DNA from: Methanocellales archaeon
Lineage (GTDB): Archaea > Halobacteriota > UBA148 > JAUWXC01
Direction of reading: 5' to 3'
NCBI GenBank assembly: GCA_030610945.1
Contig: JAUWQV010000006.1
Span: 1 to 54,613, forward strand
Length of the DNA stretch: 54,613 nucleotides
Part shown: positions 1 to 54,613 of the stretch, in pieces
Position numbering within the stretch: the stretch's first letter is position 1
Layout: every line of letters begins with the position of its first letter
The notes under the pieces: generated by a model
The model's input: the letters and a program-made list of their open reading frames with translations, nothing else
Told to the model about the DNA's origin: nothing
The model's database searches: none
Made by a program: the position numbers and the translations under genes

Positions 1-39
1 ATATCATCACGACCTTGATTTCTTCTGGTGCTAACATTT

Positions 40-204
40 TCATTTCAACCTGAGCCTTGCCTCTTCGCCGGCGTCAACCATCAGGAATTCCTTCATCTTT
101 CCGCAGCTGGGACAGAACGCCACGATGAGACCATCTATATAGTCCTGGGTGGTCTCAAACTCATGCTTGGCGTTGCAACCGTTGCAGGTATAATATCGCT
201 TCAC
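40..204 (-). CDS. Small zinc-ribbon protein
   Basis: A 54-residue protein with two cysteine knuckles, CNGC near the N-terminus and CPSCG about 25 residues later, the layout of a single zinc ribbon. I chose the GTG at 204 because GGAGG lies six bases upstream. An in-frame TTG at 273 would add 23 residues but has no ribosome site. No catalytic domain is visible. Small proteins of this kind in archaea usually bind nucleic acid or protein partners, but nothing here fixes the role. The left edge of the window is 39 bases away, so its operon context is unknown. Confidence 0.6.
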   Translation of the reverse strand: MKRYYTCNGCNAKHEFETTQDYIDGLIVAFCPSCGKMKEFLMVDAGEEARLRLK

Positions 205-321
205 CTGAACCTCCCTGCAACCAAAATTAGCCCTATTCTCTTCATGTCGTCTCTCCTTGTTATCTTGATACAAGATTTAAGTGTATATTGCTTTTAATGT
301 TTTCGCTTGAACACGCTATCC

Positions 322-495
322 ATGAAACACGATTATTTTGCTCAGGCAAAGGTGACGGTGAGAAGACAGATCGCGGTTCCAAAGAAGGTGCAAGAGAGAA
401 TGGGCGGGCTCAGAGTGGGCGACTATCTTCTTTTCTGTGAAGAGGGTGGAAAAATTTACGTTGAGAAAGGCGTGCTCGTCCCAGAACGAAGATGA
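322..495 (+). CDS. AbrB/SpoVT-like swapped-hairpin DNA-binding protein
   Basis: A 57-residue protein whose central part (VTVRRQIAVPKKVQERMG, then LRVGDYLLFCEEGGKIYVEK) follows the AbrB/MazE swapped-hairpin pattern: a short strand, the I-P-K turn, then a G-D-x-L strand pair. Such proteins bind DNA as dimers and act as antitoxins or transition-state regulators. The ATG at 322 is preferred over a TTG at 307 because the fold starts right after it. Neither has a clear ribosome site, so the mRNA may be leaderless. No toxin gene is adjacent; the next gene downstream is a cassette-borne gene, so a regulatory role is inference. Confidence 0.6.
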   Translation: MKHDYFAQAKVTVRRQIAVPKKVQERMGGLRVGDYLLFCEEGGKIYVEKGVLVPERR

Positions 496-603
496 GTTTT
501 AGCCTGTCAAATTCTACCAATCAAGTCGATGATTATATGATAGTAAGACGAGTTTAGCTTTAAATCTAACAAGAATCTTTTTAGGTGGTTCGCATATAAG
601 TAG

Positions 604-2437
604 TTAAGTGCAATGGTGCCTAAGAAAAAAGAAGGGGTATAATGTTGACTAATATAGAATTAGGAAGCCCCGAATGGGCAAGGTTTGAAGATTGGCTTTA
701 CAATATTTTGGGAAAGTATAATGATTGGACAGTCGTCGCGGAGTTTGAAAGCTATTCTGGCATAAAGGATGAACCCTTTACCGAGCGTAGAGCAACCCAC
801 TCTTATCTTACAAGAAACAAAGAAGAAACAATAAAAAAGGCATTTGAGTATGATGAATGGGACACTCAATATGACCAAGGAAATGTTTATATCGAAGATG
901 CCGACGATGGAATTATATGTCACGAAGATTTAAGAGACGATGTAGCAAGAGTTTTCATTACACTTAAAAATGAAATAGGCCCATATCCTCGTGTTTGGAA
1001 ATTATGGCCTACATTTGAAAGTTACTTTGATCTCAGAAATGATGAAAATGGAAATCTCATTGACCCATATAATAGCGACTTAGTCGTTAAAATCCCTTAT
1101 CCGGCCGATAAAGGGCCTGTTCGCGTTCGAACAGATTACCTACAAGATTATTTGGCTGCTCGAAACATGGTGCTAATTCGTCAGCATGACCATAGAAGAC
1201 ATTGGTTGGAACCTATTAAAGGCCTTCCTGAACGTGAAGGTGACGGCACAGTTCATAAGGAAAAGTGGGGCTGTTATAGATTAGATGTAGTTAATTCGCA
1301 AAAAAGTTCTATGGATCGGTTTTCACGACTTGTTGCTAAAGATATACTGACACCTTATGAGCGTGCTGGAACTGTTGGTGGAAAAAGGCAAACTAAAGTG
1401 GCAATAGACAATTATCCAGAATTCATAACAAGTAAAGGTTTGGATGGTAAAGAAATAAGGCAGAAACCCAATCCAAATGAGATTATATGCCCTACTTACT
1501 TCAACCCAAAAGTTCTGAAACGTTACTACGATGAACCATCGCGATACAGTGTTGGATTTCATGCACCAGGAATGGGAGGAGTGTCCTTCTTAAGCCAATG
1601 GAGTATTCCCATTGGTAGGAATGGTGAAGGTTTAATCATTGTCTGGTTAGGTGACTTGGCAAAAGCTGGATTGCCATATGAGGAGATAGTTCACTGGCGT
1701 GTTCATAATGTGCCTCCTAGAGGTGGCATGGCAATGGATTTTTGGAATACTCAAATGATGTGCAATCCTTCTAAAACTCCAAGTCTTGAGCACAGGCTTA
1801 TTGATTGTAAACACACAATCATCAAGGCTATAGAATCTAAAGGAAAGAAAATCTATAAACCTTATAAAGGTCCTGACAAATACATTGAAAAAACCTTGCG
1901 TATTCCATTGTTTGATGAGCACACAGAGTTCAGAGAAACAGTGTTGCTTTTATCCAGAATGTTTATTGAATACCTCAATATCGAAAGCTTCCGTAATGAC
2001 CTTTCTGATAAGTATAAAAATGATAGAGATGGGAATCACATAGGCCCCATAGTAGTATTTTCGAATTGGCTCGAACAAATAGTTGGTATTCCTACACATA
2101 CCGTGGAAGCCATAAAGCAAGCTCTCCAAAATATACAAATGGTTAGGTCTAAAACGGGGGCAGCTCATAAATTCTCAGATAGTTCGTATCAAGAGGTCAT
2201 CCAAAAGCTAGGATTATCTGGCCGTATTACTGCAAAATTATTGTACTGCTCAGTAACTGAACCACTTGCTGATAGTTTGGAAAAATTATGCAAGGCTTTA
2301 GGGGTAGAGAATAAACTCTGGTGGATAAAATATGCAAATCATTGATATGGCACCATAGCACTTAATACGGTGTATGCGGCTCGCTATGCTCACCCAAATT
2401 GCTCCTTACGGGAGCAACTTCGCATATACCGAAGCCG
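604..2437 (+). mobile_element. Integron-like gene cassette 1
   Basis: The unit is bounded by two attC-type core sites, GTTAAGT at 603-609 and GTTAGGC at 2437-2443. Both fit the GTTRRRY consensus, which is cut after the G. The first 17 bases of the unit (TTAAGTGCAATGGTGCC, 604-620) are the inverse of GGCACCATAGCACTTAA at 2349-2365 with one mismatch. This is what a circularised cassette needs, because its own TTRRRY end must pair with its own RYYYAAC end. One gene fills the unit. No integron integrase gene is in the window. The cassette reading is inference from boundary logic. Confidence 0.6.
642..2345 (+). CDS. Uncharacterised 567-residue protein, cassette cargo, possible HEPN-like C-terminus
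   Basis: A 567-residue soluble protein that I do not recognise. It starts at an ATG behind GAAGGGG. There is no signal peptide, membrane segment or Walker motif. The N-terminal 400 residues are rich in aromatic and charged residues (several W/H pairs such as RRHWLEP) without a known motif. Near the C-terminus, about residue 510, the string VRSKTGAAH gives an R-x6-H pattern inside predicted helices. That is loosely like Abi_C/HEPN-type domains of abortive-infection proteins, a weak resemblance. It is the sole gene of gene cassette 1, oriented like cassette genes, and stands next to a DUF6602 nuclease-like gene and an ApeA-like gene, so a defence role is plausible but unproven. Confidence 0.75.
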   Translation: MLTNIELGSPEWARFEDWLYNILGKYNDWTVVAEFESYSGIKDEPFTERRATHSYLTRNKEETIKKAFEYDEWDTQYDQGNVYIEDADDGIICHEDLRDDVARVFITLKNEIGPYPRVWKLWPTFESYFDLRNDENGNLIDPYNSDLVVKIPYPADKGPVRVRTDYLQDYLAARNMVLIRQHDHRRHWLEPIKGLPEREGDGTVHKEKWGCYRLDVVNSQKSSMDRFSRLVAKDILTPYERAGTVGGKRQTKVAIDNYPEFITSKGLDGKEIRQKPNPNEIICPTYFNPKVLKRYYDEPSRYSVGFHAPGMGGVSFLSQWSIPIGRNGEGLIIVWLGDLAKAGLPYEEIVHWRVHNVPPRGGMAMDFWNTQMMCNPSKTPSLEHRLIDCKHTIIKAIESKGKKIYKPYKGPDKYIEKTLRIPLFDEHTEFRETVLLLSRMFIEYLNIESFRNDLSDKYKNDRDGNHIGPIVVFSNWLEQIVGIPTHTVEAIKQALQNIQMVRSKTGAAHKFSDSSYQEVIQKLGLSGRITAKLLYCSVTEPLADSLEKLCKALGVENKLWWIKYANH

Positions 2438-2443
2438 TTAGGC
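2358..2443 (+). repeat. attC-like recombination site
   Basis: An 86-bp imperfect palindrome between the two cassette genes. The left core is ACTTAAT, one base off RYYYAAC. The right core is GTTAGGC, a perfect GTTRRRY. Inside the cores CGGTGTATGCG (2368-2378) pairs with CGCATATACCG (2421-2431) with one wobble. At the centre TTGCTCC (2399-2405) pairs with GGAGCAA, forming a hairpin. Length, core order and nested arms match integron attC sites, which are usually about 57-141 bp and conserved in structure rather than sequence. Confidence 0.6.
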
Positions 2444-2465
2444 GAAATTTTTGGGGGAAGTAAAA

Positions 2466-3203
2466 ATGGATATAAATCCTGAGGAATTCCATAAATCTAT
2501 AAATAAGGAATTAGAGGTAATTCAGGATCGAGTTAGGAATCTTATAGGTAGTGCACATTGGGGAGAGGAAGGGAGGTATAAGGAGGCCGTATTAAGGAGC
2601 ATTATAAGAAGATTCTTGCCTGAGAATGTAAGTATAGGCACAGGATTTATTTTAAAAAAAGAGGATGATGAGATTGAAATATCAAATCAAATAGATATTA
2701 TCATCTACGACAATACATATCCCGTGCTATTTGCAGAAGGCGATTTTTTAATAACTACACCAACAAATGTAAAAGGGATAATAGAAGTTAAGACCAAGTT
2801 AGATTCTTCGGAGGTAATGGATGTGGTTTCTAAAGCCACAAATAATAGGAAGGTGATTGGTACTGAGATATTTAATGGAGTATTTGTTTATAACGATGGA
2901 AATATAGTTAACGGAGATAATATAAGTGATAACCTTGAAAGTGCTCTGAAAGAGAGTAAAGGCGTTGTAAATCATATTTGTTTAGGAAAAGATATCTTCA
3001 TTAAATTTTGGCCTATGAGTACACAGAGCAATCGCTTGAATGGACGCTATAGTATTTACAAAATAAAGGGGTTCTCCTTTTCTTATTTTATTTCTAATCT
3101 TGTTGAACAAACATCTGAAAGTAAGCTAAAAGAAAGATGGTGGTTTTTATATCCTATCAAAAAAGGCAAGGAGGAATATAAGATCAAGGATATCCATGTT
3201 TAA
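2466..3203 (+). CDS. DUF6602-type protein, nuclease-like
   Basis: A 245-residue protein resembling the DUF6602 family. After a helical N-terminus (EEFHKSINKELEVIQDRVR) comes an acidic strand NQIDIIIYD and, about 40 residues later, IIEVKTKL. This D...E-x-K arrangement is typical of the restriction-endonuclease (PD-(D/E)xK) fold. The ATG at 2466 follows GGGGGAAG at good distance; an upstream in-frame TTG at 2451 is not needed. Families of this type are common near phage-defence genes, but no substrate is known. It fills integron-like cassette 2 and is followed directly by the RYYYAAC core. It reads as a nuclease by fold, which is inference from motifs alone. Confidence 0.75.
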   Translation: MDINPEEFHKSINKELEVIQDRVRNLIGSAHWGEEGRYKEAVLRSIIRRFLPENVSIGTGFILKKEDDEIEISNQIDIIIYDNTYPVLFAEGDFLITTPTNVKGIIEVKTKLDSSEVMDVVSKATNNRKVIGTEIFNGVFVYNDGNIVNGDNISDNLESALKESKGVVNHICLGKDIFIKFWPMSTQSNRLNGRYSIYKIKGFSFSYFISNLVEQTSESKLKERWWFLYPIKKGKEEYKIKDIHV

Positions 3204-3207
3204 ACTT

Positions 3208-3286
3208 CGCCTAACAGAGTGTTTGCCACCCACTCCACTCGTAATTAGATGAGATTTGTTGTGCTTGGGTCGCAGGTGACATTCTA
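3208..3286 (+). repeat. Degenerate attC-like site after cassette 2
   Basis: CGCCTAACAGAGTG at 3208-3221 supplies a perfect RYYYAAC core and one arm. The matching arm GGTGACATTCT lies at 3275-3285. The expected closing GTTRRRY core is missing or mutated (TAGTGCT follows), so this site may no longer recombine efficiently. Confidence 0.4.
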
Positions 3287-3322
3287 GTGCTCAACCGTGC
3301 CTTTTTATGTGTAAAATTTAAA

Positions 3323-4684
3323 TTAACCTAAAACATCTTTAGTTCTAGAAATGATGCCGTTCAACATTTCTTCTCGTTTCTTGTCAACAAACGAATCTTC
3401 TATTAGATCTATAATTTCATCCTTTCCTCTACCACTGTGCATCATCACAATTATGGAAATTCTCAAATAATCAAGTAACAGTAGCAAAAAATTCCTAACG
3501 TCTTTATATTCTGACTCTATTCTCTTCTTATTATTATAACTAAGATGCCCACCATGTACGAAACGATTTCTTACTTTGTACGCTTGGTTAACTATTTTCT
3601 TTATTTCATGTGGGTCGTATCCTAATAAACTGAGTAATTTACTTGTCCTAAAACTAAGTCGGTAAACAAGTTCTTGAATCTCACTATCTTTGAGAAACAG
3701 AGCCTCTAGACCCATTACTGCATTGGCAATTCTTCTTTCTAAAATACCATTTTGGGATAGGGAGTCACTATAGCGATTGTATGCGATAGTTAAAAAATCG
3801 ATTTTAGTTATACCTGGTTCAAAGAAACTTGGAGGTATGACATTGCTAATTGTTTGCCAGAATTTTTTTAGTTTTGATACGTCTTCTTCAGTAACTAAAT
3901 ATGTTTCAAGTGCTCTTTCTGTCCCACCAGAAGTGAGAGTTCCATGAGCCATAAAGTCAGTCATCGAATCTGAGTACATATGATACCGTGTATATGTCAC
4001 GCTTCCAACTTTGAAGAGCCTTAATATTGCAATTGACTGCTCGACTTTTCTTTGTATTTCACCTCCTCCTCTTCCTAAAAACTCGATATTTAAAATTGCT
4101 GAAGGTGTAGATAAAAAACGAGATTGCATAAATTCATATGTTGGAAATTCTCTTTCAAGATCTTCAATTTTTGTCCGTCTTAGCGTAATGCCATAACTGG
4201 GTTCCACCTTGTCTGGACGCAATGCGATGCCCTCAAGTTCAACTTCCACACCGCACTTTACTGGCTCTTTACGTAAATCCTTCAAGAAAGTTTTTATAAG
4301 AGGCTCTATTTCAACTTCTCCAAATTTTGAGTTGCACAAACACTCATTAATCAGTTTTATTACGAAATGTTCTAAATCCCGAGAGAGTATGTCATCCTTA
4401 CCAAAAACACTGGTTAACTGTTCTAAAGCAGAGCTGTATTCAGTAGATTTCTTGATGGATTCCATAAGCTTAAAAGTCGCACCAAACCACGATGGTTTAG
4501 TGATATATTCACCATGTGCACTTGATTCAGTAACACCTTTATCTGTATACTGAAACTTATCAATTTTCCATCGAAAATATACCTCTTCCTCGGGTTTTAT
4601 GGCGCCGTTAGAAATGTCATCGTCTATAGTTCTCTTCACACTCAGAGCTAACTGCTTTAGTGCGCTAGATAAATTGTTATCCAC
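3323..4684 (-). CDS. ApeA-like HEPN-domain protein
   Basis: A 453-residue protein. The C-terminal third carries helices with LERRIANAVMGLEALFL and then YKVRNRFVHGG at about residues 368-379. RNRFVH is a clean R-x4-H motif, the catalytic signature of HEPN ribonucleases, and its context resembles the Apea-like HEPN family of anti-phage proteins. The N-terminal part is mixed alpha/beta with no recognised motif and could be the sensing domain. The start is a GTG preceded by AAGGTGA; no ATG fits as well. It is convergent with the two cassette genes and upstream of nothing on its strand. RNA cleavage as an abortive-infection response is inference from the motif. Confidence 0.7.
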   Translation of the reverse strand: MDNNLSSALKQLALSVKRTIDDDISNGAIKPEEEVYFRWKIDKFQYTDKGVTESSAHGEYITKPSWFGATFKLMESIKKSTEYSSALEQLTSVFGKDDILSRDLEHFVIKLINECLCNSKFGEVEIEPLIKTFLKDLRKEPVKCGVEVELEGIALRPDKVEPSYGITLRRTKIEDLEREFPTYEFMQSRFLSTPSAILNIEFLGRGGGEIQRKVEQSIAILRLFKVGSVTYTRYHMYSDSMTDFMAHGTLTSGGTERALETYLVTEEDVSKLKKFWQTISNVIPPSFFEPGITKIDFLTIAYNRYSDSLSQNGILERRIANAVMGLEALFLKDSEIQELVYRLSFRTSKLLSLLGYDPHEIKKIVNQAYKVRNRFVHGGHLSYNNKKRIESEYKDVRNFLLLLLDYLRISIIVMMHSGRGKDEIIDLIEDSFVDKKREEMLNGIISRTKDVLG

Positions 4685-4687
4685 TTT

Positions 4688-4770
4688 TTAATTCACCTTA
4701 ACCCTAATTTTCCCAGTAAGAAGTAAATCCATTAATCCCTGCCTGATTCTTTTTCAATTTTGCTTCTTCG
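4688..4770 (-). pseudogene. Remnant of a type I restriction specificity subunit (hsdS) C-terminus
   Basis: Read leftward, one frame gives EKLEEAKLKK and the next gives RIRQGLMDLLLTGKIRVKVN followed by TAA. Together these match the typical C-terminal end of HsdS subunits (E-K-L...L-K-x-G-L-M-x-x-L-L-T-G-K-x-R-V), split by a frameshift. The rest of hsdS is absent; a two-membrane-span gene now sits upstream. The fragment implies that a type I restriction system once occupied this spot. Confidence 0.55.
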
Positions 4771-4799
4771 AGTTTTTCATTTTATCTGTTCTGGCCATT

Positions 4800-5504
4800 T
4801 TACAATTCTCCCGGTGTTTCAAAGTATGTTCTGAATATCCTTAATTCTCCAAATTTTTTATTTACCTTTTCCCCAAATTTAATATATTCTCCTATAAATC
4901 GTCCATAAGTTTCTTTTTGTCTTCTATACTCTTCTTTAATAGGTTCCTCCACCTTTTCTCGACCTATTCTTCTAATCTCGTCTACTGGTTTACATATGCA
5001 GAATTCGTTATACGTGCCCAGAATTTCATCAAATTCTCTAGCAAGAAGCGAAAAATCTTCCTTGGTTCCGTCAAACCGCTTAAGTCTTTCTTTGAAATTA
5101 TCAAAGAGATGATGGATGCCCTGCGTTGATAAAAACGATATATTTCTAAATTCGTGGGAACCACTCAAATTGTGTAAGGTACGTAGAATATTATCGTGAG
5201 TAATTGGATCTAAAAACTCATCAAATTTGTCTGTAAGGTCTTCAAAATCATCAAAATATTTTCTTGCAAGAATATTACGTTTTCTTATTATCATCTTCTT
5301 CTTAACAAAATCAGAAATAGAATCATATAAAATCCATAAAATCGTACCTATAATAAATATAGGCACAAAGTAAACAAGCCATGCGGGGAGATAGTCGTAT
5401 ACACTTACCATAGCCCAAATGATCACGAAAATTGAAGCTAGTATCCCGAGTACTGTTGCTACTATACTTAATTTAATCTCATATTTTGATTTTTCATTTG
5501 ACAT
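4800..5504 (-). CDS. Two-span membrane protein with long cytoplasmic tail
   Basis: A 234-residue protein with two close hydrophobic helices, about residues 11-33 and 40-62, joined by a short turn, then a basic stretch (KKKMIIRKRN) and about 150 charged, mostly helical residues. That layout suggests a membrane anchor with a cytoplasmic domain. The ATG at 5504 follows GGTGAGG directly; a GTG three codons upstream is possible. I recognise no family. It lies between a restriction-modification gene on the same strand and an hsdS remnant, so it probably arrived as an accessory of the defence locus, but nothing in the sequence shows its job. Confidence 0.6.
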   Translation of the reverse strand: MSNEKSKYEIKLSIVATVLGILASIFVIIWAMVSVYDYLPAWLVYFVPIFIIGTILWILYDSISDFVKKKMIIRKRNILARKYFDDFEDLTDKFDEFLDPITHDNILRTLHNLSGSHEFRNISFLSTQGIHHLFDNFKERLKRFDGTKEDFSLLAREFDEILGTYNEFCICKPVDEIRRIGREKVEEPIKEEYRRQKETYGRFIGEYIKFGEKVNKKFGELRIFRTYFETPGEL

Positions 5505-5591
5505 TTTCCTCACCTAAAATTATTTCCACAACCTTTTCCTTCGCCTGTTTTACTATGCCCACCCATGCTTTCTCTTCACCTTCTTCGTGCT

Positions 5592-8500
5592 TCAGTCTTC
5601 CACGATTGCGACTTCCCCTGGTGTTAACCCATACAACTCATAAACCCTTTGATCAATCGTTCTATCCGTCTCCCCAATCTCCTTCTCTAATTTATCCCGC
5701 TTGGCAACTTCCTCTAAAAATGGCGTCATTATCTCATCTATGATGCGCTTATTCTTCTCTGCATTGGGAACAAACTGCGGTATTTTGATCTTCAACAATC
5801 TCTCGTAGATGTTTCCTTTGCCCAGTTTACCAGGCCTCGTGTATTCCTTGATGCTGTAATGCAAGAACTTCCTTAACTTTTCATCAGCAATTCTGCATCT
5901 GAACGCGCGAACATTTCTGATGGGCATCTCGCCCTTCTTGGTTTTCAACAAATAGCCGACCTTGAATACCAACCATTCGCCCTCTTCAAGTATCTCGAAT
6001 TCCTTGAACTTGCCATCAACTCTGTTCATGCTTTTGCCTAGGTGATCCTTCAAAACCTCTTTATCGCTGGCAGGAAGTTTGTCTACATAGTGTTTGAGGA
6101 AGGCATCCTCAGTGCGCGGATGAAGATTTACATAATGGTCGAAGTCGGTGTTGATTGAGTTGAGTTGTTTGTTGAGAGCAATCGTGCGATCTGCGAGGCG
6201 CGCAAACTGACTTTGATCAACTACTTTTTTTGGTATTGGTATTTTCCCAATGTAATAGTCGTCCAAATCCATCGTTCTGATAGCTTTGGCGAAAATATAC
6301 CTATACGCATACCACGAGATAAGTTTTGAATTTAACAAAGAAAGTATAAATTTTAATGAGTACATATCGTCAGTAACTATCGTGTTTTCAATAGTATCAA
6401 GGGTTAGAGCTCCATCTTCATCAATCATTGACATTATGATGATGTGATCTGTAGGTCTAGTTACATGTGCAACAATTCTTTGTGAAATGACCTTGGGGTG
6501 CTTTAAAAATCGTATTTTCTCGTCGTTTTCATCTATCATACTGTCATCTAAAAATTCGTTGCTTTCGCTAAGAAAATATCTGGCGATATTTTTACCTCTA
6601 AGGACATTGTAAGCAGATTTCGTTTTTACGACATGCTTCTGGAAAGGGAGACCCCTGCTGGTTTTGGAGATATCACCAAGATATATACAATCAGAATTCA
6701 TTTTCTGGAAAATTTTCAGGTCATGTATATCATCGTGGACAATAAGCGAGTCGATTACTTCAACATATCTCTTTTCTACAAACGTGTTTTTATCCTCAGC
6801 TGACCTAATAGTTTGGATTTCGTATTTGTTCTCACCAGCCCCCTTTTTCAAAATGATGATTACTTGCTCTAGCAACACATCTTTAAATGCTTTGCTTACA
6901 TCGACAACTTTTGTAAGATCGCTTATTATCAATTCTCTTCCAACTCTCCACCTTTGACTGAATGCCAAGGATTTTGGAACAATCATTCCGAAATAGCCAC
7001 CATCTTTGAGTAGTTTTAGGGATCGTTCTATGAAAATAAGAGCAGTGTTTTTGTAAGAGGTACCAGTGGTATAGTTATTTGAAATATATTTACGATCACT
7101 CTCATCAAGCCCCGCCCCATAGGGTGGATTCCCAATTACAACATCAAACCCGTCTTGTGCAAAAACGTCTTTAAATTCGTCTTCCCAGTTGAATGGGCAC
7201 CTCTCCTTCCAATCATCACCGAAGTATTGTTTTAATTCGTCTTCGGTTCCGCTGATTAGCGAGTTTCCAACCTTGATGTTCTCATCTAAAATTAGCGGGA
7301 GCTTCTCTTTTGGCTTCAGCGCCTTCAGCATGAGATTTACGGATGCGATTTCTGCTGCCTGCCTGTCCAGATCGACGCCATGAATGTTATTTTTCAGTAT
7401 TTCTTTCTCAACGTCCTTGTACTCTTTGTGTTCTAATGCCTCGATATCAAGTTTTAATTGATTTCCACTTGATTTCATGTATTCTTTGATTAGCTTCTCT
7501 TTCCGCTTCCGTACTTTCTCGTTCTCCTTTTCGTAATAGTCATTGAGATAGTCAAATGCCTTGATTAAAAACGAGCCGGAACCACATGCAGGATCTAGCA
7601 CCTTGATTTTCGCAATCTCTTCTGGCGTCTTGCCCTTTAACAATTCGCCCAACGTGTTTTTAAGGATGTAATCGACGACATACGGCGGCGTATAATAGAT
7701 TCCGGCTTCCTTCCGTGTTTCCATGCTGGGCTTCAGCCCAAGCGTACCATCGTCTTTTAGGTACAGGGTGTTTCCAAGATAGGTTTCATATGTGTTGCCT
7801 AAGATGTCAAAATCGAACTTTCTGAAGGAGCGCTGACACATTTCATAGATGATTTTTCCCAACACATCATCGCTAATCTTTACTTTTTCGCAGATGTGCC
7901 CTCTCTCGAATATCTTGCTATCATGGATATCATTGAATTTATCAAAGAGCGCTCTATCCGCAAACAAAGAGTCAAAGATGGAGTTGTAGGTGGGAGATAG
8001 TTTCCAATCGTGATATTTGCGCTCTAAAAGGTGGGGGTCATCTAGGACTAAACGATCCTCCGCCCATCTGATAATTATGAGCCTGTCCAATGTCCTCTGA
8101 ACTGCATCTTTTAGCTTTTCCAGGTCTAACTGCCCTTCGTCCTTCAAAACGTCGTTATCTTTGTTGCGCTGATAAATGTCGTTAGCTAACTGAATTCGCC
8201 AGTTATTCAACATTTTCAAGAAGTCTAAGTCGATGTCTTGTCTTTCTTCTCTCTCGGCAAGTCTCTCTATCCGCCCACTATCAACATAATCTCTCGTTAA
8301 GTAAAGAAGTTCTCCAAATCGATCAGTGTAATCATATATAGATTCGAAATCGAGTATTGTTAGACCTGTTAAAGCGTTGAAAACTCTAAACTTCTCAAAG
8401 TTAGTAAGGATTGCCCATTTGCATTTTGAAGATGCAGCATAAAGTATTACCTGGCGCTCTTCAAGAGTCCAGTCAGCATCGCCTCTGTCATCGATGTGTG

Positions 8501-8792
8501 GAATGCCACCAAACCGCTTGGCCTCAACAAAAACCACTGGTGCACCATCAAGCTTTAACGCAACGTCAGCCAGTCCAACCTTTCGCACATAATGTTCCCT
8601 GTCGTATTCGTCTGGATCTTTTACTTTCCAGCCTAAAATCTCAAACAAAGGATCGATAAAATCAGCCCGTACATTCGCCTCGCTAAGGGCTTCTAGCTCC
8701 TTTGGACTTTTAGATCTCTTAAGAGTATTATATCTGCCAACTAGCTCTTCGATTCTCTGCTTTATTTGTTCGTCGTCCAATTTTTTGAACAC
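5592..8792 (-). CDS. Single-chain restriction-modification enzyme (Eco57I/type IIG-like)
   Basis: A 1066-residue enzyme with three parts. Residues about 30-180 form an HsdR-N-like nuclease: D76 and E90-x-K92 in VVFVEAKRF are the expected metal ligands. The middle is an N6-adenine methyltransferase with the AdoMet motif DPACGSGSF at about 398 and the catalytic NPPYG at about 552. The C-terminal 350 residues look like a TaqI/Eco57I-type target-recognition region. One polypeptide therefore both methylates and cuts DNA. The start is taken as GTG at 8792; AGAGGA sits immediately in front, unusually close, so the TTG four codons on is a possible alternative. Next to hsdS debris and an ApeA-like gene, it anchors a defence island. 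Confidence 0.9.
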   Translation of the reverse strand: MFKKLDDEQIKQRIEELVGRYNTLKRSKSPKELEALSEANVRADFIDPLFEILGWKVKDPDEYDREHYVRKVGLADVALKLDGAPVVFVEAKRFGGIPHIDDRGDADWTLEERQVILYAASSKCKWAILTNFEKFRVFNALTGLTILDFESIYDYTDRFGELLYLTRDYVDSGRIERLAEREERQDIDLDFLKMLNNWRIQLANDIYQRNKDNDVLKDEGQLDLEKLKDAVQRTLDRLIIIRWAEDRLVLDDPHLLERKYHDWKLSPTYNSIFDSLFADRALFDKFNDIHDSKIFERGHICEKVKISDDVLGKIIYEMCQRSFRKFDFDILGNTYETYLGNTLYLKDDGTLGLKPSMETRKEAGIYYTPPYVVDYILKNTLGELLKGKTPEEIAKIKVLDPACGSGSFLIKAFDYLNDYYEKENEKVRKRKEKLIKEYMKSSGNQLKLDIEALEHKEYKDVEKEILKNNIHGVDLDRQAAEIASVNLMLKALKPKEKLPLILDENIKVGNSLISGTEDELKQYFGDDWKERCPFNWEDEFKDVFAQDGFDVVIGNPPYGAGLDESDRKYISNNYTTGTSYKNTALIFIERSLKLLKDGGYFGMIVPKSLAFSQRWRVGRELIISDLTKVVDVSKAFKDVLLEQVIIILKKGAGENKYEIQTIRSAEDKNTFVEKRYVEVIDSLIVHDDIHDLKIFQKMNSDCIYLGDISKTSRGLPFQKHVVKTKSAYNVLRGKNIARYFLSESNEFLDDSMIDENDEKIRFLKHPKVISQRIVAHVTRPTDHIIIMSMIDEDGALTLDTIENTIVTDDMYSLKFILSLLNSKLISWYAYRYIFAKAIRTMDLDDYYIGKIPIPKKVVDQSQFARLADRTIALNKQLNSINTDFDHYVNLHPRTEDAFLKHYVDKLPASDKEVLKDHLGKSMNRVDGKFKEFEILEEGEWLVFKVGYLLKTKKGEMPIRNVRAFRCRIADEKLRKFLHYSIKEYTRPGKLGKGNIYERLLKIKIPQFVPNAEKNKRIIDEIMTPFLEEVAKRDKLEKEIGETDRTIDQRVYELYGLTPGEVAIVED

Positions 8793-8994
8793 TCCTCTAC
8801 TCGATTACTGTCTCACTCATTGTTACCTTATTTTCAATCCTCTTAAATATACATTGCCAAAATGTTGCCTGCTATCAATAAGGAGAGGCCAGTAGCAAAC
8901 TCGGATCAGTCTCCACCATAACGATGGGAGACGAACTACAAAAATCTTACTTAGGAGCGCTCTATTTTTACAGGAGTAGAAAGAAAACAGTGAG

Positions 8995-9588
8995 ATGATG
9001 AACACAGATAAAAAAGTGAAACGACTTAAGATCTCCGATTGGATTGTAATCGCCTATGGAAAGAATAAATTAATTTTCAAAGATCCACGATCAAAAAGGC
9101 ACCTAACCCTAAAAATCGATGAGAAAGGCATAGACATTCATGAGACCGAGGAAGGGGAGGTAAAGAAGCATCGACCAATTATGCAGAAAGGGACGAAGGA
9201 GTTTGAGGAGGAGCTACAGAAACAATTGACAGCGATCATAAAAGAAGCTAGAGTAAACATCAACGACCCCAGACTCACAGGGTATGTTTTAGCAATACCT
9301 CCAGCCGATGAGAATGAAAGATATCAAAAAATGCTAGTTCACAAAGGAAGAGATGCAATCCTCCCTAAGGATGTGCTTGAAAGAGAGGGGGAGCAAATCA
9401 TCAACGATTATATTTCTGTGAGGTTGCAGGATGCTATGAATGTAGATTTTACCAAATCTTACGTTTTTGATGAGAGTGGCAGGTTCGTAGGTGGTTTGGT
9501 CAAAGTGGGGAGAGATTGCTATCTCATTACTAATAAAATGCTTGAGCGATTATCACGATGTATCTTTGGTCCCTATCCCCCTGCTTGA
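8995..9588 (+). CDS. Hypothetical protein, 197 residues
   Basis: A soluble, highly charged protein of 197 residues with no family I recognise. The first half reads as short beta strands (DWIVIAYGKNKLIFKD, RHLTLKIDEKGIDIHE) followed by a lysine-rich helix; the second half again alternates strands and helices. There are no cysteines in pairs, no membrane segments and no nucleotide-binding loop. Two adjacent ATG codons (8995 and 8998) are both possible starts; CAGGAG lies somewhat far upstream. It diverges from the restriction-modification gene across a 200-bp gap that probably holds both promoters. Confidence 0.6.
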   Translation: MMNTDKKVKRLKISDWIVIAYGKNKLIFKDPRSKRHLTLKIDEKGIDIHETEEGEVKKHRPIMQKGTKEFEEELQKQLTAIIKEARVNINDPRLTGYVLAIPPADENERYQKMLVHKGRDAILPKDVLEREGEQIINDYISVRLQDAMNVDFTKSYVFDESGRFVGGLVKVGRDCYLITNKMLERLSRCIFGPYPPA

Positions 9589-9685
9589 AGAGCTGTACAC
9601 CGTTTTATTAAAGAGTGAATGTCGTGAACAAGAGGACACATTGCTTCCAGAGTGTCGATTCAAACGTCCTCAGAGTTCGTTTTAT

Positions 9686-10210
9686 TTATTTTAATCGACC
9701 TTTAACGATGATAAGAGCATAGCCAATTAAAGCCGCTCCAACCCAGGTCACTGGTTTTGACCAGTCCAACCCCACGAAATATAGTATAATTGCACCGACT
9801 GCGCCTATAACCAACCCATATGAGATATAGCCTATGTGTTTCACTTTCGGATCTACTTTATCCGCCAACTTTTCGAGTGCTTCACGCCCTTCAGGCTCTC
9901 TAACTATATGTATCACCCATAATTGATTAAGATTGTCAGCTGCTACTAAAGCACTCAGGATACATGCTAAAAGCGACATATTAAACCACAAAGCAAAAGA
10001 TAAACAGAATACAACATTCAGAAGTATCCAATTTCTCCATCCAAGCTTCCTGACAATTTTGTTTCCTTCAAATTCTAGGGTTGAGCCTCCCCACCATGTG
10101 CTCAATATATCTAGTGATCGACCAAAAGTAACAACAGCCAAGTTAATCAAATACTGCCACAATGACAGGGTTAAGATAGAGTCAATCAAATAATTAATCA
10201 AATAAACCAC
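9686..10210 (-). CDS. Multi-span membrane protein, DUF5658-like
   Basis: A 174-residue integral membrane protein with about four hydrophobic spans, near residues 15-32, 58-82, 128-148 and 153-170. The string RSLDILSTWWGGSTLEFEGN in the first half, with D and S/T in the helix and an E-G-N turn after it, resembles small archaeal membrane proteins of the DUF5658 type; that match is from memory and uncertain. The GTG at 10210 is crowded by its ribosome site, and a TTG at 10201 has better spacing. The function is unknown. It sits alone, convergent with the gene to its left. Confidence 0.6.
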   Translation of the reverse strand: MVYLINYLIDSILTLSLWQYLINLAVVTFGRSLDILSTWWGGSTLEFEGNKIVRKLGWRNWILLNVVFCLSFALWFNMSLLACILSALVAADNLNQLWVIHIVREPEGREALEKLADKVDPKVKHIGYISYGLVIGAVGAIILYFVGLDWSKPVTWVGAALIGYALIIVKGRLK

Positions 10211-10227
10211 CTCTCCTAAACATATTT

Positions 10228-10452
10228 TTATTTTCTCCTCTTGTTCACCCAGTACCAGATGACCTGTGCGGAGATGTTCTTGTTCGTCTTCTCCGAGATG
10301 CGCCTGGTGATCTTTTCATAGCCCCAGCCCTTCTGGCGGAGCTTTCTCGCCTCTTTTACGAGCTTTGAGTCATACCGATTTGCATAGCCTACCAGCTTCT
10401 TGATGCCCTGCATGTCGAGCATGGTGCTCACGAACGGGTGTAGTTGATTCAC
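10228..10452 (-). CDS. Small helix-turn-helix protein or C-terminal remnant of a larger one
   Basis: A 74-residue product ending in a resolvase/transposase-like helix-turn-helix: EARKLRQKGWGYEKITRRIS then a second helix ISAQVIWYWV. The proposed GTG start lacks a ribosome site. The same frame stays open upstream across an in-frame TAG at about 10479 (readable as FISWSDVEP, stop, DIFASRPSIVNQL). This may be the surviving tail of a longer gene rather than an intact one. Confidence 0.4.
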   Translation of the reverse strand: MNQLHPFVSTMLDMQGIKKLVGYANRYDSKLVKEARKLRQKGWGYEKITRRISEKTNKNISAQVIWYWVNKRRK

Positions 10453-10705
10453 GATACTTGGTCGGGAGGCGAAGATATCCTATGGCTCGACGTCTGACCA
10501 CGAGATGAAGTTGAAAGAGTGGCTGAACTGGTGATGTCAACATAGAAAATAATGTTGCCATTTGGTAACAGGCTCTCCTGTGTTTGAAAACTTTATAAAT
10601 CTCATTAGGCATTGCACTGTCATCTACGTATGTTGGGTAATATAATAAATGAATACCATAACTTATTCATTTCAGTAGAACTCTGTAATCAAAGGAGAAG
10701 ATATT

Positions 10706-10906
10706 TTGGAAGGAAATTATATTCAAGGTGAGGATGAAGACATTATAGGGGCGATAATCGGTATAGTGGCGACAATCGGTCTAGGCATTCTTGCCATGGC
10801 AATAATTGATTCTCTGGTTTCACCTAAATGTCCCAATTGTGGGAGGCTCGTAGAACGCAACTCGCCACGTTGCCAAAATTGCTATGCTTTTTTGGGGTGG
10901 CGTTAG
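10706..10906 (+). CDS. Membrane-anchored zinc-ribbon protein
   Basis: A 66-residue protein with one hydrophobic span (about residues 14-34) followed by a zinc ribbon, CPNCG then CQNC twelve residues later. The N-terminus is acidic, so the ribbon is probably on the cytoplasmic side by the positive-inside rule; that is inference. The start is a TTG with AAAGGAG eight bases upstream. It ends in TAG and the next gene starts on the very next base in the same frame, so the two are cotranscribed and would be fused if the TAG were read through. A weak TATA-like CTTTATAAAT lies at 10591-10600. Confidence 0.6.
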   Translation: MEGNYIQGEDEDIIGAIIGIVATIGLGILAMAIIDSLVSPKCPNCGRLVERNSPRCQNCYAFLGWR

Positions 10907-11218
10907 ATGGACTACTCAAATGTTGCCTACCAAGCCAAACATTACACGGATAAATTGGGGTTTCCCATGCTTATCATTTCGGGAGTTGGTATAGTAATCA
11001 ATCGTTATTTTTCAAATTTGATGCCATCCATTATAGTAGACGGTATGTATTGGATCCTTTTTATGAGTGTTATTGGCATGGCGAAATTATCTTTCATGCG
11101 TAAAGCAAGTCCATACATAGTAGCTGGGGGCGAATGCCCTAAATGTCAAAGTTTTTTAGAACACACGGGACAAAAGTGCTCGAATGATGATTGCGATTAT
11201 CGAGTTGATTTTGATTAA
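10907..11218 (+). CDS. Membrane protein with C-terminal zinc ribbon
   Basis: A 103-residue protein with two hydrophobic spans (about 17-33 and 40-58) and a C-terminal ribbon CPKC...CSNDDC. The ATG abuts the TAG of the preceding gene without a spacer, and no separate ribosome site is present. It must be translated by coupling, or read as one chain with the upstream ORF. Both products have the same membrane-plus-ribbon plan in opposite order, which suggests they work together. No family is recognised. Confidence 0.55.
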   Translation: MDYSNVAYQAKHYTDKLGFPMLIISGVGIVINRYFSNLMPSIIVDGMYWILFMSVIGMAKLSFMRKASPYIVAGGECPKCQSFLEHTGQKCSNDDCDYRVDFD

Positions 11219-11267
11219 TGTAAGATTTCTGTTGTAAGATTCGCGCGAAAGTGTAAGAAATTTCGAT

Positions 11268-11618
11268 TTATCGTTTACTTTTTGTCCAAAATATGATTTG
11301 CACCATAAGAACAGAGTATGCAATAATGGTAACCATTGTAACCACAAAGCTATAAAAGCAAGATTTGGGAGTGGGGGTGAGGAATTGCCACGGCCACCCA
11401 TATAATCCAAAAGAAAGTGCATATAACTTAACAGCATTGACGAGAATAGAAAAGAAAACGCTGATTGATAAACCAGCAAAAGCAATGATTAAAATATTAC
11501 CCCCCTTTTCTCGTACATCCTCATTTCTTAGTGCTAAAACATAAACAGCGGCGAATATCGCATACATCGCTCCTATTGTTTGCATCGCAGCCGATGGAAA
11601 CCAAGCAGGATCAGACAT
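11268..11618 (-). CDS. Three-span membrane protein
   Basis: A 116-residue protein that is almost entirely hydrophobic, with spans near residues 10-30, 40-65 and 86-110. A charged loop (LRNEDVREKGG) lies between the first two. Its ATG has no upstream purine run, so a leaderless mRNA is likely. I do not recognise the family. It is oriented like the next small membrane gene to its right, with 130 bp between them. Confidence 0.5.
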   Translation of the reverse strand: MSDPAWFPSAAMQTIGAMYAIFAAVYVLALRNEDVREKGGNILIIAFAGLSISVFFSILVNAVKLYALSFGLYGWPWQFLTPTPKSCFYSFVVTMVTIIAYSVLMVQIIFWTKSKR

Positions 11619-11749
11619 AATGTATCCAATCTATATCAAGTCATTTGGATACAAAAAGGTATAGGACAAAAAAATCTCAACGCCTTAAATCAAATCTCAA
11701 AAATTAAAAAACACCCCTCCATCACAAAAACTTACATCGGAGCACATTA

Positions 11750-12160
11750 TCATTCTTCTCCTGTAATTGTGAGATACTTGGGCAAATTTCCGAAGAAAAG
11801 CATACCAAAAAGCACAGCGGCTGGAGCTAAAATAATAATTGCAAACGATATTTCCCAAACATATGCAACTATACATCCAATTAATGAGAGTGTCAGCCCT
11901 ACACCCCCCTTAATCGATTGTTCAAAGCATTCCTTAGGTTCAGACGCATTTCCTAATTTTTGTGCCCATTCTTTAATATTCTTTTCACCTACATTGGCCC
12001 CCGCCTTCTTCATCTCATCGAGAACCTTCGATTTTTCATAAAACTCGTATGACTTAACTCTTTCAGAAAAAAAGTATGCCAAGGAGATGGTCGCTGAAAA
12101 GATACCAACCATAGCAATTACGGCGGCCTGAAAAATCTCACCGGGAGATAGTTCTATCAT
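11750..12160 (-). CDS. Small membrane protein with soluble loop
   Basis: A 136-residue protein with an N-terminal hydrophobic span (about 10-30), a charged helical loop of some 50 residues (including VLDEMKKAGANVGEKNIKEW), and two C-terminal spans (about 86-104 and 105-125). No family is recognised. No ribosome site precedes the ATG. The arrangement resembles small holin- or stress-type membrane proteins, but nothing specific supports such a role. Confidence 0.5.
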   Translation of the reverse strand: MIELSPGEIFQAAVIAMVGIFSATISLAYFFSERVKSYEFYEKSKVLDEMKKAGANVGEKNIKEWAQKLGNASEPKECFEQSIKGGVGLTLSLIGCIVAYVWEISFAIIILAPAAVLFGMLFFGNLPKYLTITGEE

Positions 12161-12219
12161 TATGATATGGTTCTCAGAAGACGTTATAAATTATACGCTA
12201 TCTTCCTCAAAATTCAACA

Positions 12220-12341
12220 TCACGGCGCCGGCAACCCACAAGCAGGACAAACTTTCCAATCGAGTTCCACGAGTTCCCGCAGATATCACAAACACGTTTT
12301 AATTGTGCCTCACACACAGGACATTGAAGAGTGTCCTTATG
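12220..12341 (-). pseudogene. Frameshifted zinc-ribbon fragment
   Basis: Read leftward, one frame gives LQCPVCEAQLKRVCDICGNS and another continues DWKVCPACGLPAP followed by TGA. Three C-x2-C knuckles in line are characteristic of a small ribbon protein split by a frameshift. A direct repeat GGAACTCG, spaced by one T, sits at the break. No start codon exists in the first frame after its upstream stop. The rest of 12161-12415 shows nothing else. Confidence 0.3.
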
Positions 12342-12415
12342 TTAGTTTTCTTCTTTTAAAGTTAAATTATTTAGGAGATAGCGCGGGTCAAGAATACGGG
12401 GGAGTGATCCTAGCC

Positions 12416-13315
12416 TCACCCCAAAAGTCTAACCAACAACGCCATCTGCGCATACAACCTGTTCTCTGCCTGCTTGAAGATTGCTGAATTTGGGCCTTCT
12501 AAAACGTCATCTGTGACTTCCTCGCCCCTGTGCGCAGGCAGGCAGTGCATGACGATGACATCGGGTTTTGCCATCTTTACAATGTTCTCGTTAATCTGGA
12601 ATTCCTGGAAATCGCGCACCCTTTTCTTTTTCTGCGCTTCATCGCTCATCGAAACCCAGACATCCGTGTAGAGCACGTCCGCATCTTCAGCAGCTTCTTT
12701 CGGGTCATGCGTGATTTTCACGTTTACTCCGAGCCCTCTCGCCCTGCTCACGATTTTTTCATCCGGTTCATATCCCTTCGGACACGCCACCACGACGTTC
12801 ATCCCGACCAGTGCACCCGCCAGTATGGAAGAGTTGCAGACGTTGTTGCCATCCCCAATCCATCCGAATTTCAATCCTGAAAATCCCTTCTTGAACTCGT
12901 AGATCGTCAGCAAATCCGCAAGGGACTGGCAGGGATGTTCGACCTCGGTCAGTGCATTGATGACGGGAACGCTCGCGTGTTTTGCGAACTCGGATACCAC
13001 GTCATTGCGCCCCCTGATAACGATACCATCCACATATCCAGACAGGGCGCGTGCCGTATCCTTTATCAATTCACCTCTGCCAAGTTGCAGGTCCTGCCAG
13101 TTGAGGTATAACGCATGCCCACCCAGGGACGTCATCGCAACCTCGAATGAGACGCGCGTTCGGGTGGATGGCTTTTCAAATAACATCGCCAGACTTTTGT
13201 TCTTCAGCATGTCCAGCGTCTTGCCCCTCTTTCGCCTCTCCTTCAAATCCTCTGCCTTTTCGAGTATGTCGATAATGCCCTCGTGCGTTAAATCGCACAT
13301 CGAAATGAAGTTCAT
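12416..13315 (-). CDS. argF: Ornithine carbamoyltransferase
   Basis: Catalyses carbamoyl phosphate + ornithine to citrulline in arginine synthesis. The 299-residue chain has the carbamoyl-phosphate motif STRTR at about residues 50-54, the HPCQ motif (EVEHPCQSLADLL) at about 127, and the ornithine-side HCLPAHRGEE at about 259. The length is normal for the family. The ATG follows the purD stop by one base, and GAGAGG inside the purD end serves as ribosome site. argF is thus the last gene of the leftward run carS - zinc protein - pyrE - purD - argF. Confidence 0.96.
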   Translation of the reverse strand: MNFISMCDLTHEGIIDILEKAEDLKERRKRGKTLDMLKNKSLAMLFEKPSTRTRVSFEVAMTSLGGHALYLNWQDLQLGRGELIKDTARALSGYVDGIVIRGRNDVVSEFAKHASVPVINALTEVEHPCQSLADLLTIYEFKKGFSGLKFGWIGDGNNVCNSSILAGALVGMNVVVACPKGYEPDEKIVSRARGLGVNVKITHDPKEAAEDADVLYTDVWVSMSDEAQKKKRVRDFQEFQINENIVKMAKPDVIVMHCLPAHRGEEVTDDVLEGPNSAIFKQAENRLYAQMALLVRLLG

Positions 13316-13316
13316 C

Positions 13317-14693
13317 TTATCCTCTCAATGATTCCATATGCTTTACACTTTTCTCTATATGCCCTTCTGAACCGATATCCCACCTGTTCCATAATGCCCC
13401 GTCAATGTTGACGACGCCGTCCAGTGAGATGTTTCGTGCATCTTCTATGTCGTCTCCAATGCCCACCGCGCATACGGCTCTTGAGCCCAATGCATATGTT
13501 CCACCATCCCTGAGCTCCATGGACCCGGGATAAATCCTGATTGCATCTCCATATTTTTCGCCGAGTTCATATGCTTTGCTGAGGTCTACCCTCATGTTGC
13601 CTGAGAAAGTCTTCCTATATCCGCCGTAGGCCATCGGAACTGCATAGGTGACTACGCTCGCCTTCCTGGCAAAGTTCAGCCCTGTTAGAGTGCTATCAAG
13701 AATACGGAAACAGACGTCTACGAAGTCATCCTTCAAAGTCGTGAACAGATTTATCGACTCCGGGTCTCCAGGGCGGGAATTGACCTCCAAAACCTTGACG
13801 CCGTCCCTTGCGCAGGTATATGCCATGTACAGGGGTACTCCTCTCAGGGAAGTGTTGTCTCCGTCGTCCTTCACTTCGTCGAACACTTTTTTGCCAATCT
13901 CGAGTGCGTCATCCCAGTCCTTCTGGTCCATGAAAGGCAGTTTATTGCCCGCATCCTTGTAAGCGCCCATACCGCCCGTGTTCACCCCTAAGTCACCGTC
14001 AAACGCCCTCTTGTAATCCCGTACTGCTGGCGTTGCGACAAGATGTTTTCCGTCTGAAACAAACTGTAGGCTGAATTCTTCACCGTCGACCTTTTCCTCT
14101 ATTATCACGGTACCATGTTCATAGCAGGTTAAAAAATGTGCAAATAATTGCTCCCTGTTTGAGAAATGGTCTCCCCAGACGCCTACGCCCTTGCCAGTTG
14201 CAGGAGCATCCGGCTTTACGACGGCATTATTTTCAAGTTCATCCAGCCACGCCCATACCTCTTTTTTTACCTCATCCTTGCTGGAGCAGTCCTTCGGGTC
14301 AAATACCTTGAACCTGGGATTGGCATCAGGGCAGCACTTTGTCAGCAGGTGGCGCTGTAACACCTTGCTTTTTTCAATGGCATACTCCTTCGCGGGACAG
14401 ATCATCGGGATTTTCGTCTCCTTCTCGACGACATCTCTAATACCATCTATAATGGGCCCCTCGGGACCGACGATTCCAAAGTCGATTTCATCTTGATGCT
14501 TCTTGGCGAAGTTGCATATTTTCCCCATATCCAGTCCGATTTCCTGTGCCGCTGCCCTCTCAAGTATGAATGGATTTTTCTGTTTGTCTGCATCGAAAAT
14601 GCGCACATCGTAATTCCCGCTCCTGCACAGGGCATCGGCGATAGCAGCCGCCCTTGAGCCGTAGCTGACGAGCAAAACGCCGACCTTTTCCAT
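13317..14693 (-). CDS. purD: Phosphoribosylamine-glycine ligase
   Basis: Second step of purine synthesis: phosphoribosylamine + glycine + ATP to GAR. It is a 458-residue ATP-grasp enzyme. The chain shows IVGPEGPIIDGI in the N domain, the ATP-grasp strand VVKPDAPATGKGVGVW, the family signature LGVNTGGMGAY, and the metal-binding E-V-N-S-R-PGDPE segment. The ATG at 14693 overlaps the pyrE stop by one base (TGATG), with AAGGAG eight bases upstream inside pyrE. An additional GTG one codon earlier is disfavoured. Confidence 0.95.
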   Translation of the reverse strand: MEKVGVLLVSYGSRAAAIADALCRSGNYDVRIFDADKQKNPFILERAAAQEIGLDMGKICNFAKKHQDEIDFGIVGPEGPIIDGIRDVVEKETKIPMICPAKEYAIEKSKVLQRHLLTKCCPDANPRFKVFDPKDCSSKDEVKKEVWAWLDELENNAVVKPDAPATGKGVGVWGDHFSNREQLFAHFLTCYEHGTVIIEEKVDGEEFSLQFVSDGKHLVATPAVRDYKRAFDGDLGVNTGGMGAYKDAGNKLPFMDQKDWDDALEIGKKVFDEVKDDGDNTSLRGVPLYMAYTCARDGVKVLEVNSRPGDPESINLFTTLKDDFVDVCFRILDSTLTGLNFARKASVVTYAVPMAYGGYRKTFSGNMRVDLSKAYELGEKYGDAIRIYPGSMELRDGGTYALGSRAVCAVGIGDDIEDARNISLDGVVNIDGALWNRWDIGSEGHIEKSVKHMESLRG

Positions 14694-15202
14694 CACAACA
14701 GCTCCTTTGCCTTTACCATGGGCACAAATGAAACGCCCATCTTCCTCAAATTCTCCTCGGCACCCTCTTCCCTGTCCACGACCACGATGACCGTATCCAC
14801 GATTGCCCCGAGTTCGCGCAATGTCTTGACAGCCTTTGTAGCCCCTGCTCCGGTGGTTGCAACATCCTCGATTACGACGATGCGCTCTCCAGAAGCAAAT
14901 TCCCCCTCTATTTTTTTACGAGTCCCGTATTCTTTTTTCTCTTTTCTTACTATAATATAGGGCAAGCCGCTCTGAACACTGGTCACCGCTGCCAGGGGAA
15001 CGGACCCCAGCTCGATTCCGGCAAGCCGCTGCGTACCGGGTGGAACCATCTTTGCGATCTCCTCACTGAGGATTCTCAGACACTCCGGGTCTGTCTCGAA
15101 GATGTATTTGTCAATGTAGTAATTGCTCTTCTTGCCGGATGCCAGCGTAAAATCGCCAAACTTGACGGCTTTTTTTAGCGCGTTCATCAGTTCACGTTTC
15201 AC
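14693..15202 (-). CDS. pyrE: Orotate phosphoribosyltransferase
   Basis: Transfers phosphoribose from PRPP to orotate in pyrimidine synthesis. The 169-residue form starts VKRELMNALKKAVKFGDFTL like other archaeal PyrE proteins. The PRPP loop is VVIEDVATTGAGATK at about residues 106-120, and FTLASGKKSNYYID is the N-terminal substrate region. I chose the GTG at 15202, which has GGTGAT just upstream and overlaps the preceding small gene by 11 bases. An ATG at 15226 would add eight residues and deepen the overlap. It is translationally coupled to purD. Confidence 0.93.
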   Translation of the reverse strand: MKRELMNALKKAVKFGDFTLASGKKSNYYIDKYIFETDPECLRILSEEIAKMVPPGTQRLAGIELGSVPLAAVTSVQSGLPYIIVRKEKKEYGTRKKIEGEFASGERIVVIEDVATTGAGATKAVKTLRELGAIVDTVIVVVDREEGAEENLRKMGVSFVPMVKAKELL

Positions 15203-15368
15203 CTTTATCACCTTTTGTCCGTTCATCGCTTACACATACACAATCCGTGCATATGCCCAGGAGGGGGTAAAAATGGGATGCACATACTCTCTTGCCACAC
15301 AGCATGCACACTCTGGTCTGCGCTTTTTTATGGCATATTTCACAGCGGCCTGAAACATCACTTACCAT
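15192..15368 (-). CDS. Cys-rich double zinc-knuckle protein between carS and pyrE
   Basis: A 58-residue gene filling the gap between carS and pyrE. Translation from ATG 15368 gives CEIC at residue 9, CMLC at 21 and C29-A-S-H, then CTDC at 40 followed by C45. This spacing fits a two-zinc cross-brace or HIT/B-box-like treble-clef knuckle. It overlaps the carS stop by seven bases and the pyrE start by eleven, so all three are translated from one message. I do not recognise a named family. A regulatory or chaperone role for the operon is inference from position only. Confidence 0.75.
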   Translation of the reverse strand: MVSDVSGRCEICHKKAQTRVCMLCGKRVCASHFYPLLGICTDCVCVSDERTKGDKGET

Positions 15369-15895
15369 GGCACATCCTTCTTTCCTAATTTGTAGCCAAT
15401 AACATTAACCGTTTTGTGTAAAATTGGGGTGATAACTATTACTACAATCATCACCTGCAGAGTGAAATTGGTAATGAACCATTCGTGGGAGAAGGCATAG
15501 GTCAATGCCCATGCGCCGAGAACCAGATCCAATTGGTCCACCAGCCGCAGTGGCACGCCCTGCTTCAGTCCAAATCTCCTCTTAAAAAAACTCTTTACAA
15601 CATCTCCTGTCATTGCACCCAGGGGCAGACAGATCAACGCAGAGGTGGCGAAATCCGGGTATCCAATATGTGGGGCAGCAAAGTTTTGCGCAAGGCCAAC
15701 GACAATCCCGCTAAGCACTCCCAATATAAATCCTCTGTAGGTCTTTCCATCTCCCAGAATGCGCCTGCCGTCCCTGAACATTTTTCCAAAATCGATTGTA
15801 ATGCCCCTTCCGACAAGGGCGGCGCATATGTTAGGAATATATGCTGGCAGCATCAGCCAGATTGCAGTTGTTATTATTTCGAGCAATGTCAACAC
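15362..15895 (-). CDS. carS: CDP-archaeol synthase
   Basis: Makes CDP-archaeol from CTP and digeranylgeranylglyceryl phosphate, the branch point of archaeal phospholipid synthesis, in the membrane. The 177-residue chain has about five hydrophobic spans and the family loops LGDGKTYRGF (about residues 47-56), MTGDVVKSFFKRR and DQLDLVLGA. The acidic D-x-K and D-Q-L-D residues bind metal and nucleotide. The start is a GTG behind AAAAGG. It leads the leftward cluster and stands back to back with the tetraether synthase gene 97 bases away, pairing two consecutive lipid steps. Confidence 0.93.
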   Translation of the reverse strand: MLTLLEIITTAIWLMLPAYIPNICAALVGRGITIDFGKMFRDGRRILGDGKTYRGFILGVLSGIVVGLAQNFAAPHIGYPDFATSALICLPLGAMTGDVVKSFFKRRFGLKQGVPLRLVDQLDLVLGAWALTYAFSHEWFITNFTLQVMIVVIVITPILHKTVNVIGYKLGKKDVPW

Positions 15896-15992
15896 CGAAA
15901 ACCTTTTTGTATACGCAGTGATGAAACTATGAATGTTTAAATTATTCGGAAATATTATCTTCTAATAAATTGTGTGTAACAGAAGGAAGAGT

Positions 15993-17519
15993 ATGACTTT
16001 ATATCAAAGCAAACTCCCGCGTGGGCTACCTAAAAAAACAACCTCTATCTGCCCCAAGTGTAGAAAGGTCATAGGAGCAGACATCTTTGAGAGGGATGGT
16101 GCTGTCTGGATATCCAAGGAGTGCCCTGTTCACGGGCATTTTGAGGGCATTTACTGGTCAGACGTTGACATGTATCTCCGGGCTGAGAAGTACGCATACG
16201 ACGGCAGGGGCGTTCAGAATCCACGGGTTGCAGCTGCCTCTTCCTGCCCGGATGATTGTGGCCTCTGCAACATTCACCTGAGCTCGACGTGTTTGGCAAA
16301 CATCGACGTGACCAACAGGTGCAATCTATCCTGTGATTTTTGCTTCGCTAATGCTAACGTGCGAAGGTATGTGTATGAACCGTCGTTGGAGCAGATAAAG
16401 GAGATGCTGTCTGTCTTAAGGGATGAACGACCGGTGCCTACCATGGCGGTTCAGTTCTCTGGCGGAGAACCAACGCTCAGAGAAGACCTCCCTGCTCTAA
16501 TCAAAATGGCCAAGGAAATGGGCTTCTTGCAGGTGCAGATTGCAACTAATGGTATTCGACTCGGGAGAGAGCCGGAGTTGGCCCAGACATATAGAGATGC
16601 AGGGCTGAGCACGGTTTATCTGCACTTTGATGGTATATCTAAAAAGACGGAACCCTTGCTGGAGGTCAGAAAGAAGGCGATTGAAAATTGTAGAAAGGCA
16701 AAGCAAGGCGTAGTTCTCGTTCCAACCATTGTCAACGGCGTTAACGACCATGAAATAGGGGATACTATCCGTTTTGCGGCAGAGAACATCGATGTGATAC
16801 GGGGTGTTAATTTCCAGCCTATTGCATTCACGGGTGCAGCACCTGCCGAGGACATAAAACGGCAGAGGTTTACGATTCCCGACCTTGCGGATAGAATAGA
16901 AAAGCAAACGAACGGAACAATCAAGAAGACCGACCTCTATCCGGTTCCATGTGTCGTATCATTATCCAAACTGGTTGAGGCATATCGGAAAGAGCCACAG
17001 GTCGAGTTCAGCGCACACCCCCATTGTGGCGTGGCGACATACGCGTTTGTGAGTGACGGCAATATCATTCCCATCAATCGATTCGTGGACGTGGACCAAT
17101 TCTTTTCATCGGTTGACGAGACTGTAAGCCTCTTAAACTCTCCCAGCAGGCTCACCAGGGTTCGAGCTATGATGAAGGGATTGAAGGCGTTGAATAAGTG
17201 CATACATGAGGACAAACAACCCAAGAATGTGAACCTCAAGTCCATCCTCACGCAAGTGCTGAAGAAACAGGACTATCTATCCTTGAGCAAGTTTCACTGG
17301 AATGCGCTGTTCATAGGGTCAATGCACTTTCAGGATGCCTACAACTACGATATTGAGCGGGTGAAAAGATGTGTAATTCATTATGTAACGCCTGACCCAG
17401 AGCGAAGGATAATACCATTCTGTGCCTATAATTCAGGCCCAACCTTTAGAAACGAAATCGAACAGAAATACAGCATTCCTCTGGATGAATGGGAAAGGCA
17501 GCACGGCAAGGTGAAATGA
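15993..17519 (+). CDS. tes: Tetraether lipid synthase (radical SAM)
   Basis: Radical SAM enzyme joining the tails of archaeol-type lipids to give membrane-spanning tetraethers (GDGT). The 508-residue chain carries an N-terminal zinc knuckle CPKC, a second cysteine set [13 protein letters not shown], and the SAM cluster motif CNLSCDFC at residues 110-117. Further cysteines follow in the C-terminal half, including HPHCGVAT. This architecture and the wording around the cluster ([19 protein letters not shown]) match the Tes/MJ0619 family. The ATG at 15993 follows AGAAGGAAG; a GTG seven codons earlier is less likely. glyA starts two bases after its stop, so they are probably cotranscribed. Confidence 0.88.
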
Positions 17520-17520
17520 C

Positions 17521-18750
17521 TTGAAGTTAAGCGAAATAGACTCCGAGGTGGCAAAAGCCATTGCAGCTGAAAAGACGCGCGAACAATCTGGATTGCAGTT
17601 GATCGCTTCCGAGAATTTTGCGAGCGAAGCCGTGCTGGAGGCGCAGGGTTCTGTCATGACGAATAAGTACGCCGAGGGGTATCCGTCGAAGAGATATTAT
17701 GGCGGCTGCGAATACATGGATGTAGTGGAGAGCTTGGCCATTGAAAGGGCAAAGAAACTTTTCGGTGCCGAGCATGCGAACGTTCAGCCTCATGCAGGGG
17801 CGCTGGCCAATATGGCTGTGTATTTTGCTATATTAGATGCGGGCGATACCATTATGGGCATGGAGCTTTCCCACGGTGGACATTTGACGCACGGCTGTCC
17901 CGTGAACTTCTCTGGGAAATTCTACAACGCCGTTTCGTATGGTGTAGATAGAGGGACGCAGAGAATCGACTATGATCAAGTAAGAAAGTTAGCGAAAGAA
18001 CACAAGCCCAAACTTATCATAGCGGGAGCCAGCGCGTATCCAAGGGAGATTGATTTTGCTGAATTCAGGAAAATTGCCGACGAAGTTGGCGCATACCTGA
18101 TGGTGGATATGGCTCATATCGCCGGGTTGATAGCTGCAGGGCTGCATCAAAACCCCGTGCCGCACTCGCATTTCGTCACGAGCACGACGCACAAAACCCT
18201 TCGCGGTGCAAGAGGGGGCTTTATCCTCTGCAAGGAGGAGTTCGCCAAGGCCATTGATAAAACCGTATTTCCAGGCATCCAGGGAGGTCCACTGATGCAT
18301 GCCATCGCCGCTAAAGCAGTGACGTTCAAGCAGGCGATGACATCCTCTTTTAAGGAATATCAAAAACAGGTTGTCAAGAACGCCAAGGTGCTGGCCGAGG
18401 CGCTGGTGGAGCGTGGATTCACTCTTGTATCAGGTGGAACTGACAACCACCTGCTATTGGTCGACCTAACCGATAAGGGAATTACAGGCAAGGAGGCAGA
18501 GGGGGCATTAGGCGAGGTAGGCATCGTCATCAACAAGAATACCATTCCTTTTGATCCTCTCAGCCCATTCGTCACCTCTGGCATACGAATAGGCACGCCT
18601 GCCGTTACCACAAGCGGGATGAAAGAGGGCGAGATGAGGCAAATAGCAGACATGGTCAGCGCAACCCTCCTCAACATCGATGATAATGCTACGAGGGACC
18701 GGATTAAAAAAGAGGTTGCAGAACTGTGCAACAAATTCCCACTGTACTGA
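17521..18750 (+). CDS. glyA: Serine hydroxymethyltransferase
   Basis: Interconverts serine and glycine, loading a one-carbon unit on a pterin. The 409-residue chain has the normal length; the PLP lysine lies in [13 protein letters not shown] (about residues 220-232), and ASENFAS and the N-terminal [16 protein letters not shown] are family signatures. The start is a TTG with AAGGTGA upstream, one base after the tes stop. folD and purN, which use tetrahydrofolate one-carbon units, follow closely. The carrier in this organism is therefore probably tetrahydrofolate rather than only methanopterin, though some archaeal GlyA enzymes prefer the latter. Confidence 0.96.
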
Positions 18751-18760
18751 GGGATTTACC

Positions 18761-19603
18761 ATGATTATTGACGGTACTCAAATTGCTGCCGGTATTCAGA
18801 AAGAGTTAATTCATGACGTCAAACGATTAAAGGATGAGCATCATTTGACTCCAGGACTGACCACTATTTTAGTCGGTGATGATTCCGCCTCCCGGGTATA
18901 TGTGTCGATGAAGAAGAAGGCGTGTAAAAAAATTGGCATTTATTACGAGGAGCACACTTTTCCGGGAGATGCTAAAGAGGAAGAAATAGTTCGCCTTATT
19001 CAACGATTAAATCAGGACGAGAGAATTCATGGAATCCTGGTGCAACTACCCCTTCCATCTCACCTGGACGAGTCCTCGGTATTGTGCAGCATCACCCCTC
19101 AGAAAGACGTGGATGGATTTCATCCTGTTAACATGGGCAAGTTACTAACTGGCGACGAGGGTATGGCGCCATGCACTCCTTCAGGCATCATAACACTGTT
19201 GGAGAAGATGGGCATTGAAGTCGCAGGCAAGCGCGCCGTCGTTGTGGGACGGAGCAACATCGTTGGCAAGCCTGTAGCAGTAATGCTCCTGAACAGGGAT
19301 GCAACAGTCACGATTTGTCACTCAAATACGAAGGATTTAGGGCAATATACCAGACAGGCAGATATCCTGGTCGTCGCCATCGGGCGTGCAAAATTTATAA
19401 CCGAAGACATGGTGAGGGAGGGCGTAGCAGTCATCGATGTCGGGATCAATAGAGTCGGCGGCAAACTGTGCGGCGATGTCGACTTTGAGCGCGTGAAGAA
19501 AAAGGCATCCGCCATAACGCCCGTGCCGGGGGGAGTGGGCCCCATGACAGTTGCCATGCTCATGAAAAATACTGTAACTGCAGCCAAGAACACGCTGAAG
19601 TAG
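18761..19603 (+). CDS. folD: Methylene-THF dehydrogenase/methenyl-THF cyclohydrolase
   Basis: Oxidises methylene- to formyl-tetrahydrofolate in two steps with NADP. The 280-residue chain has the cyclohydrolase/dehydrogenase lysine region SRVYVSMKKKACKKIGI, the signature ILVQLPLPSHLD, the NADP loop VVVGRSNIVGKPVA and the C-terminal PVPGGVGPMTVAMLM. The ATG at 18761 is ten bases after the glyA stop with GAGGGA upstream; an open frame continues upstream into glyA but is not used. Most methanogens run these steps on methanopterin with other enzymes, so FolD marks a folate-based biosynthetic branch, probably of bacterial origin. Confidence 0.95.
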   Translation: MIIDGTQIAAGIQKELIHDVKRLKDEHHLTPGLTTILVGDDSASRVYVSMKKKACKKIGIYYEEHTFPGDAKEEEIVRLIQRLNQDERIHGILVQLPLPSHLDESSVLCSITPQKDVDGFHPVNMGKLLTGDEGMAPCTPSGIITLLEKMGIEVAGKRAVVVGRSNIVGKPVAVMLLNRDATVTICHSNTKDLGQYTRQADILVVAIGRAKFITEDMVREGVAVIDVGINRVGGKLCGDVDFERVKKKASAITPVPGGVGPMTVAMLMKNTVTAAKNTLK

Positions 19604-19613
19604 GTCGATTTTC

Positions 19614-20219
19614 TTGCGCAAGATAAACATAGCCATTTTAACATCAAATACGGCAGGGAATTTGCAGTCCATCATCGAGCACGTGGAGAAAGGCACGCTG
19701 AACGTTAACGTTTCCGTGATAATCAGCGATAATTGCAATTCACCGGGTCTAAAAATTGCCAGGGAGCATGACGTTGAGAGCATATGCATACCATATAAGG
19801 GCAATAGAGAGGGGCACGAGAAAGAAATTCTTTCATGTTTAAAGGAGCATGCCGTTGATTTAGTCGTACTTGACGGCTATATGCGAATATTCTCGCCATC
19901 TTTTGTGAGGACTTATAAGAATAGAATTATGAATGTCCATCCATCGTTGTTGCCATCCTTCTCTGGCAGGAATGCATGGGAGCAGGCGCTGGACCACGGC
20001 GTCAAGGTTTCCGGGTGCACGATTCACTTCGCGGACGAGGGCATCGACACAGGTCCAATAATCTTGCAGGCTCCTGTTCAAGTCATGGAAGATGACACTG
20101 TGGAGACGCTCAAGGAGCGGATTTTAGTTGAGGAGAAAAGGCTTTACCCTAAGGCAATCAGACTCTTTGCGGAAGGTCGACTAAAAGTAGAAGGGAGAAA
20201 AGTCAAAATCAAGCATTGA
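19614..20219 (+). CDS. purN: GAR formyltransferase, folate-dependent
   Basis: Transfers a formyl group from formyl-tetrahydrofolate to GAR in purine synthesis. The 201-residue chain shows the catalytic set of the family: N and H in MNVHPSLLPSF (about 103-113) and the aspartate in HFADEGIDTGPII (about 139-151). The N-terminus is slightly altered (TSNTAGNLQSI for the usual S-N-x-G-S-N-x-Q). The start is a TTG ten bases after the folD stop. Together with folD it supplies and uses the same cofactor. Confidence 0.93.
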   Translation: MRKINIAILTSNTAGNLQSIIEHVEKGTLNVNVSVIISDNCNSPGLKIAREHDVESICIPYKGNREGHEKEILSCLKEHAVDLVVLDGYMRIFSPSFVRTYKNRIMNVHPSLLPSFSGRNAWEQALDHGVKVSGCTIHFADEGIDTGPIILQAPVQVMEDDTVETLKERILVEEKRLYPKAIRLFAEGRLKVEGRKVKIKH

Positions 20220-20493
20220 GCATCTTCTTCTTGCGGAGTATGCCCAAGGTTATCACTACTCCTGAAAGCATGATCCATGTGACAATGTCCATGAGCAAAC
20301 CATGCCAGATTATATCTTTGGTGGCGCTAGGATAGACGACCTGCTTCAGCCATGCAAAGGGAACGCCCCAGTAAGATACGCCGATTAGGTTCAAAAATGG
20401 CGTTCGGCAAAACCCCGTGAAAGTTGCTATAATAACCCCGACCACGGTCGACCATACGACTATCTCACAAACAGCTGTTCTAGTTATCTTCAT
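20209..20493 (-). CDS. Two-span membrane protein
   Basis: A 94-residue protein with hydrophobic spans at about residues 10-30 and 66-88 and a short aromatic loop (VSYWGVPFAWLKQVVYPS) between them, ending in a basic tail RKKKMLNA. It converges on purN with an 11-base overlap of the 3' ends. No family is recognised; similar small hydrophobic proteins are common in methanogen-related genomes. Nothing in its context suggests a role. Confidence 0.55.
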   Translation of the reverse strand: MKITRTAVCEIVVWSTVVGVIIATFTGFCRTPFLNLIGVSYWGVPFAWLKQVVYPSATKDIIWHGLLMDIVTWIMLSGVVITLGILRKKKMLNA

Positions 20494-20626
20494 GGTGACT
20501 GTTCATCTTGGTATTTTTACACATTTAAAGATATTGTTGCCCTCAAAGTTCTGCGCGAGGAGTTGCAACATCGAAGCGGGCGAAATACCAAATTTTAAGA
20601 GATGTCACATAGTTATAAAATATGAC

Positions 20627-21868
20627 ATGAAAGCGCAAATTGAGAACGCCGTTCAGGGCACGATTACGAAGGAAATGAGGCATGTCGCGCTCGAAGAAGG
20701 CGTCGATGTGGAAATCATACGGCAACGTGTAGCCAATGGTCAAATTGTCATCATGGGCCATCGACATCCCGTTGGCATTGGCAGAGGGCTCAGGACGAAG
20801 ATCAACGCAAACATCGGCACATCCTCGGTGGCAGTTGATTCAGAGCTCGAGGCTCAAAAGGCGGCTATCGCCGTGAAATATGGTGCAGATACCATATCAG
20901 ATCTCTCGATGGGCGGTGATATTGTCCAGATAAGGCGAAGTATCTTACAGGCAGTTCCCGTGCCACTGACGACGGTGCCGATATATCAAACCGTTGCGGA
21001 GCACGGTTCAGTTTGTCCCATAACCCAGGAAGACATCATCGAAACCATTCGAAAACAGGTGAAGGAGGGGGTGAGCTCAGTGGTCATACATGCTGGTCTC
21101 ACGTTAGAGATGCTGTCAATGTTGAGAGAGGCGCAGCGCGTCATGGGAATGGTCTCCAAAGGAGGGTCGCTCACCTCGGCCTGGATGATCGAGCACGAGA
21201 GCGAGAATCCGTTCTTGGAGAACTTCGATGAGATACTTGAGATTTTGCGTGCCAGGGATACGGTGCTTTCATTGGGAAATGCGATGAGGAGCGGATGCAT
21301 ACATGATACGAAGGACAATCCACAACTCCTGGAGATTCGCAAAAATGCAGTTCTTGCAGAACAGGCAAACAAGGCAGGCGTCCAGGCAATCATTGAAGGC
21401 ATGGGTGGTCACGTCTGGGTCGGTGACATTGAAAAGTATGTCAGGTATCACAAGGATATCATCGACAACCGACCGCTTTTTGTTGCTGGGCCATTGCCCA
21501 TTGATGTCGCGGTGGGCTACGATCACATCGCTGCCTGCGTCGGTGCCAGTCTCGCAAGTGGAGCTGGCGCCGATTACCTCTGCGCTGTAACGCCATCCGA
21601 GCACCTTGCCTTGCCAAATCTCAATCAGGTTAAGGAGGGCGTGATCGCTTTTCGCATCGCCGCTCACATTGGTGACTCTATAAAATATGGTCCATCTGAT
21701 AAAGATCTCGAGCTGGCCAGGATGCGTCGCAGTCGTGATTGGGAAGGTCAGTTCGAACTCGCTCTCGATGGAGAACGGGCGCGAGAAATCCATCCTCAAA
21801 CTAAAGGATGCACGATGTGCGGAGAATACTGTGCTCTGGAGTTCATGGATCGGTACCTTGGAGGTTGA
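20627..21868 (+). CDS. thiC: ThiC-family phosphomethylpyrimidine synthase
   Basis: Radical SAM enzyme that converts AIR to the pyrimidine part of thiamine. The 413-residue chain is a ThiC barrel (INANIGTSS, ADTISDLSMGGDI, VTPSEHLALP) and ends with the cluster motif CTMCGEYC. The last two cysteines are separated by three residues, whereas classical ThiC has C-x2-C-x4-C. The same fold is used by benzimidazole-forming paralogues, so thiamine synthesis is likely but not certain. The ATG at 20627 starts the conserved part (MKAQIENAVQG); the upstream open frame lacks family sequence. The gene runs into the AICAR transformylase gene seven bases later. Confidence 0.88.
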   Translation: MKAQIENAVQGTITKEMRHVALEEGVDVEIIRQRVANGQIVIMGHRHPVGIGRGLRTKINANIGTSSVAVDSELEAQKAAIAVKYGADTISDLSMGGDIVQIRRSILQAVPVPLTTVPIYQTVAEHGSVCPITQEDIIETIRKQVKEGVSSVVIHAGLTLEMLSMLREAQRVMGMVSKGGSLTSAWMIEHESENPFLENFDEILEILRARDTVLSLGNAMRSGCIHDTKDNPQLLEIRKNAVLAEQANKAGVQAIIEGMGGHVWVGDIEKYVRYHKDIIDNRPLFVAGPLPIDVAVGYDHIAACVGASLASGAGADYLCAVTPSEHLALPNLNQVKEGVIAFRIAAHIGDSIKYGPSDKDLELARMRRSRDWEGQFELALDGERAREIHPQTKGCTMCGEYCALEFMDRYLGG

Positions 21869-21875
21869 TTTGTAA

Positions 21876-22817
21876 ATGTCGGAAAAACAACGTTTGAATT
21901 TGGACTTCGAAAAAGTTCAGGACCTGCGCTACGGTGAAAATCCACATCAAAAAGCTGCTCTGTATCGCGACCCCGTATTTAGTGGCGCATGTGTTGTCAA
22001 TGCTACCCAACTTCATGGAAAGGAGTTGTCGTTCAACAACATCGTTGATTTGGATGCTGCCCTCGAGTTTGTGAAAGAATTTGAAAAGCCCGTGGTCGCA
22101 ATCATCAAACATACCAATCCGTGTGGTGCTGCGTGCGGCGAAACAGTTTTAGAGGCATATCAAAAGGCACACGCATGCGACCCACTCTCTGCGTTTGGCG
22201 GCATCGTTGCGCTGAACCGGGAATGTGACGCCGAAACCGCAAAAGAAATCACGTCGACATTCAAGGAGGCGGTAATCGCTCCCTGTTATGAGGGGGCAGC
22301 CCTGGAAATTTTGAAACAGAAGAAGAATTTGAGGCTGTTGGAGACAGCCCCCCTCAGCAAAACATCTGAACTGGATATGAAAAAGATTGTGGGAGGATTA
22401 TTGGTTCAAGATAGGGACATAATGGACATTGGCGATTTGAAAACCGTGACCAAGAGGGCGCCAGATAAGGAAGAAACGGATGCCATGCTCTTCGCATGGA
22501 AAGTCGCCAAGCACGTGAAATCCAATGCAATCGTTCTTGCCAGGGATGAGCAAACGGTTGGTGTTGGCGCGGGGCAGATGAGTCGAGTGGACGCCGTAGA
22601 GATGGCTGTGAGAAAGGCAGGAGAACGGTCTAAAGGCGCCAATCTGGCTTCGGACGCCTTCTTTCCATTCAGGGATGCGATAGACGCAGCCGCTCAAGCA
22701 GGAATCACGGCCATCATCCAACCGGGTGGCTCTATCAGAGATGATGAAGTGGTCAGGGCGGCAGATGAACACAATATAGCGATGGTCTTTACTGGAGTAC
22801 GACACTTCAGGCATTAG
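21876..22817 (+). CDS. purV: Stand-alone AICAR transformylase (PurH C-terminal domain)
   Basis: Formylates AICAR with formyl-tetrahydrofolate, the next-to-last step to IMP. The 313-residue chain matches only the transformylase part of Pur[14 protein letters not shown] near the N-terminus, the catalytic K-H in [10 protein letters not shown] (about residues 77-86), [13 protein letters not shown], and the C-terminal [18 protein letters not shown]. The IMP cyclohydrolase domain of bacterial PurH is missing, so ring closure must be done by another enzyme such as PurO. Many archaea instead use the folate-independent PurP, so this gene supports a folate-based route. It lies between thiC and folP. 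Confidence 0.9.
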
Positions 22818-22825
22818 GTGATGTC

Positions 22826-24058
22826 ATGTTGCCCATTGATACCGAGATTGCTGGCGTAAAAATAGGCGACCTATATCCAGCCAGGCTTATGGGCGTCATT
22901 AATCTAAGCGAGGAATCGTTTTACAAGGGTTCGATTGTTCGCGCTGAGCATGTTGCGGAGGCGGCGGTTAAAATGGTCGAAGGGGGCGCTGATATGCTTG
23001 ACATCGGCGCGCGCTCCACCGCTCCGGGCGTGAACTCCATCTCGATAGAGGAGGAAGAGAAACGACTTTTGCCTGCCTTAAAAGATGTTTTGGGCGCAGT
23101 TGACGTGCCGGTTTCAGTTGATACGCAATACGCGGGCATTGCTGAAAAAGCGCTTAGGTTAGGTGCACACATCATCAATGACATCAGCGGGCTGAAAACG
23201 GACTCCAACATGGCGAGCATCGTATCTGATTTTGATGTGCCGGTTGTATTGATGGCATCCAAGAAAAAACCAGGCGACTGTCTCACTTTCCAGGACATTA
23301 AAACAGCGTTAAGTGAAAGCATTACCTTGGCTGAAAAGAGCGGAATAGACAAAATCATCATCGACCCTGGCATTGGCAGATGGGTTCCAGAAAAAACATA
23401 CGAGTTTAATCTGGCAATCGTAAGCGATTTTGAAAGATTCAGGGCACTTGGAAAACCGGTTTTAGCCGCCATATCGCGCAAGTCATTCATCGGTGATGTT
23501 CTTGGCATAGAAAATCCAGCAGACCGACTGGCTGGAACCCTTGCCTGCACAGCAATAGCCGTGTACAAAGGCGCGCACATCATACGAACGCATGATATAG
23601 AGGAAACCATGGGCATAATCAGAATGTCAGAATCCATTAAGGGCAAACCAATCACAGGGGAAAAGGAAAATTATCGGGCATCTGTGGTTGATTACGTGAA
23701 AAAGCCGAAAGATTCTATCGAACTGATGAAATCGCTCAATGTGACTGGAGCTGGTGCAGAGGTCATGAGGAACAAGACCGTCTCCAAACTGATACTTCTC
23801 CAAAACGTAGCTGCACCAGAGGCGTTAATCATCAAGCAGGAAATGCTGGCAAGAGGAGGGGATGCAGCCACGTCAAGAGAGGCGATACTGGGGGAGAAGA
23901 ATCCAGTGAACGTCCTCATCATCGGCACAGTGGCGCAGATTCAGAGTCTGATTCAAAAATTGAGAATGCAGGCGCTCAACCTACCTAAAATCAGCGATTT
24001 GCTGGAAGAGTTGCTTGAAAAAGAGGATGATGTAGGGTATCGTTATTCGCGAGGGTGA
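22826..24058 (+). CDS. folP: Dihydropteroate synthase with C-terminal accessory domain
   Basis: The first ~275 residues are a dihydropteroate synthase barrel: LMGVINLSEESFY, MLDIGARSTAPG, INDISG, IIIDPGIGRW and ISRKSFIGDVLG, with substrate-binding D, N, R and K residues in place. The last ~110 residues (EVMRNKTVSKLILLQ, then IIKQEMLARGGDAATSR and LIIGTVAQIQSLIQKLRMQA) form a separate alpha/beta module. As I recall, the same module precedes the barrel in some clostridial-type FolP proteins; here it follows it. The product would be dihydropteroate for tetrahydrofolate, fitting folD, purN and the AICAR transformylase nearby. The ATG lies eight bases after the preceding stop. Confidence 0.88.
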   Translation: MLPIDTEIAGVKIGDLYPARLMGVINLSEESFYKGSIVRAEHVAEAAVKMVEGGADMLDIGARSTAPGVNSISIEEEEKRLLPALKDVLGAVDVPVSVDTQYAGIAEKALRLGAHIINDISGLKTDSNMASIVSDFDVPVVLMASKKKPGDCLTFQDIKTALSESITLAEKSGIDKIIIDPGIGRWVPEKTYEFNLAIVSDFERFRALGKPVLAAISRKSFIGDVLGIENPADRLAGTLACTAIAVYKGAHIIRTHDIEETMGIIRMSESIKGKPITGEKENYRASVVDYVKKPKDSIELMKSLNVTGAGAEVMRNKTVSKLILLQNVAAPEALIIKQEMLARGGDAATSREAILGEKNPVNVLIIGTVAQIQSLIQKLRMQALNLPKISDLLEELLEKEDDVGYRYSRG

Positions 24059-24105
24059 TCTTATAGCGTCATGCTTGAAGTCAGCCCACAACTCTTAAGT
24101 AGTTT

Positions 24106-24161
24106 GTTGTAAAAATACAACATATGTTGTGAAAAAGCAACAAGTGTTACAAAAATGCAAC
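24106..24161 (+). promoter_or_regulatory. Three phased 16-bp inverted repeats (operator)
   Basis: GTTGTAAAAATACAAC (24106-24121), GTTGTGAAAAAGCAAC (24126-24141) and GTTACAAAAATGCAAC (24146-24161) recur at exactly 20-bp intervals. Each has GTT(G)...CAAC arms around an A-tract. The third contains the ATG (24155) of the MNT gene, so a bound protein would block both transcription and start-codon access. The natural ligand is the winged-helix domain of that gene's own product. Confidence 0.7.
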
Positions 24162-24751
24162 TAATAGAAAATTTACTGGGCAGCAAGACGAAGATTAAAG
24201 TATTGAGAAAGTTTGTCCAGAACAGAGACTGGACGTTTAATCTGACAGAGTTATCCAAAGATCTGGACATCAATAAGGGCAACTTGAGTAGGGTTTTAGG
24301 CGATTTCGAAAATGAGAAAATAGTGAGCGTTGTGAGAAAGGGTAGAATAAAACTATTCAAGCTGGATTTGAATGACAAATTTGTGAAGGATCTATTGATA
24401 CCCCTTTTTGAACTGGAGGAAAGAATTTTCCAAAGTGTAGAAGAAAGGTTAAAAACCATCGATGCCGAATCTACGGTTTTGTATGGATCTTTTGCTAGAA
24501 AAGAGGCCAGGCCACGTTCTGATATCGATGTAATGGTTTTGGTTAGGGATAAAAAAGATGTTGGGCGGATGGCGAAAAAGGTTGAAAAGCTCTCAGAGGA
24601 ATTTCTGGAAGAGAATTTAATTCTTTTTGTCGATGTGATGGCCGTTTCAGAATTTAAAAAGTTGTACGAGCGGGATGAACCCTTAATCAAAAAGATCGTC
24701 AAAGAGGGAAAAGTTTTGTCTGGAAAGGATACACTAGAGGTGATCAGGTGA
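24155..24751 (+). CDS. MNT-type nucleotidyltransferase antitoxin with winged-helix domain
   Basis: A 198-residue fusion. Residues 1-75 are a winged helix (FNLTELSKDLDINKGNLSRV as recognition region). Residues about 100-195 are a minimal nucleotidyltransferase with GSFARKEARPRSDIDVMVL at about 110, which contains the G-S and D-x-D metal motif. A lysine replaces the usual second glycine of G-S-x-x-x-G. MNT proteins neutralise HEPN toxins, in studied cases by adding AMP to them. The next gene overlaps by four bases (GTGA) and encodes the HEPN partner. The start codon lies inside the third repeat of an upstream operator, so self-repression through the winged helix is likely. No earlier in-frame start follows the stop at 24110. 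Confidence 0.85.
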   Translation: MQLIENLLGSKTKIKVLRKFVQNRDWTFNLTELSKDLDINKGNLSRVLGDFENEKIVSVVRKGRIKLFKLDLNDKFVKDLLIPLFELEERIFQSVEERLKTIDAESTVLYGSFARKEARPRSDIDVMVLVRDKKDVGRMAKKVEKLSEEFLEENLILFVDVMAVSEFKKLYERDEPLIKKIVKEGKVLSGKDTLEVIR

Positions 24752-25131
24752 GAATAGAATCAAAAGAAAATGCTTCACAAAGATTGAAGGATGCGTTGGA
24801 GTTCCTAAACTCCGCTATGGATAACTTGGACAAAAACAGATTTAAAGCGGCCCTGGTAGATGCCGCTGATGCTTCTATTGCTGCTAACGATGCGTTTACG
24901 ATTTTTATGATAGAGCAAAAAGCTAGTACAGATCATCGGGAGGCAATCGCAATGCACAAAAAAGCGGGACAGAAGGTAAGTGAAAATAGAGTTGCGATAT
25001 TAAAAAGGCTCATAGACGTCAGACATAAGAAGGGCTACAGATCTGTAAGTGTATCGAAATCGCTTGCCGCTCAATGTGTTGCGGATGCGACGAAATTCGT
25101 AAGATGGGTTCAAGAGAAAATGAGTTATTGA
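24748..25131 (+). CDS. HEPN-domain toxin partner
   Basis: A 127-residue, all-helical protein. The central pattern AALVDAADASIAANDAF is typical of HEPN four-helix bundles, and KRLIDVRHKKGYRS near residue 90 supplies an R-x5-H type motif for RNA cleavage. The start is GTG overlapping the stop of the MNT gene, so expression is coupled, antitoxin first. Together they form a HEPN/MNT toxin-antitoxin unit. The 200 bases after it hold no gene. Confidence 0.8.
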   Translation: MRIESKENASQRLKDALEFLNSAMDNLDKNRFKAALVDAADASIAANDAFTIFMIEQKASTDHREAIAMHKKAGQKVSENRVAILKRLIDVRHKKGYRSVSVSKSLAAQCVADATKFVRWVQEKMSY

Positions 25132-25329
25132 TCTTTGTATTTTTATTCCTTTTACTACTTCCAGGTAAATCTGATACTCGCAGTACGCCTGTGTGTGAAG
25201 GTAATGGATTGGAATTTTTTTCATCTCGACTTTCATTTTCTATCCATATAATGAATCTTGCCTATATGCAGGGCGAAAGCATCCTCATATCAGAAATCAT
25301 TTAAGGTCAGGCGAAGTAATTCGCAATAG
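25132..25329. other. Gene-free spacer
   Basis: About 200 bases between the HEPN gene and the CofE-family gene. Short open frames here are AT-rich, lack ribosome sites and resemble nothing. I see no RNA gene, terminator hairpin or repeat in it. Confidence 0.5.
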
Positions 25330-26139
25330 GTGAAGGTCTTGGATCGCATGATTCTATATCCTCTCAAAACGCCCTTGATTAAGCCTGGTGACGATTTGAT
25401 TGAGATATTGATGGGCACGCTGGAAAAAGAGCGATTAAATCTTGAAGATGGAGATGTTATTGTCATCGCCGAGTCAGCGGTTGCCACTGCGCAGGGGAGG
25501 CTGCGTAAACTGGATGACGTTGTTCCTTCTGATAAAGCGAGGAAAATGGCGGACAGGTACGAGATGGAGCCACGCATTGTTGAAATCATCCTGCAGGAGG
25601 CAGATGAGATTTTTGGCGGCATGAAGAAGATTTTACTGACGATGAAGAACGGCTGGTTTACCGCCAATGCAGGCGTGGACATCTCCAACGCTCCACCTGG
25701 TTATGTGGTGTTGCGGCCAGAGCGACCAGAGGAAACAGCAGAGCAGATACGGAATGGCATTGAGAAAAGGTCAGGAAAAAAGATAGGAGTCATAATCGCC
25801 GACAGCAGGACCATCCCGCTTAAAAAAGGTGTGATAGGTGTTGCGTTGGCGACAGCGGGCATAGAGTCGGTGGAAGACGTCAGGGGCAGGAAGGACTTGT
25901 TTGGAAGAAAATTGCAGGTGACATTCAGGGCAATAGCCGATGATATGGCGTCTGCTGCACAACTCCTCATGGGGGAAGCCGATGAACAGACGCCAGCAGT
26001 TCTCATAAGGGGTGCTCCAGTCAAGTTGACAAAAGAGTCAGCGGAGAAGATGAATATGTCTCCAGAGGAATGTTTGTATATGAATGTCTTCGCCTCACAC
26101 CAAAACGTCAAGGCACATGGCAAGAAAGATAGGAGTTAG
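25330..26139 (+). CDS. CofE-family protein (F420-0:glutamate ligase-like)
   Basis: A 269-residue protein of the CofE/FbiB fold; CofE adds glutamates to coenzyme F420-0 using GTP. Family features are PLIKPGDDLIEI near the N-terminus, GDVIVIAESAVATAQGR, NAGVDISNAP, GRKDLFGRKLQVTFRAIAD and the C-terminal LLMGEADEQTPAVLIRGAPV. The conserved metal loop usually reading D-T-N-G-R is IADSRTIPLKKG here, as in a CofE paralogue group of methanogens, so F420 may not be the true substrate. The start is GTG without a strong ribosome site; an ATG six codons in (25348) is possible. It stands alone before tRNA-Gln. Confidence 0.75.
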   Translation: MKVLDRMILYPLKTPLIKPGDDLIEILMGTLEKERLNLEDGDVIVIAESAVATAQGRLRKLDDVVPSDKARKMADRYEMEPRIVEIILQEADEIFGGMKKILLTMKNGWFTANAGVDISNAPPGYVVLRPERPEETAEQIRNGIEKRSGKKIGVIIADSRTIPLKKGVIGVALATAGIESVEDVRGRKDLFGRKLQVTFRAIADDMASAAQLLMGEADEQTPAVLIRGAPVKLTKESAEKMNMSPEECLYMNVFASHQNVKAHGKKDRS

Positions 26140-26192
26140 GCGCGGTCTCTATATCGTTAGTTTAAATATGTATCATGAAGAATAAAATATAC

Positions 26193-26319
26193 AGCCCGGT
26201 GGTGTAGTGGTCAATCATACAAGGCTCTGGACCAACCCTTTTCCACGCTCTGCTCACAAAAGCGTTGACGGAAAAAGGGGAGATACCTTGTGACCGCGGT
26301 TCGAATCCGTGCCGGGCTA
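26193..26319 (+). tRNA. tRNA-Gln (CUG) with intron
   Basis: The acceptor AGCCCGG (26193-26199) pairs with CCGGGCT (26312-26318), with discriminator A. The anticodon stem CAAGG (26220-26224) pairs with CCTTG (26286-26290), and the loop reads C-T-CTG-G then A, giving anticodon CUG at 26227-26229. A 54-base intron (26231-26284) sits at the canonical position 37/38. It contains the arms CCCTTTTCC and GGAAAAAGGGG that can form the bulge-helix-bulge extension. The T arm GCGGTTCGAATCCGT is intact. Confidence 0.92.
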
Positions 26320-26332
26320 TCTCGAGGATAAA

Positions 26333-26572
26333 ATGACTGGACCTGCTGAGAGCAAGATTGAGTTGAAAAATGCGAGGGTGTATATCCACAAAAAGGATCC
26401 CAGCACCCGGTCCAGAATAATACACATCGACATCGAGCATCCAGATATCAACAAGGTCATAAAGCCCGGTGAAAGCACATTTTGTTCGGGCAAGGAAGGC
26501 GGAGTTTTTATTGGACTAAAGAGCGAGATGCTTGAAAGGGCAAAAAAGTTTTTAGGCATTGAAGACTCCTAA
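26333..26572 (+). CDS. Small conserved-looking archaeal protein
   Basis: A 79-residue soluble protein starting 13 bases after the tRNA-Gln gene, with GAGGAT upstream of the ATG. It has alternating strands (ARVYIHKKD, SRIIHIDIEH) and a glycine-rich turn GESTFCSGKEGGVFIGL, ending in a short helix. I know no function. Its neighbour 17 bases on is lsm, so cotranscription is likely and an RNA-related role is possible, but that is inference from position. Confidence 0.65.
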   Translation: MTGPAESKIELKNARVYIHKKDPSTRSRIIHIDIEHPDINKVIKPGESTFCSGKEGGVFIGLKSEMLERAKKFLGIEDS

Positions 26573-26589
26573 GCAAGAGAGGATTTGTT

Positions 26590-26814
26590 TTGTTCCCCAC
26601 TAAGAAAGTCCAGAATTTGGTCGGCACAAAAGTCCAGGTCGAGATGAAGGGCGAGAACAGCCTTCTTGAAGGTGTATTAAAAAGTGTAGATGATTATCTA
26701 AACTTACATCTTGTGAACACGACCGAAATCGACAACGGCGAGAAATTGAGGACACTTGGTTCGGTTGTCGTGCGGGGAAACAACATCATTCTCATACACC
26801 CTGTTAATGAGTGA
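26590..26814 (+). CDS. Sm-like archaeal protein
   Basis: A 74-residue Sm/Lsm protein, a ring-forming RNA binder for U-rich RNA. The Sm1 motif covers about residues 11-45 (VGTKVQVEMKGENSLLEGVL, then DDYLNLHL with the RNA-binding D-x-x-x-N-L) and the Sm2 motif is VVVRGNNIILIHP near the end. The start is a TTG with GAGAGG upstream. The length is normal for SmAP proteins. The downstream winged-helix gene begins within or just after its stop. Confidence 0.95.
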   Translation: MFPTKKVQNLVGTKVQVEMKGENSLLEGVLKSVDDYLNLHLVNTTEIDNGEKLRTLGSVVVRGNNIILIHPVNE

Positions 26815-26821
26815 GGATAGG

Positions 26822-27124
26822 ATGACGCTCGAGGAAAAGGTTTTGGACTATGTTCGCTCCCGCCGAAAAGGGGCTCTTCAGAGCGATATCTGGAAAAAGT
26901 TTGACATTGATAGCAGAAAGTGCTCTAGAATTATAACCAATCTGGAGCAAAATGGGCTTGTATATAAGAAATCAGAAGTGGCTAACGGGAGAAGAACCTA
27001 CAGGATACTGTCCAGGTATGGGTTGCTGATGGCGAATGACATGGTTTCGCCCTGCTGTGGTTGCACAGGGGAGTGCGTTCCAGAGTACTGTGTTCATCTG
27101 AGCGGGTGGCTTTTGAAGTTATAA
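26822..27124 (+). CDS. Winged-helix protein with C-terminal cysteine cluster
   Basis: A 100-residue protein. Residues 1-70 are a winged helix (KGALQSDIWKKFDIDSRKCS, then IITNLEQNGLVYKK and a wing GRRTYRI). The last 25 residues hold PCCGCTGECVPEYC, six cysteines in fourteen residues, enough to ligate an iron-sulfur cluster or zinc. A redox- or metal-responsive transcription factor is therefore likely; cluster type and target are unknown. The ATG at 26822 has GAGGATAGG before it. An ATG at 26807, overlapping the lsm end, would add five residues. It probably shares the lsm message. Confidence 0.75.
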   Translation: MTLEEKVLDYVRSRRKGALQSDIWKKFDIDSRKCSRIITNLEQNGLVYKKSEVANGRRTYRILSRYGLLMANDMVSPCCGCTGECVPEYCVHLSGWLLKL

Positions 27125-27166
27125 AAACGAGAGGTTAATGTATCAAGAGACTCATTTATATATTGT

Positions 27167-27598
27167 ATGAAGAAGGCGCCTAACAAGACGAGTGACAACG
27201 ATTTAGCATTTCTTGCGGCGAAATGTTACTTTGGAGTAAATGAGAGTGAGGAAGAGAATTACGACCTCTTCATCACCAAAGATTTTAAAAGGAAACTGCC
27301 GCCAGGAGGCTTCATCGACGAGATGGAGGTAGAGTTGCCTAAATGGTGGGCAGACAACATAGGCTACAAATCAGGCGTTGGGCGCATGTCTATGGTCGAT
27401 TTTATGCATCATGTCAATAAGCTCAGGGTCAAGAGGGGGTCCAGCAAACTTCCAGAATACAGCGAACTCTTCAACGTCTGGGTGGAGTACATAGTGTCTA
27501 AATACCCGAGTGTGTATCTAGTCGAGGTCAAGGACAAAAACACGGGTGCCAAAAAACAACTCCTCGTGAACACAGGGGTTGTTCAACGGCAAGAGTAA
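27167..27598 (+). CDS. Hypothetical protein, 143 residues
   Basis: A soluble 143-residue protein without recognised motifs. It is rich in charged and aromatic residues (VELPKWWADNIGYKSG) and has a helical middle and a C-terminal strand pair (VYLVEVKDKNTGAKKQLLV). The ATG has no ribosome site, and the AT-rich TTTATATATTG lies only a few bases upstream, closer than a normal archaeal TATA box. The DRG GTPase gene begins 28 bases after its stop, so it may lead that transcript. Confidence 0.6.
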   Translation: MKKAPNKTSDNDLAFLAAKCYFGVNESEEENYDLFITKDFKRKLPPGGFIDEMEVELPKWWADNIGYKSGVGRMSMVDFMHHVNKLRVKRGSSKLPEYSELFNVWVEYIVSKYPSVYLVEVKDKNTGAKKQLLVNTGVVQRQE

Positions 27599-27625
27599 TT
27601 ACAATTTTTATTAGAGTGGGCATCC

Positions 27626-28711
27626 ATGGGCATCGAAGATGATATTAAAGCAATCGAGGATGAGATTCGAAAAACTCCCTACAACAAGGCGACGCAACTT
27701 CATGTCGGTCGATTAAAGGCGAAGCTGGCCAAGTTGAGGGACGAGGCGCAAAAAACTTCCGGGAAAGGTGGGGGAAGTGGCTATTCCATCAAGAAATCCG
27801 GGGATGCTACTGTCATCCTGGTGGGGTTCCCATCTGTTGGGAAATCCACCTTGCTTAATCAATTCACCAATGCACAGTCTCCGGTTGCTGCCTATGATTT
27901 TACTACGCTGGATGTCATTCCAGGTTCATTTGTTCATAAGGGGGCGCGCATACAACTGCTCGACGTCCCTGGTCTGATAGAGGGCGCTGCAACCGGCAAA
28001 GGGCGGGGGAGGGAGGTACTATCAGTTATTCGAAATGCAGACCTCCTACTGCCGATCACTGACGTATTTCATCCAGAGCATCTCAAGGTGATTAAGAATG
28101 AACTGCATGAAGCAGGAGTACGCATCAACGAAACACCTCCTGACGTCACGATTCATCGAAAAAGTACAGGCGGCATCGTCATCAACAGAACGGTTGAATG
28201 CGAGATTGATGAGGCAACAATGCGCTCTATATTGAATGAGTATAAAATCCATAATGCTGACGTGCTTATTCGTGGGAGCATAACGCTGGACCAGTTCATT
28301 GATGTGATTATGGGCAACCGGAAGTATGTGCCTGCGCTGATACTGGTGAATAAGTTGGATTTGGTGGATGACGAAACCCTAAAAAGTCTGGTAATTCCAG
28401 AGGGTGCAATACTAATCTCAGCAGAGAAGGGACAAGGTCTTGACAAACTTAAGGACGCGATCTTTGACAGGTTGGAATTCATACGCATATACATGAAGCG
28501 TCCCGGTAACCCGCCGGATAAAGAGGAGCCGTTGATTCTCAAGGAGGGTGCAACTATCGGTGACGTCTGCGCCCGCATCCACAGGCATTTGAAACAGAAA
28601 TTCAAATATGCGTTGGTATGGGGAAAATCTGTAAAATATGAAGGACAAAGAATCGGTCTTGAGCATGTTCTGCTGGACGAGGATGTTGTTACGCTTGTGA
28701 TGGAGAGATGA
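27626..28711 (+). CDS. DRG-family GTPase
   Basis: A 361-residue developmentally regulated GTP-binding protein of the Obg/DRG superfamily, thought to act on ribosomes. After a helical N-terminus come G1 GFPSVGKSTL (about residues 67-76), the switch TTLDVIPG, G3 LLDVPGLIEG, an S5D2L-like insertion and G4 VNKLD (about 243). A TGS domain occupies the last ~75 residues (ATIGDVCARIHRHLKQKFKY, then GLEHVLLDEDVVTLV). Length and domain order are those of archaeal DRG. It converges on the exonuclease gene with three bases between stops. Confidence 0.95.
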   Translation: MGIEDDIKAIEDEIRKTPYNKATQLHVGRLKAKLAKLRDEAQKTSGKGGGSGYSIKKSGDATVILVGFPSVGKSTLLNQFTNAQSPVAAYDFTTLDVIPGSFVHKGARIQLLDVPGLIEGAATGKGRGREVLSVIRNADLLLPITDVFHPEHLKVIKNELHEAGVRINETPPDVTIHRKSTGGIVINRTVECEIDEATMRSILNEYKIHNADVLIRGSITLDQFIDVIMGNRKYVPALILVNKLDLVDDETLKSLVIPEGAILISAEKGQGLDKLKDAIFDRLEFIRIYMKRPGNPPDKEEPLILKEGATIGDVCARIHRHLKQKFKYALVWGKSVKYEGQRIGLEHVLLDEDVVTLVMER

Positions 28712-28714
28712 ACG

Positions 28715-29677
28715 TCACCGCAGATAGATGTGCTTGAAATCCCTTGTGTAAATCCAGGGGTCTTCCGTCTCCGCCTCTTTTTTCAGCCTGAGGGCAAAGT
28801 CCACCTTGGCATCGCATTCGTCCGCGTAATAAATCGCGAGCGCCTCTGGGAATTGTGGTGTTTTCGGCGACCCGTACTCGTTTGATCCATGATGGCTCAG
28901 TATGATGTGTGCCATTTTCATCCTTAGAACTTCAGGAAAGTTTTCGAGTTTTGCTATCCTGTCCAGTACCATTTGCTCTCCTATAACCAGGTGGCCTATC
29001 AACATCCCCTCTTCTGAGATGTCAATACTCGTCGCTACAGCATACTCCCTTATCTTCCCTATATCGTGTAGTATCGCACCAGTCAGGAGCAGGTCCCTGT
29101 CCAGTGAGGGGTGCACAGCGTACGTCGCGTTGCATAATTTAACCACATTCAGCGTGTGCTCGAGCAAGCCGCCAACGTAATTCTGGTGTCTATGCATTGA
29201 CCCGGGGCAATTCTTGAATCTTTCAACAAAATTTGCATCATGGAAAAATGAGTTTAGAAGCGCGCTCAGATGCGGGTTCTTGATGGAGTCAATTATGCTC
29301 GTGAGTTCACCCATCATGGACTCCACATCTTTATCCGTCTTTGCCACGAAGTCCTCGATGCTGTATTCGGTTGGCGCGCACCTTCTTACGGTGCTTGTGG
29401 TGCCCAGCGCCATCTCTAATTTATCTCTGAACTCGCCAACCCTGCCGCTGATGTGGACGACATCCCCCGTCTGAAATCTCTCGTAGACCTCTTTTATGCC
29501 AGCCTCGTTCCTGTCTCCCCAGTACTTTGCCGTCATCTCGCCTGTTTTGTCGCTAATCCTGAACTCAAAACAGAAGCCGGATGTATATGGCTTTGGCGGC
29601 TTTTTGTATTTGACCGCGAAGACACTATCTACAGTATCTCCATTTTTAAGATCCTTGACGAATTGGGTTTTAGTCAT
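28715..29677 (-). CDS. YhaM-like 3'-5' exoribonuclease (OB fold + HD)
   Basis: A 320-residue protein. The N-terminal OB domain (about 1-100, GDTVDSVFAVKYK to VHISGRVGEF) binds nucleic acid. The HD phosphohydrolase domain (about 155-300) has H in GLLEHTLNV, the HD doublet in AILHDIGKIRE and the distal IILSHHG with an aspartate in YYADECDAK. This matches the YhaM/CBF1 family that trims RNA or DNA from the 3' end. The ATG has no ribosome site, consistent with a leaderless message. Confidence 0.88.
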   Translation of the reverse strand: MTKTQFVKDLKNGDTVDSVFAVKYKKPPKPYTSGFCFEFRISDKTGEMTAKYWGDRNEAGIKEVYERFQTGDVVHISGRVGEFRDKLEMALGTTSTVRRCAPTEYSIEDFVAKTDKDVESMMGELTSIIDSIKNPHLSALLNSFFHDANFVERFKNCPGSMHRHQNYVGGLLEHTLNVVKLCNATYAVHPSLDRDLLLTGAILHDIGKIREYAVATSIDISEEGMLIGHLVIGEQMVLDRIAKLENFPEVLRMKMAHIILSHHGSNEYGSPKTPQFPEALAIYYADECDAKVDFALRLKKEAETEDPWIYTRDFKHIYLR

Positions 29678-29718
29678 TTCTACATTTAGATAGACTTCTT
29701 ATTCATTATGTTTTTCGC

Positions 29719-30799
29719 TTATGTCTGCAACCATATAGATGTGCTCTTGTCGACTACCCGCCCATCGCAGACGATGTAAATAACAACTCTTGTGTATTTG
29801 TTGCGCGGCGTTTTTAACGTCAGTGTTATGTTCTTATGCTCTTCGATGCCCAGTTCGAATGCATCGCTCTCTTCTGGATTGTACCACCTACCGTCTCCTG
29901 CATCAAAGCCTGCTGTTACCTTGACACTCGATGCTTGGGCAGTTCCGACATTCTCAACTCTTACCGCTAATATAACAGTGTCACTGAAAATGGTCCGCGT
30001 TCTCGTGGCGTTCCAGCTGTGCGTGAGTATCGGTTTTGGAATAATGTGGTGTAATGTGGCATATCCATCTTCATACTCATCCGGGATTACGCCAATCTCC
30101 CAGCCGGTGCCAGTCGTCTCTGCGTAGAAATATTTTGTCTCGTTGTCCAGATAATATGTGCCGTAAAATTCATCTCCGCCAGCGATTCCAAGTGCCATGT
30201 GGTTAGGTAGCTCAATCAACACGATGTCATGCCCCATCATATCCAGCAATGCTGCTGCTAGTATCGAAGTATCTTCACAGTCCCCGGTCATATCAACTAA
30301 TGTTTCAATAGGGTATCTAGGATATTCATCGAAGGGTGTGGTCACATCATCGGTGGCATAGGGAAGGCTTTGCACAAAAGACAGCACGAAGCAGGCCTTT
30401 TTGTATTGGTCATATTTTTGCGTTGTTGCAACCTCCTCGAATTTTTCTACTACCAGTTTCAAGTAGGGGTCGTCATGAGGGTCGGTCACGTAAACAGAAT
30501 AGTCGGCAGTTGCAGGTCTTGGTTTGTTTCTGTAGTATCCATCTAGGGATTCGGGTATGCTCAGGTCCAACGTCCAGGTTCTTCTGTCATACTCCCATTC
30601 ATAGTACCTTTCGAGTACCTCTACGGACTGCGAAGGCGGAGCAATCTCCCCCAGTGGCATAGGGGTCATGGTTGGCGTTGCTGTTGTTGGCGAAGCAGTA
30701 GGGGCTGGTGTTGACGTCGGCATCGTTTTTAGTTCAGGTGCAATGCAACCGCTCAAAGAGGATACTACGAACAGGAACACCATTACACAGGCAACGTTT

Positions 30800-30819
<20 letters not shown>
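29719..30819 (-). CDS. Lipoprotein with transglutaminase-like domain
   Basis: Signal peptide (MLKSAHKNVACVMVFLFVVSS) ending in a lipobox LSGC, then a Thr/Pro-rich linker of about 30 residues, then a transglutaminase-like fold. The catalytic Cys lies in MTGDCEDTSILAAALL, followed by His in IELPNHMALGI and Asp/Glu further on. The C-terminal ~90 residues resemble a CARDB-like beta sandwich (VILAVRVENVGTAQASSV). The protein is therefore anchored outside the cell and may act as a protease or cross-linker. I chose the ATG at 30819 for signal-peptide shape. An ATG at 30834 is possible; both overlap the preceding glycosylase gene. Confidence 0.75.
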
Positions 30820-33602
<2,783 letters not shown>

Positions 33603-33667
33603 AATCTATGGGTTTGATGCGCTGACAAAGTATAAATCCTTCTAAAATGGTTTAGAACGTTGGTACC

Positions 33668-34327
33668 ATGCTTGAATCCTTTTACCCGATAATCGGACAA
33701 ATTGTCGTCTACTTGTTTGCAATACTCTTGGTCGCAACCATAATCATCGCGATTTTGGTTGTGTACTCCTTCAAGACAGAGGCTTTCCCGTTTCCAAACG
33801 TGATGCTCTCTGGCATACTGTTTTTAGAAGGTTCCATCAAGGCGTTTTTCCGGCTACTGAACGTAGACGACTCGATAGCAGACAACGTCGTCATTCAGCT
33901 AAAGAATAAAATCTCGTTGAAACAATTTGAGAATTTGCCCTTCAACAAGAAAGCGATATTTTTGCCCCAGTGTTTGCGTTCAATAGACTGCCCGGCCAAG
34001 CTTTCCCCCGAAGGCATCCAGTGCATAAATTGTGGTCAGTGCGATATCGGAGGGGCGAAAAAAATTTTAGAAGGGATGGGGTACATGGTTTTCATCGTCC
34101 CTGGCTCGAGTTTCATCAAGCGAATGGTCAGGAAATATAAACCAGAAGCGATTTTGGGCGTGGGGTGCGTTCCCGAAGTTAAAGGCGGATTGGATTTATG
34201 CCATCGGTTTGGTGTACCGGCTATTGGTCTAGTATTGGATAGGGATGGATGCGTCTCTACCTCCTTAAACTGGGATGCCTTTTGCGATTTGACAAAAGCA
34301 GACATCACGCGCTTATCACGTTCGTGA
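33668..34327 (+). CDS. DUF116 protein
   Basis: A 219-residue protein with an N-terminal membrane span (about 8-32), then the DUF116 domain, which is common in methanogens. Cysteine groups LPQCLRSIDCPAKLS and CINCGQCDIGG could bind a metal cluster, and VGCVPEVKGGLDLCHRF and DRDGCVSTSLNW follow. The function is unknown; its cysteines and membrane anchor suggest redox or lipid-related chemistry, which is inference. Its 3' end overlaps the convergent MBL gene by 23 bases. Confidence 0.85.
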   Translation: MLESFYPIIGQIVVYLFAILLVATIIIAILVVYSFKTEAFPFPNVMLSGILFLEGSIKAFFRLLNVDDSIADNVVIQLKNKISLKQFENLPFNKKAIFLPQCLRSIDCPAKLSPEGIQCINCGQCDIGGAKKILEGMGYMVFIVPGSSFIKRMVRKYKPEAILGVGCVPEVKGGLDLCHRFGVPAIGLVLDRDGCVSTSLNWDAFCDLTKADITRLSRS

Positions 34328-35282
34328 TATCGCCTACAGTCATTGCTGAAAATCCATTTTCATTCAGATACTGGGCAAACTTCGCTGACATGTCTCCTGT
34401 TGGGTGGTATACAATTGTCATCTCTGGGCTGCACTGTTTCACCATTTTCCTCAGTCCAATAAAATCTAGATGGTCGCTTATCCTGATTCGCTTATGTGGG
34501 TAATCTTCTCGTCCGGTCAGAACGAATTTGTCAAGGCGATCCGGTAAGCGGCACAATTCCCAGGGCGGAACAACACTCATTTTGCCCCCGTTCTCTCCCA
34601 AGCCAACCAATGGCTCAGCACCTTCCATTAACTGTTTGCTCAGTTCCAGAGATTTACGCTCCATCTCAATCTCATCACAATACCCAAAACGTCTGAGCAA
34701 TTCGACAGCTCTCTGCGCTTTGCCAAATGCATATGCGCCGAACGCTACACCCTCTCCAATAGCAGTCCTGAAGCCCTCTATATCATCTTCAAATCTGCAT
34801 CCTGGGTCCAATGGGTCGCCGTAGTTTGCTTCTGTGATTAAAACATCGCATTTTGGAAGGTGAGTTGCATCCTTCACGTCTCCTGTTATAAGAATACGCG
34901 TTCCAACCTCATTTTTCCAGGAAAAAGCCATCGCGCCAATGGTATGCTCAGTTGGATGGGTGCGGACCTTAACGCCATCTATATCTATAACCTCGCCAGC
35001 CTTGAATGTCCTTCCCATAAACCTGCGACCGTGCCTGATCTCAAGCGCTTTAGCAGTCTTTTCAGATGCTATGGACTTGGGCGATAGCATTGCCGAGTTG
35101 CCATAATGGTCCGAGTGCGCGTGCGTGATTAGGAGGTTTTGCTCTACATTAGGCGAATAAGAAGTATCAATCCCGAATGTGCGTTGGCACTCAAATCTAA
35201 ACAAAATCGAGAAATGTGGTTTATAGCCTCTGGCACCTTTCATTCTTATGGGCAATACGCCGAGGTCTATCAATCTTTCCAA
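34305..35282 (-). CDS. Metallo-beta-lactamase-fold exonuclease-like protein
   Basis: A 325-residue MBL-fold hydrolase. The zinc motif THAHSDHYG is at about residues 53-61, a further histidine is in VRTHPTEHTIGAMAF, the aspartate is in ILITGDVKDATHL, and the late VYHPTGD supplies another ligand. The layout resembles archaeal nuclease or mRNA 3'-end-processing-like members, shorter than the beta-CASP enzymes. The start is a TTG with GGGAG upstream. Substrate unknown; nucleic acid is most likely. Confidence 0.8.
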   Translation of the reverse strand: MERLIDLGVLPIRMKGARGYKPHFSILFRFECQRTFGIDTSYSPNVEQNLLITHAHSDHYGNSAMLSPKSIASEKTAKALEIRHGRRFMGRTFKAGEVIDIDGVKVRTHPTEHTIGAMAFSWKNEVGTRILITGDVKDATHLPKCDVLITEANYGDPLDPGCRFEDDIEGFRTAIGEGVAFGAYAFGKAQRAVELLRRFGYCDEIEMERKSLELSKQLMEGAEPLVGLGENGGKMSVVPPWELCRLPDRLDKFVLTGREDYPHKRIRISDHLDFIGLRKMVKQCSPEMTIVYHPTGDMSAKFAQYLNENGFSAMTVGDITNVISA

Positions 35283-35341
35283 AAGTCTCCCATCCCTCTA
35301 AGTTGGAGTTGTATTTCAAGGTATATATAGGTGCATCAAAT

Positions 35342-35623
35342 TTATTTAGGCGCTGATAAAGCCTCATTAAGTGCCGCCTCTATTGTATCAGCCTGTGTGA
35401 GTCCAACAAATTGTTTGACTATCTTGCTATCAACTTCAATGACCAGTGTTGGAATGCTGCGCACGCCGTATTTTGTTGCCATCTGCCTGTTTTCGTCCAC
35501 GTTTACCTTTCTAAACTCGACCCTATCACCGAACTTTTTTTCTAATTTCTCTATAATTGGCGTTTGTGTTCTGCACGGACCGCACCAGTCTGCATAGAAA
35601 TCAATTAATACAGGATTGCCCAA
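35342..35623 (-). CDS. trxA: Thioredoxin
   Basis: A 93-residue thioredoxin. DFYADWCGPCR holds the redox pair, RSIPTLVIE has the cis-proline, and the C-terminal helix is present. I start at TTG 35623 because AGGAGGG is six bases upstream; a GTG at 35647 would add eight residues that are not part of the fold. It reduces protein disulfides in the cytoplasm. No reductase gene is adjacent. Confidence 0.93.
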   Translation of the reverse strand: MGNPVLIDFYADWCGPCRTQTPIIEKLEKKFGDRVEFRKVNVDENRQMATKYGVRSIPTLVIEVDSKIVKQFVGLTQADTIEAALNEALSAPK

Positions 35624-35709
35624 TGATATCCCTCCTATGGGAATCACATTGCTACAATATAAAAATTTTGAGACGAAAGACTAATTATTACCTAGGACCT
35701 TTTACTATT

Positions 35710-35784
35710 GCTCCGGTAGTGTAGCTCGGCCAATCATTTGGGATTCTCACTCCCAAGACTGGGGTTCAAATCCCCACCGGAGCA
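35710..35784 (+). tRNA. tRNA-Glu (CUC)
   Basis: A 75-base cloverleaf without intron. GCTCCGG (35710-35716) pairs with CCGGAGC (35777-35783), with discriminator A. The anticodon stem TGGGA pairs with TCCCA and the loop TTCTCAC gives anticodon CUC. The T arm GGGGTTCAAATCCCC is perfect. The next gene starts 13 bases later. Confidence 0.93.
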
Positions 35785-35797
35785 TTGGGGAAAAAAG

Positions 35798-37147
35798 ATG
35801 GACCTTGAAGGCTATGCAAGAAGGGCTCTGCGCAGGGGCGAAAGTTATGATACAGTTCTTAAAAAACTGACAGAGTGCATCATTGAGGTTAAGGATATAT
35901 CTCCCAACGAAGCTCAAGCCTTGGCCAAAGCCATCATAGGGGAAGTGGAGGCGACATCTCATCTGGAAGATGATTTGATGTCATTCACCCCATCCGGCGT
36001 TACAATGGGTGAGTTCGGTGTTGGCTCCAGGGGGGGAGGTGATTTTTATACACATGAAAAAATCGCTGAGATCATAGGGGATACTGGTGCGTTCATCGAC
36101 TCGAGTCAGCTGGATGATTCTGGCGTAGTCTCCGCGAATGGAAAATACGTGGTTGTAACGGTCGACGGGATGCACTCGCGGCTGAGCGACTTCCCCTTCC
36201 TGGCTGGATTTCACGTTACGAGGGCGGCGCTACGCGATATCTATGTCATGGGTGCCTGCCCGGTTGCGCTTTTCTCAGACATCCACCTGGCCGATGACGG
36301 CGATGTTGCCAAGATATTCAATTATACGGCTGGTATCGCTGCCGTCTCTGAATTGGTCAACGTACCGCTGATCACGGGGAGTACGCTCCGCATGGGGGGG
36401 GATATGGTGATTGGTGACAGGATGACCGGTTGCGTTGGCGCGGTCGGCATCGCTGATGATTTAACGCCTCGCAAAGAAGCACGACCCGGTGACCTAATTT
36501 TGATGACCGAAGGTGCTGGCGGAGGAACGATTTCCACCGCGGCCCTATACTTTGGACGACCTCGCATCGTGCGCGAAACGCTAAACGTGAGATTTTTGAG
36601 AGCATGTCAGGTGCTGTTGGGTGCAGGATTTATCCCAAAAATACACGCGATGACCGATGTTACCAATGGTGGGATTAGAGGGGATGCAGCCGAAATCTCA
36701 AAGGTCAGCGGAACAAAACTCGTTTTTGAGGAGGAAAAACTCCGCTCCCTTGTCAATCCTGCCGTGCTGGGGATGCTGGACGAGCTGGACATCGATTATC
36801 TGGGCGTTTCGCTGGATGCGCTTCTGGTTATCCCCCCACCTGAGGTGGCGGCTGATGTGTTGCAATTATTGCGAGAGCATGGTATCGCAGCTGGCATAGT
36901 GGGGCGCGTTGAAAAAGGGTCTGGCGCTCAGCTTACTAAAGGCAACAAGTGCATCGATTTAACTCCAAAATTCAGGGAGTCGGCATATACGCCTATTAAG
37001 AAGGTCGTTGGTGAATCTACAAAACTCGATGTTCCAATGATGTGCACCAAGGTGGACACGGCAGCTAAAAATGCGGCGAAAAAGAAGGCAGATATAATTA
37101 GATTTGTTCTTGGGCAGGACAAATTACACCAACCTCGCTTGCGTTGA
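35798..37147 (+). CDS. AIR synthase-related protein (PurM/HypE superfamily)
   Basis: A 449-residue ATP-binding protein of the PurM/ThiL/HypE/SelD superfamily. After ~80 helical residues comes the glycine-rich GEFGVGSRGGGDF, then the metal/ATP strand YVVVTVDGMHSR, RAALRDIYVMGACPVALF, DRMTGCVGAVG and the C-terminal-half ATP loop AMTDVTNGGIRGDAAEIS. The HypE-like GGG and D-V-T-N-G-G elements are intact, but the C-terminal catalytic cysteine of HypE is not evident, so the substrate is unknown. The ATG at 35798 is taken as start, since an upstream open frame runs through tRNA-Glu. Confidence 0.8.
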   Translation: MDLEGYARRALRRGESYDTVLKKLTECIIEVKDISPNEAQALAKAIIGEVEATSHLEDDLMSFTPSGVTMGEFGVGSRGGGDFYTHEKIAEIIGDTGAFIDSSQLDDSGVVSANGKYVVVTVDGMHSRLSDFPFLAGFHVTRAALRDIYVMGACPVALFSDIHLADDGDVAKIFNYTAGIAAVSELVNVPLITGSTLRMGGDMVIGDRMTGCVGAVGIADDLTPRKEARPGDLILMTEGAGGGTISTAALYFGRPRIVRETLNVRFLRACQVLLGAGFIPKIHAMTDVTNGGIRGDAAEISKVSGTKLVFEEEKLRSLVNPAVLGMLDELDIDYLGVSLDALLVIPPPEVAADVLQLLREHGIAAGIVGRVEKGSGAQLTKGNKCIDLTPKFRESAYTPIKKVVGESTKLDVPMMCTKVDTAAKNAAKKKADIIRFVLGQDKLHQPRLR

Positions 37148-37222
37148 AGCTAATATCGGTGAATAATTGGGAAATGTTTTTAATGGGGGGCGACATTCTC
37201 AAAAGCAAAAAGGAGGCATTAA

Positions 37223-37363
37223 ATGGTAGAAGCATATTGTGTGAAGTGTAAGAAGAAGGTAACAGTACAGAACCCGCAGCAGGTAACCATGAAAAACAAA
37301 CGGAAGGCAACTAAGGGAACCTGTCCTAACTGCGGCACCAAGGTATTTAGAATTGGTGGATAG
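37223..37363 (+). CDS. DUF5679 small zinc-ribbon protein
   Basis: A 46-residue gene with an AGGAGG site six bases before the ATG. The product MVEAYCVKCKKKVTV...GTCPNCGTKVFRIGG has CVKC and CPNC knuckles and a lysine-rich middle, matching the DUF5679 family of archaeal ribbon proteins. The stop is TAG. A strong terminator hairpin follows 35 bases on, so it is a one-gene unit, probably highly expressed judging by the ideal ribosome site. Confidence 0.88.
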   Translation: MVEAYCVKCKKKVTVQNPQQVTMKNKRKATKGTCPNCGTKVFRIGG

Positions 37364-37397
37364 GCGCTCTGCTTTAGGCACATATCCTATTGTTTTG

Positions 37398-37435
37398 GCG
37401 GCGGAGCAATACATTCCGCCGCTTGTTATTTTTTT
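37398..37435 (+). terminator. Hairpin with T-run after DUF5679 gene
   Basis: GCGGCGGA (37398-37405) pairs with TCCGCCGC (37415-37422) around a nine-base loop and is followed by TTGTTATTTTTTT. The strong GC stem plus the T-tract is a convincing intrinsic-type terminator. Confidence 0.7.
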
Positions 37436-37478
37436 ATCCAAATCTTTAAGTTAACGTTAGGCAGAAAGAGTGATTTTG

Positions 37479-37787
37479 ATGATAGGGCCAACGGAAACGA
37501 TGCTGATATTCGCAATAATACTCTTGCTGTTTGGTGCGGATAAACTCCCGGAGATGGCAAGGTCGCTGGGCAAGGCGATGGGTGAGTTCAAGAAGGCGCA
37601 GAAAGAGGCAGAGTACGAGTTAAGCGAGCGTCAGTACCCCAAGAAGGTGGCCGAAAAAGGAAAAGCTGATAAGATAAAGAGGATGGCTGAAGAATTAAAA
37701 ATCAAAACCGAAGGCAGGACCGAGGACGAGCTACTGGATGAGATTCAAAAAGAGTTGAGCAAGCAAGCCAAGGAACAGAACGTTTAA
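37479..37787 (+). CDS. tatA: Twin-arginine translocase subunit TatA (copy 1)
   Basis: A 102-residue TatA/Hcf106 protein. A short N-terminal membrane span (IGPTETMLIFAIILLLFGAD) is followed by the P-E hinge KLPEMARSLGKAMGEFKKAQ and an amphipathic charged helix. The C-terminal ~30 residues (RMAEELKIKTEGRTEDELLD) form a SAP/Rho-N-like helical motif often seen on archaeal TatA. The ATG at 37479 aligns with the start of copy 2; a GTG three codons earlier is unlikely. It exports folded proteins with TatC, which is not in this window. Confidence 0.92.
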   Translation: MIGPTETMLIFAIILLLFGADKLPEMARSLGKAMGEFKKAQKEAEYELSERQYPKKVAEKGKADKIKRMAEELKIKTEGRTEDELLDEIQKELSKQAKEQNV

Positions 37788-37824
37788 TATCCTTGACAAG
37801 ATATTGGAGTGAGGTGAAAAATCA

Positions 37825-38133
37825 ATGATTGGCCCAAATGAGATAATGATTATAGGCGTAATCATCGTGCTCCTCTTTGGAGCGTCAAAGTTGCCAGAGC
37901 TGGCGCACTCGGTTGGCAGGTCCATGGGAGAATTCAAGAAGGCGCAGAAAGAATCTGAGAAAGAATTGAGCGAGTTTGAACGATCCCTGGAAGCTACGCC
38001 AAAGGAAACGAAGAAAAGCAAGGTGGTAAAGATGGCCGAGGAGCTTGGCATCGCCACCAAGGGCAAGACCGAGGACGAGCTGCTGGACGAGATTCAGAAA
38101 ACGCTGAACAAACGAGAGAGCGTCAAGACATAG
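37825..38133 (+). CDS. tatA: Twin-arginine translocase subunit TatA (copy 2)
   Basis: A 102-residue tandem paralogue of the preceding tatA, 37 bases downstream with its own AGTGAGGTGAA site. It has the same plan: span IGPNEIMIIGVIIVLLFGAS, hinge KLPELAHSVGRSMGEFKKAQ, acidic helix, and the C-terminal MAEELGIATKGKTEDELLDE motif. The two copies may form mixed complexes or take TatA- and TatB-like roles, as is inferred for other duplicated archaeal TatA sets. Confidence 0.92.
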   Translation: MIGPNEIMIIGVIIVLLFGASKLPELAHSVGRSMGEFKKAQKESEKELSEFERSLEATPKETKKSKVVKMAEELGIATKGKTEDELLDEIQKTLNKRESVKT

Positions 38134-38156
38134 AACTATCTTGTATATTATATCCT

Positions 38157-38258
38157 AGCGGGGTGGGGTAGTCAGGAGATCCCGACGGGCTCATAACCAA
38201 CTTTTTAAGAAAAGGGCGAGAGACCCGTAGATCAGTGGTTCAAATCCACTCCCCGCTA
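38157..38258 (+). tRNA. Initiator tRNA-Met (CAU) with intron
   Basis: AGCGGGG (38157-38163) pairs with CCCCGCT (38251-38257), with discriminator A. The anticodon stem ACGGG/CCCGT contains three consecutive G-C pairs next to the loop, and the first acceptor pair is A-U, both marks of archaeal initiator tRNA. The loop C-T-CAT-A then A gives CAU (38192-38194). A 27-base intron (38196-38222) interrupts at position 37/38. Confidence 0.88.
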
Positions 38259-38326
38259 TTCTTGTCTCTGTGGTGTGATACGAAAGGCGATATCTATATT
38301 TATGGTGACACTAAATTAAAAGCGAT

Positions 38327-38704
38327 ATGGTTAGTATGGCATTAACCTTTGATTTAATATGTTTCTTCTTAGGTATCGCTACGTTGTGTTTGATTATAGA
38401 TATATTGCGGATAATAAAACGTTCACCTCCAGGCTTGTTGCATGCAAGAACTTTTTTAAAGGGCCTAGCAGGAACATATCCACAAAAACTCCTTCTGGTA
38501 TTGGGAGCCGTAATCGCTATTAACCAAGCAACAAGACTCGTCGTACATAGTATCTTGCCGTCATTGCCCCCCAATATACCCTGCCCAAACAGGATCGTCG
38601 ACACGATATGCATCGGTATCGGTTTCATAATCATCGTTGTAGCGCGCAGGGACATCAAAAATCTTGCCAGAGTAAATGGCGGGAAAAGTCAAATTAAGGG
38701 ATAA
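38327..38704 (+). CDS. Small membrane protein
   Basis: A 125-residue protein with an N-terminal span (about 5-27), a middle span (about 52-66), and a C-terminal span (about 92-105) ending in a basic tail. A TATA-like CTATATTTAT lies about 30 bases before the ATG and there is no ribosome site, so a leaderless mRNA is likely. The roadblock gene begins two bases after its stop, suggesting a shared message. I recognise no family. Confidence 0.6.
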   Translation: MVSMALTFDLICFFLGIATLCLIIDILRIIKRSPPGLLHARTFLKGLAGTYPQKLLLVLGAVIAINQATRLVVHSILPSLPPNIPCPNRIVDTICIGIGFIIIVVARRDIKNLARVNGGKSQIKG

Positions 38705-38706
38705 AT

Positions 38707-39144
38707 ATGGAAAGCGTTGTGCGATCAGGGATATTGTATAAGGGCGTTGACGTAAAGAGCGGCCACTATAACATCGAAATGGAGAGTGTAAAAGAAAACC
38801 TCGAGAAATTGCTGGGGAGTCTAAGCGTCATCAAGGGCGTGAAGGCAGCTGCGATAGGATCTCCAGACGGCTTGATCATATCCTACCAAGGTTCTCAAAC
38901 TGTTCAGGATGATGTTCTTGTGGCGATGACCGCAACGATGGTTAGATCAGCAGAAGGCGCTACTGAAAGTTTGAAGGAATCCCTTCCAGAAAGGCTGATA
39001 CTTGAGACCAAGCAATCAAAAATGATAGTAAAAAGGGCAGGTCCGAAGGCTCTGCTGTCTGTGTTGATCGATGCAGAAGCCGATTTAGGTTTGATTCTTT
39101 TAAAGGTCGATACAGCTGCTGAAAAAGTCGCGAAACTTCTTTGA
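38707..39144 (+). CDS. Roadblock/LC7-domain protein
   Basis: A 145-residue protein whose residues 25-145 form a roadblock/LC7 fold: helix VKENLEKLLGSLSVIKGVKA, strand AAIGSPDGLIISY, long helix with MVRSAEGATESL, then strands RLILETKQSKMIV and ALLSVLIDAEADLGLILL. Such MglB-like proteins pair with small GTPases as regulators. No Ras-like GTPase gene is adjacent; DRG is 10 kb away. The start follows the preceding membrane gene by two bases. Confidence 0.82.
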   Translation: MESVVRSGILYKGVDVKSGHYNIEMESVKENLEKLLGSLSVIKGVKAAAIGSPDGLIISYQGSQTVQDDVLVAMTATMVRSAEGATESLKESLPERLILETKQSKMIVKRAGPKALLSVLIDAEADLGLILLKVDTAAEKVAKLL

Positions 39145-39156
39145 TTACGAAAAGAA

Positions 39157-39180
39157 AAAGTGGAGACTTCACTCCACTTT
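39157..39180. terminator. Shared hairpin between roadblock gene and hsp20
   Basis: AAAGTGGAG (39157-39165) pairs perfectly with CTCCACTTT (39172-39180) around a six-base loop. It lies just after the rightward roadblock stop and covers the stop of the leftward hsp20 gene, so it can end transcripts from both sides. T-runs on each strand support this. Confidence 0.55.
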
Positions 39181-39675
39181 GATGGGTGCCTTCTTCTCTT
39201 TTGGCTCAACACGCTTGAGGGTTACCTCAAGCACGCCGTTCTTGTAGTTGGCCTTTGCCGAATTGGAGTCCACTCTTGCCGGAAGGGCGACGCGCTCAGA
39301 ATACTCCCTATCTCTCGTTTTGGCGCTGATGTCCAGCGAAGTCTCGCTTGTATCTAACTTGATATCGTCTTTCTCGATGCCAGGCATCTCCGCAACCACT
39401 TTTACTTCATCATCTGATTCAAACACGTCAACGATGGGGCGGCGCTCGCTTACCTCAACATCATCCGCATGTGGGTGTATGTTCCCGAATTCCCTAATTT
39501 CCGGTTCCTCTCCTGGCCGGTTCGTCATCGAGAACCCATAGACGCACGGCTTTTCCCATTCCCCTGACATCATTCTCTCTCTCAAACGCTCAAACATTTC
39601 GTAAATGTCATCGCCGAATATCTCTGACCAGTCATCGCCGAATATGTCAAATGGGCTTCTCCTTCTCTTCTTCAT
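39169..39675 (-). CDS. Small heat-shock protein Hsp20
   Basis: A 168-residue alpha-crystallin chaperone that holds unfolded proteins. The N-terminus is basic then acidic ([20 protein letters not shown]). The alpha-crystallin domain runs from about residue 75 ([20 protein letters not shown]) to [14 protein letters not shown], the family end signature, with a final I-x-V-type tail (APIKVE). It is the last gene of arsR-cdc48-hsp20, 18 bases after cdc48, and so is probably heat-induced through the operator before arsR. Confidence 0.93.
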
Positions 39676-39693
39676 TTTATTTCTCCTCTCATT

Positions 39694-41883
<2,190 letters not shown>

Positions 41884-41890
41884 TCATCAC

Positions 41891-42526
41891 CTAATTAATA
41901 TACCATCTCTCTCGTTCTTTTTTGACCACTCTATTTTCTTCCAGTCGATATAACCATTTTTCAATCTCATACGGGGGTACGCCCAACTCCTTAGAGAGCA
42001 TTTCTGTGGTTTGTGCCCCCTTCATCAAAGACTGGAGTATCTCCGCCTCTAAATAATCTGATGCAATGTGCTCAATGGCCTTAGCGCACATATCCCTCAA
42101 CTCTTCAATCATCGCTTGGGCAGACTGCTGTGCAAGTGTCAGTTCTTGGCGCAATGACCACAGTCGCTGCAGTTCATCGCTAAAGCTTGACAATGTACTG
42201 GTAGAGCCATATTCTCGACGCAATCGCTTCCGCTCCTTTGCGTCAATCATCACCGGCTCGCTTTTAACTTCGTATGAATGTGGAGATACGAATACTTCCA
42301 GCCTGATGTTATGGGCGATATGGCAGTACTTGCGCCGCTGATTATTGGTATAAAATTCAACGAGACCAGCTCTTGAGAGCAAATCCAGATGCTCGATAAC
42401 AGCTTTTGGACCGACCTCTAACTGCTCTGAAATCTCAGATACATAGTACGGTCTGCGTGAAAGTAACTGGAGTATTCTTCTCCTATTCTCGTTGCCCAGA
42501 ATGTCTAATAATTGCGCTGAATCCAT
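41891..42526 (-). CDS. ArsR-type winged-helix regulator of the heat-shock operon
   Basis: A 211-residue regulator. The N-terminal winged helix (ILGNENRRRILQLLSRRPYY, then VSEISEQLEVGPKAVIEHLD) is ArsR-like. A long middle coiled-coil helix (about 115-150, SFSDELQRLWSLRQELTLAQ) is suited to dimer formation, and the C-terminal part looks like a second helix-turn-helix (MLSKELGVPPYEIEKWLYRL). It lies upstream of cdc48 and hsp20, and a 35-bp palindrome overlaps its own promoter, so it is most likely the autorepressor of this operon, as Phr is in Pyrococcus. The ligand or signal is unknown. Confidence 0.85.
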   Translation of the reverse strand: MDSAQLLDILGNENRRRILQLLSRRPYYVSEISEQLEVGPKAVIEHLDLLSRAGLVEFYTNNQRRKYCHIAHNIRLEVFVSPHSYEVKSEPVMIDAKERKRLRREYGSTSTLSSFSDELQRLWSLRQELTLAQQSAQAMIEELRDMCAKAIEHIASDYLEAEILQSLMKGAQTTEMLSKELGVPPYEIEKWLYRLEENRVVKKERERWYIN

Positions 42527-42530
42527 TCTA

Positions 42531-42580
42531 TCACTAACTTTAGGTTACTAACCCTAGGTTAGTGATATTCCCATATAAAA
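42531..42580 (-). promoter_or_regulatory. Promoter and palindromic operator of arsR-cdc48-hsp20
   Basis: On the leftward strand TTTTATAT (42571-42580) forms a TATA box. It is followed directly by a 35-bp near-palindrome (42531-42565) with outer arms TCACTAAC and GTTAGTGA, 14 of 17 half-site positions matching. The same stretch also reads as two tandem 14-mers, CTAACTTTAGGTTA and CTAACCCTAGGTTA. It lies four bases before the arsR start codon, over the expected transcription start. Confidence 0.75.
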
Positions 42581-44056
42581 TTAATCCTTCATAGGATAGT
42601 TTGGCGCTTCATCCGTAATCAAAACATCATGCGGGTGCCCTTCCACATGTCCAGATGACGTGATTCTAATGAATTTCGCCCTTTTATGCATTTCTGCGAT
42701 ATTCTGCGCTCCGACATAGCCCATCGCAGACCGCAATCCACCGACCAATTGGTATAGCGTATCCTTGACGCTTCCCGAATATGGTATCGCTCCTTCGATT
42801 CCTTCTGGCACGAACTTCGTTGCTTCAACCCCCTCTTCCCTCCTCCAGAGATATCGGTCTGCACTCTCGCCACCAGTCATTGCTCCGAGAGACCCCATCC
42901 CTCTATATTGTTTGTATCGCCGCCCCTTGATTGTAATCGGCTTGCCAGGCGCCTCATCTGTGCCAGCGAGCAAATTGCCAAGCATGACAACGTTAGCCCC
43001 AGCAGCAATCACCTTTGCGATGTCTCCAGAATATCTAATACCGCCATCCGCGATTACCGGAATGCCGTATTTGCTCGCAACGTCTGCTACTGACGCAACA
43101 GCTGTAATCTGTGGCACGCCAACTCCTGCGACAACTCTCGTTGTACAAATCGAACCAGGGCCTACGCCGACCTTTACGCCGTCTACGAAGTCAACCAGTT
43201 CCTTTGCCGCCTCTGCCGTTGCGATATTCCCCACTATCACATCTGCATCGACTTTTTTCTTGATCTTCCTAGCACCATCTACGACGTTCATATTATGTGC
43301 ATGGGCGCAATCTACCACGAGTGCATCCGCTCCGGCTTCGTCTAGGGCAACTGCCCTTCCCATATCGAATGGGCTTACTGCAGCCGCGACCATGAGCAAC
43401 CCCTCATTATCTCTAATTGCCAGAGGATGACTGCGCCGCTGAAGCAGGTCTTGCATCGATATTATGCCCTTAAGGCTGCCCTTTTTGTCTACAATCGGCA
43501 ACCGCTCTATCTTGTGCTCATACATTTTGTCCAGCGCACTCTCCAAGGATATACTCTCGTACGCTGTAACCACATCTTTTGTCATCACCTTTCTCACGCT
43601 TTTTGTCGATTCAGGCTTTACTACGGGCCTCAGGTCTCTCCGGCTGATAATTCCAACCAATTTGCCAGCACTATCAACAACTGGAATGCCACTGACCTCT
43701 TCCTCGGTCATGAGGCGCCATACCGCTTGAATTGGGGCATCGGGCTTGACGGTAACTACTTCTCTTACCAATAATTCATCCGCTTTTTTAACTTCCTTAA
43801 TCTGCGCCAATTGCTGCTCTTTGCTCATGTTCCTGTGAATTACGCCTATGCCGCCCTCCCTGGCAATGGCAATTGCCATATCTGCCTCCGTCACCGTGTC
43901 CATGGCAGCACTCACAATCGGGATGTTAAGCGAGATATTTTTTGAAAATCGTGACGTAACATCTGCCTGTTTTGGCTCGACCCTTGATTTGCCAGGCAGA
44001 AGCAGCACATCATCAAAAGTAATTCCTACGGGGGCGTCCAGTTTCTTCGTAAACAC
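42581..44056 (-). CDS. guaB: IMP dehydrogenase
   Basis: Oxidises IMP to XMP, the first step toward GMP. The 491-residue chain has the barrel start [11 protein letters not shown], two CBS domains (about 95-210) that bind nucleotides for control, and the catalytic cysteine in [18 protein letters not shown] (about 297-314). The flap arginine is in the C-terminal [15 protein letters not shown]. The start is GTG with AGGTGTG upstream. It belongs to the same purine pathway as purD, purN and the AICAR transformylase but has its own transcript, ending just before the heat-shock operator. Confidence 0.97.
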
Positions 44057-44154
44057 TTTTCACACCTGTACCCTTTTTAGTCTAATAGCACTTTTTTCTT
44101 AATGAAGCTTTTGTTTTAGAAACCTTAAAGCACTTGGGTGTGAAAAGGTGATGC

Positions 44155-44781
44155 ATGAGCCAGTTGCAAAAAGGCATCCTCATAACCTTTGAGGGCATCG
44201 ACGGCTCCGGGAAAAGTACCGTAGCCAAGGCGGTCGTGGAACGCCTGAGAAACGATTACGACGTCTTACTAACTACCGAGCCAACATCGAGCTGGATGGG
44301 GGATATTGTTCGTAAAGCAATTGCGTCTGATGTGGATTCATTGGCGGAGTTATTCCTTTTTGTGGCAGACCATGCAGAGCACATCGCCCGGGTAATTAAG
44401 CCTGCGCTTGATGAAGGCAAAATTGTCATATCAGACCGTTACTCCGACAGCAGATATGCCTATCAGGGTGCAACGCTTGCCGGCCGTTTTGAAGACCCCA
44501 TCGGCTGGGTTAAAAGAATACATGCGGGATGGACTATTCCGCCTGATTTAACGTTTCTGCTGCTTGTCTCTCCAAGCGTGGCGCTGAGCAGGTGCAATAC
44601 CAGACAAAAAACGACAAAGTTTGAAGACATCGAATTCATGAAGAAAGTGCAGGCTAACTTTCTCAAGTTGGCGGGTGAGGAACCAGCTCGATTTGTCAAG
44701 ATAGATGCCGAAAAGGACCTGCATGTGATGGAAGAGGAAGTGATGAGTAAGATTCAGGAATATATCCGGGCAAAGATTTAG
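44155..44781 (+). CDS. tmk: Thymidylate kinase
   Basis: Phosphorylates dTMP to dTDP. The 208-residue chain has the P-loop FEGIDGSGKST (about 12-22), the D-R-Y motif SDRYSDSRYAYQGA (about 92-105) and the lid region with SRCNTRQKTTKFED. The ATG follows GGTGATG. It faces away from guaB. The recombinase gene downstream is separated by 58 bases and belongs to a different, mobile region. Confidence 0.95.
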   Translation: MSQLQKGILITFEGIDGSGKSTVAKAVVERLRNDYDVLLTTEPTSSWMGDIVRKAIASDVDSLAELFLFVADHAEHIARVIKPALDEGKIVISDRYSDSRYAYQGATLAGRFEDPIGWVKRIHAGWTIPPDLTFLLLVSPSVALSRCNTRQKTTKFEDIEFMKKVQANFLKLAGEEPARFVKIDAEKDLHVMEEEVMSKIQEYIRAKI

Positions 44782-44839
44782 TCTACCGTCATTGCGGAAT
44801 GGTTAAGTATATGAACTATTAGCCATCAAATATACTATT

Positions 44840-46102
44840 ATGAAGCAAAGCGAGCTAGAAAACAACGAGCTGATAAAAGAGTGGTTTTCAATTATGGAGG
44901 CGGCGCCCAATACCCGGCGCAATTATCTCAAAGGCATGGCGCTTTATACGGACTTCACGGGCAAGACGCCAGAGCAACTTTTAGAGGAGGCTGAGAGCGA
45001 GATTAAGAGCGGCCTGCTTATGAGAAAGCGGAGCATACGGAAGTATCTCTTAGACTTCAGGGAGATGCTCAAGGCAAGGGAGTATGCACCAAAGACGACA
45101 ATCAATTACGTTGGTACGATAAAGAGTTTTTACAAGGTCTTTGACATTGACCTGCCCGTGCTCAACAGGCGCAAGACATTCCAGGCAAAGCCCACAGAGA
45201 AAAATATGTTTGAGTTGAAAAAGGAGCACATACAGGAAGCGCTCAAGCACGCCGATGTGAGGAATAGAGCCATAATCCTAGCCATAGTGTCATCTGGATT
45301 GGGGCAAAGCGATATCCTCAATCTCAGGGTTGGGAAGTTTAAGGAAGGATATGACGAGAAGACGGGCATTACCACGTTGAAGATACGGCGCATAAAGACG
45401 AGATATGACTTTTACACCTTCTTTTCTCCAGAGGCATCCCAGGCGATATGGGACTACATCGAGTGGAGAACCAGGGAGCCAAAGAGGACGTGGCACCCTG
45501 ACATCATGGAGGCATATGAGAAGAGAAGGATACGCTCCGATGATGATTATCTATTCATCAAACACGCCATCGGTGATGAGTATCTCAAGACGTTGGACGA
45601 CGAGGATAGACGATTCAAAACATCCGGCTTGATGGAGATGTTCAGGGAGACGGCCAAGCGCATGGGCATGGAATCCGATAAAGGACAGTGGCAGTATTTC
45701 AGGGCGCACAACCTGCGCAAGTTCTTCAACAGCACGCTGCTAAACAACGGGGCGGACATCTTCTTTACGGACTACCTCATGGGGCACGTGATAGATCAAA
45801 CACACGAGGCATACTTCCAGGCAAGCCCGGAGAAGCTTAGGGAGAGGTATATGCGCTTTGTGCCGTTTCTCTCCATTGAATCGGTTGAGACCAGGGTTTT
45901 GGAGTCGGAAGCGTACGAAAAGCTACACACGGAGTATGAGGGGCTCAAAAAGCGGCTAGCTGAATTAGAAGAGAAGGAGAAATACAGGGCTGAAGCGTTA
46001 CCAAAAGATATCTTAAATGAACTGTTCAGCGATGACGAATTTAAGGCAGTCTTGGAAAAGAAGCTCTGGAAGATGGCGCAAGCCAAGAAGATGGAGGCGT
46101 AG
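44840..46102 (+). CDS. Archaeal tyrosine recombinase/integrase
   Basis: A 420-residue integrase-like protein. The N-terminal SAM-like core-binding domain (about 1-120, helices with NTRRNYLKGMALYTDF) precedes the catalytic domain. Visible residues are a Lys in RRIKTRYDFYTFF, the H-x-x-R box HNLRKFF at about 293, G-H in LMGHVIDQTHEAYF and the nucleophile Tyr in that same string. The first catalytic Arg, normally in T-G-L-R-x-S-E, is absent: the segment reads SSGLGQSDILNL. This variant occurs in some archaeal recombinases from memory, otherwise it means loss of activity. A C-terminal coiled coil follows. It heads a provirus remnant. Confidence 0.85.
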   Translation: MKQSELENNELIKEWFSIMEAAPNTRRNYLKGMALYTDFTGKTPEQLLEEAESEIKSGLLMRKRSIRKYLLDFREMLKAREYAPKTTINYVGTIKSFYKVFDIDLPVLNRRKTFQAKPTEKNMFELKKEHIQEALKHADVRNRAIILAIVSSGLGQSDILNLRVGKFKEGYDEKTGITTLKIRRIKTRYDFYTFFSPEASQAIWDYIEWRTREPKRTWHPDIMEAYEKRRIRSDDDYLFIKHAIGDEYLKTLDDEDRRFKTSGLMEMFRETAKRMGMESDKGQWQYFRAHNLRKFFNSTLLNNGADIFFTDYLMGHVIDQTHEAYFQASPEKLRERYMRFVPFLSIESVETRVLESEAYEKLHTEYEGLKKRLAELEEKEKYRAEALPKDILNELFSDDEFKAVLEKKLWKMAQAKKMEA

Positions 46103-46196
46103 TTAGCCGAAAATGCCCTTCCAAGTTATGTATTTATATAGCAGTATCCAATAGTATCTTGATATATTATAATATATTATGAGCTGGAGGGATTAA

Positions 46197-46631
46197 GTGG
46201 AGAGAAAAGCGCTTTTTTACATAGAGGGCAAAGAAGTCCAACATGTTGGCTGTAGGCTTACAGTCACAAAGAAATTGATCTATGCCGATTTTAAAAAAGG
46301 AGGTGCGTTTAATTTACCAGATGGTAGAGTGGAAGTTGTGTTGGAAGGAGATGAAGATAGGATTAAGTGCATGCATGAAGAAATCCGAGAAAATTTAATC
46401 AATTGGTTAGAGCAGAGTGCTATGGGCAGGGAAGAGCTCAAAAGGCGCATTGGTAATCCTCATCCAAGTATCACTGTCTCGGATTTAGAATTTAAAGAAG
46501 ATTTACTGGTTTTAGACATTAGTTTGTTCAGTCATACTTTGACTTTTGACCAAATTTACAAAGGCGTTGATGTTTATAAGGAGCTGATTGGGGTCATAAA
46601 AAATCTTAATGAGACTCTAAAAGAGAAATAA
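46197..46631 (+). CDS. Acylphosphatase-like protein
   Basis: A 144-residue protein whose first ~65 residues fit the acylphosphatase fold: GKEVQHVGCRLTV in place of G-x-V-Q-G-V-G-F-R keeps the catalytic Arg. GGAFNLPDGRVEVVLEGDED keeps the catalytic Asn and the D-G turn. The C-terminal half is helical and not part of that family. The start is GTG with GGAGG six bases upstream. It sits between the recombinase and terminase genes; whether it is viral cargo or a host gene is unclear. Confidence 0.6.
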   Translation: MERKALFYIEGKEVQHVGCRLTVTKKLIYADFKKGGAFNLPDGRVEVVLEGDEDRIKCMHEEIRENLINWLEQSAMGREELKRRIGNPHPSITVSDLEFKEDLLVLDISLFSHTLTFDQIYKGVDVYKELIGVIKNLNETLKEK

Positions 46632-46639
46632 GAAAGGAT

Positions 46640-46797
46640 CTCTATTATTGCGCAATCATATACTCAGCGTCCCCCCTGTGCCCCTCCCTGCTCCATAGCG
46701 TCATTCTCCCGGCTTCTTTTCAAGGCGCTGCGCTTTAACCTCCGTGAAGGGTAGAATAGGGGATTGTTTTATATGTTATTCTTTCCGCATTCTTTCC
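46640..46797. other. Gene-free spacer before the duplicated region
   Basis: About 160 bases with C-rich stretches and no open frame, repeat or RNA gene that I can recognise. It leads into the repeated start-region segments that begin at 46798. Confidence 0.4.
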
Positions 46798-47140
46798 ATG
46801 TGGCTATTTCTAATTTACTAAACCCAATATAAGCTACGACTTAACAAGGGATTGTTTTTTGTAGATGTTCTTACACATTCTTTACACTATGGCAACTTCG
46901 AAGATAGTAAAACATAACCTAGAAGCAAGGGCCATCGAGCTCATTCAAGAAAGTAATAGTGTAATACAAATCGCAAAGATTCTTGCCACAAAATCGGGTA
47001 TCTGATTCTTGCCTTTTCTTACCATATGGCGACCTCTAATTTACCAAACCCATACAAGCTACAACTTAACAAGGGATTATTTTTTATAGACATTCTCACC
47101 AAGTCTCACCATATGACAATTTCTAAGCTCGTCAAATTCG
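46798..47140 (+). repeat. Diverged 225-bp tandem duplication of the terS start region
   Basis: TTAACAAGGGATTGTTTTTT (46841-46860) recurs as TTAACAAGGGATTATTTTTT at 47066-47085, an offset of 225 bases, and similarity extends on both sides. Within each copy a start-like motif occurs twice, about 88 bases apart: GTG at 46800 (VAISNLLNPI, then stop), ATG at 46889 (MATSKIVKH), ATG at 47026 (MATSNLPNPYK) and ATG at 47113 (MTISKLVKF). The last is the terS start used here. The block is thus a fourfold, decaying repeat. Confidence 0.65.
46889..47005 (+). pseudogene. Truncated copy of the terS N-terminus
   Basis: A 38-codon frame giving MATSKIVKHNLEARAIEL...IAKILATKSGI then TGA. It parallels the first 35 residues of the downstream terminase small subunit (MTISKLVKFGLETRAVEL...IAKCLTTESGKK). 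It stops where the real gene continues, so it is a duplicated and truncated 5' fragment, not a working gene, unless the short helix-turn-helix product has its own role. Confidence 0.55.
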
Positions 47141-47637
47141 GCCTTGAAACAAGAGCTGTAGAGCTGAAGAACCAGCGCTCGTCAGACTACGATATTGCTA
47201 AATGTCTTACCACCGAGTCAGGCAAGAAAATATCCCGCGAGAACGTCCATAATTACTTTAGAACCCAGCAGAAGACCCTCAAGGCGCTCGCAGCGGAAGA
47301 TACAGAGTTCCACAAGGAGGTGCTGCGCCAGCTCCTCGATGCGAATGAGCAGCTGTTATTCGTGGCCCGCGAAGCCAGAGCTGCAATCGAGGAGGCGAAG
47401 GAGGACTCGGAGAGCGACCCGTTGCGCAGGGCAGCGCTCTTATCAGTCATACTTCACCAGGTTGAGATACTATTAAAGAGAGCGGGCGAGATCTCGGATG
47501 CGCCCCAAACCAACATCATGGTCATCAAACAAGAATTCAACAATTTCCAGCAATTTGCGCTGACTATAATAGAAGAGGAAGGTGGACATGAACTCTGTGA
47601 GCGCATACTCAGAAGAATACAGAAAGAGTCTGGGTAA
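47113..47637 (+). CDS. Phage terminase small subunit-like protein
   Basis: A 174-residue protein with an N-terminal helix-turn-helix (ELKNQRSSDYDIAKCLTTES, then ENVHNYFR), a long central helical region rich in Glu/Ala (about 60-130) and a C-terminal helix. That plan suits a terminase small subunit, which binds the viral packaging site. The next gene, a terminase large subunit, overlaps it by 50 bases. I start at ATG 47113 because a truncated upstream copy aligns from exactly that methionine; an earlier ATG at 47026 adds 29 residues from the duplicated segment. The identification rests on context more than on sequence. Confidence 0.6.
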   Translation: MTISKLVKFGLETRAVELKNQRSSDYDIAKCLTTESGKKISRENVHNYFRTQQKTLKALAAEDTEFHKEVLRQLLDANEQLLFVAREARAAIEEAKEDSESDPLRRAALLSVILHQVEILLKRAGEISDAPQTNIMVIKQEFNNFQQFALTIIEEEGGHELCERILRRIQKESG

Positions 47638-48421
47638 ACTACTTGCTGACGCCAAGTTGATATTCTGGACCGAGAACCATCGCTTGATTAAGGGCCAGCC
47701 CTGGTCTTGGTCGCTCGATGAAAGGGACTTCTCTTACATGCTGCCGATTTATAGAGATGATTCTCCGGAGATCATCATCAAGAAGTCCAGACAGATGGCG
47801 GTATCCGAGTATGCTATCAACTGGCTCTTTTGGAATCTATCGCGCCACTCCCACACCACAGGCATCCACGTTTTCCCGAATGCCTCGCAGAGCCAGAAGT
47901 TCAGCAAGCTGCGCATCCTCCCGGACAACTTCAGGGAGCGCATCTTCGTGCCTGAGTCTCATCGTTACAAGTATGCCGACAATGTGACTCACAAGCACCT
48001 GGTCAACGATTCGCACTACATACTGAGCTTCATAGGAGGCATCCATTCCAAGAGCACGGATGCGCGCTCTATTAGCGCGGACTTCCTCATTTTAGATGAG
48101 ACGAAAGACCTGCCGCAGGAGGATATCGCGGATGTTGAGGAGTGCCTATCACTTTCCAAGTTCAAGATGAAGCGCACCATCGGCACACCCGACTTCTTCG
48201 GGACTGAGTTCTCTAAAAGGTGGGAGAGGTCAGACCAGCATGAATGGGTCCTACAGTGTAAACAATGTGGCCATTCAGCGCCTCTTACATTTGACTTCAT
48301 CCAGAAGTCAGACAGTCATTATTATGGCTGCCCTGAATGTGGCGCTCTATTAGATACGCTTGAGGGATCCTGGCAGCCACAGAATCCGGATGGCGCCACC
48401 AGGGGTTACCACGTAACGTAG
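47588..48421 (+). CDS. Terminase large subunit, N-terminal part (ends at in-frame TAG)
   Basis: A 277-residue ATPase half of a phage packaging motor. A degenerate P-loop-like IIIKKSRQMAVSEYA (about 55-69) is followed by the Walker B FLILDETKDLP (about 163-173). A zinc knuckle CKQCGH...CPECG lies between them and the nuclease part. It ends GYHVT-TAG at 48419-48421. The same frame continues CTG ATG GCG with the family's next motif, so the stop interrupts one gene. GpA-type terminases usually have a polar residue such as Gln there; CAG to TAG is one transition. The ATG at 47588 follows AAGGTGG. Confidence 0.75.
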   Translation: MNSVSAYSEEYRKSLGKLLADAKLIFWTENHRLIKGQPWSWSLDERDFSYMLPIYRDDSPEIIIKKSRQMAVSEYAINWLFWNLSRHSHTTGIHVFPNASQSQKFSKLRILPDNFRERIFVPESHRYKYADNVTHKHLVNDSHYILSFIGGIHSKSTDARSISADFLILDETKDLPQEDIADVEECLSLSKFKMKRTIGTPDFFGTEFSKRWERSDQHEWVLQCKQCGHSAPLTFDFIQKSDSHYYGCPECGALLDTLEGSWQPQNPDGATRGYHVT

Positions 48422-48424
48422 CTG

Positions 48425-49279
48425 ATGGCGTCATGGATCAGCGCAAGCGAGATCATGAAGAAGAAGGCCGATTACCCGCCTTCCAAGTTCGCCAATGAGG
48501 TTTTGGGTATAGAGTTTGAGGGAGGGAAGCGCCCTATCTCTCCAACCAAGTTACTTAACTGCTGCGTCACAGACGTTGCAGGGTGGCGCTCAGCATATGA
48601 GCGCATCTCCATCGGCGTTGACTGGGGCAACGTCTCCCATTACGTTATCCTCGGTTTGTCCGAAGGGACCTACTACCTCATGGACTTCGGTATCTGGAAT
48701 GATCCGGATGTTGCAGCTCATGCTCACCACCTTCTCGCGCTTGTGCGCGCCAAGTATTTCAGCCAGCACCCCCCAATCGTTATGGATTCAGGATACGGAA
48801 AGGTGCAGAACCAGATCGTATTCAGGGCCTTCCCACAGCTGGCATGGGCATGTTTCTATGGCAGCGATAAATTGCAGCAACCACAATATGAGATCATCAA
48901 GAGCGTAAGTGGAACCCCACTAAACCCCGTCAATTATCAATATCACGTCAACATTCATCACGGCTCTATGTGTGAGGAAGTTGCAGTTCTCCTGGATGAA
49001 GGCAAAATCAAGTTCTGGAGAGGCGCGGATGCGCTGGATAGCACGTCAGCGCTCAGATCATTTATCGACAACCTGTCCCTAATTGATGTCGATGTCGTGG
49101 ACACATCGATGGGCACCAGGCGCAGGTGGGTGACAACGCCAGCGCATTACTTCATGGCGCTTCTGTTCGCCTATGTAGGGTTGCAGAGGGTGGTGTCTCC
49201 TGTTCGGCTCCATTCGAGGATGAACAGGTCAGGTCAAAGGAGGGAGGACGAATATGTTATCCCTCCGGTAGGACCGTGA
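48425..49279 (+). CDS. Terminase large subunit, C-terminal nuclease part
   Basis: Continues the preceding gene in the same frame after TAG. The 284 residues start MASWISASEIMKKKADYP, the linker seen after the ATPase domain in GpA-like terminases. Then comes an RNase H-like nuclease with acidic residues in ISIGVDWGNVSHYVIL (about 60-75) and VMDSGYGKVQNQ (about 118). Whether it is made separately from ATG 48425, through readthrough, or not at all is open. No portal, capsid or tail gene follows, so the provirus is truncated. Confidence 0.7.
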   Translation: MASWISASEIMKKKADYPPSKFANEVLGIEFEGGKRPISPTKLLNCCVTDVAGWRSAYERISIGVDWGNVSHYVILGLSEGTYYLMDFGIWNDPDVAAHAHHLLALVRAKYFSQHPPIVMDSGYGKVQNQIVFRAFPQLAWACFYGSDKLQQPQYEIIKSVSGTPLNPVNYQYHVNIHHGSMCEEVAVLLDEGKIKFWRGADALDSTSALRSFIDNLSLIDVDVVDTSMGTRRRWVTTPAHYFMALLFAYVGLQRVVSPVRLHSRMNRSGQRREDEYVIPPVGP

Positions 49280-49458
49280 AAAAGAAACTCTATGGTATCA
49301 ATTCCGATCAGATACCACACCCAGAAGGCGGTAGTGTGGAAAATAGCAGTTGTCAACCGGAGTGTTCAACAGAACCGGTAATGTGATTCTGTAGAATCTT
49401 CATTAGTGATGCTTAAGTATTATAGTGTAGCCAATTTACAAGAGGTGATGTAATACCT

Positions 49459-49566
49459 ATGCGTTCGGCTGGTACATTTGACGATACAAAAATTAGGCAA
49501 CTAATAAAGAACTCAAATAGGAAGAGCACAATGGTTGGCATTGGGGGCTCCGAGGTGCCATCATGA
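49459..49566 (+). CDS. Possible 35-residue leader ORF of the protease locus
   Basis: ATG at 49459, preceded at some distance by AGGTGATG, opens a 35-codon frame (MRSAGTFDDTKIRQLIKNSN to GGSEVPS) whose TGA overlaps the next gene's ATG (ATGA). The tight overlap suggests translational coupling. No family is recognised, and it could be a leader peptide or chance. The remaining spacer 49280-49458 holds a TTAAGTATTATAG promoter-like stretch and nothing else. Confidence 0.35.
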   Translation: MRSAGTFDDTKIRQLIKNSNRKSTMVGIGGSEVPS

Positions 49567-50048
49567 AAGGCATCTTGCTGAAGATAACATCTGTATTGAT
49601 ATGCCTCCTTTTTGTGATGAGCATGGCATCTGCATCGTCGCTACTAGATTATGAACAAAATAAAAATCAACCAGAGAAACTTGAATCGGTTTTATATCAA
49701 CTAACACAGGCTCAAAATCCAGATGAATTTGCCGAAAAACATGGAATTTATCTTGAAAACGGGAAAGTTAGAGTTGTTATCGAGTTAAAAAATGAGACGG
49801 CTACGATCCCAGGGGGGTATGGAATAATAGAAGAAAGCCGCCACGAAAACCTAGTCCAGGCACTCGTACCCATGGACAAACTTATAACACTTGCAGAAGA
49901 CCTAGGTATAGTGTATCTAAGAACACCATTAAAGCCTGCACCTGCAGATAGAATCAGCATAAGTGAGATATCGCTTTTTACAATTATTGCTCTCCTTGCA
50001 ATAGTATTGGTTTGTGTTATCTATGTTACTAGGCGAAAACAGAGGTGA
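49563..50048 (+). CDS. Membrane-anchored stand-alone subtilase propeptide homologue
   Basis: A 161-residue protein with a signal peptide (1-25), an extracytoplasmic domain and a C-terminal membrane span (about 133-155) ending RRKQR. The domain matches the propeptide region of the subtilase encoded next. LESVLYQL, FAEKHGIYLENGKVRVVIEL, GIIEES and NLVQALVP line up with [32 protein letters not shown] and NLVQALVP at residues 51-121 of that protease. Propeptides fold and inhibit their protease, so a tethered inhibitor or foldase is the natural inference. The protease gene begins six bases after its stop. Confidence 0.8.
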   Translation: MKGILLKITSVLICLLFVMSMASASSLLDYEQNKNQPEKLESVLYQLTQAQNPDEFAEKHGIYLENGKVRVVIELKNETATIPGGYGIIEESRHENLVQALVPMDKLITLAEDLGIVYLRTPLKPAPADRISISEISLFTIIALLAIVLVCVIYVTRRKQR

Positions 50049-50054
50049 AACTGA

Positions 50055-53000
50055 TTGAGGGTAGATAAAGTTATCATAATTTTCACTCTAATTCTTTTTG
50101 TTGTTGGCACAAGTATCGTATCAATCGCTGGGGATAGTTCAGAGGAACATCTCGACGTTGCGATTGGAAAGGGCGTTAAAGATATAGAGTCACACAAGAT
50201 TGAGTCCGTGCTAAGCCAGATGGTACATAAGAGTGAAACTTCACCAGCCGATTTAACAAGTTTTGCTAAGAAGCATGGTATAACGCTCACCAAGGAGAAG
50301 GTTAGGGTAGTATTAGAACTAGATAGCGCAAGCGAAGTCAACTTAAAAACCCTAGAGGGGGGGGGTTGTATCATCGAGACCGCTCATGACAACCTAGTCC
50401 AAGCACTAGTTCCAGTTTCCAAGATACATCAACTATCAAATCTATCGTTTGTGCAGTTTGTACGCACGCCCCGAATACCTACCCCATTGGTTGTAAGCGA
50501 AGGCGTATCTGTGATTCGTGCAGATGATGTTCACAGCACAGGATATAACGGCACAGGCGTGAAGGTGGCAGTACTCGATTGCACTGGATTTAATGTCAGT
50601 AATACTGAGATTTCCGGGAATATCGTAGAATATAAGTCATTTAGATCAGATGGAGATATCACTGGAGGAGGGAACACTGACCATGGGACTGCCTGCGCTG
50701 AGATTGTCGTTGATGTGGCACCCAATGTTAACTTATCCCTTTATAATTTTGCGACGGATGTTGAATATCTGAATGCTGTTGACCATGCGATATCTCAAGG
50801 CATTAATGTAATCTCGATGTCTATTGGATGGGTCAACCAACCGTACGATGGCACAGGCATTATTTGTGATGCTGTTAACGACGCCCACCAAAATGGAATT
50901 TTATTCGTAACAAGTGCTGGAAATCAGGCGCAAAGACACTGGGAGGGCACGTATCAGGATAGCGACGCCACGCCCGATGAGTGGCACAATTTTGTAGGAG
51001 AAGATGAGACGAATCAGTTTTGGGCTAATGCCGGCGAGACGATAACAGCCTTTTTGAGCTGGAACGACTGGCCCCAGTCGAATCAGGATTATGATTTATA
51101 TCTCTTCAATGATGCACTAGAACTAGTTGCATATTCTGTGAACTGGCAAACTGGGACTCAAACGCCCACCGAGAGCATCATCTATACTGCGCCGAGCTCA
51201 GGGACATATCACATAGCTATTCGTAAATATAGTGCTACGATAGATGTCAATTTCGATCTTTATAGCTTCGAACATGGATTCGAGTATACCGTGGAATCTA
51301 GCAGTCTATTGGACCCTGCTACTGCCTCAGGTGCTTTCACTGTTGGAGCTACTTATTATGCTAATGATAATCTTGAAAGTTTCAGTTCTCGTGGCCCCAC
51401 TAATGATGGCAGAACTAAGCCAGATGTGACAGCCCCTGATGGTGTGTCAACATACGCATATAGCCCAAATCCTTTTCATGGTACATCTGCCTCTGCTCCA
51501 CACGTTGCAGGAGCGGCAGCTCTGCTGCTTAGCTCTAATTCATCTCTCACACATGATCAACTCCAATCCGCCCTTGAAAGCACCGCATTCGACCTTGGTG
51601 TAGATGGTAAAGATAACTCATACGGTGCTGGCAGAATAGATGTTTATGTAGCACTGCTCTGTCTTGACACAACACCACCAGCTTCGATCAGGGATCTAAC
51701 CAATACCACATATGAAGAAACATACATCAACTGGACGTGGACAAATCCAGTTGATGCAGATTTTAATCATGCAATTGTTTGTATAGATAGCTCATGGACT
51801 GTGAACACATCTAATGAATACTACAATGCAACTGGTTTTACACCTGGAACATCACATACTATCAGTACTCATACAGTTGATAGAGTTGGAAACATAAATT
51901 CCACATGGGTGAATCACACTGCGATAACTGCGCCAACAGTTTACCCTGCTCCGACGATCACCGATTGGTACAACAACATCACAGCAGACAACTCAACTTC
52001 TATAGCAGTAAACGAATCAGAGTCGATTTTCTTCAATGCAACAGCAGATCAGCTCATTGATATTTGGAGATGGTTTAGCGATGGTGCCAATCAATCATGG
52101 AACTATGATAACTATACAACATCTTGGGATGTAAATGGAACACATCAAGTAGAGGTGAATGCCACCAATGCCAATGGAACCTCTAACACGATCACATGGG
52201 CTATTACTGTTAATGATATTACTGCACCAGCACAAGTCGCAAATTTGACGAATGACACTCCTACATCTTCTACGGTCAATCTGACGTGGGATGCCAACAC
52301 TGAGGCAGATCTCGTTGGCTACAGGGTCTATCAGAATGGTTCTTTGATTAATAGCCCCACTGATACCTACTATAATGTCACTGGGCTATCATCAAGTACA
52401 TATGAGTTCAATGTCTCTGCCTATGACGACAATGACAATGAAGGTCCCAATGCCACTGTGATCATCGTAACAGTAGCAGATACAACGTCACCGGTTGTAA
52501 CAATAGATGCGCCCACTGCTGCTTCTCCGGCGTACAGAAAGGGTGGAGCACAACTATGGGTTAACTTCACATATATGGAGACTCATCCAAAGAACTATAC
52601 GGTGGATATCTGGAACGCTACTGCCGTCATTAATACCATAACTGGCGATATTGGCATTCCAGATCATTATGTGAATGTGAGTTTCTTGATGAACATCACC
52701 GCTGCTGACGGTCCCTATAATGTCACGGTGACGATGTATGATAATTCAACCAACTTCGGTAACAAGACAGAGGCTGGTGCAGTTGTTGTGGATAATATAG
52801 TGCCAATTGTGGTCTCTACAACTGCAACCCCATCAACGATCGAGGCAAATGGAACTGATAACACGTTGTTAAATGTCACAGCAACTGATGCTAGTGGCAT
52901 TCTAAATCTTACCGTGAATCTATCAGAGATCGGTGGATCTGTAACTCAACCAATGACCAATAATAGTGGTGTATGGCAGTTCACAACAAACACAACCAAC

Positions 53001-54266
53001 GTTGGAACATTCAACCTATCGGTCAACGTCACAGACAGTGCTGGTAATTACAATGATACTGAAACCATCTCACTAAATACGACAGATACAACACCGCCAA
53101 ATGTGATTGCGAATCCAACAGGATATCCTGATAAGCGGACGGTTGCCAAGAACGGCGACATAATAACACTAAATGCTGGTGTGATAGATATTAGTTCTGG
53201 TGTTAAGAACGTGACAGTAAACGTCACAGCAATCAATGATACGATCACAAATCTAAACTTAACTTGGGATGGTGTTTACTTCACAGCTACCATAATCGTC
53301 AATACAAGCGAGGCTGATGGTGCCAAGGGGTGTTTAGTCAATGCCACGGACAACGCTACCAATTACAATAATACGATAAGTCTCAGCGTAAATATTGATA
53401 ACACACCGCCAGTGATATCCGCAGATGCAAATCCCCCCATAATTGAGGCAAATGGAACCGATGATACGTTATTGAACGTCACTGCAACCGATGCATCTGG
53501 TATCGCAAGCGTGATCATGAATCTATCTGCAATCGGAGGGTCTGCAACTCAGGCGATGACGAACAACAGCGGTATGTGGCAGTTCACCACGAACACGACG
53601 GTCGTTGGATCGTTCAACCTATCAGTCAACGTCACGGACAATGCTGGTAATTCAAACATATCAGAAATAATATCCCTGACTGCACAAGACACCACACCAC
53701 CGTCGGACATAACAGGATTAACAGAAACACACACAACAAGTTCAGTTACATTATCATGGACCAACTCATCTGACACGGATCACGTGGAAATATGGAGAAA
53801 CAATGCATTTACTACAGATGTCACGACAACGTCGTACACTGATAGTGGTCTATCATCAAGTACGACATACAATTACGGGCTGCGACCGGTTGATGCATAC
53901 GGCAATGTTGGTAACTGGGCCAATATATCCGCCACGACATCTGCCGAGATCGTCAGCGGAGGAGGGGGCGGAGGCGGTGGAGGCGGTGGCTATGTCGCAA
54001 CTGCAACGCCTACACCAACGCCCACTCCAACCGCAACGCCAACTGTAACGCCCACACCAACACCCACGCCGACAGTAACGCTTACTCCCACAGGAACGCC
54101 AACACCAGTGCCCACACCAACGCCAACGCCCACACCCACGCCCGTGACAGGATTCAGCCTACCGAGCATACGGGGAGCGACCAGATTGTTGCCTGGATTT
54201 GAGGCAATATCCGCAATCATCGGATTGTTGGCAGTGGCATATCTGGTGAGGCGACGCAGAACTTGA
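50055..54266 (+). CDS. Cell-surface subtilase with repeat domains and PGF-CTERM tail
   Basis: A 1403-residue secreted serine protease. A signal peptide (1-25) and a propeptide (about 45-140) come first. The S8 domain has D175 in [10 protein letters not shown]210 in TDHGTACAE, oxyanion N290 in SAGN and S478 in [18 protein letters not shown]-like beta sandwich (about 320-410) is inserted between N290 and S478. Fibronectin-III and Big-like repeats follow, including two nearly identical ~100-residue modules, with very many N-x-S/T glycosylation sites. Then come a poly-Gly stretch, a Thr-Pro repeat, and [24 protein letters not shown], the archaeosortase PGF-CTERM signal. The start is TTG after AGGTGA. 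Confidence 0.93.
52803..53700 (+). repeat. Duplicated ~100-codon module inside the subtilase
   Basis: The stretch 52803-53096 ([20 protein letters not shown] to the next DTTPP linker) recurs at 53410-53700 with few changes ([20 protein letters not shown]). It includes [15 protein letters not shown] against [16 protein letters not shown] different module lies between them. High protein identity at distance suggests recent duplication or gene conversion of surface-exposed domains. Confidence 0.75.
54000..54145 (+). repeat. Thr-Pro coding microsatellite
   Basis: Six-base units of the type ACGCC(C/T)ACACC(A/G) repeat over about 145 bases and encode the Thr-Pro stalk before the membrane anchor. 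The antisense open frame of Gly-Val repeats is a by-product. Confidence 0.8.
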
Positions 54267-54613
54267 GATCCCCAAAGTTAACACTGCCGATGCCAGAAAA
54301 TGAGGCCTAAACAAGCCCTAAACACAGGGAGTAACGTGCCTCAAGCATTTTTATAATCAACTGTTATCACAAGCAATGTAGGAATATTCACTGCCACTCG
54401 GCAGGCTTATCAATTCCGTCAATTTCAATAACTGGTTTACGTTTTCCTCAATTTCGATAAGCGGTGTTAGACCACTCGCGCCTTACCTGCGACAGGGGCA
54501 ACTTTCTCGGTTATGCCAAATCAAGGCCGCAGTCTGCGGACGTGCGACCATGATAAGGCATACCAGCGCACCCTCCATGATTTTATTTTAGGTCATATCC
54601 AGCGCCGAGCTAG
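54267..54613. other. Terminal region without recognised gene
   Basis: About 350 bases. It contains an imperfect 18-base direct repeat, GTCAATTTCAATAACTGG near 54418 and CTCAATTTCGATAAGCGG near 54447. On the reverse strand short open frames end at the window edge. I see no tRNA, rRNA or terminator. A gene entering from the right cannot be excluded. Confidence 0.4.

Follow-up and report, generated by a model that had tools for sequence, protein, structure and literature searches.

The locus close to the start of this archaeal contig raises the question of whether a gene enclosed by integron-like motifs is a gene cassette, and if so, which enzyme could have placed it there. The window, by which we mean the whole 54,613-nucleotide stretch of DNA analysed, stems from an archaeal chromosome, as tetraether lipid synthase Tes and CDC48 are encoded in it, and the genome belongs to the same phylum as the Methanophagales MAGs. 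The original prediction read positions 603-2443 as an integron gene cassette, on the grounds that a 567-residue open reading frame is enclosed by GTTAAGT (603-609) and GTTAGGC (2437-2443) and that bases 604-620 are the inverse of 2349-2365 with one mismatch. All of these elements are indeed present, the frame running from 642 to 2345 and the two segments being reverse complements at 16 of 17 bases (P ~3e-9 for one random placement). Since the window contains 95 instances of GTTRRRY on the two strands together, the motif by itself carries no weight, and the case therefore rests on the pairing logic and on the hairpin.

The left cut point of cassette 1 is G^TTAAGT, the L'' and L' arms of its attC are CGGTGTATGCG and CGCATATACCG, and the bottom strand of this attC folds with z = -2.1. 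A search of 2358-2443 with an attC covariance model, which had been proposed as a check, gave 91.4 bits (E 3.5e-19), far over background, and it should be mentioned that this site is one of the 39 training sequences of the model, which also take in a few integrase-linked sites; E-values of the model are rough. Independently of the model, a plain DNA search with this attC turns up two homologues elsewhere in the genome (E 1.3e-12 and 8e-6), which are 79% and 75% identical to it. Homologues of the gene without such boundaries would have spoken against the cassette, and the homologues found are rare and patchy, being present in four other genomes of 345 at 26-35% identity; in one of these (L217) the gene is closely followed by an attC on its own strand. 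The 567-residue protein itself matches no Pfam or PADLOC family over cut-off. The covariance score, the pairing logic and the hairpin thus support the reading of 603-2443 as an integron gene cassette.

The 39 attC sites align to a consensus that comprises two arms plus an inner hairpin, with compensatory changes, in which both sides are altered and the pair is kept, at 15 of the 17 consensus pairs. An unpaired CTTC immediately 5' of the L' arm is strongly conserved, and by inference it would suit a role as landmark like that of the extrahelical bases of bacterial attC sites. The cassette boundaries follow the rule that the R'' box of an attC matches the R' box of the preceding attC and not its own, and in 30 pairs of successive cassettes at other loci the mean agreement is 6.0 of 8 variable bases, as opposed to 3.9 with the site's own R' box and 3.7 with unrelated ones. 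Of the 394 phylum genomes searched with the covariance model, 93 have attC, the genome data being MAGs, and the plain DNA search with the attC of cassette 1 has matches in 11 of 120 genomes, its own included. Scanning for the exact pattern finds the same attC family in archaeal MAGs of Methanophagales, Argoarchaeum, Methanosarcinaceae, 'Methanocellales', Thermoplasmata and Thorarchaeota and in bacterial MAGs of Cloacimonadota, Zixiibacteriota and Bacteroidetes. No viral contig contained the exact pattern, the attC had no match in plasmids at the DNA level, and an Rfam search of the window returned two tRNAs only and no attC-like family.

The unit following cassette 1 obeys the same logic, which the original prediction had overlooked, since bases 2437-2450 (GTTAGGCGAAATTT) pair with 3202-3215 at 13 of 14 positions. 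The protein of this second cassette matches Pfam PF20247 (E 3.4e-20) as well as PADLOC PD_DExK (E 1.5e-24) and NucC (E 1.7e-12), making a defence gene plausible, and a homologue of this nuclease in the genome G009 is flanked by attC on both sides. After the end of the gene (3203), TTCGCCTAAC occupies 3206-3215 and opens a remnant (3206-3252) that aligns to the two outer parts of the attC at L015:1478-1577, about 50 hairpin bases being absent; none of 2000 shuffles matches the score of either half of this alignment. The remnant has no covariance-model match and no stable fold. Decay commonly takes the form of the loss of long palindromes. A third cassette beyond 3245, the R'' box of which would read ATCTAAC, was sought in the window, and no suitable site was found. 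Held against the criterion of at least two attC within 4 kb (Ghaly et al. 2022), the window offers one intact attC and one hairpin-less remnant, and the criterion is satisfied in relatives, for example L094 and L055.

Table 1. Features of the putative cassette array, in window coordinates
Feature	Position	Strand	Basis
attI-like half-site, TTCGCATATAAGTA followed by GTTA; insertion point of cassette 1	589..606	+	17/18 identity to G001 sequence
Gene cassette 1 (TTAAGTGC...attC...G)	604..2437	+	own ends pair 16/17, attC at 3' end
Cassette 1 gene, 567 aa, no assigned function	642..2345	+	ORF
3' terminus of cassette 1, repeating 604-620 in inverted form, with R'' box GCACTTAA	2349..2365	+	
attC of cassette 1 and R' box of next cassette (GTTAGGC)	2358..2443	+	covariance-model score, fold, two homologous copies in own genome
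Gene cassette 2 (TTAGGCGAA ... TTCGCCTAAC and degenerate attC)	2438..~3244	+	13/14 inverted repeat 2437-2450/3202-3215
Cassette 2 gene, 245 aa, PD-(D/E)xK nuclease related to NucC / DUF6602	2466..3203	+	Pfam, PADLOC
attC remnant of cassette 2, both ends retained, central hairpin deleted	3206..3252	+	alignment to attC L015:1478-1577

A search for an integrase and for further cassettes had likewise been proposed, and here the outcome is divided. Six more attC sites are found elsewhere in the window's own genome (G000, 992 kb; 8 covariance-model matches at E <= 1 and 7 at E <= 0.01), whereas no integrase was detected in its 82%-complete assembly, the search including the integron-integrase family TIGR02249. 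The contig starts only 0.6 kb upstream of the cassettes, and the same-genus genome G001 has an integrase with an almost identical attI: window positions 589-606 are identical at 17 of 18 bases to TTCGGATATAAGTAGTTA, which follows directly after the integrase stop codon in G001. In relatives, the attI consists of two to three tandem imperfect inverted repeats (GGATATACGAA...TTCGGATATACC), about 46 bases apart and directly 3' of the integrase stop codon, and the last repeat ends in CGA(A) or similar with GTT next to it, where the first cassette begins (16 loci). G001 retains the last half-site only (TTCGGATATAAGTA/GTTATATG), and the left boundary in the window (TTCGCATATAAGTA/GTTAAGTG) is the same kind of half-site. 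Positions 589-606 are furthermore the sole window match (0.125 expected at random) to a pattern drawn up from 14 attI ends at other loci, all 14 of which it fits. That the left boundary might be a truncated attC was considered and rejected, the spacing from TTCGCATATA to GTTA being 4 bases as in the attI of G001 and not 8 as in attC. Since the boundary has the form of an attI half-site, the window appears to keep part of an integron entry site without an integrase upstream and would thus be more than an orphan cassette, a conclusion drawn from sequence and from a single half-site only.

We therefore consider it very probable that a short integron array of cassettes, decayed in part, occupies positions 589-3252 of the window, and that in related archaea such cassettes are captured at attI by an upstream tyrosine recombinase. 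The components of the array would be the terminal half of an attI, cassette 1, the attC of which is intact, and cassette 2, the attC of which lacks the hairpin. In the relatives, the recombinase held to perform the capture is encoded directly upstream of attI and oriented as the cassettes.

Searching the 394 genomes of the phylum with TIGR02249 gave no match over cut-off, and 16 genomes had matches missing the middle of the model, one of them, in G033, lying 0.8 kb ahead of an attC and another being found in G001. By protein search this integrase family is present in 29 of the 394 genomes, 24 of which have members of a clade with a HARP-like N-terminal domain, and attC sites are found in 23 of these 24 genomes as opposed to 70 of the 370 others (Fisher p = 7e-15). 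At 29 such integrase loci, the attC sites within 5 kb are all downstream and on the same strand (28/28; p ~5e-21 if placed at random), and no attC was seen upstream in the 120 kb looked at, the order of integrase, attI repeats, GTT and cassettes being fixed. Among integrases with at least 400 bp of downstream sequence 15 of 18 have an attC, 14 of them within 5 kb, the three without being those of G042 (which has only 935 bp), G145 and G282. A further 11 integrases run into a contig edge within 252 bp downstream and none is cut on the other side; repeats break assemblies. Five homologues of 40-46% identity that are without the HARP-like domain have no attC nearby, their flanks being present. 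Many of the integrases contain stops or frameshifts and some integron platforms are therefore dead, present-day activity being uncertain in such cases. Split integrase frames were noted in G004, G199, G282, G321, G312 and G042, in the first two at nearly the same place (residues 143-150), and perhaps reflect decay, assembly error or something regulated.

Such a fixed order and orientation of integrases, attI repeats and attC arrays would be unexpected if the recombinases were bystanders, that is, if the window were a CALIN with cassettes placed long ago by an ordinary I2-containing IntI, acting in trans or lost, and the adjacent recombinases were unrelated Xer-like integrases of mobile elements. 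This explanation can draw on the lack of an integrase in the window's genome, on closely related attC in bacterial MAGs, and on the reports that bacterial IntI1 recombines archaeal attC in E. coli and that six archaeal IntIs with the extra domain exist (PMC9668308), but it is also confronted with the absence of any match over the IntI cut-off in a phylum where 93 genomes carry attC, and we regard it as unlikely. That the hairpins are instead transcription terminators or dispersed palindromic repeats (REP/MITE-like) which end genes by chance, no cassettes being involved, is scarcely credible, since although attC sites lie just 3' of stop codons and are mostly single and scattered, neither the match of R'' to the previous R', nor the start of the first cassette at the GTT of attI, nor the confinement of attC to the integrase's own strand on its downstream side is predicted by it.

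As to the scattering itself, the attC sites of G389:C1 (45) and G004:C1 (19) are mostly single and spread round the chromosome and do not form one long array, a pattern suggestive of insertion at numerous secondary sites. On G004:C1, a single contig of 1.07 Mb, 18 of the 19 share one strand all the way round (p = 8e-5), whereas in G389 the strands are mixed.

Returning to the integron array and the recombinases associated with its relatives, these have the catalytic residues of tyrosine recombinases (Pfam PF00589, E 8e-44) and score 234-255 bits against NCBIfam NF040815 (cut-off 220). By sequence, the best solved structure is the integron integrase IntI 2a3v, matched in two pieces around the insertion, and the IntI-specific I2 insertion near patch III is indeed absent, the distance between the KDR and RHSFAT motifs being 62 residues compared to 103 in IntI1 and 65/69 in XerC/XerD. 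In the recombinase tree the archaeal HARP-type, viral and Chryseobacterium sequences come together (93/96, not a starred branch), but the tree cannot tell loss of I2 from I2 never having been present, because IntI1, XerC and the Freya integrase are long branches.

The HARP fold, which occurs in DNA repair proteins, binds DNA in a structure-specific manner. Most of the archaeal I2-less integrases have a HARP-like N-terminal domain, and when the PDB is searched with a profile of this domain, the SMARCAL1 HARP domain (4o66, E 0.0015) is the sole match under E 0.1; the Pfam HARP family PF07443 gives 17.2 bits, under its cut-off of 25 bits. PMC4666394, citing Mason et al. 2014, describes HARP domains as structure-specific nucleic-acid binders. 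The notion that the HARP-like domain replaces I2 is nonetheless a hypothesis that we put forward tentatively and would rather doubt than assert, since most of the viral I2-less integrases adjoining attC arrays are without such a domain.

Sequence alone shows that the attC sites form a covarying family, that the boundary rule and the fixed order hold, and that the IntI-specific insertion is missing from the recombinase, while the recombination steps are inferred. The recombinase would bind attI at its inverted repeats in double-stranded form and the attC of a circular cassette as a folded bottom-strand hairpin, and would cut between G and TT and insert the cassette, so that the TTRRRY end travels with the cassette. 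The HARP-like domain may then do some of the hairpin recognition done by I2 in IntI. As the window's assembly is without an integrase, movement there would now need the enzyme in trans or one encoded in the unassembled 18%. On balance we lean towards the existence of another type of integron integrase that is without I2, is common in this phylum and in viruses, and recombines folded attC in some other way, in archaea perhaps by means of the HARP-like domain.

Viral contigs in IMG/VR contain 80 loci with integrases of 39-54% identity, 41 of which have attC matches. Of the non-duplicate viral attC at E <= 0.01, 72 of 78 lie upstream on the opposite strand, which is the classic divergent layout, and the boundary rule is valid in L134 and L121 with the variable positions included. 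Every viral integrase in the alignment is without the I2 insertion. Up to 8 attC-like sites were noted upstream of and opposite to an I2-less integrase in L134, L136, L142, L148, L151, L153, L160, L186 and others, which look like a class of phage integrons. In L121:7911-15009, an integrase with an extra N-terminal stretch is followed, as in the archaeal platform, by about five same-strand attC with exact boundary matches. In an AlphaFold model of the L121 integrase, IntI (2a3v) is the best match by fold among solved structures; the catalytic domain is good and the N-terminal domain has pLDDT < 50, and the model therefore provides no fold test of the HARP-like domain. Among bacterial relatives, L211:7959-16999 (Chryseobacterium plasmid NZ_CP041688) has a run of small accessory genes on the same strand downstream of an I2-less integrase that is extended at its N-terminus, together with one weak attC match of 22 bits, and is possibly a Bacteroidota version of the platform. 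In a Zixiibacteriota MAG, what remains of an integrase of the same kind is its C-terminal part (L039:859-948), located upstream of attC sites. No attC was found near the integrase of Polaribacter phage Freya.

The remark in the original prediction that reports of archaeal integrons are recent is accurate, since these were described in 2022, mostly as CALINs and with six IntIs containing the extra domain (Ghaly et al. 2022, PMC9668308). That study likewise found tandem attC cassettes in archaeal MAGs, mostly CALINs, with attC similar within a genome, but its IntIs were found by requiring the extra domain, and the integrases described here, being without it, would be missed. Like bacterial integrons (IntI1, VchIntIA), the present system has an attI with repeated integrase-binding-like sites beside the integrase, attC hairpins, the GTTRRRY boundary rule and the catalytic residues R-K-H-R-H-Y; unlike them it is without I2 and has a HARP-like N-terminal domain, the archaeal integrase is oriented as the cassettes, and many single cassettes are scattered round the chromosome. 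With XerA/XerC/XerD (NF040815, 'site-specific tyrosine recombinase/integron integrase') these integrases share domain length and the NF040815 score, but they are tied to attI and attC arrays and have the extra N-terminal domain, whereas homologues without that domain are without attC. Phage integrons and CALINs reported by Qi et al. 2023 (PMC9892861) also comprise attC arrays in phage genomes, but were found with IntegronFinder and HattCI/Infernal, whereas the present viral arrays face divergent I2-less integrases.

According to PMC7790495, Messier and Roy 2001 and subsequent studies regard I2 as necessary and as confined to integron integrases. The same paper presents the I2 helix as the innovation permitting single-strand recombination, and a direct test of it as impossible, since its deletion kills IntI1. 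Archaeal integrons were thus already known in 2022, and in open-licence PubMed Central, the only literature searched, no description of I2-less integron integrases was found. If such integrases are real, I2 was not the step that made integrons possible, and natural integrons without it would let its role be tested directly. Many archaeal CALINs or 'orphan' arrays may then be complete integrons that were overlooked, and it would be explained why archaeal and phage arrays often seem integrase-less, since detection of the IntegronFinder type demands the very IntI-specific domain that is missing (PMC9668308).

Near the cassettes, the window encodes a Type IIG restriction-methylation protein (5592-8792), and two uncharacterised reading frames on the same strand are found at 3323-5513. 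At 38157-38258 Rfam identifies a tRNA (50 bits, 102 nt) that was missed by ARAGORN in bacterial mode and is perhaps intron-bearing. A tyrosine recombinase, a terminase-like ATPase and a 1403-residue subtilase with a PGF-CTERM anchor are encoded at 44840-54266, part of which may be an integrated element.
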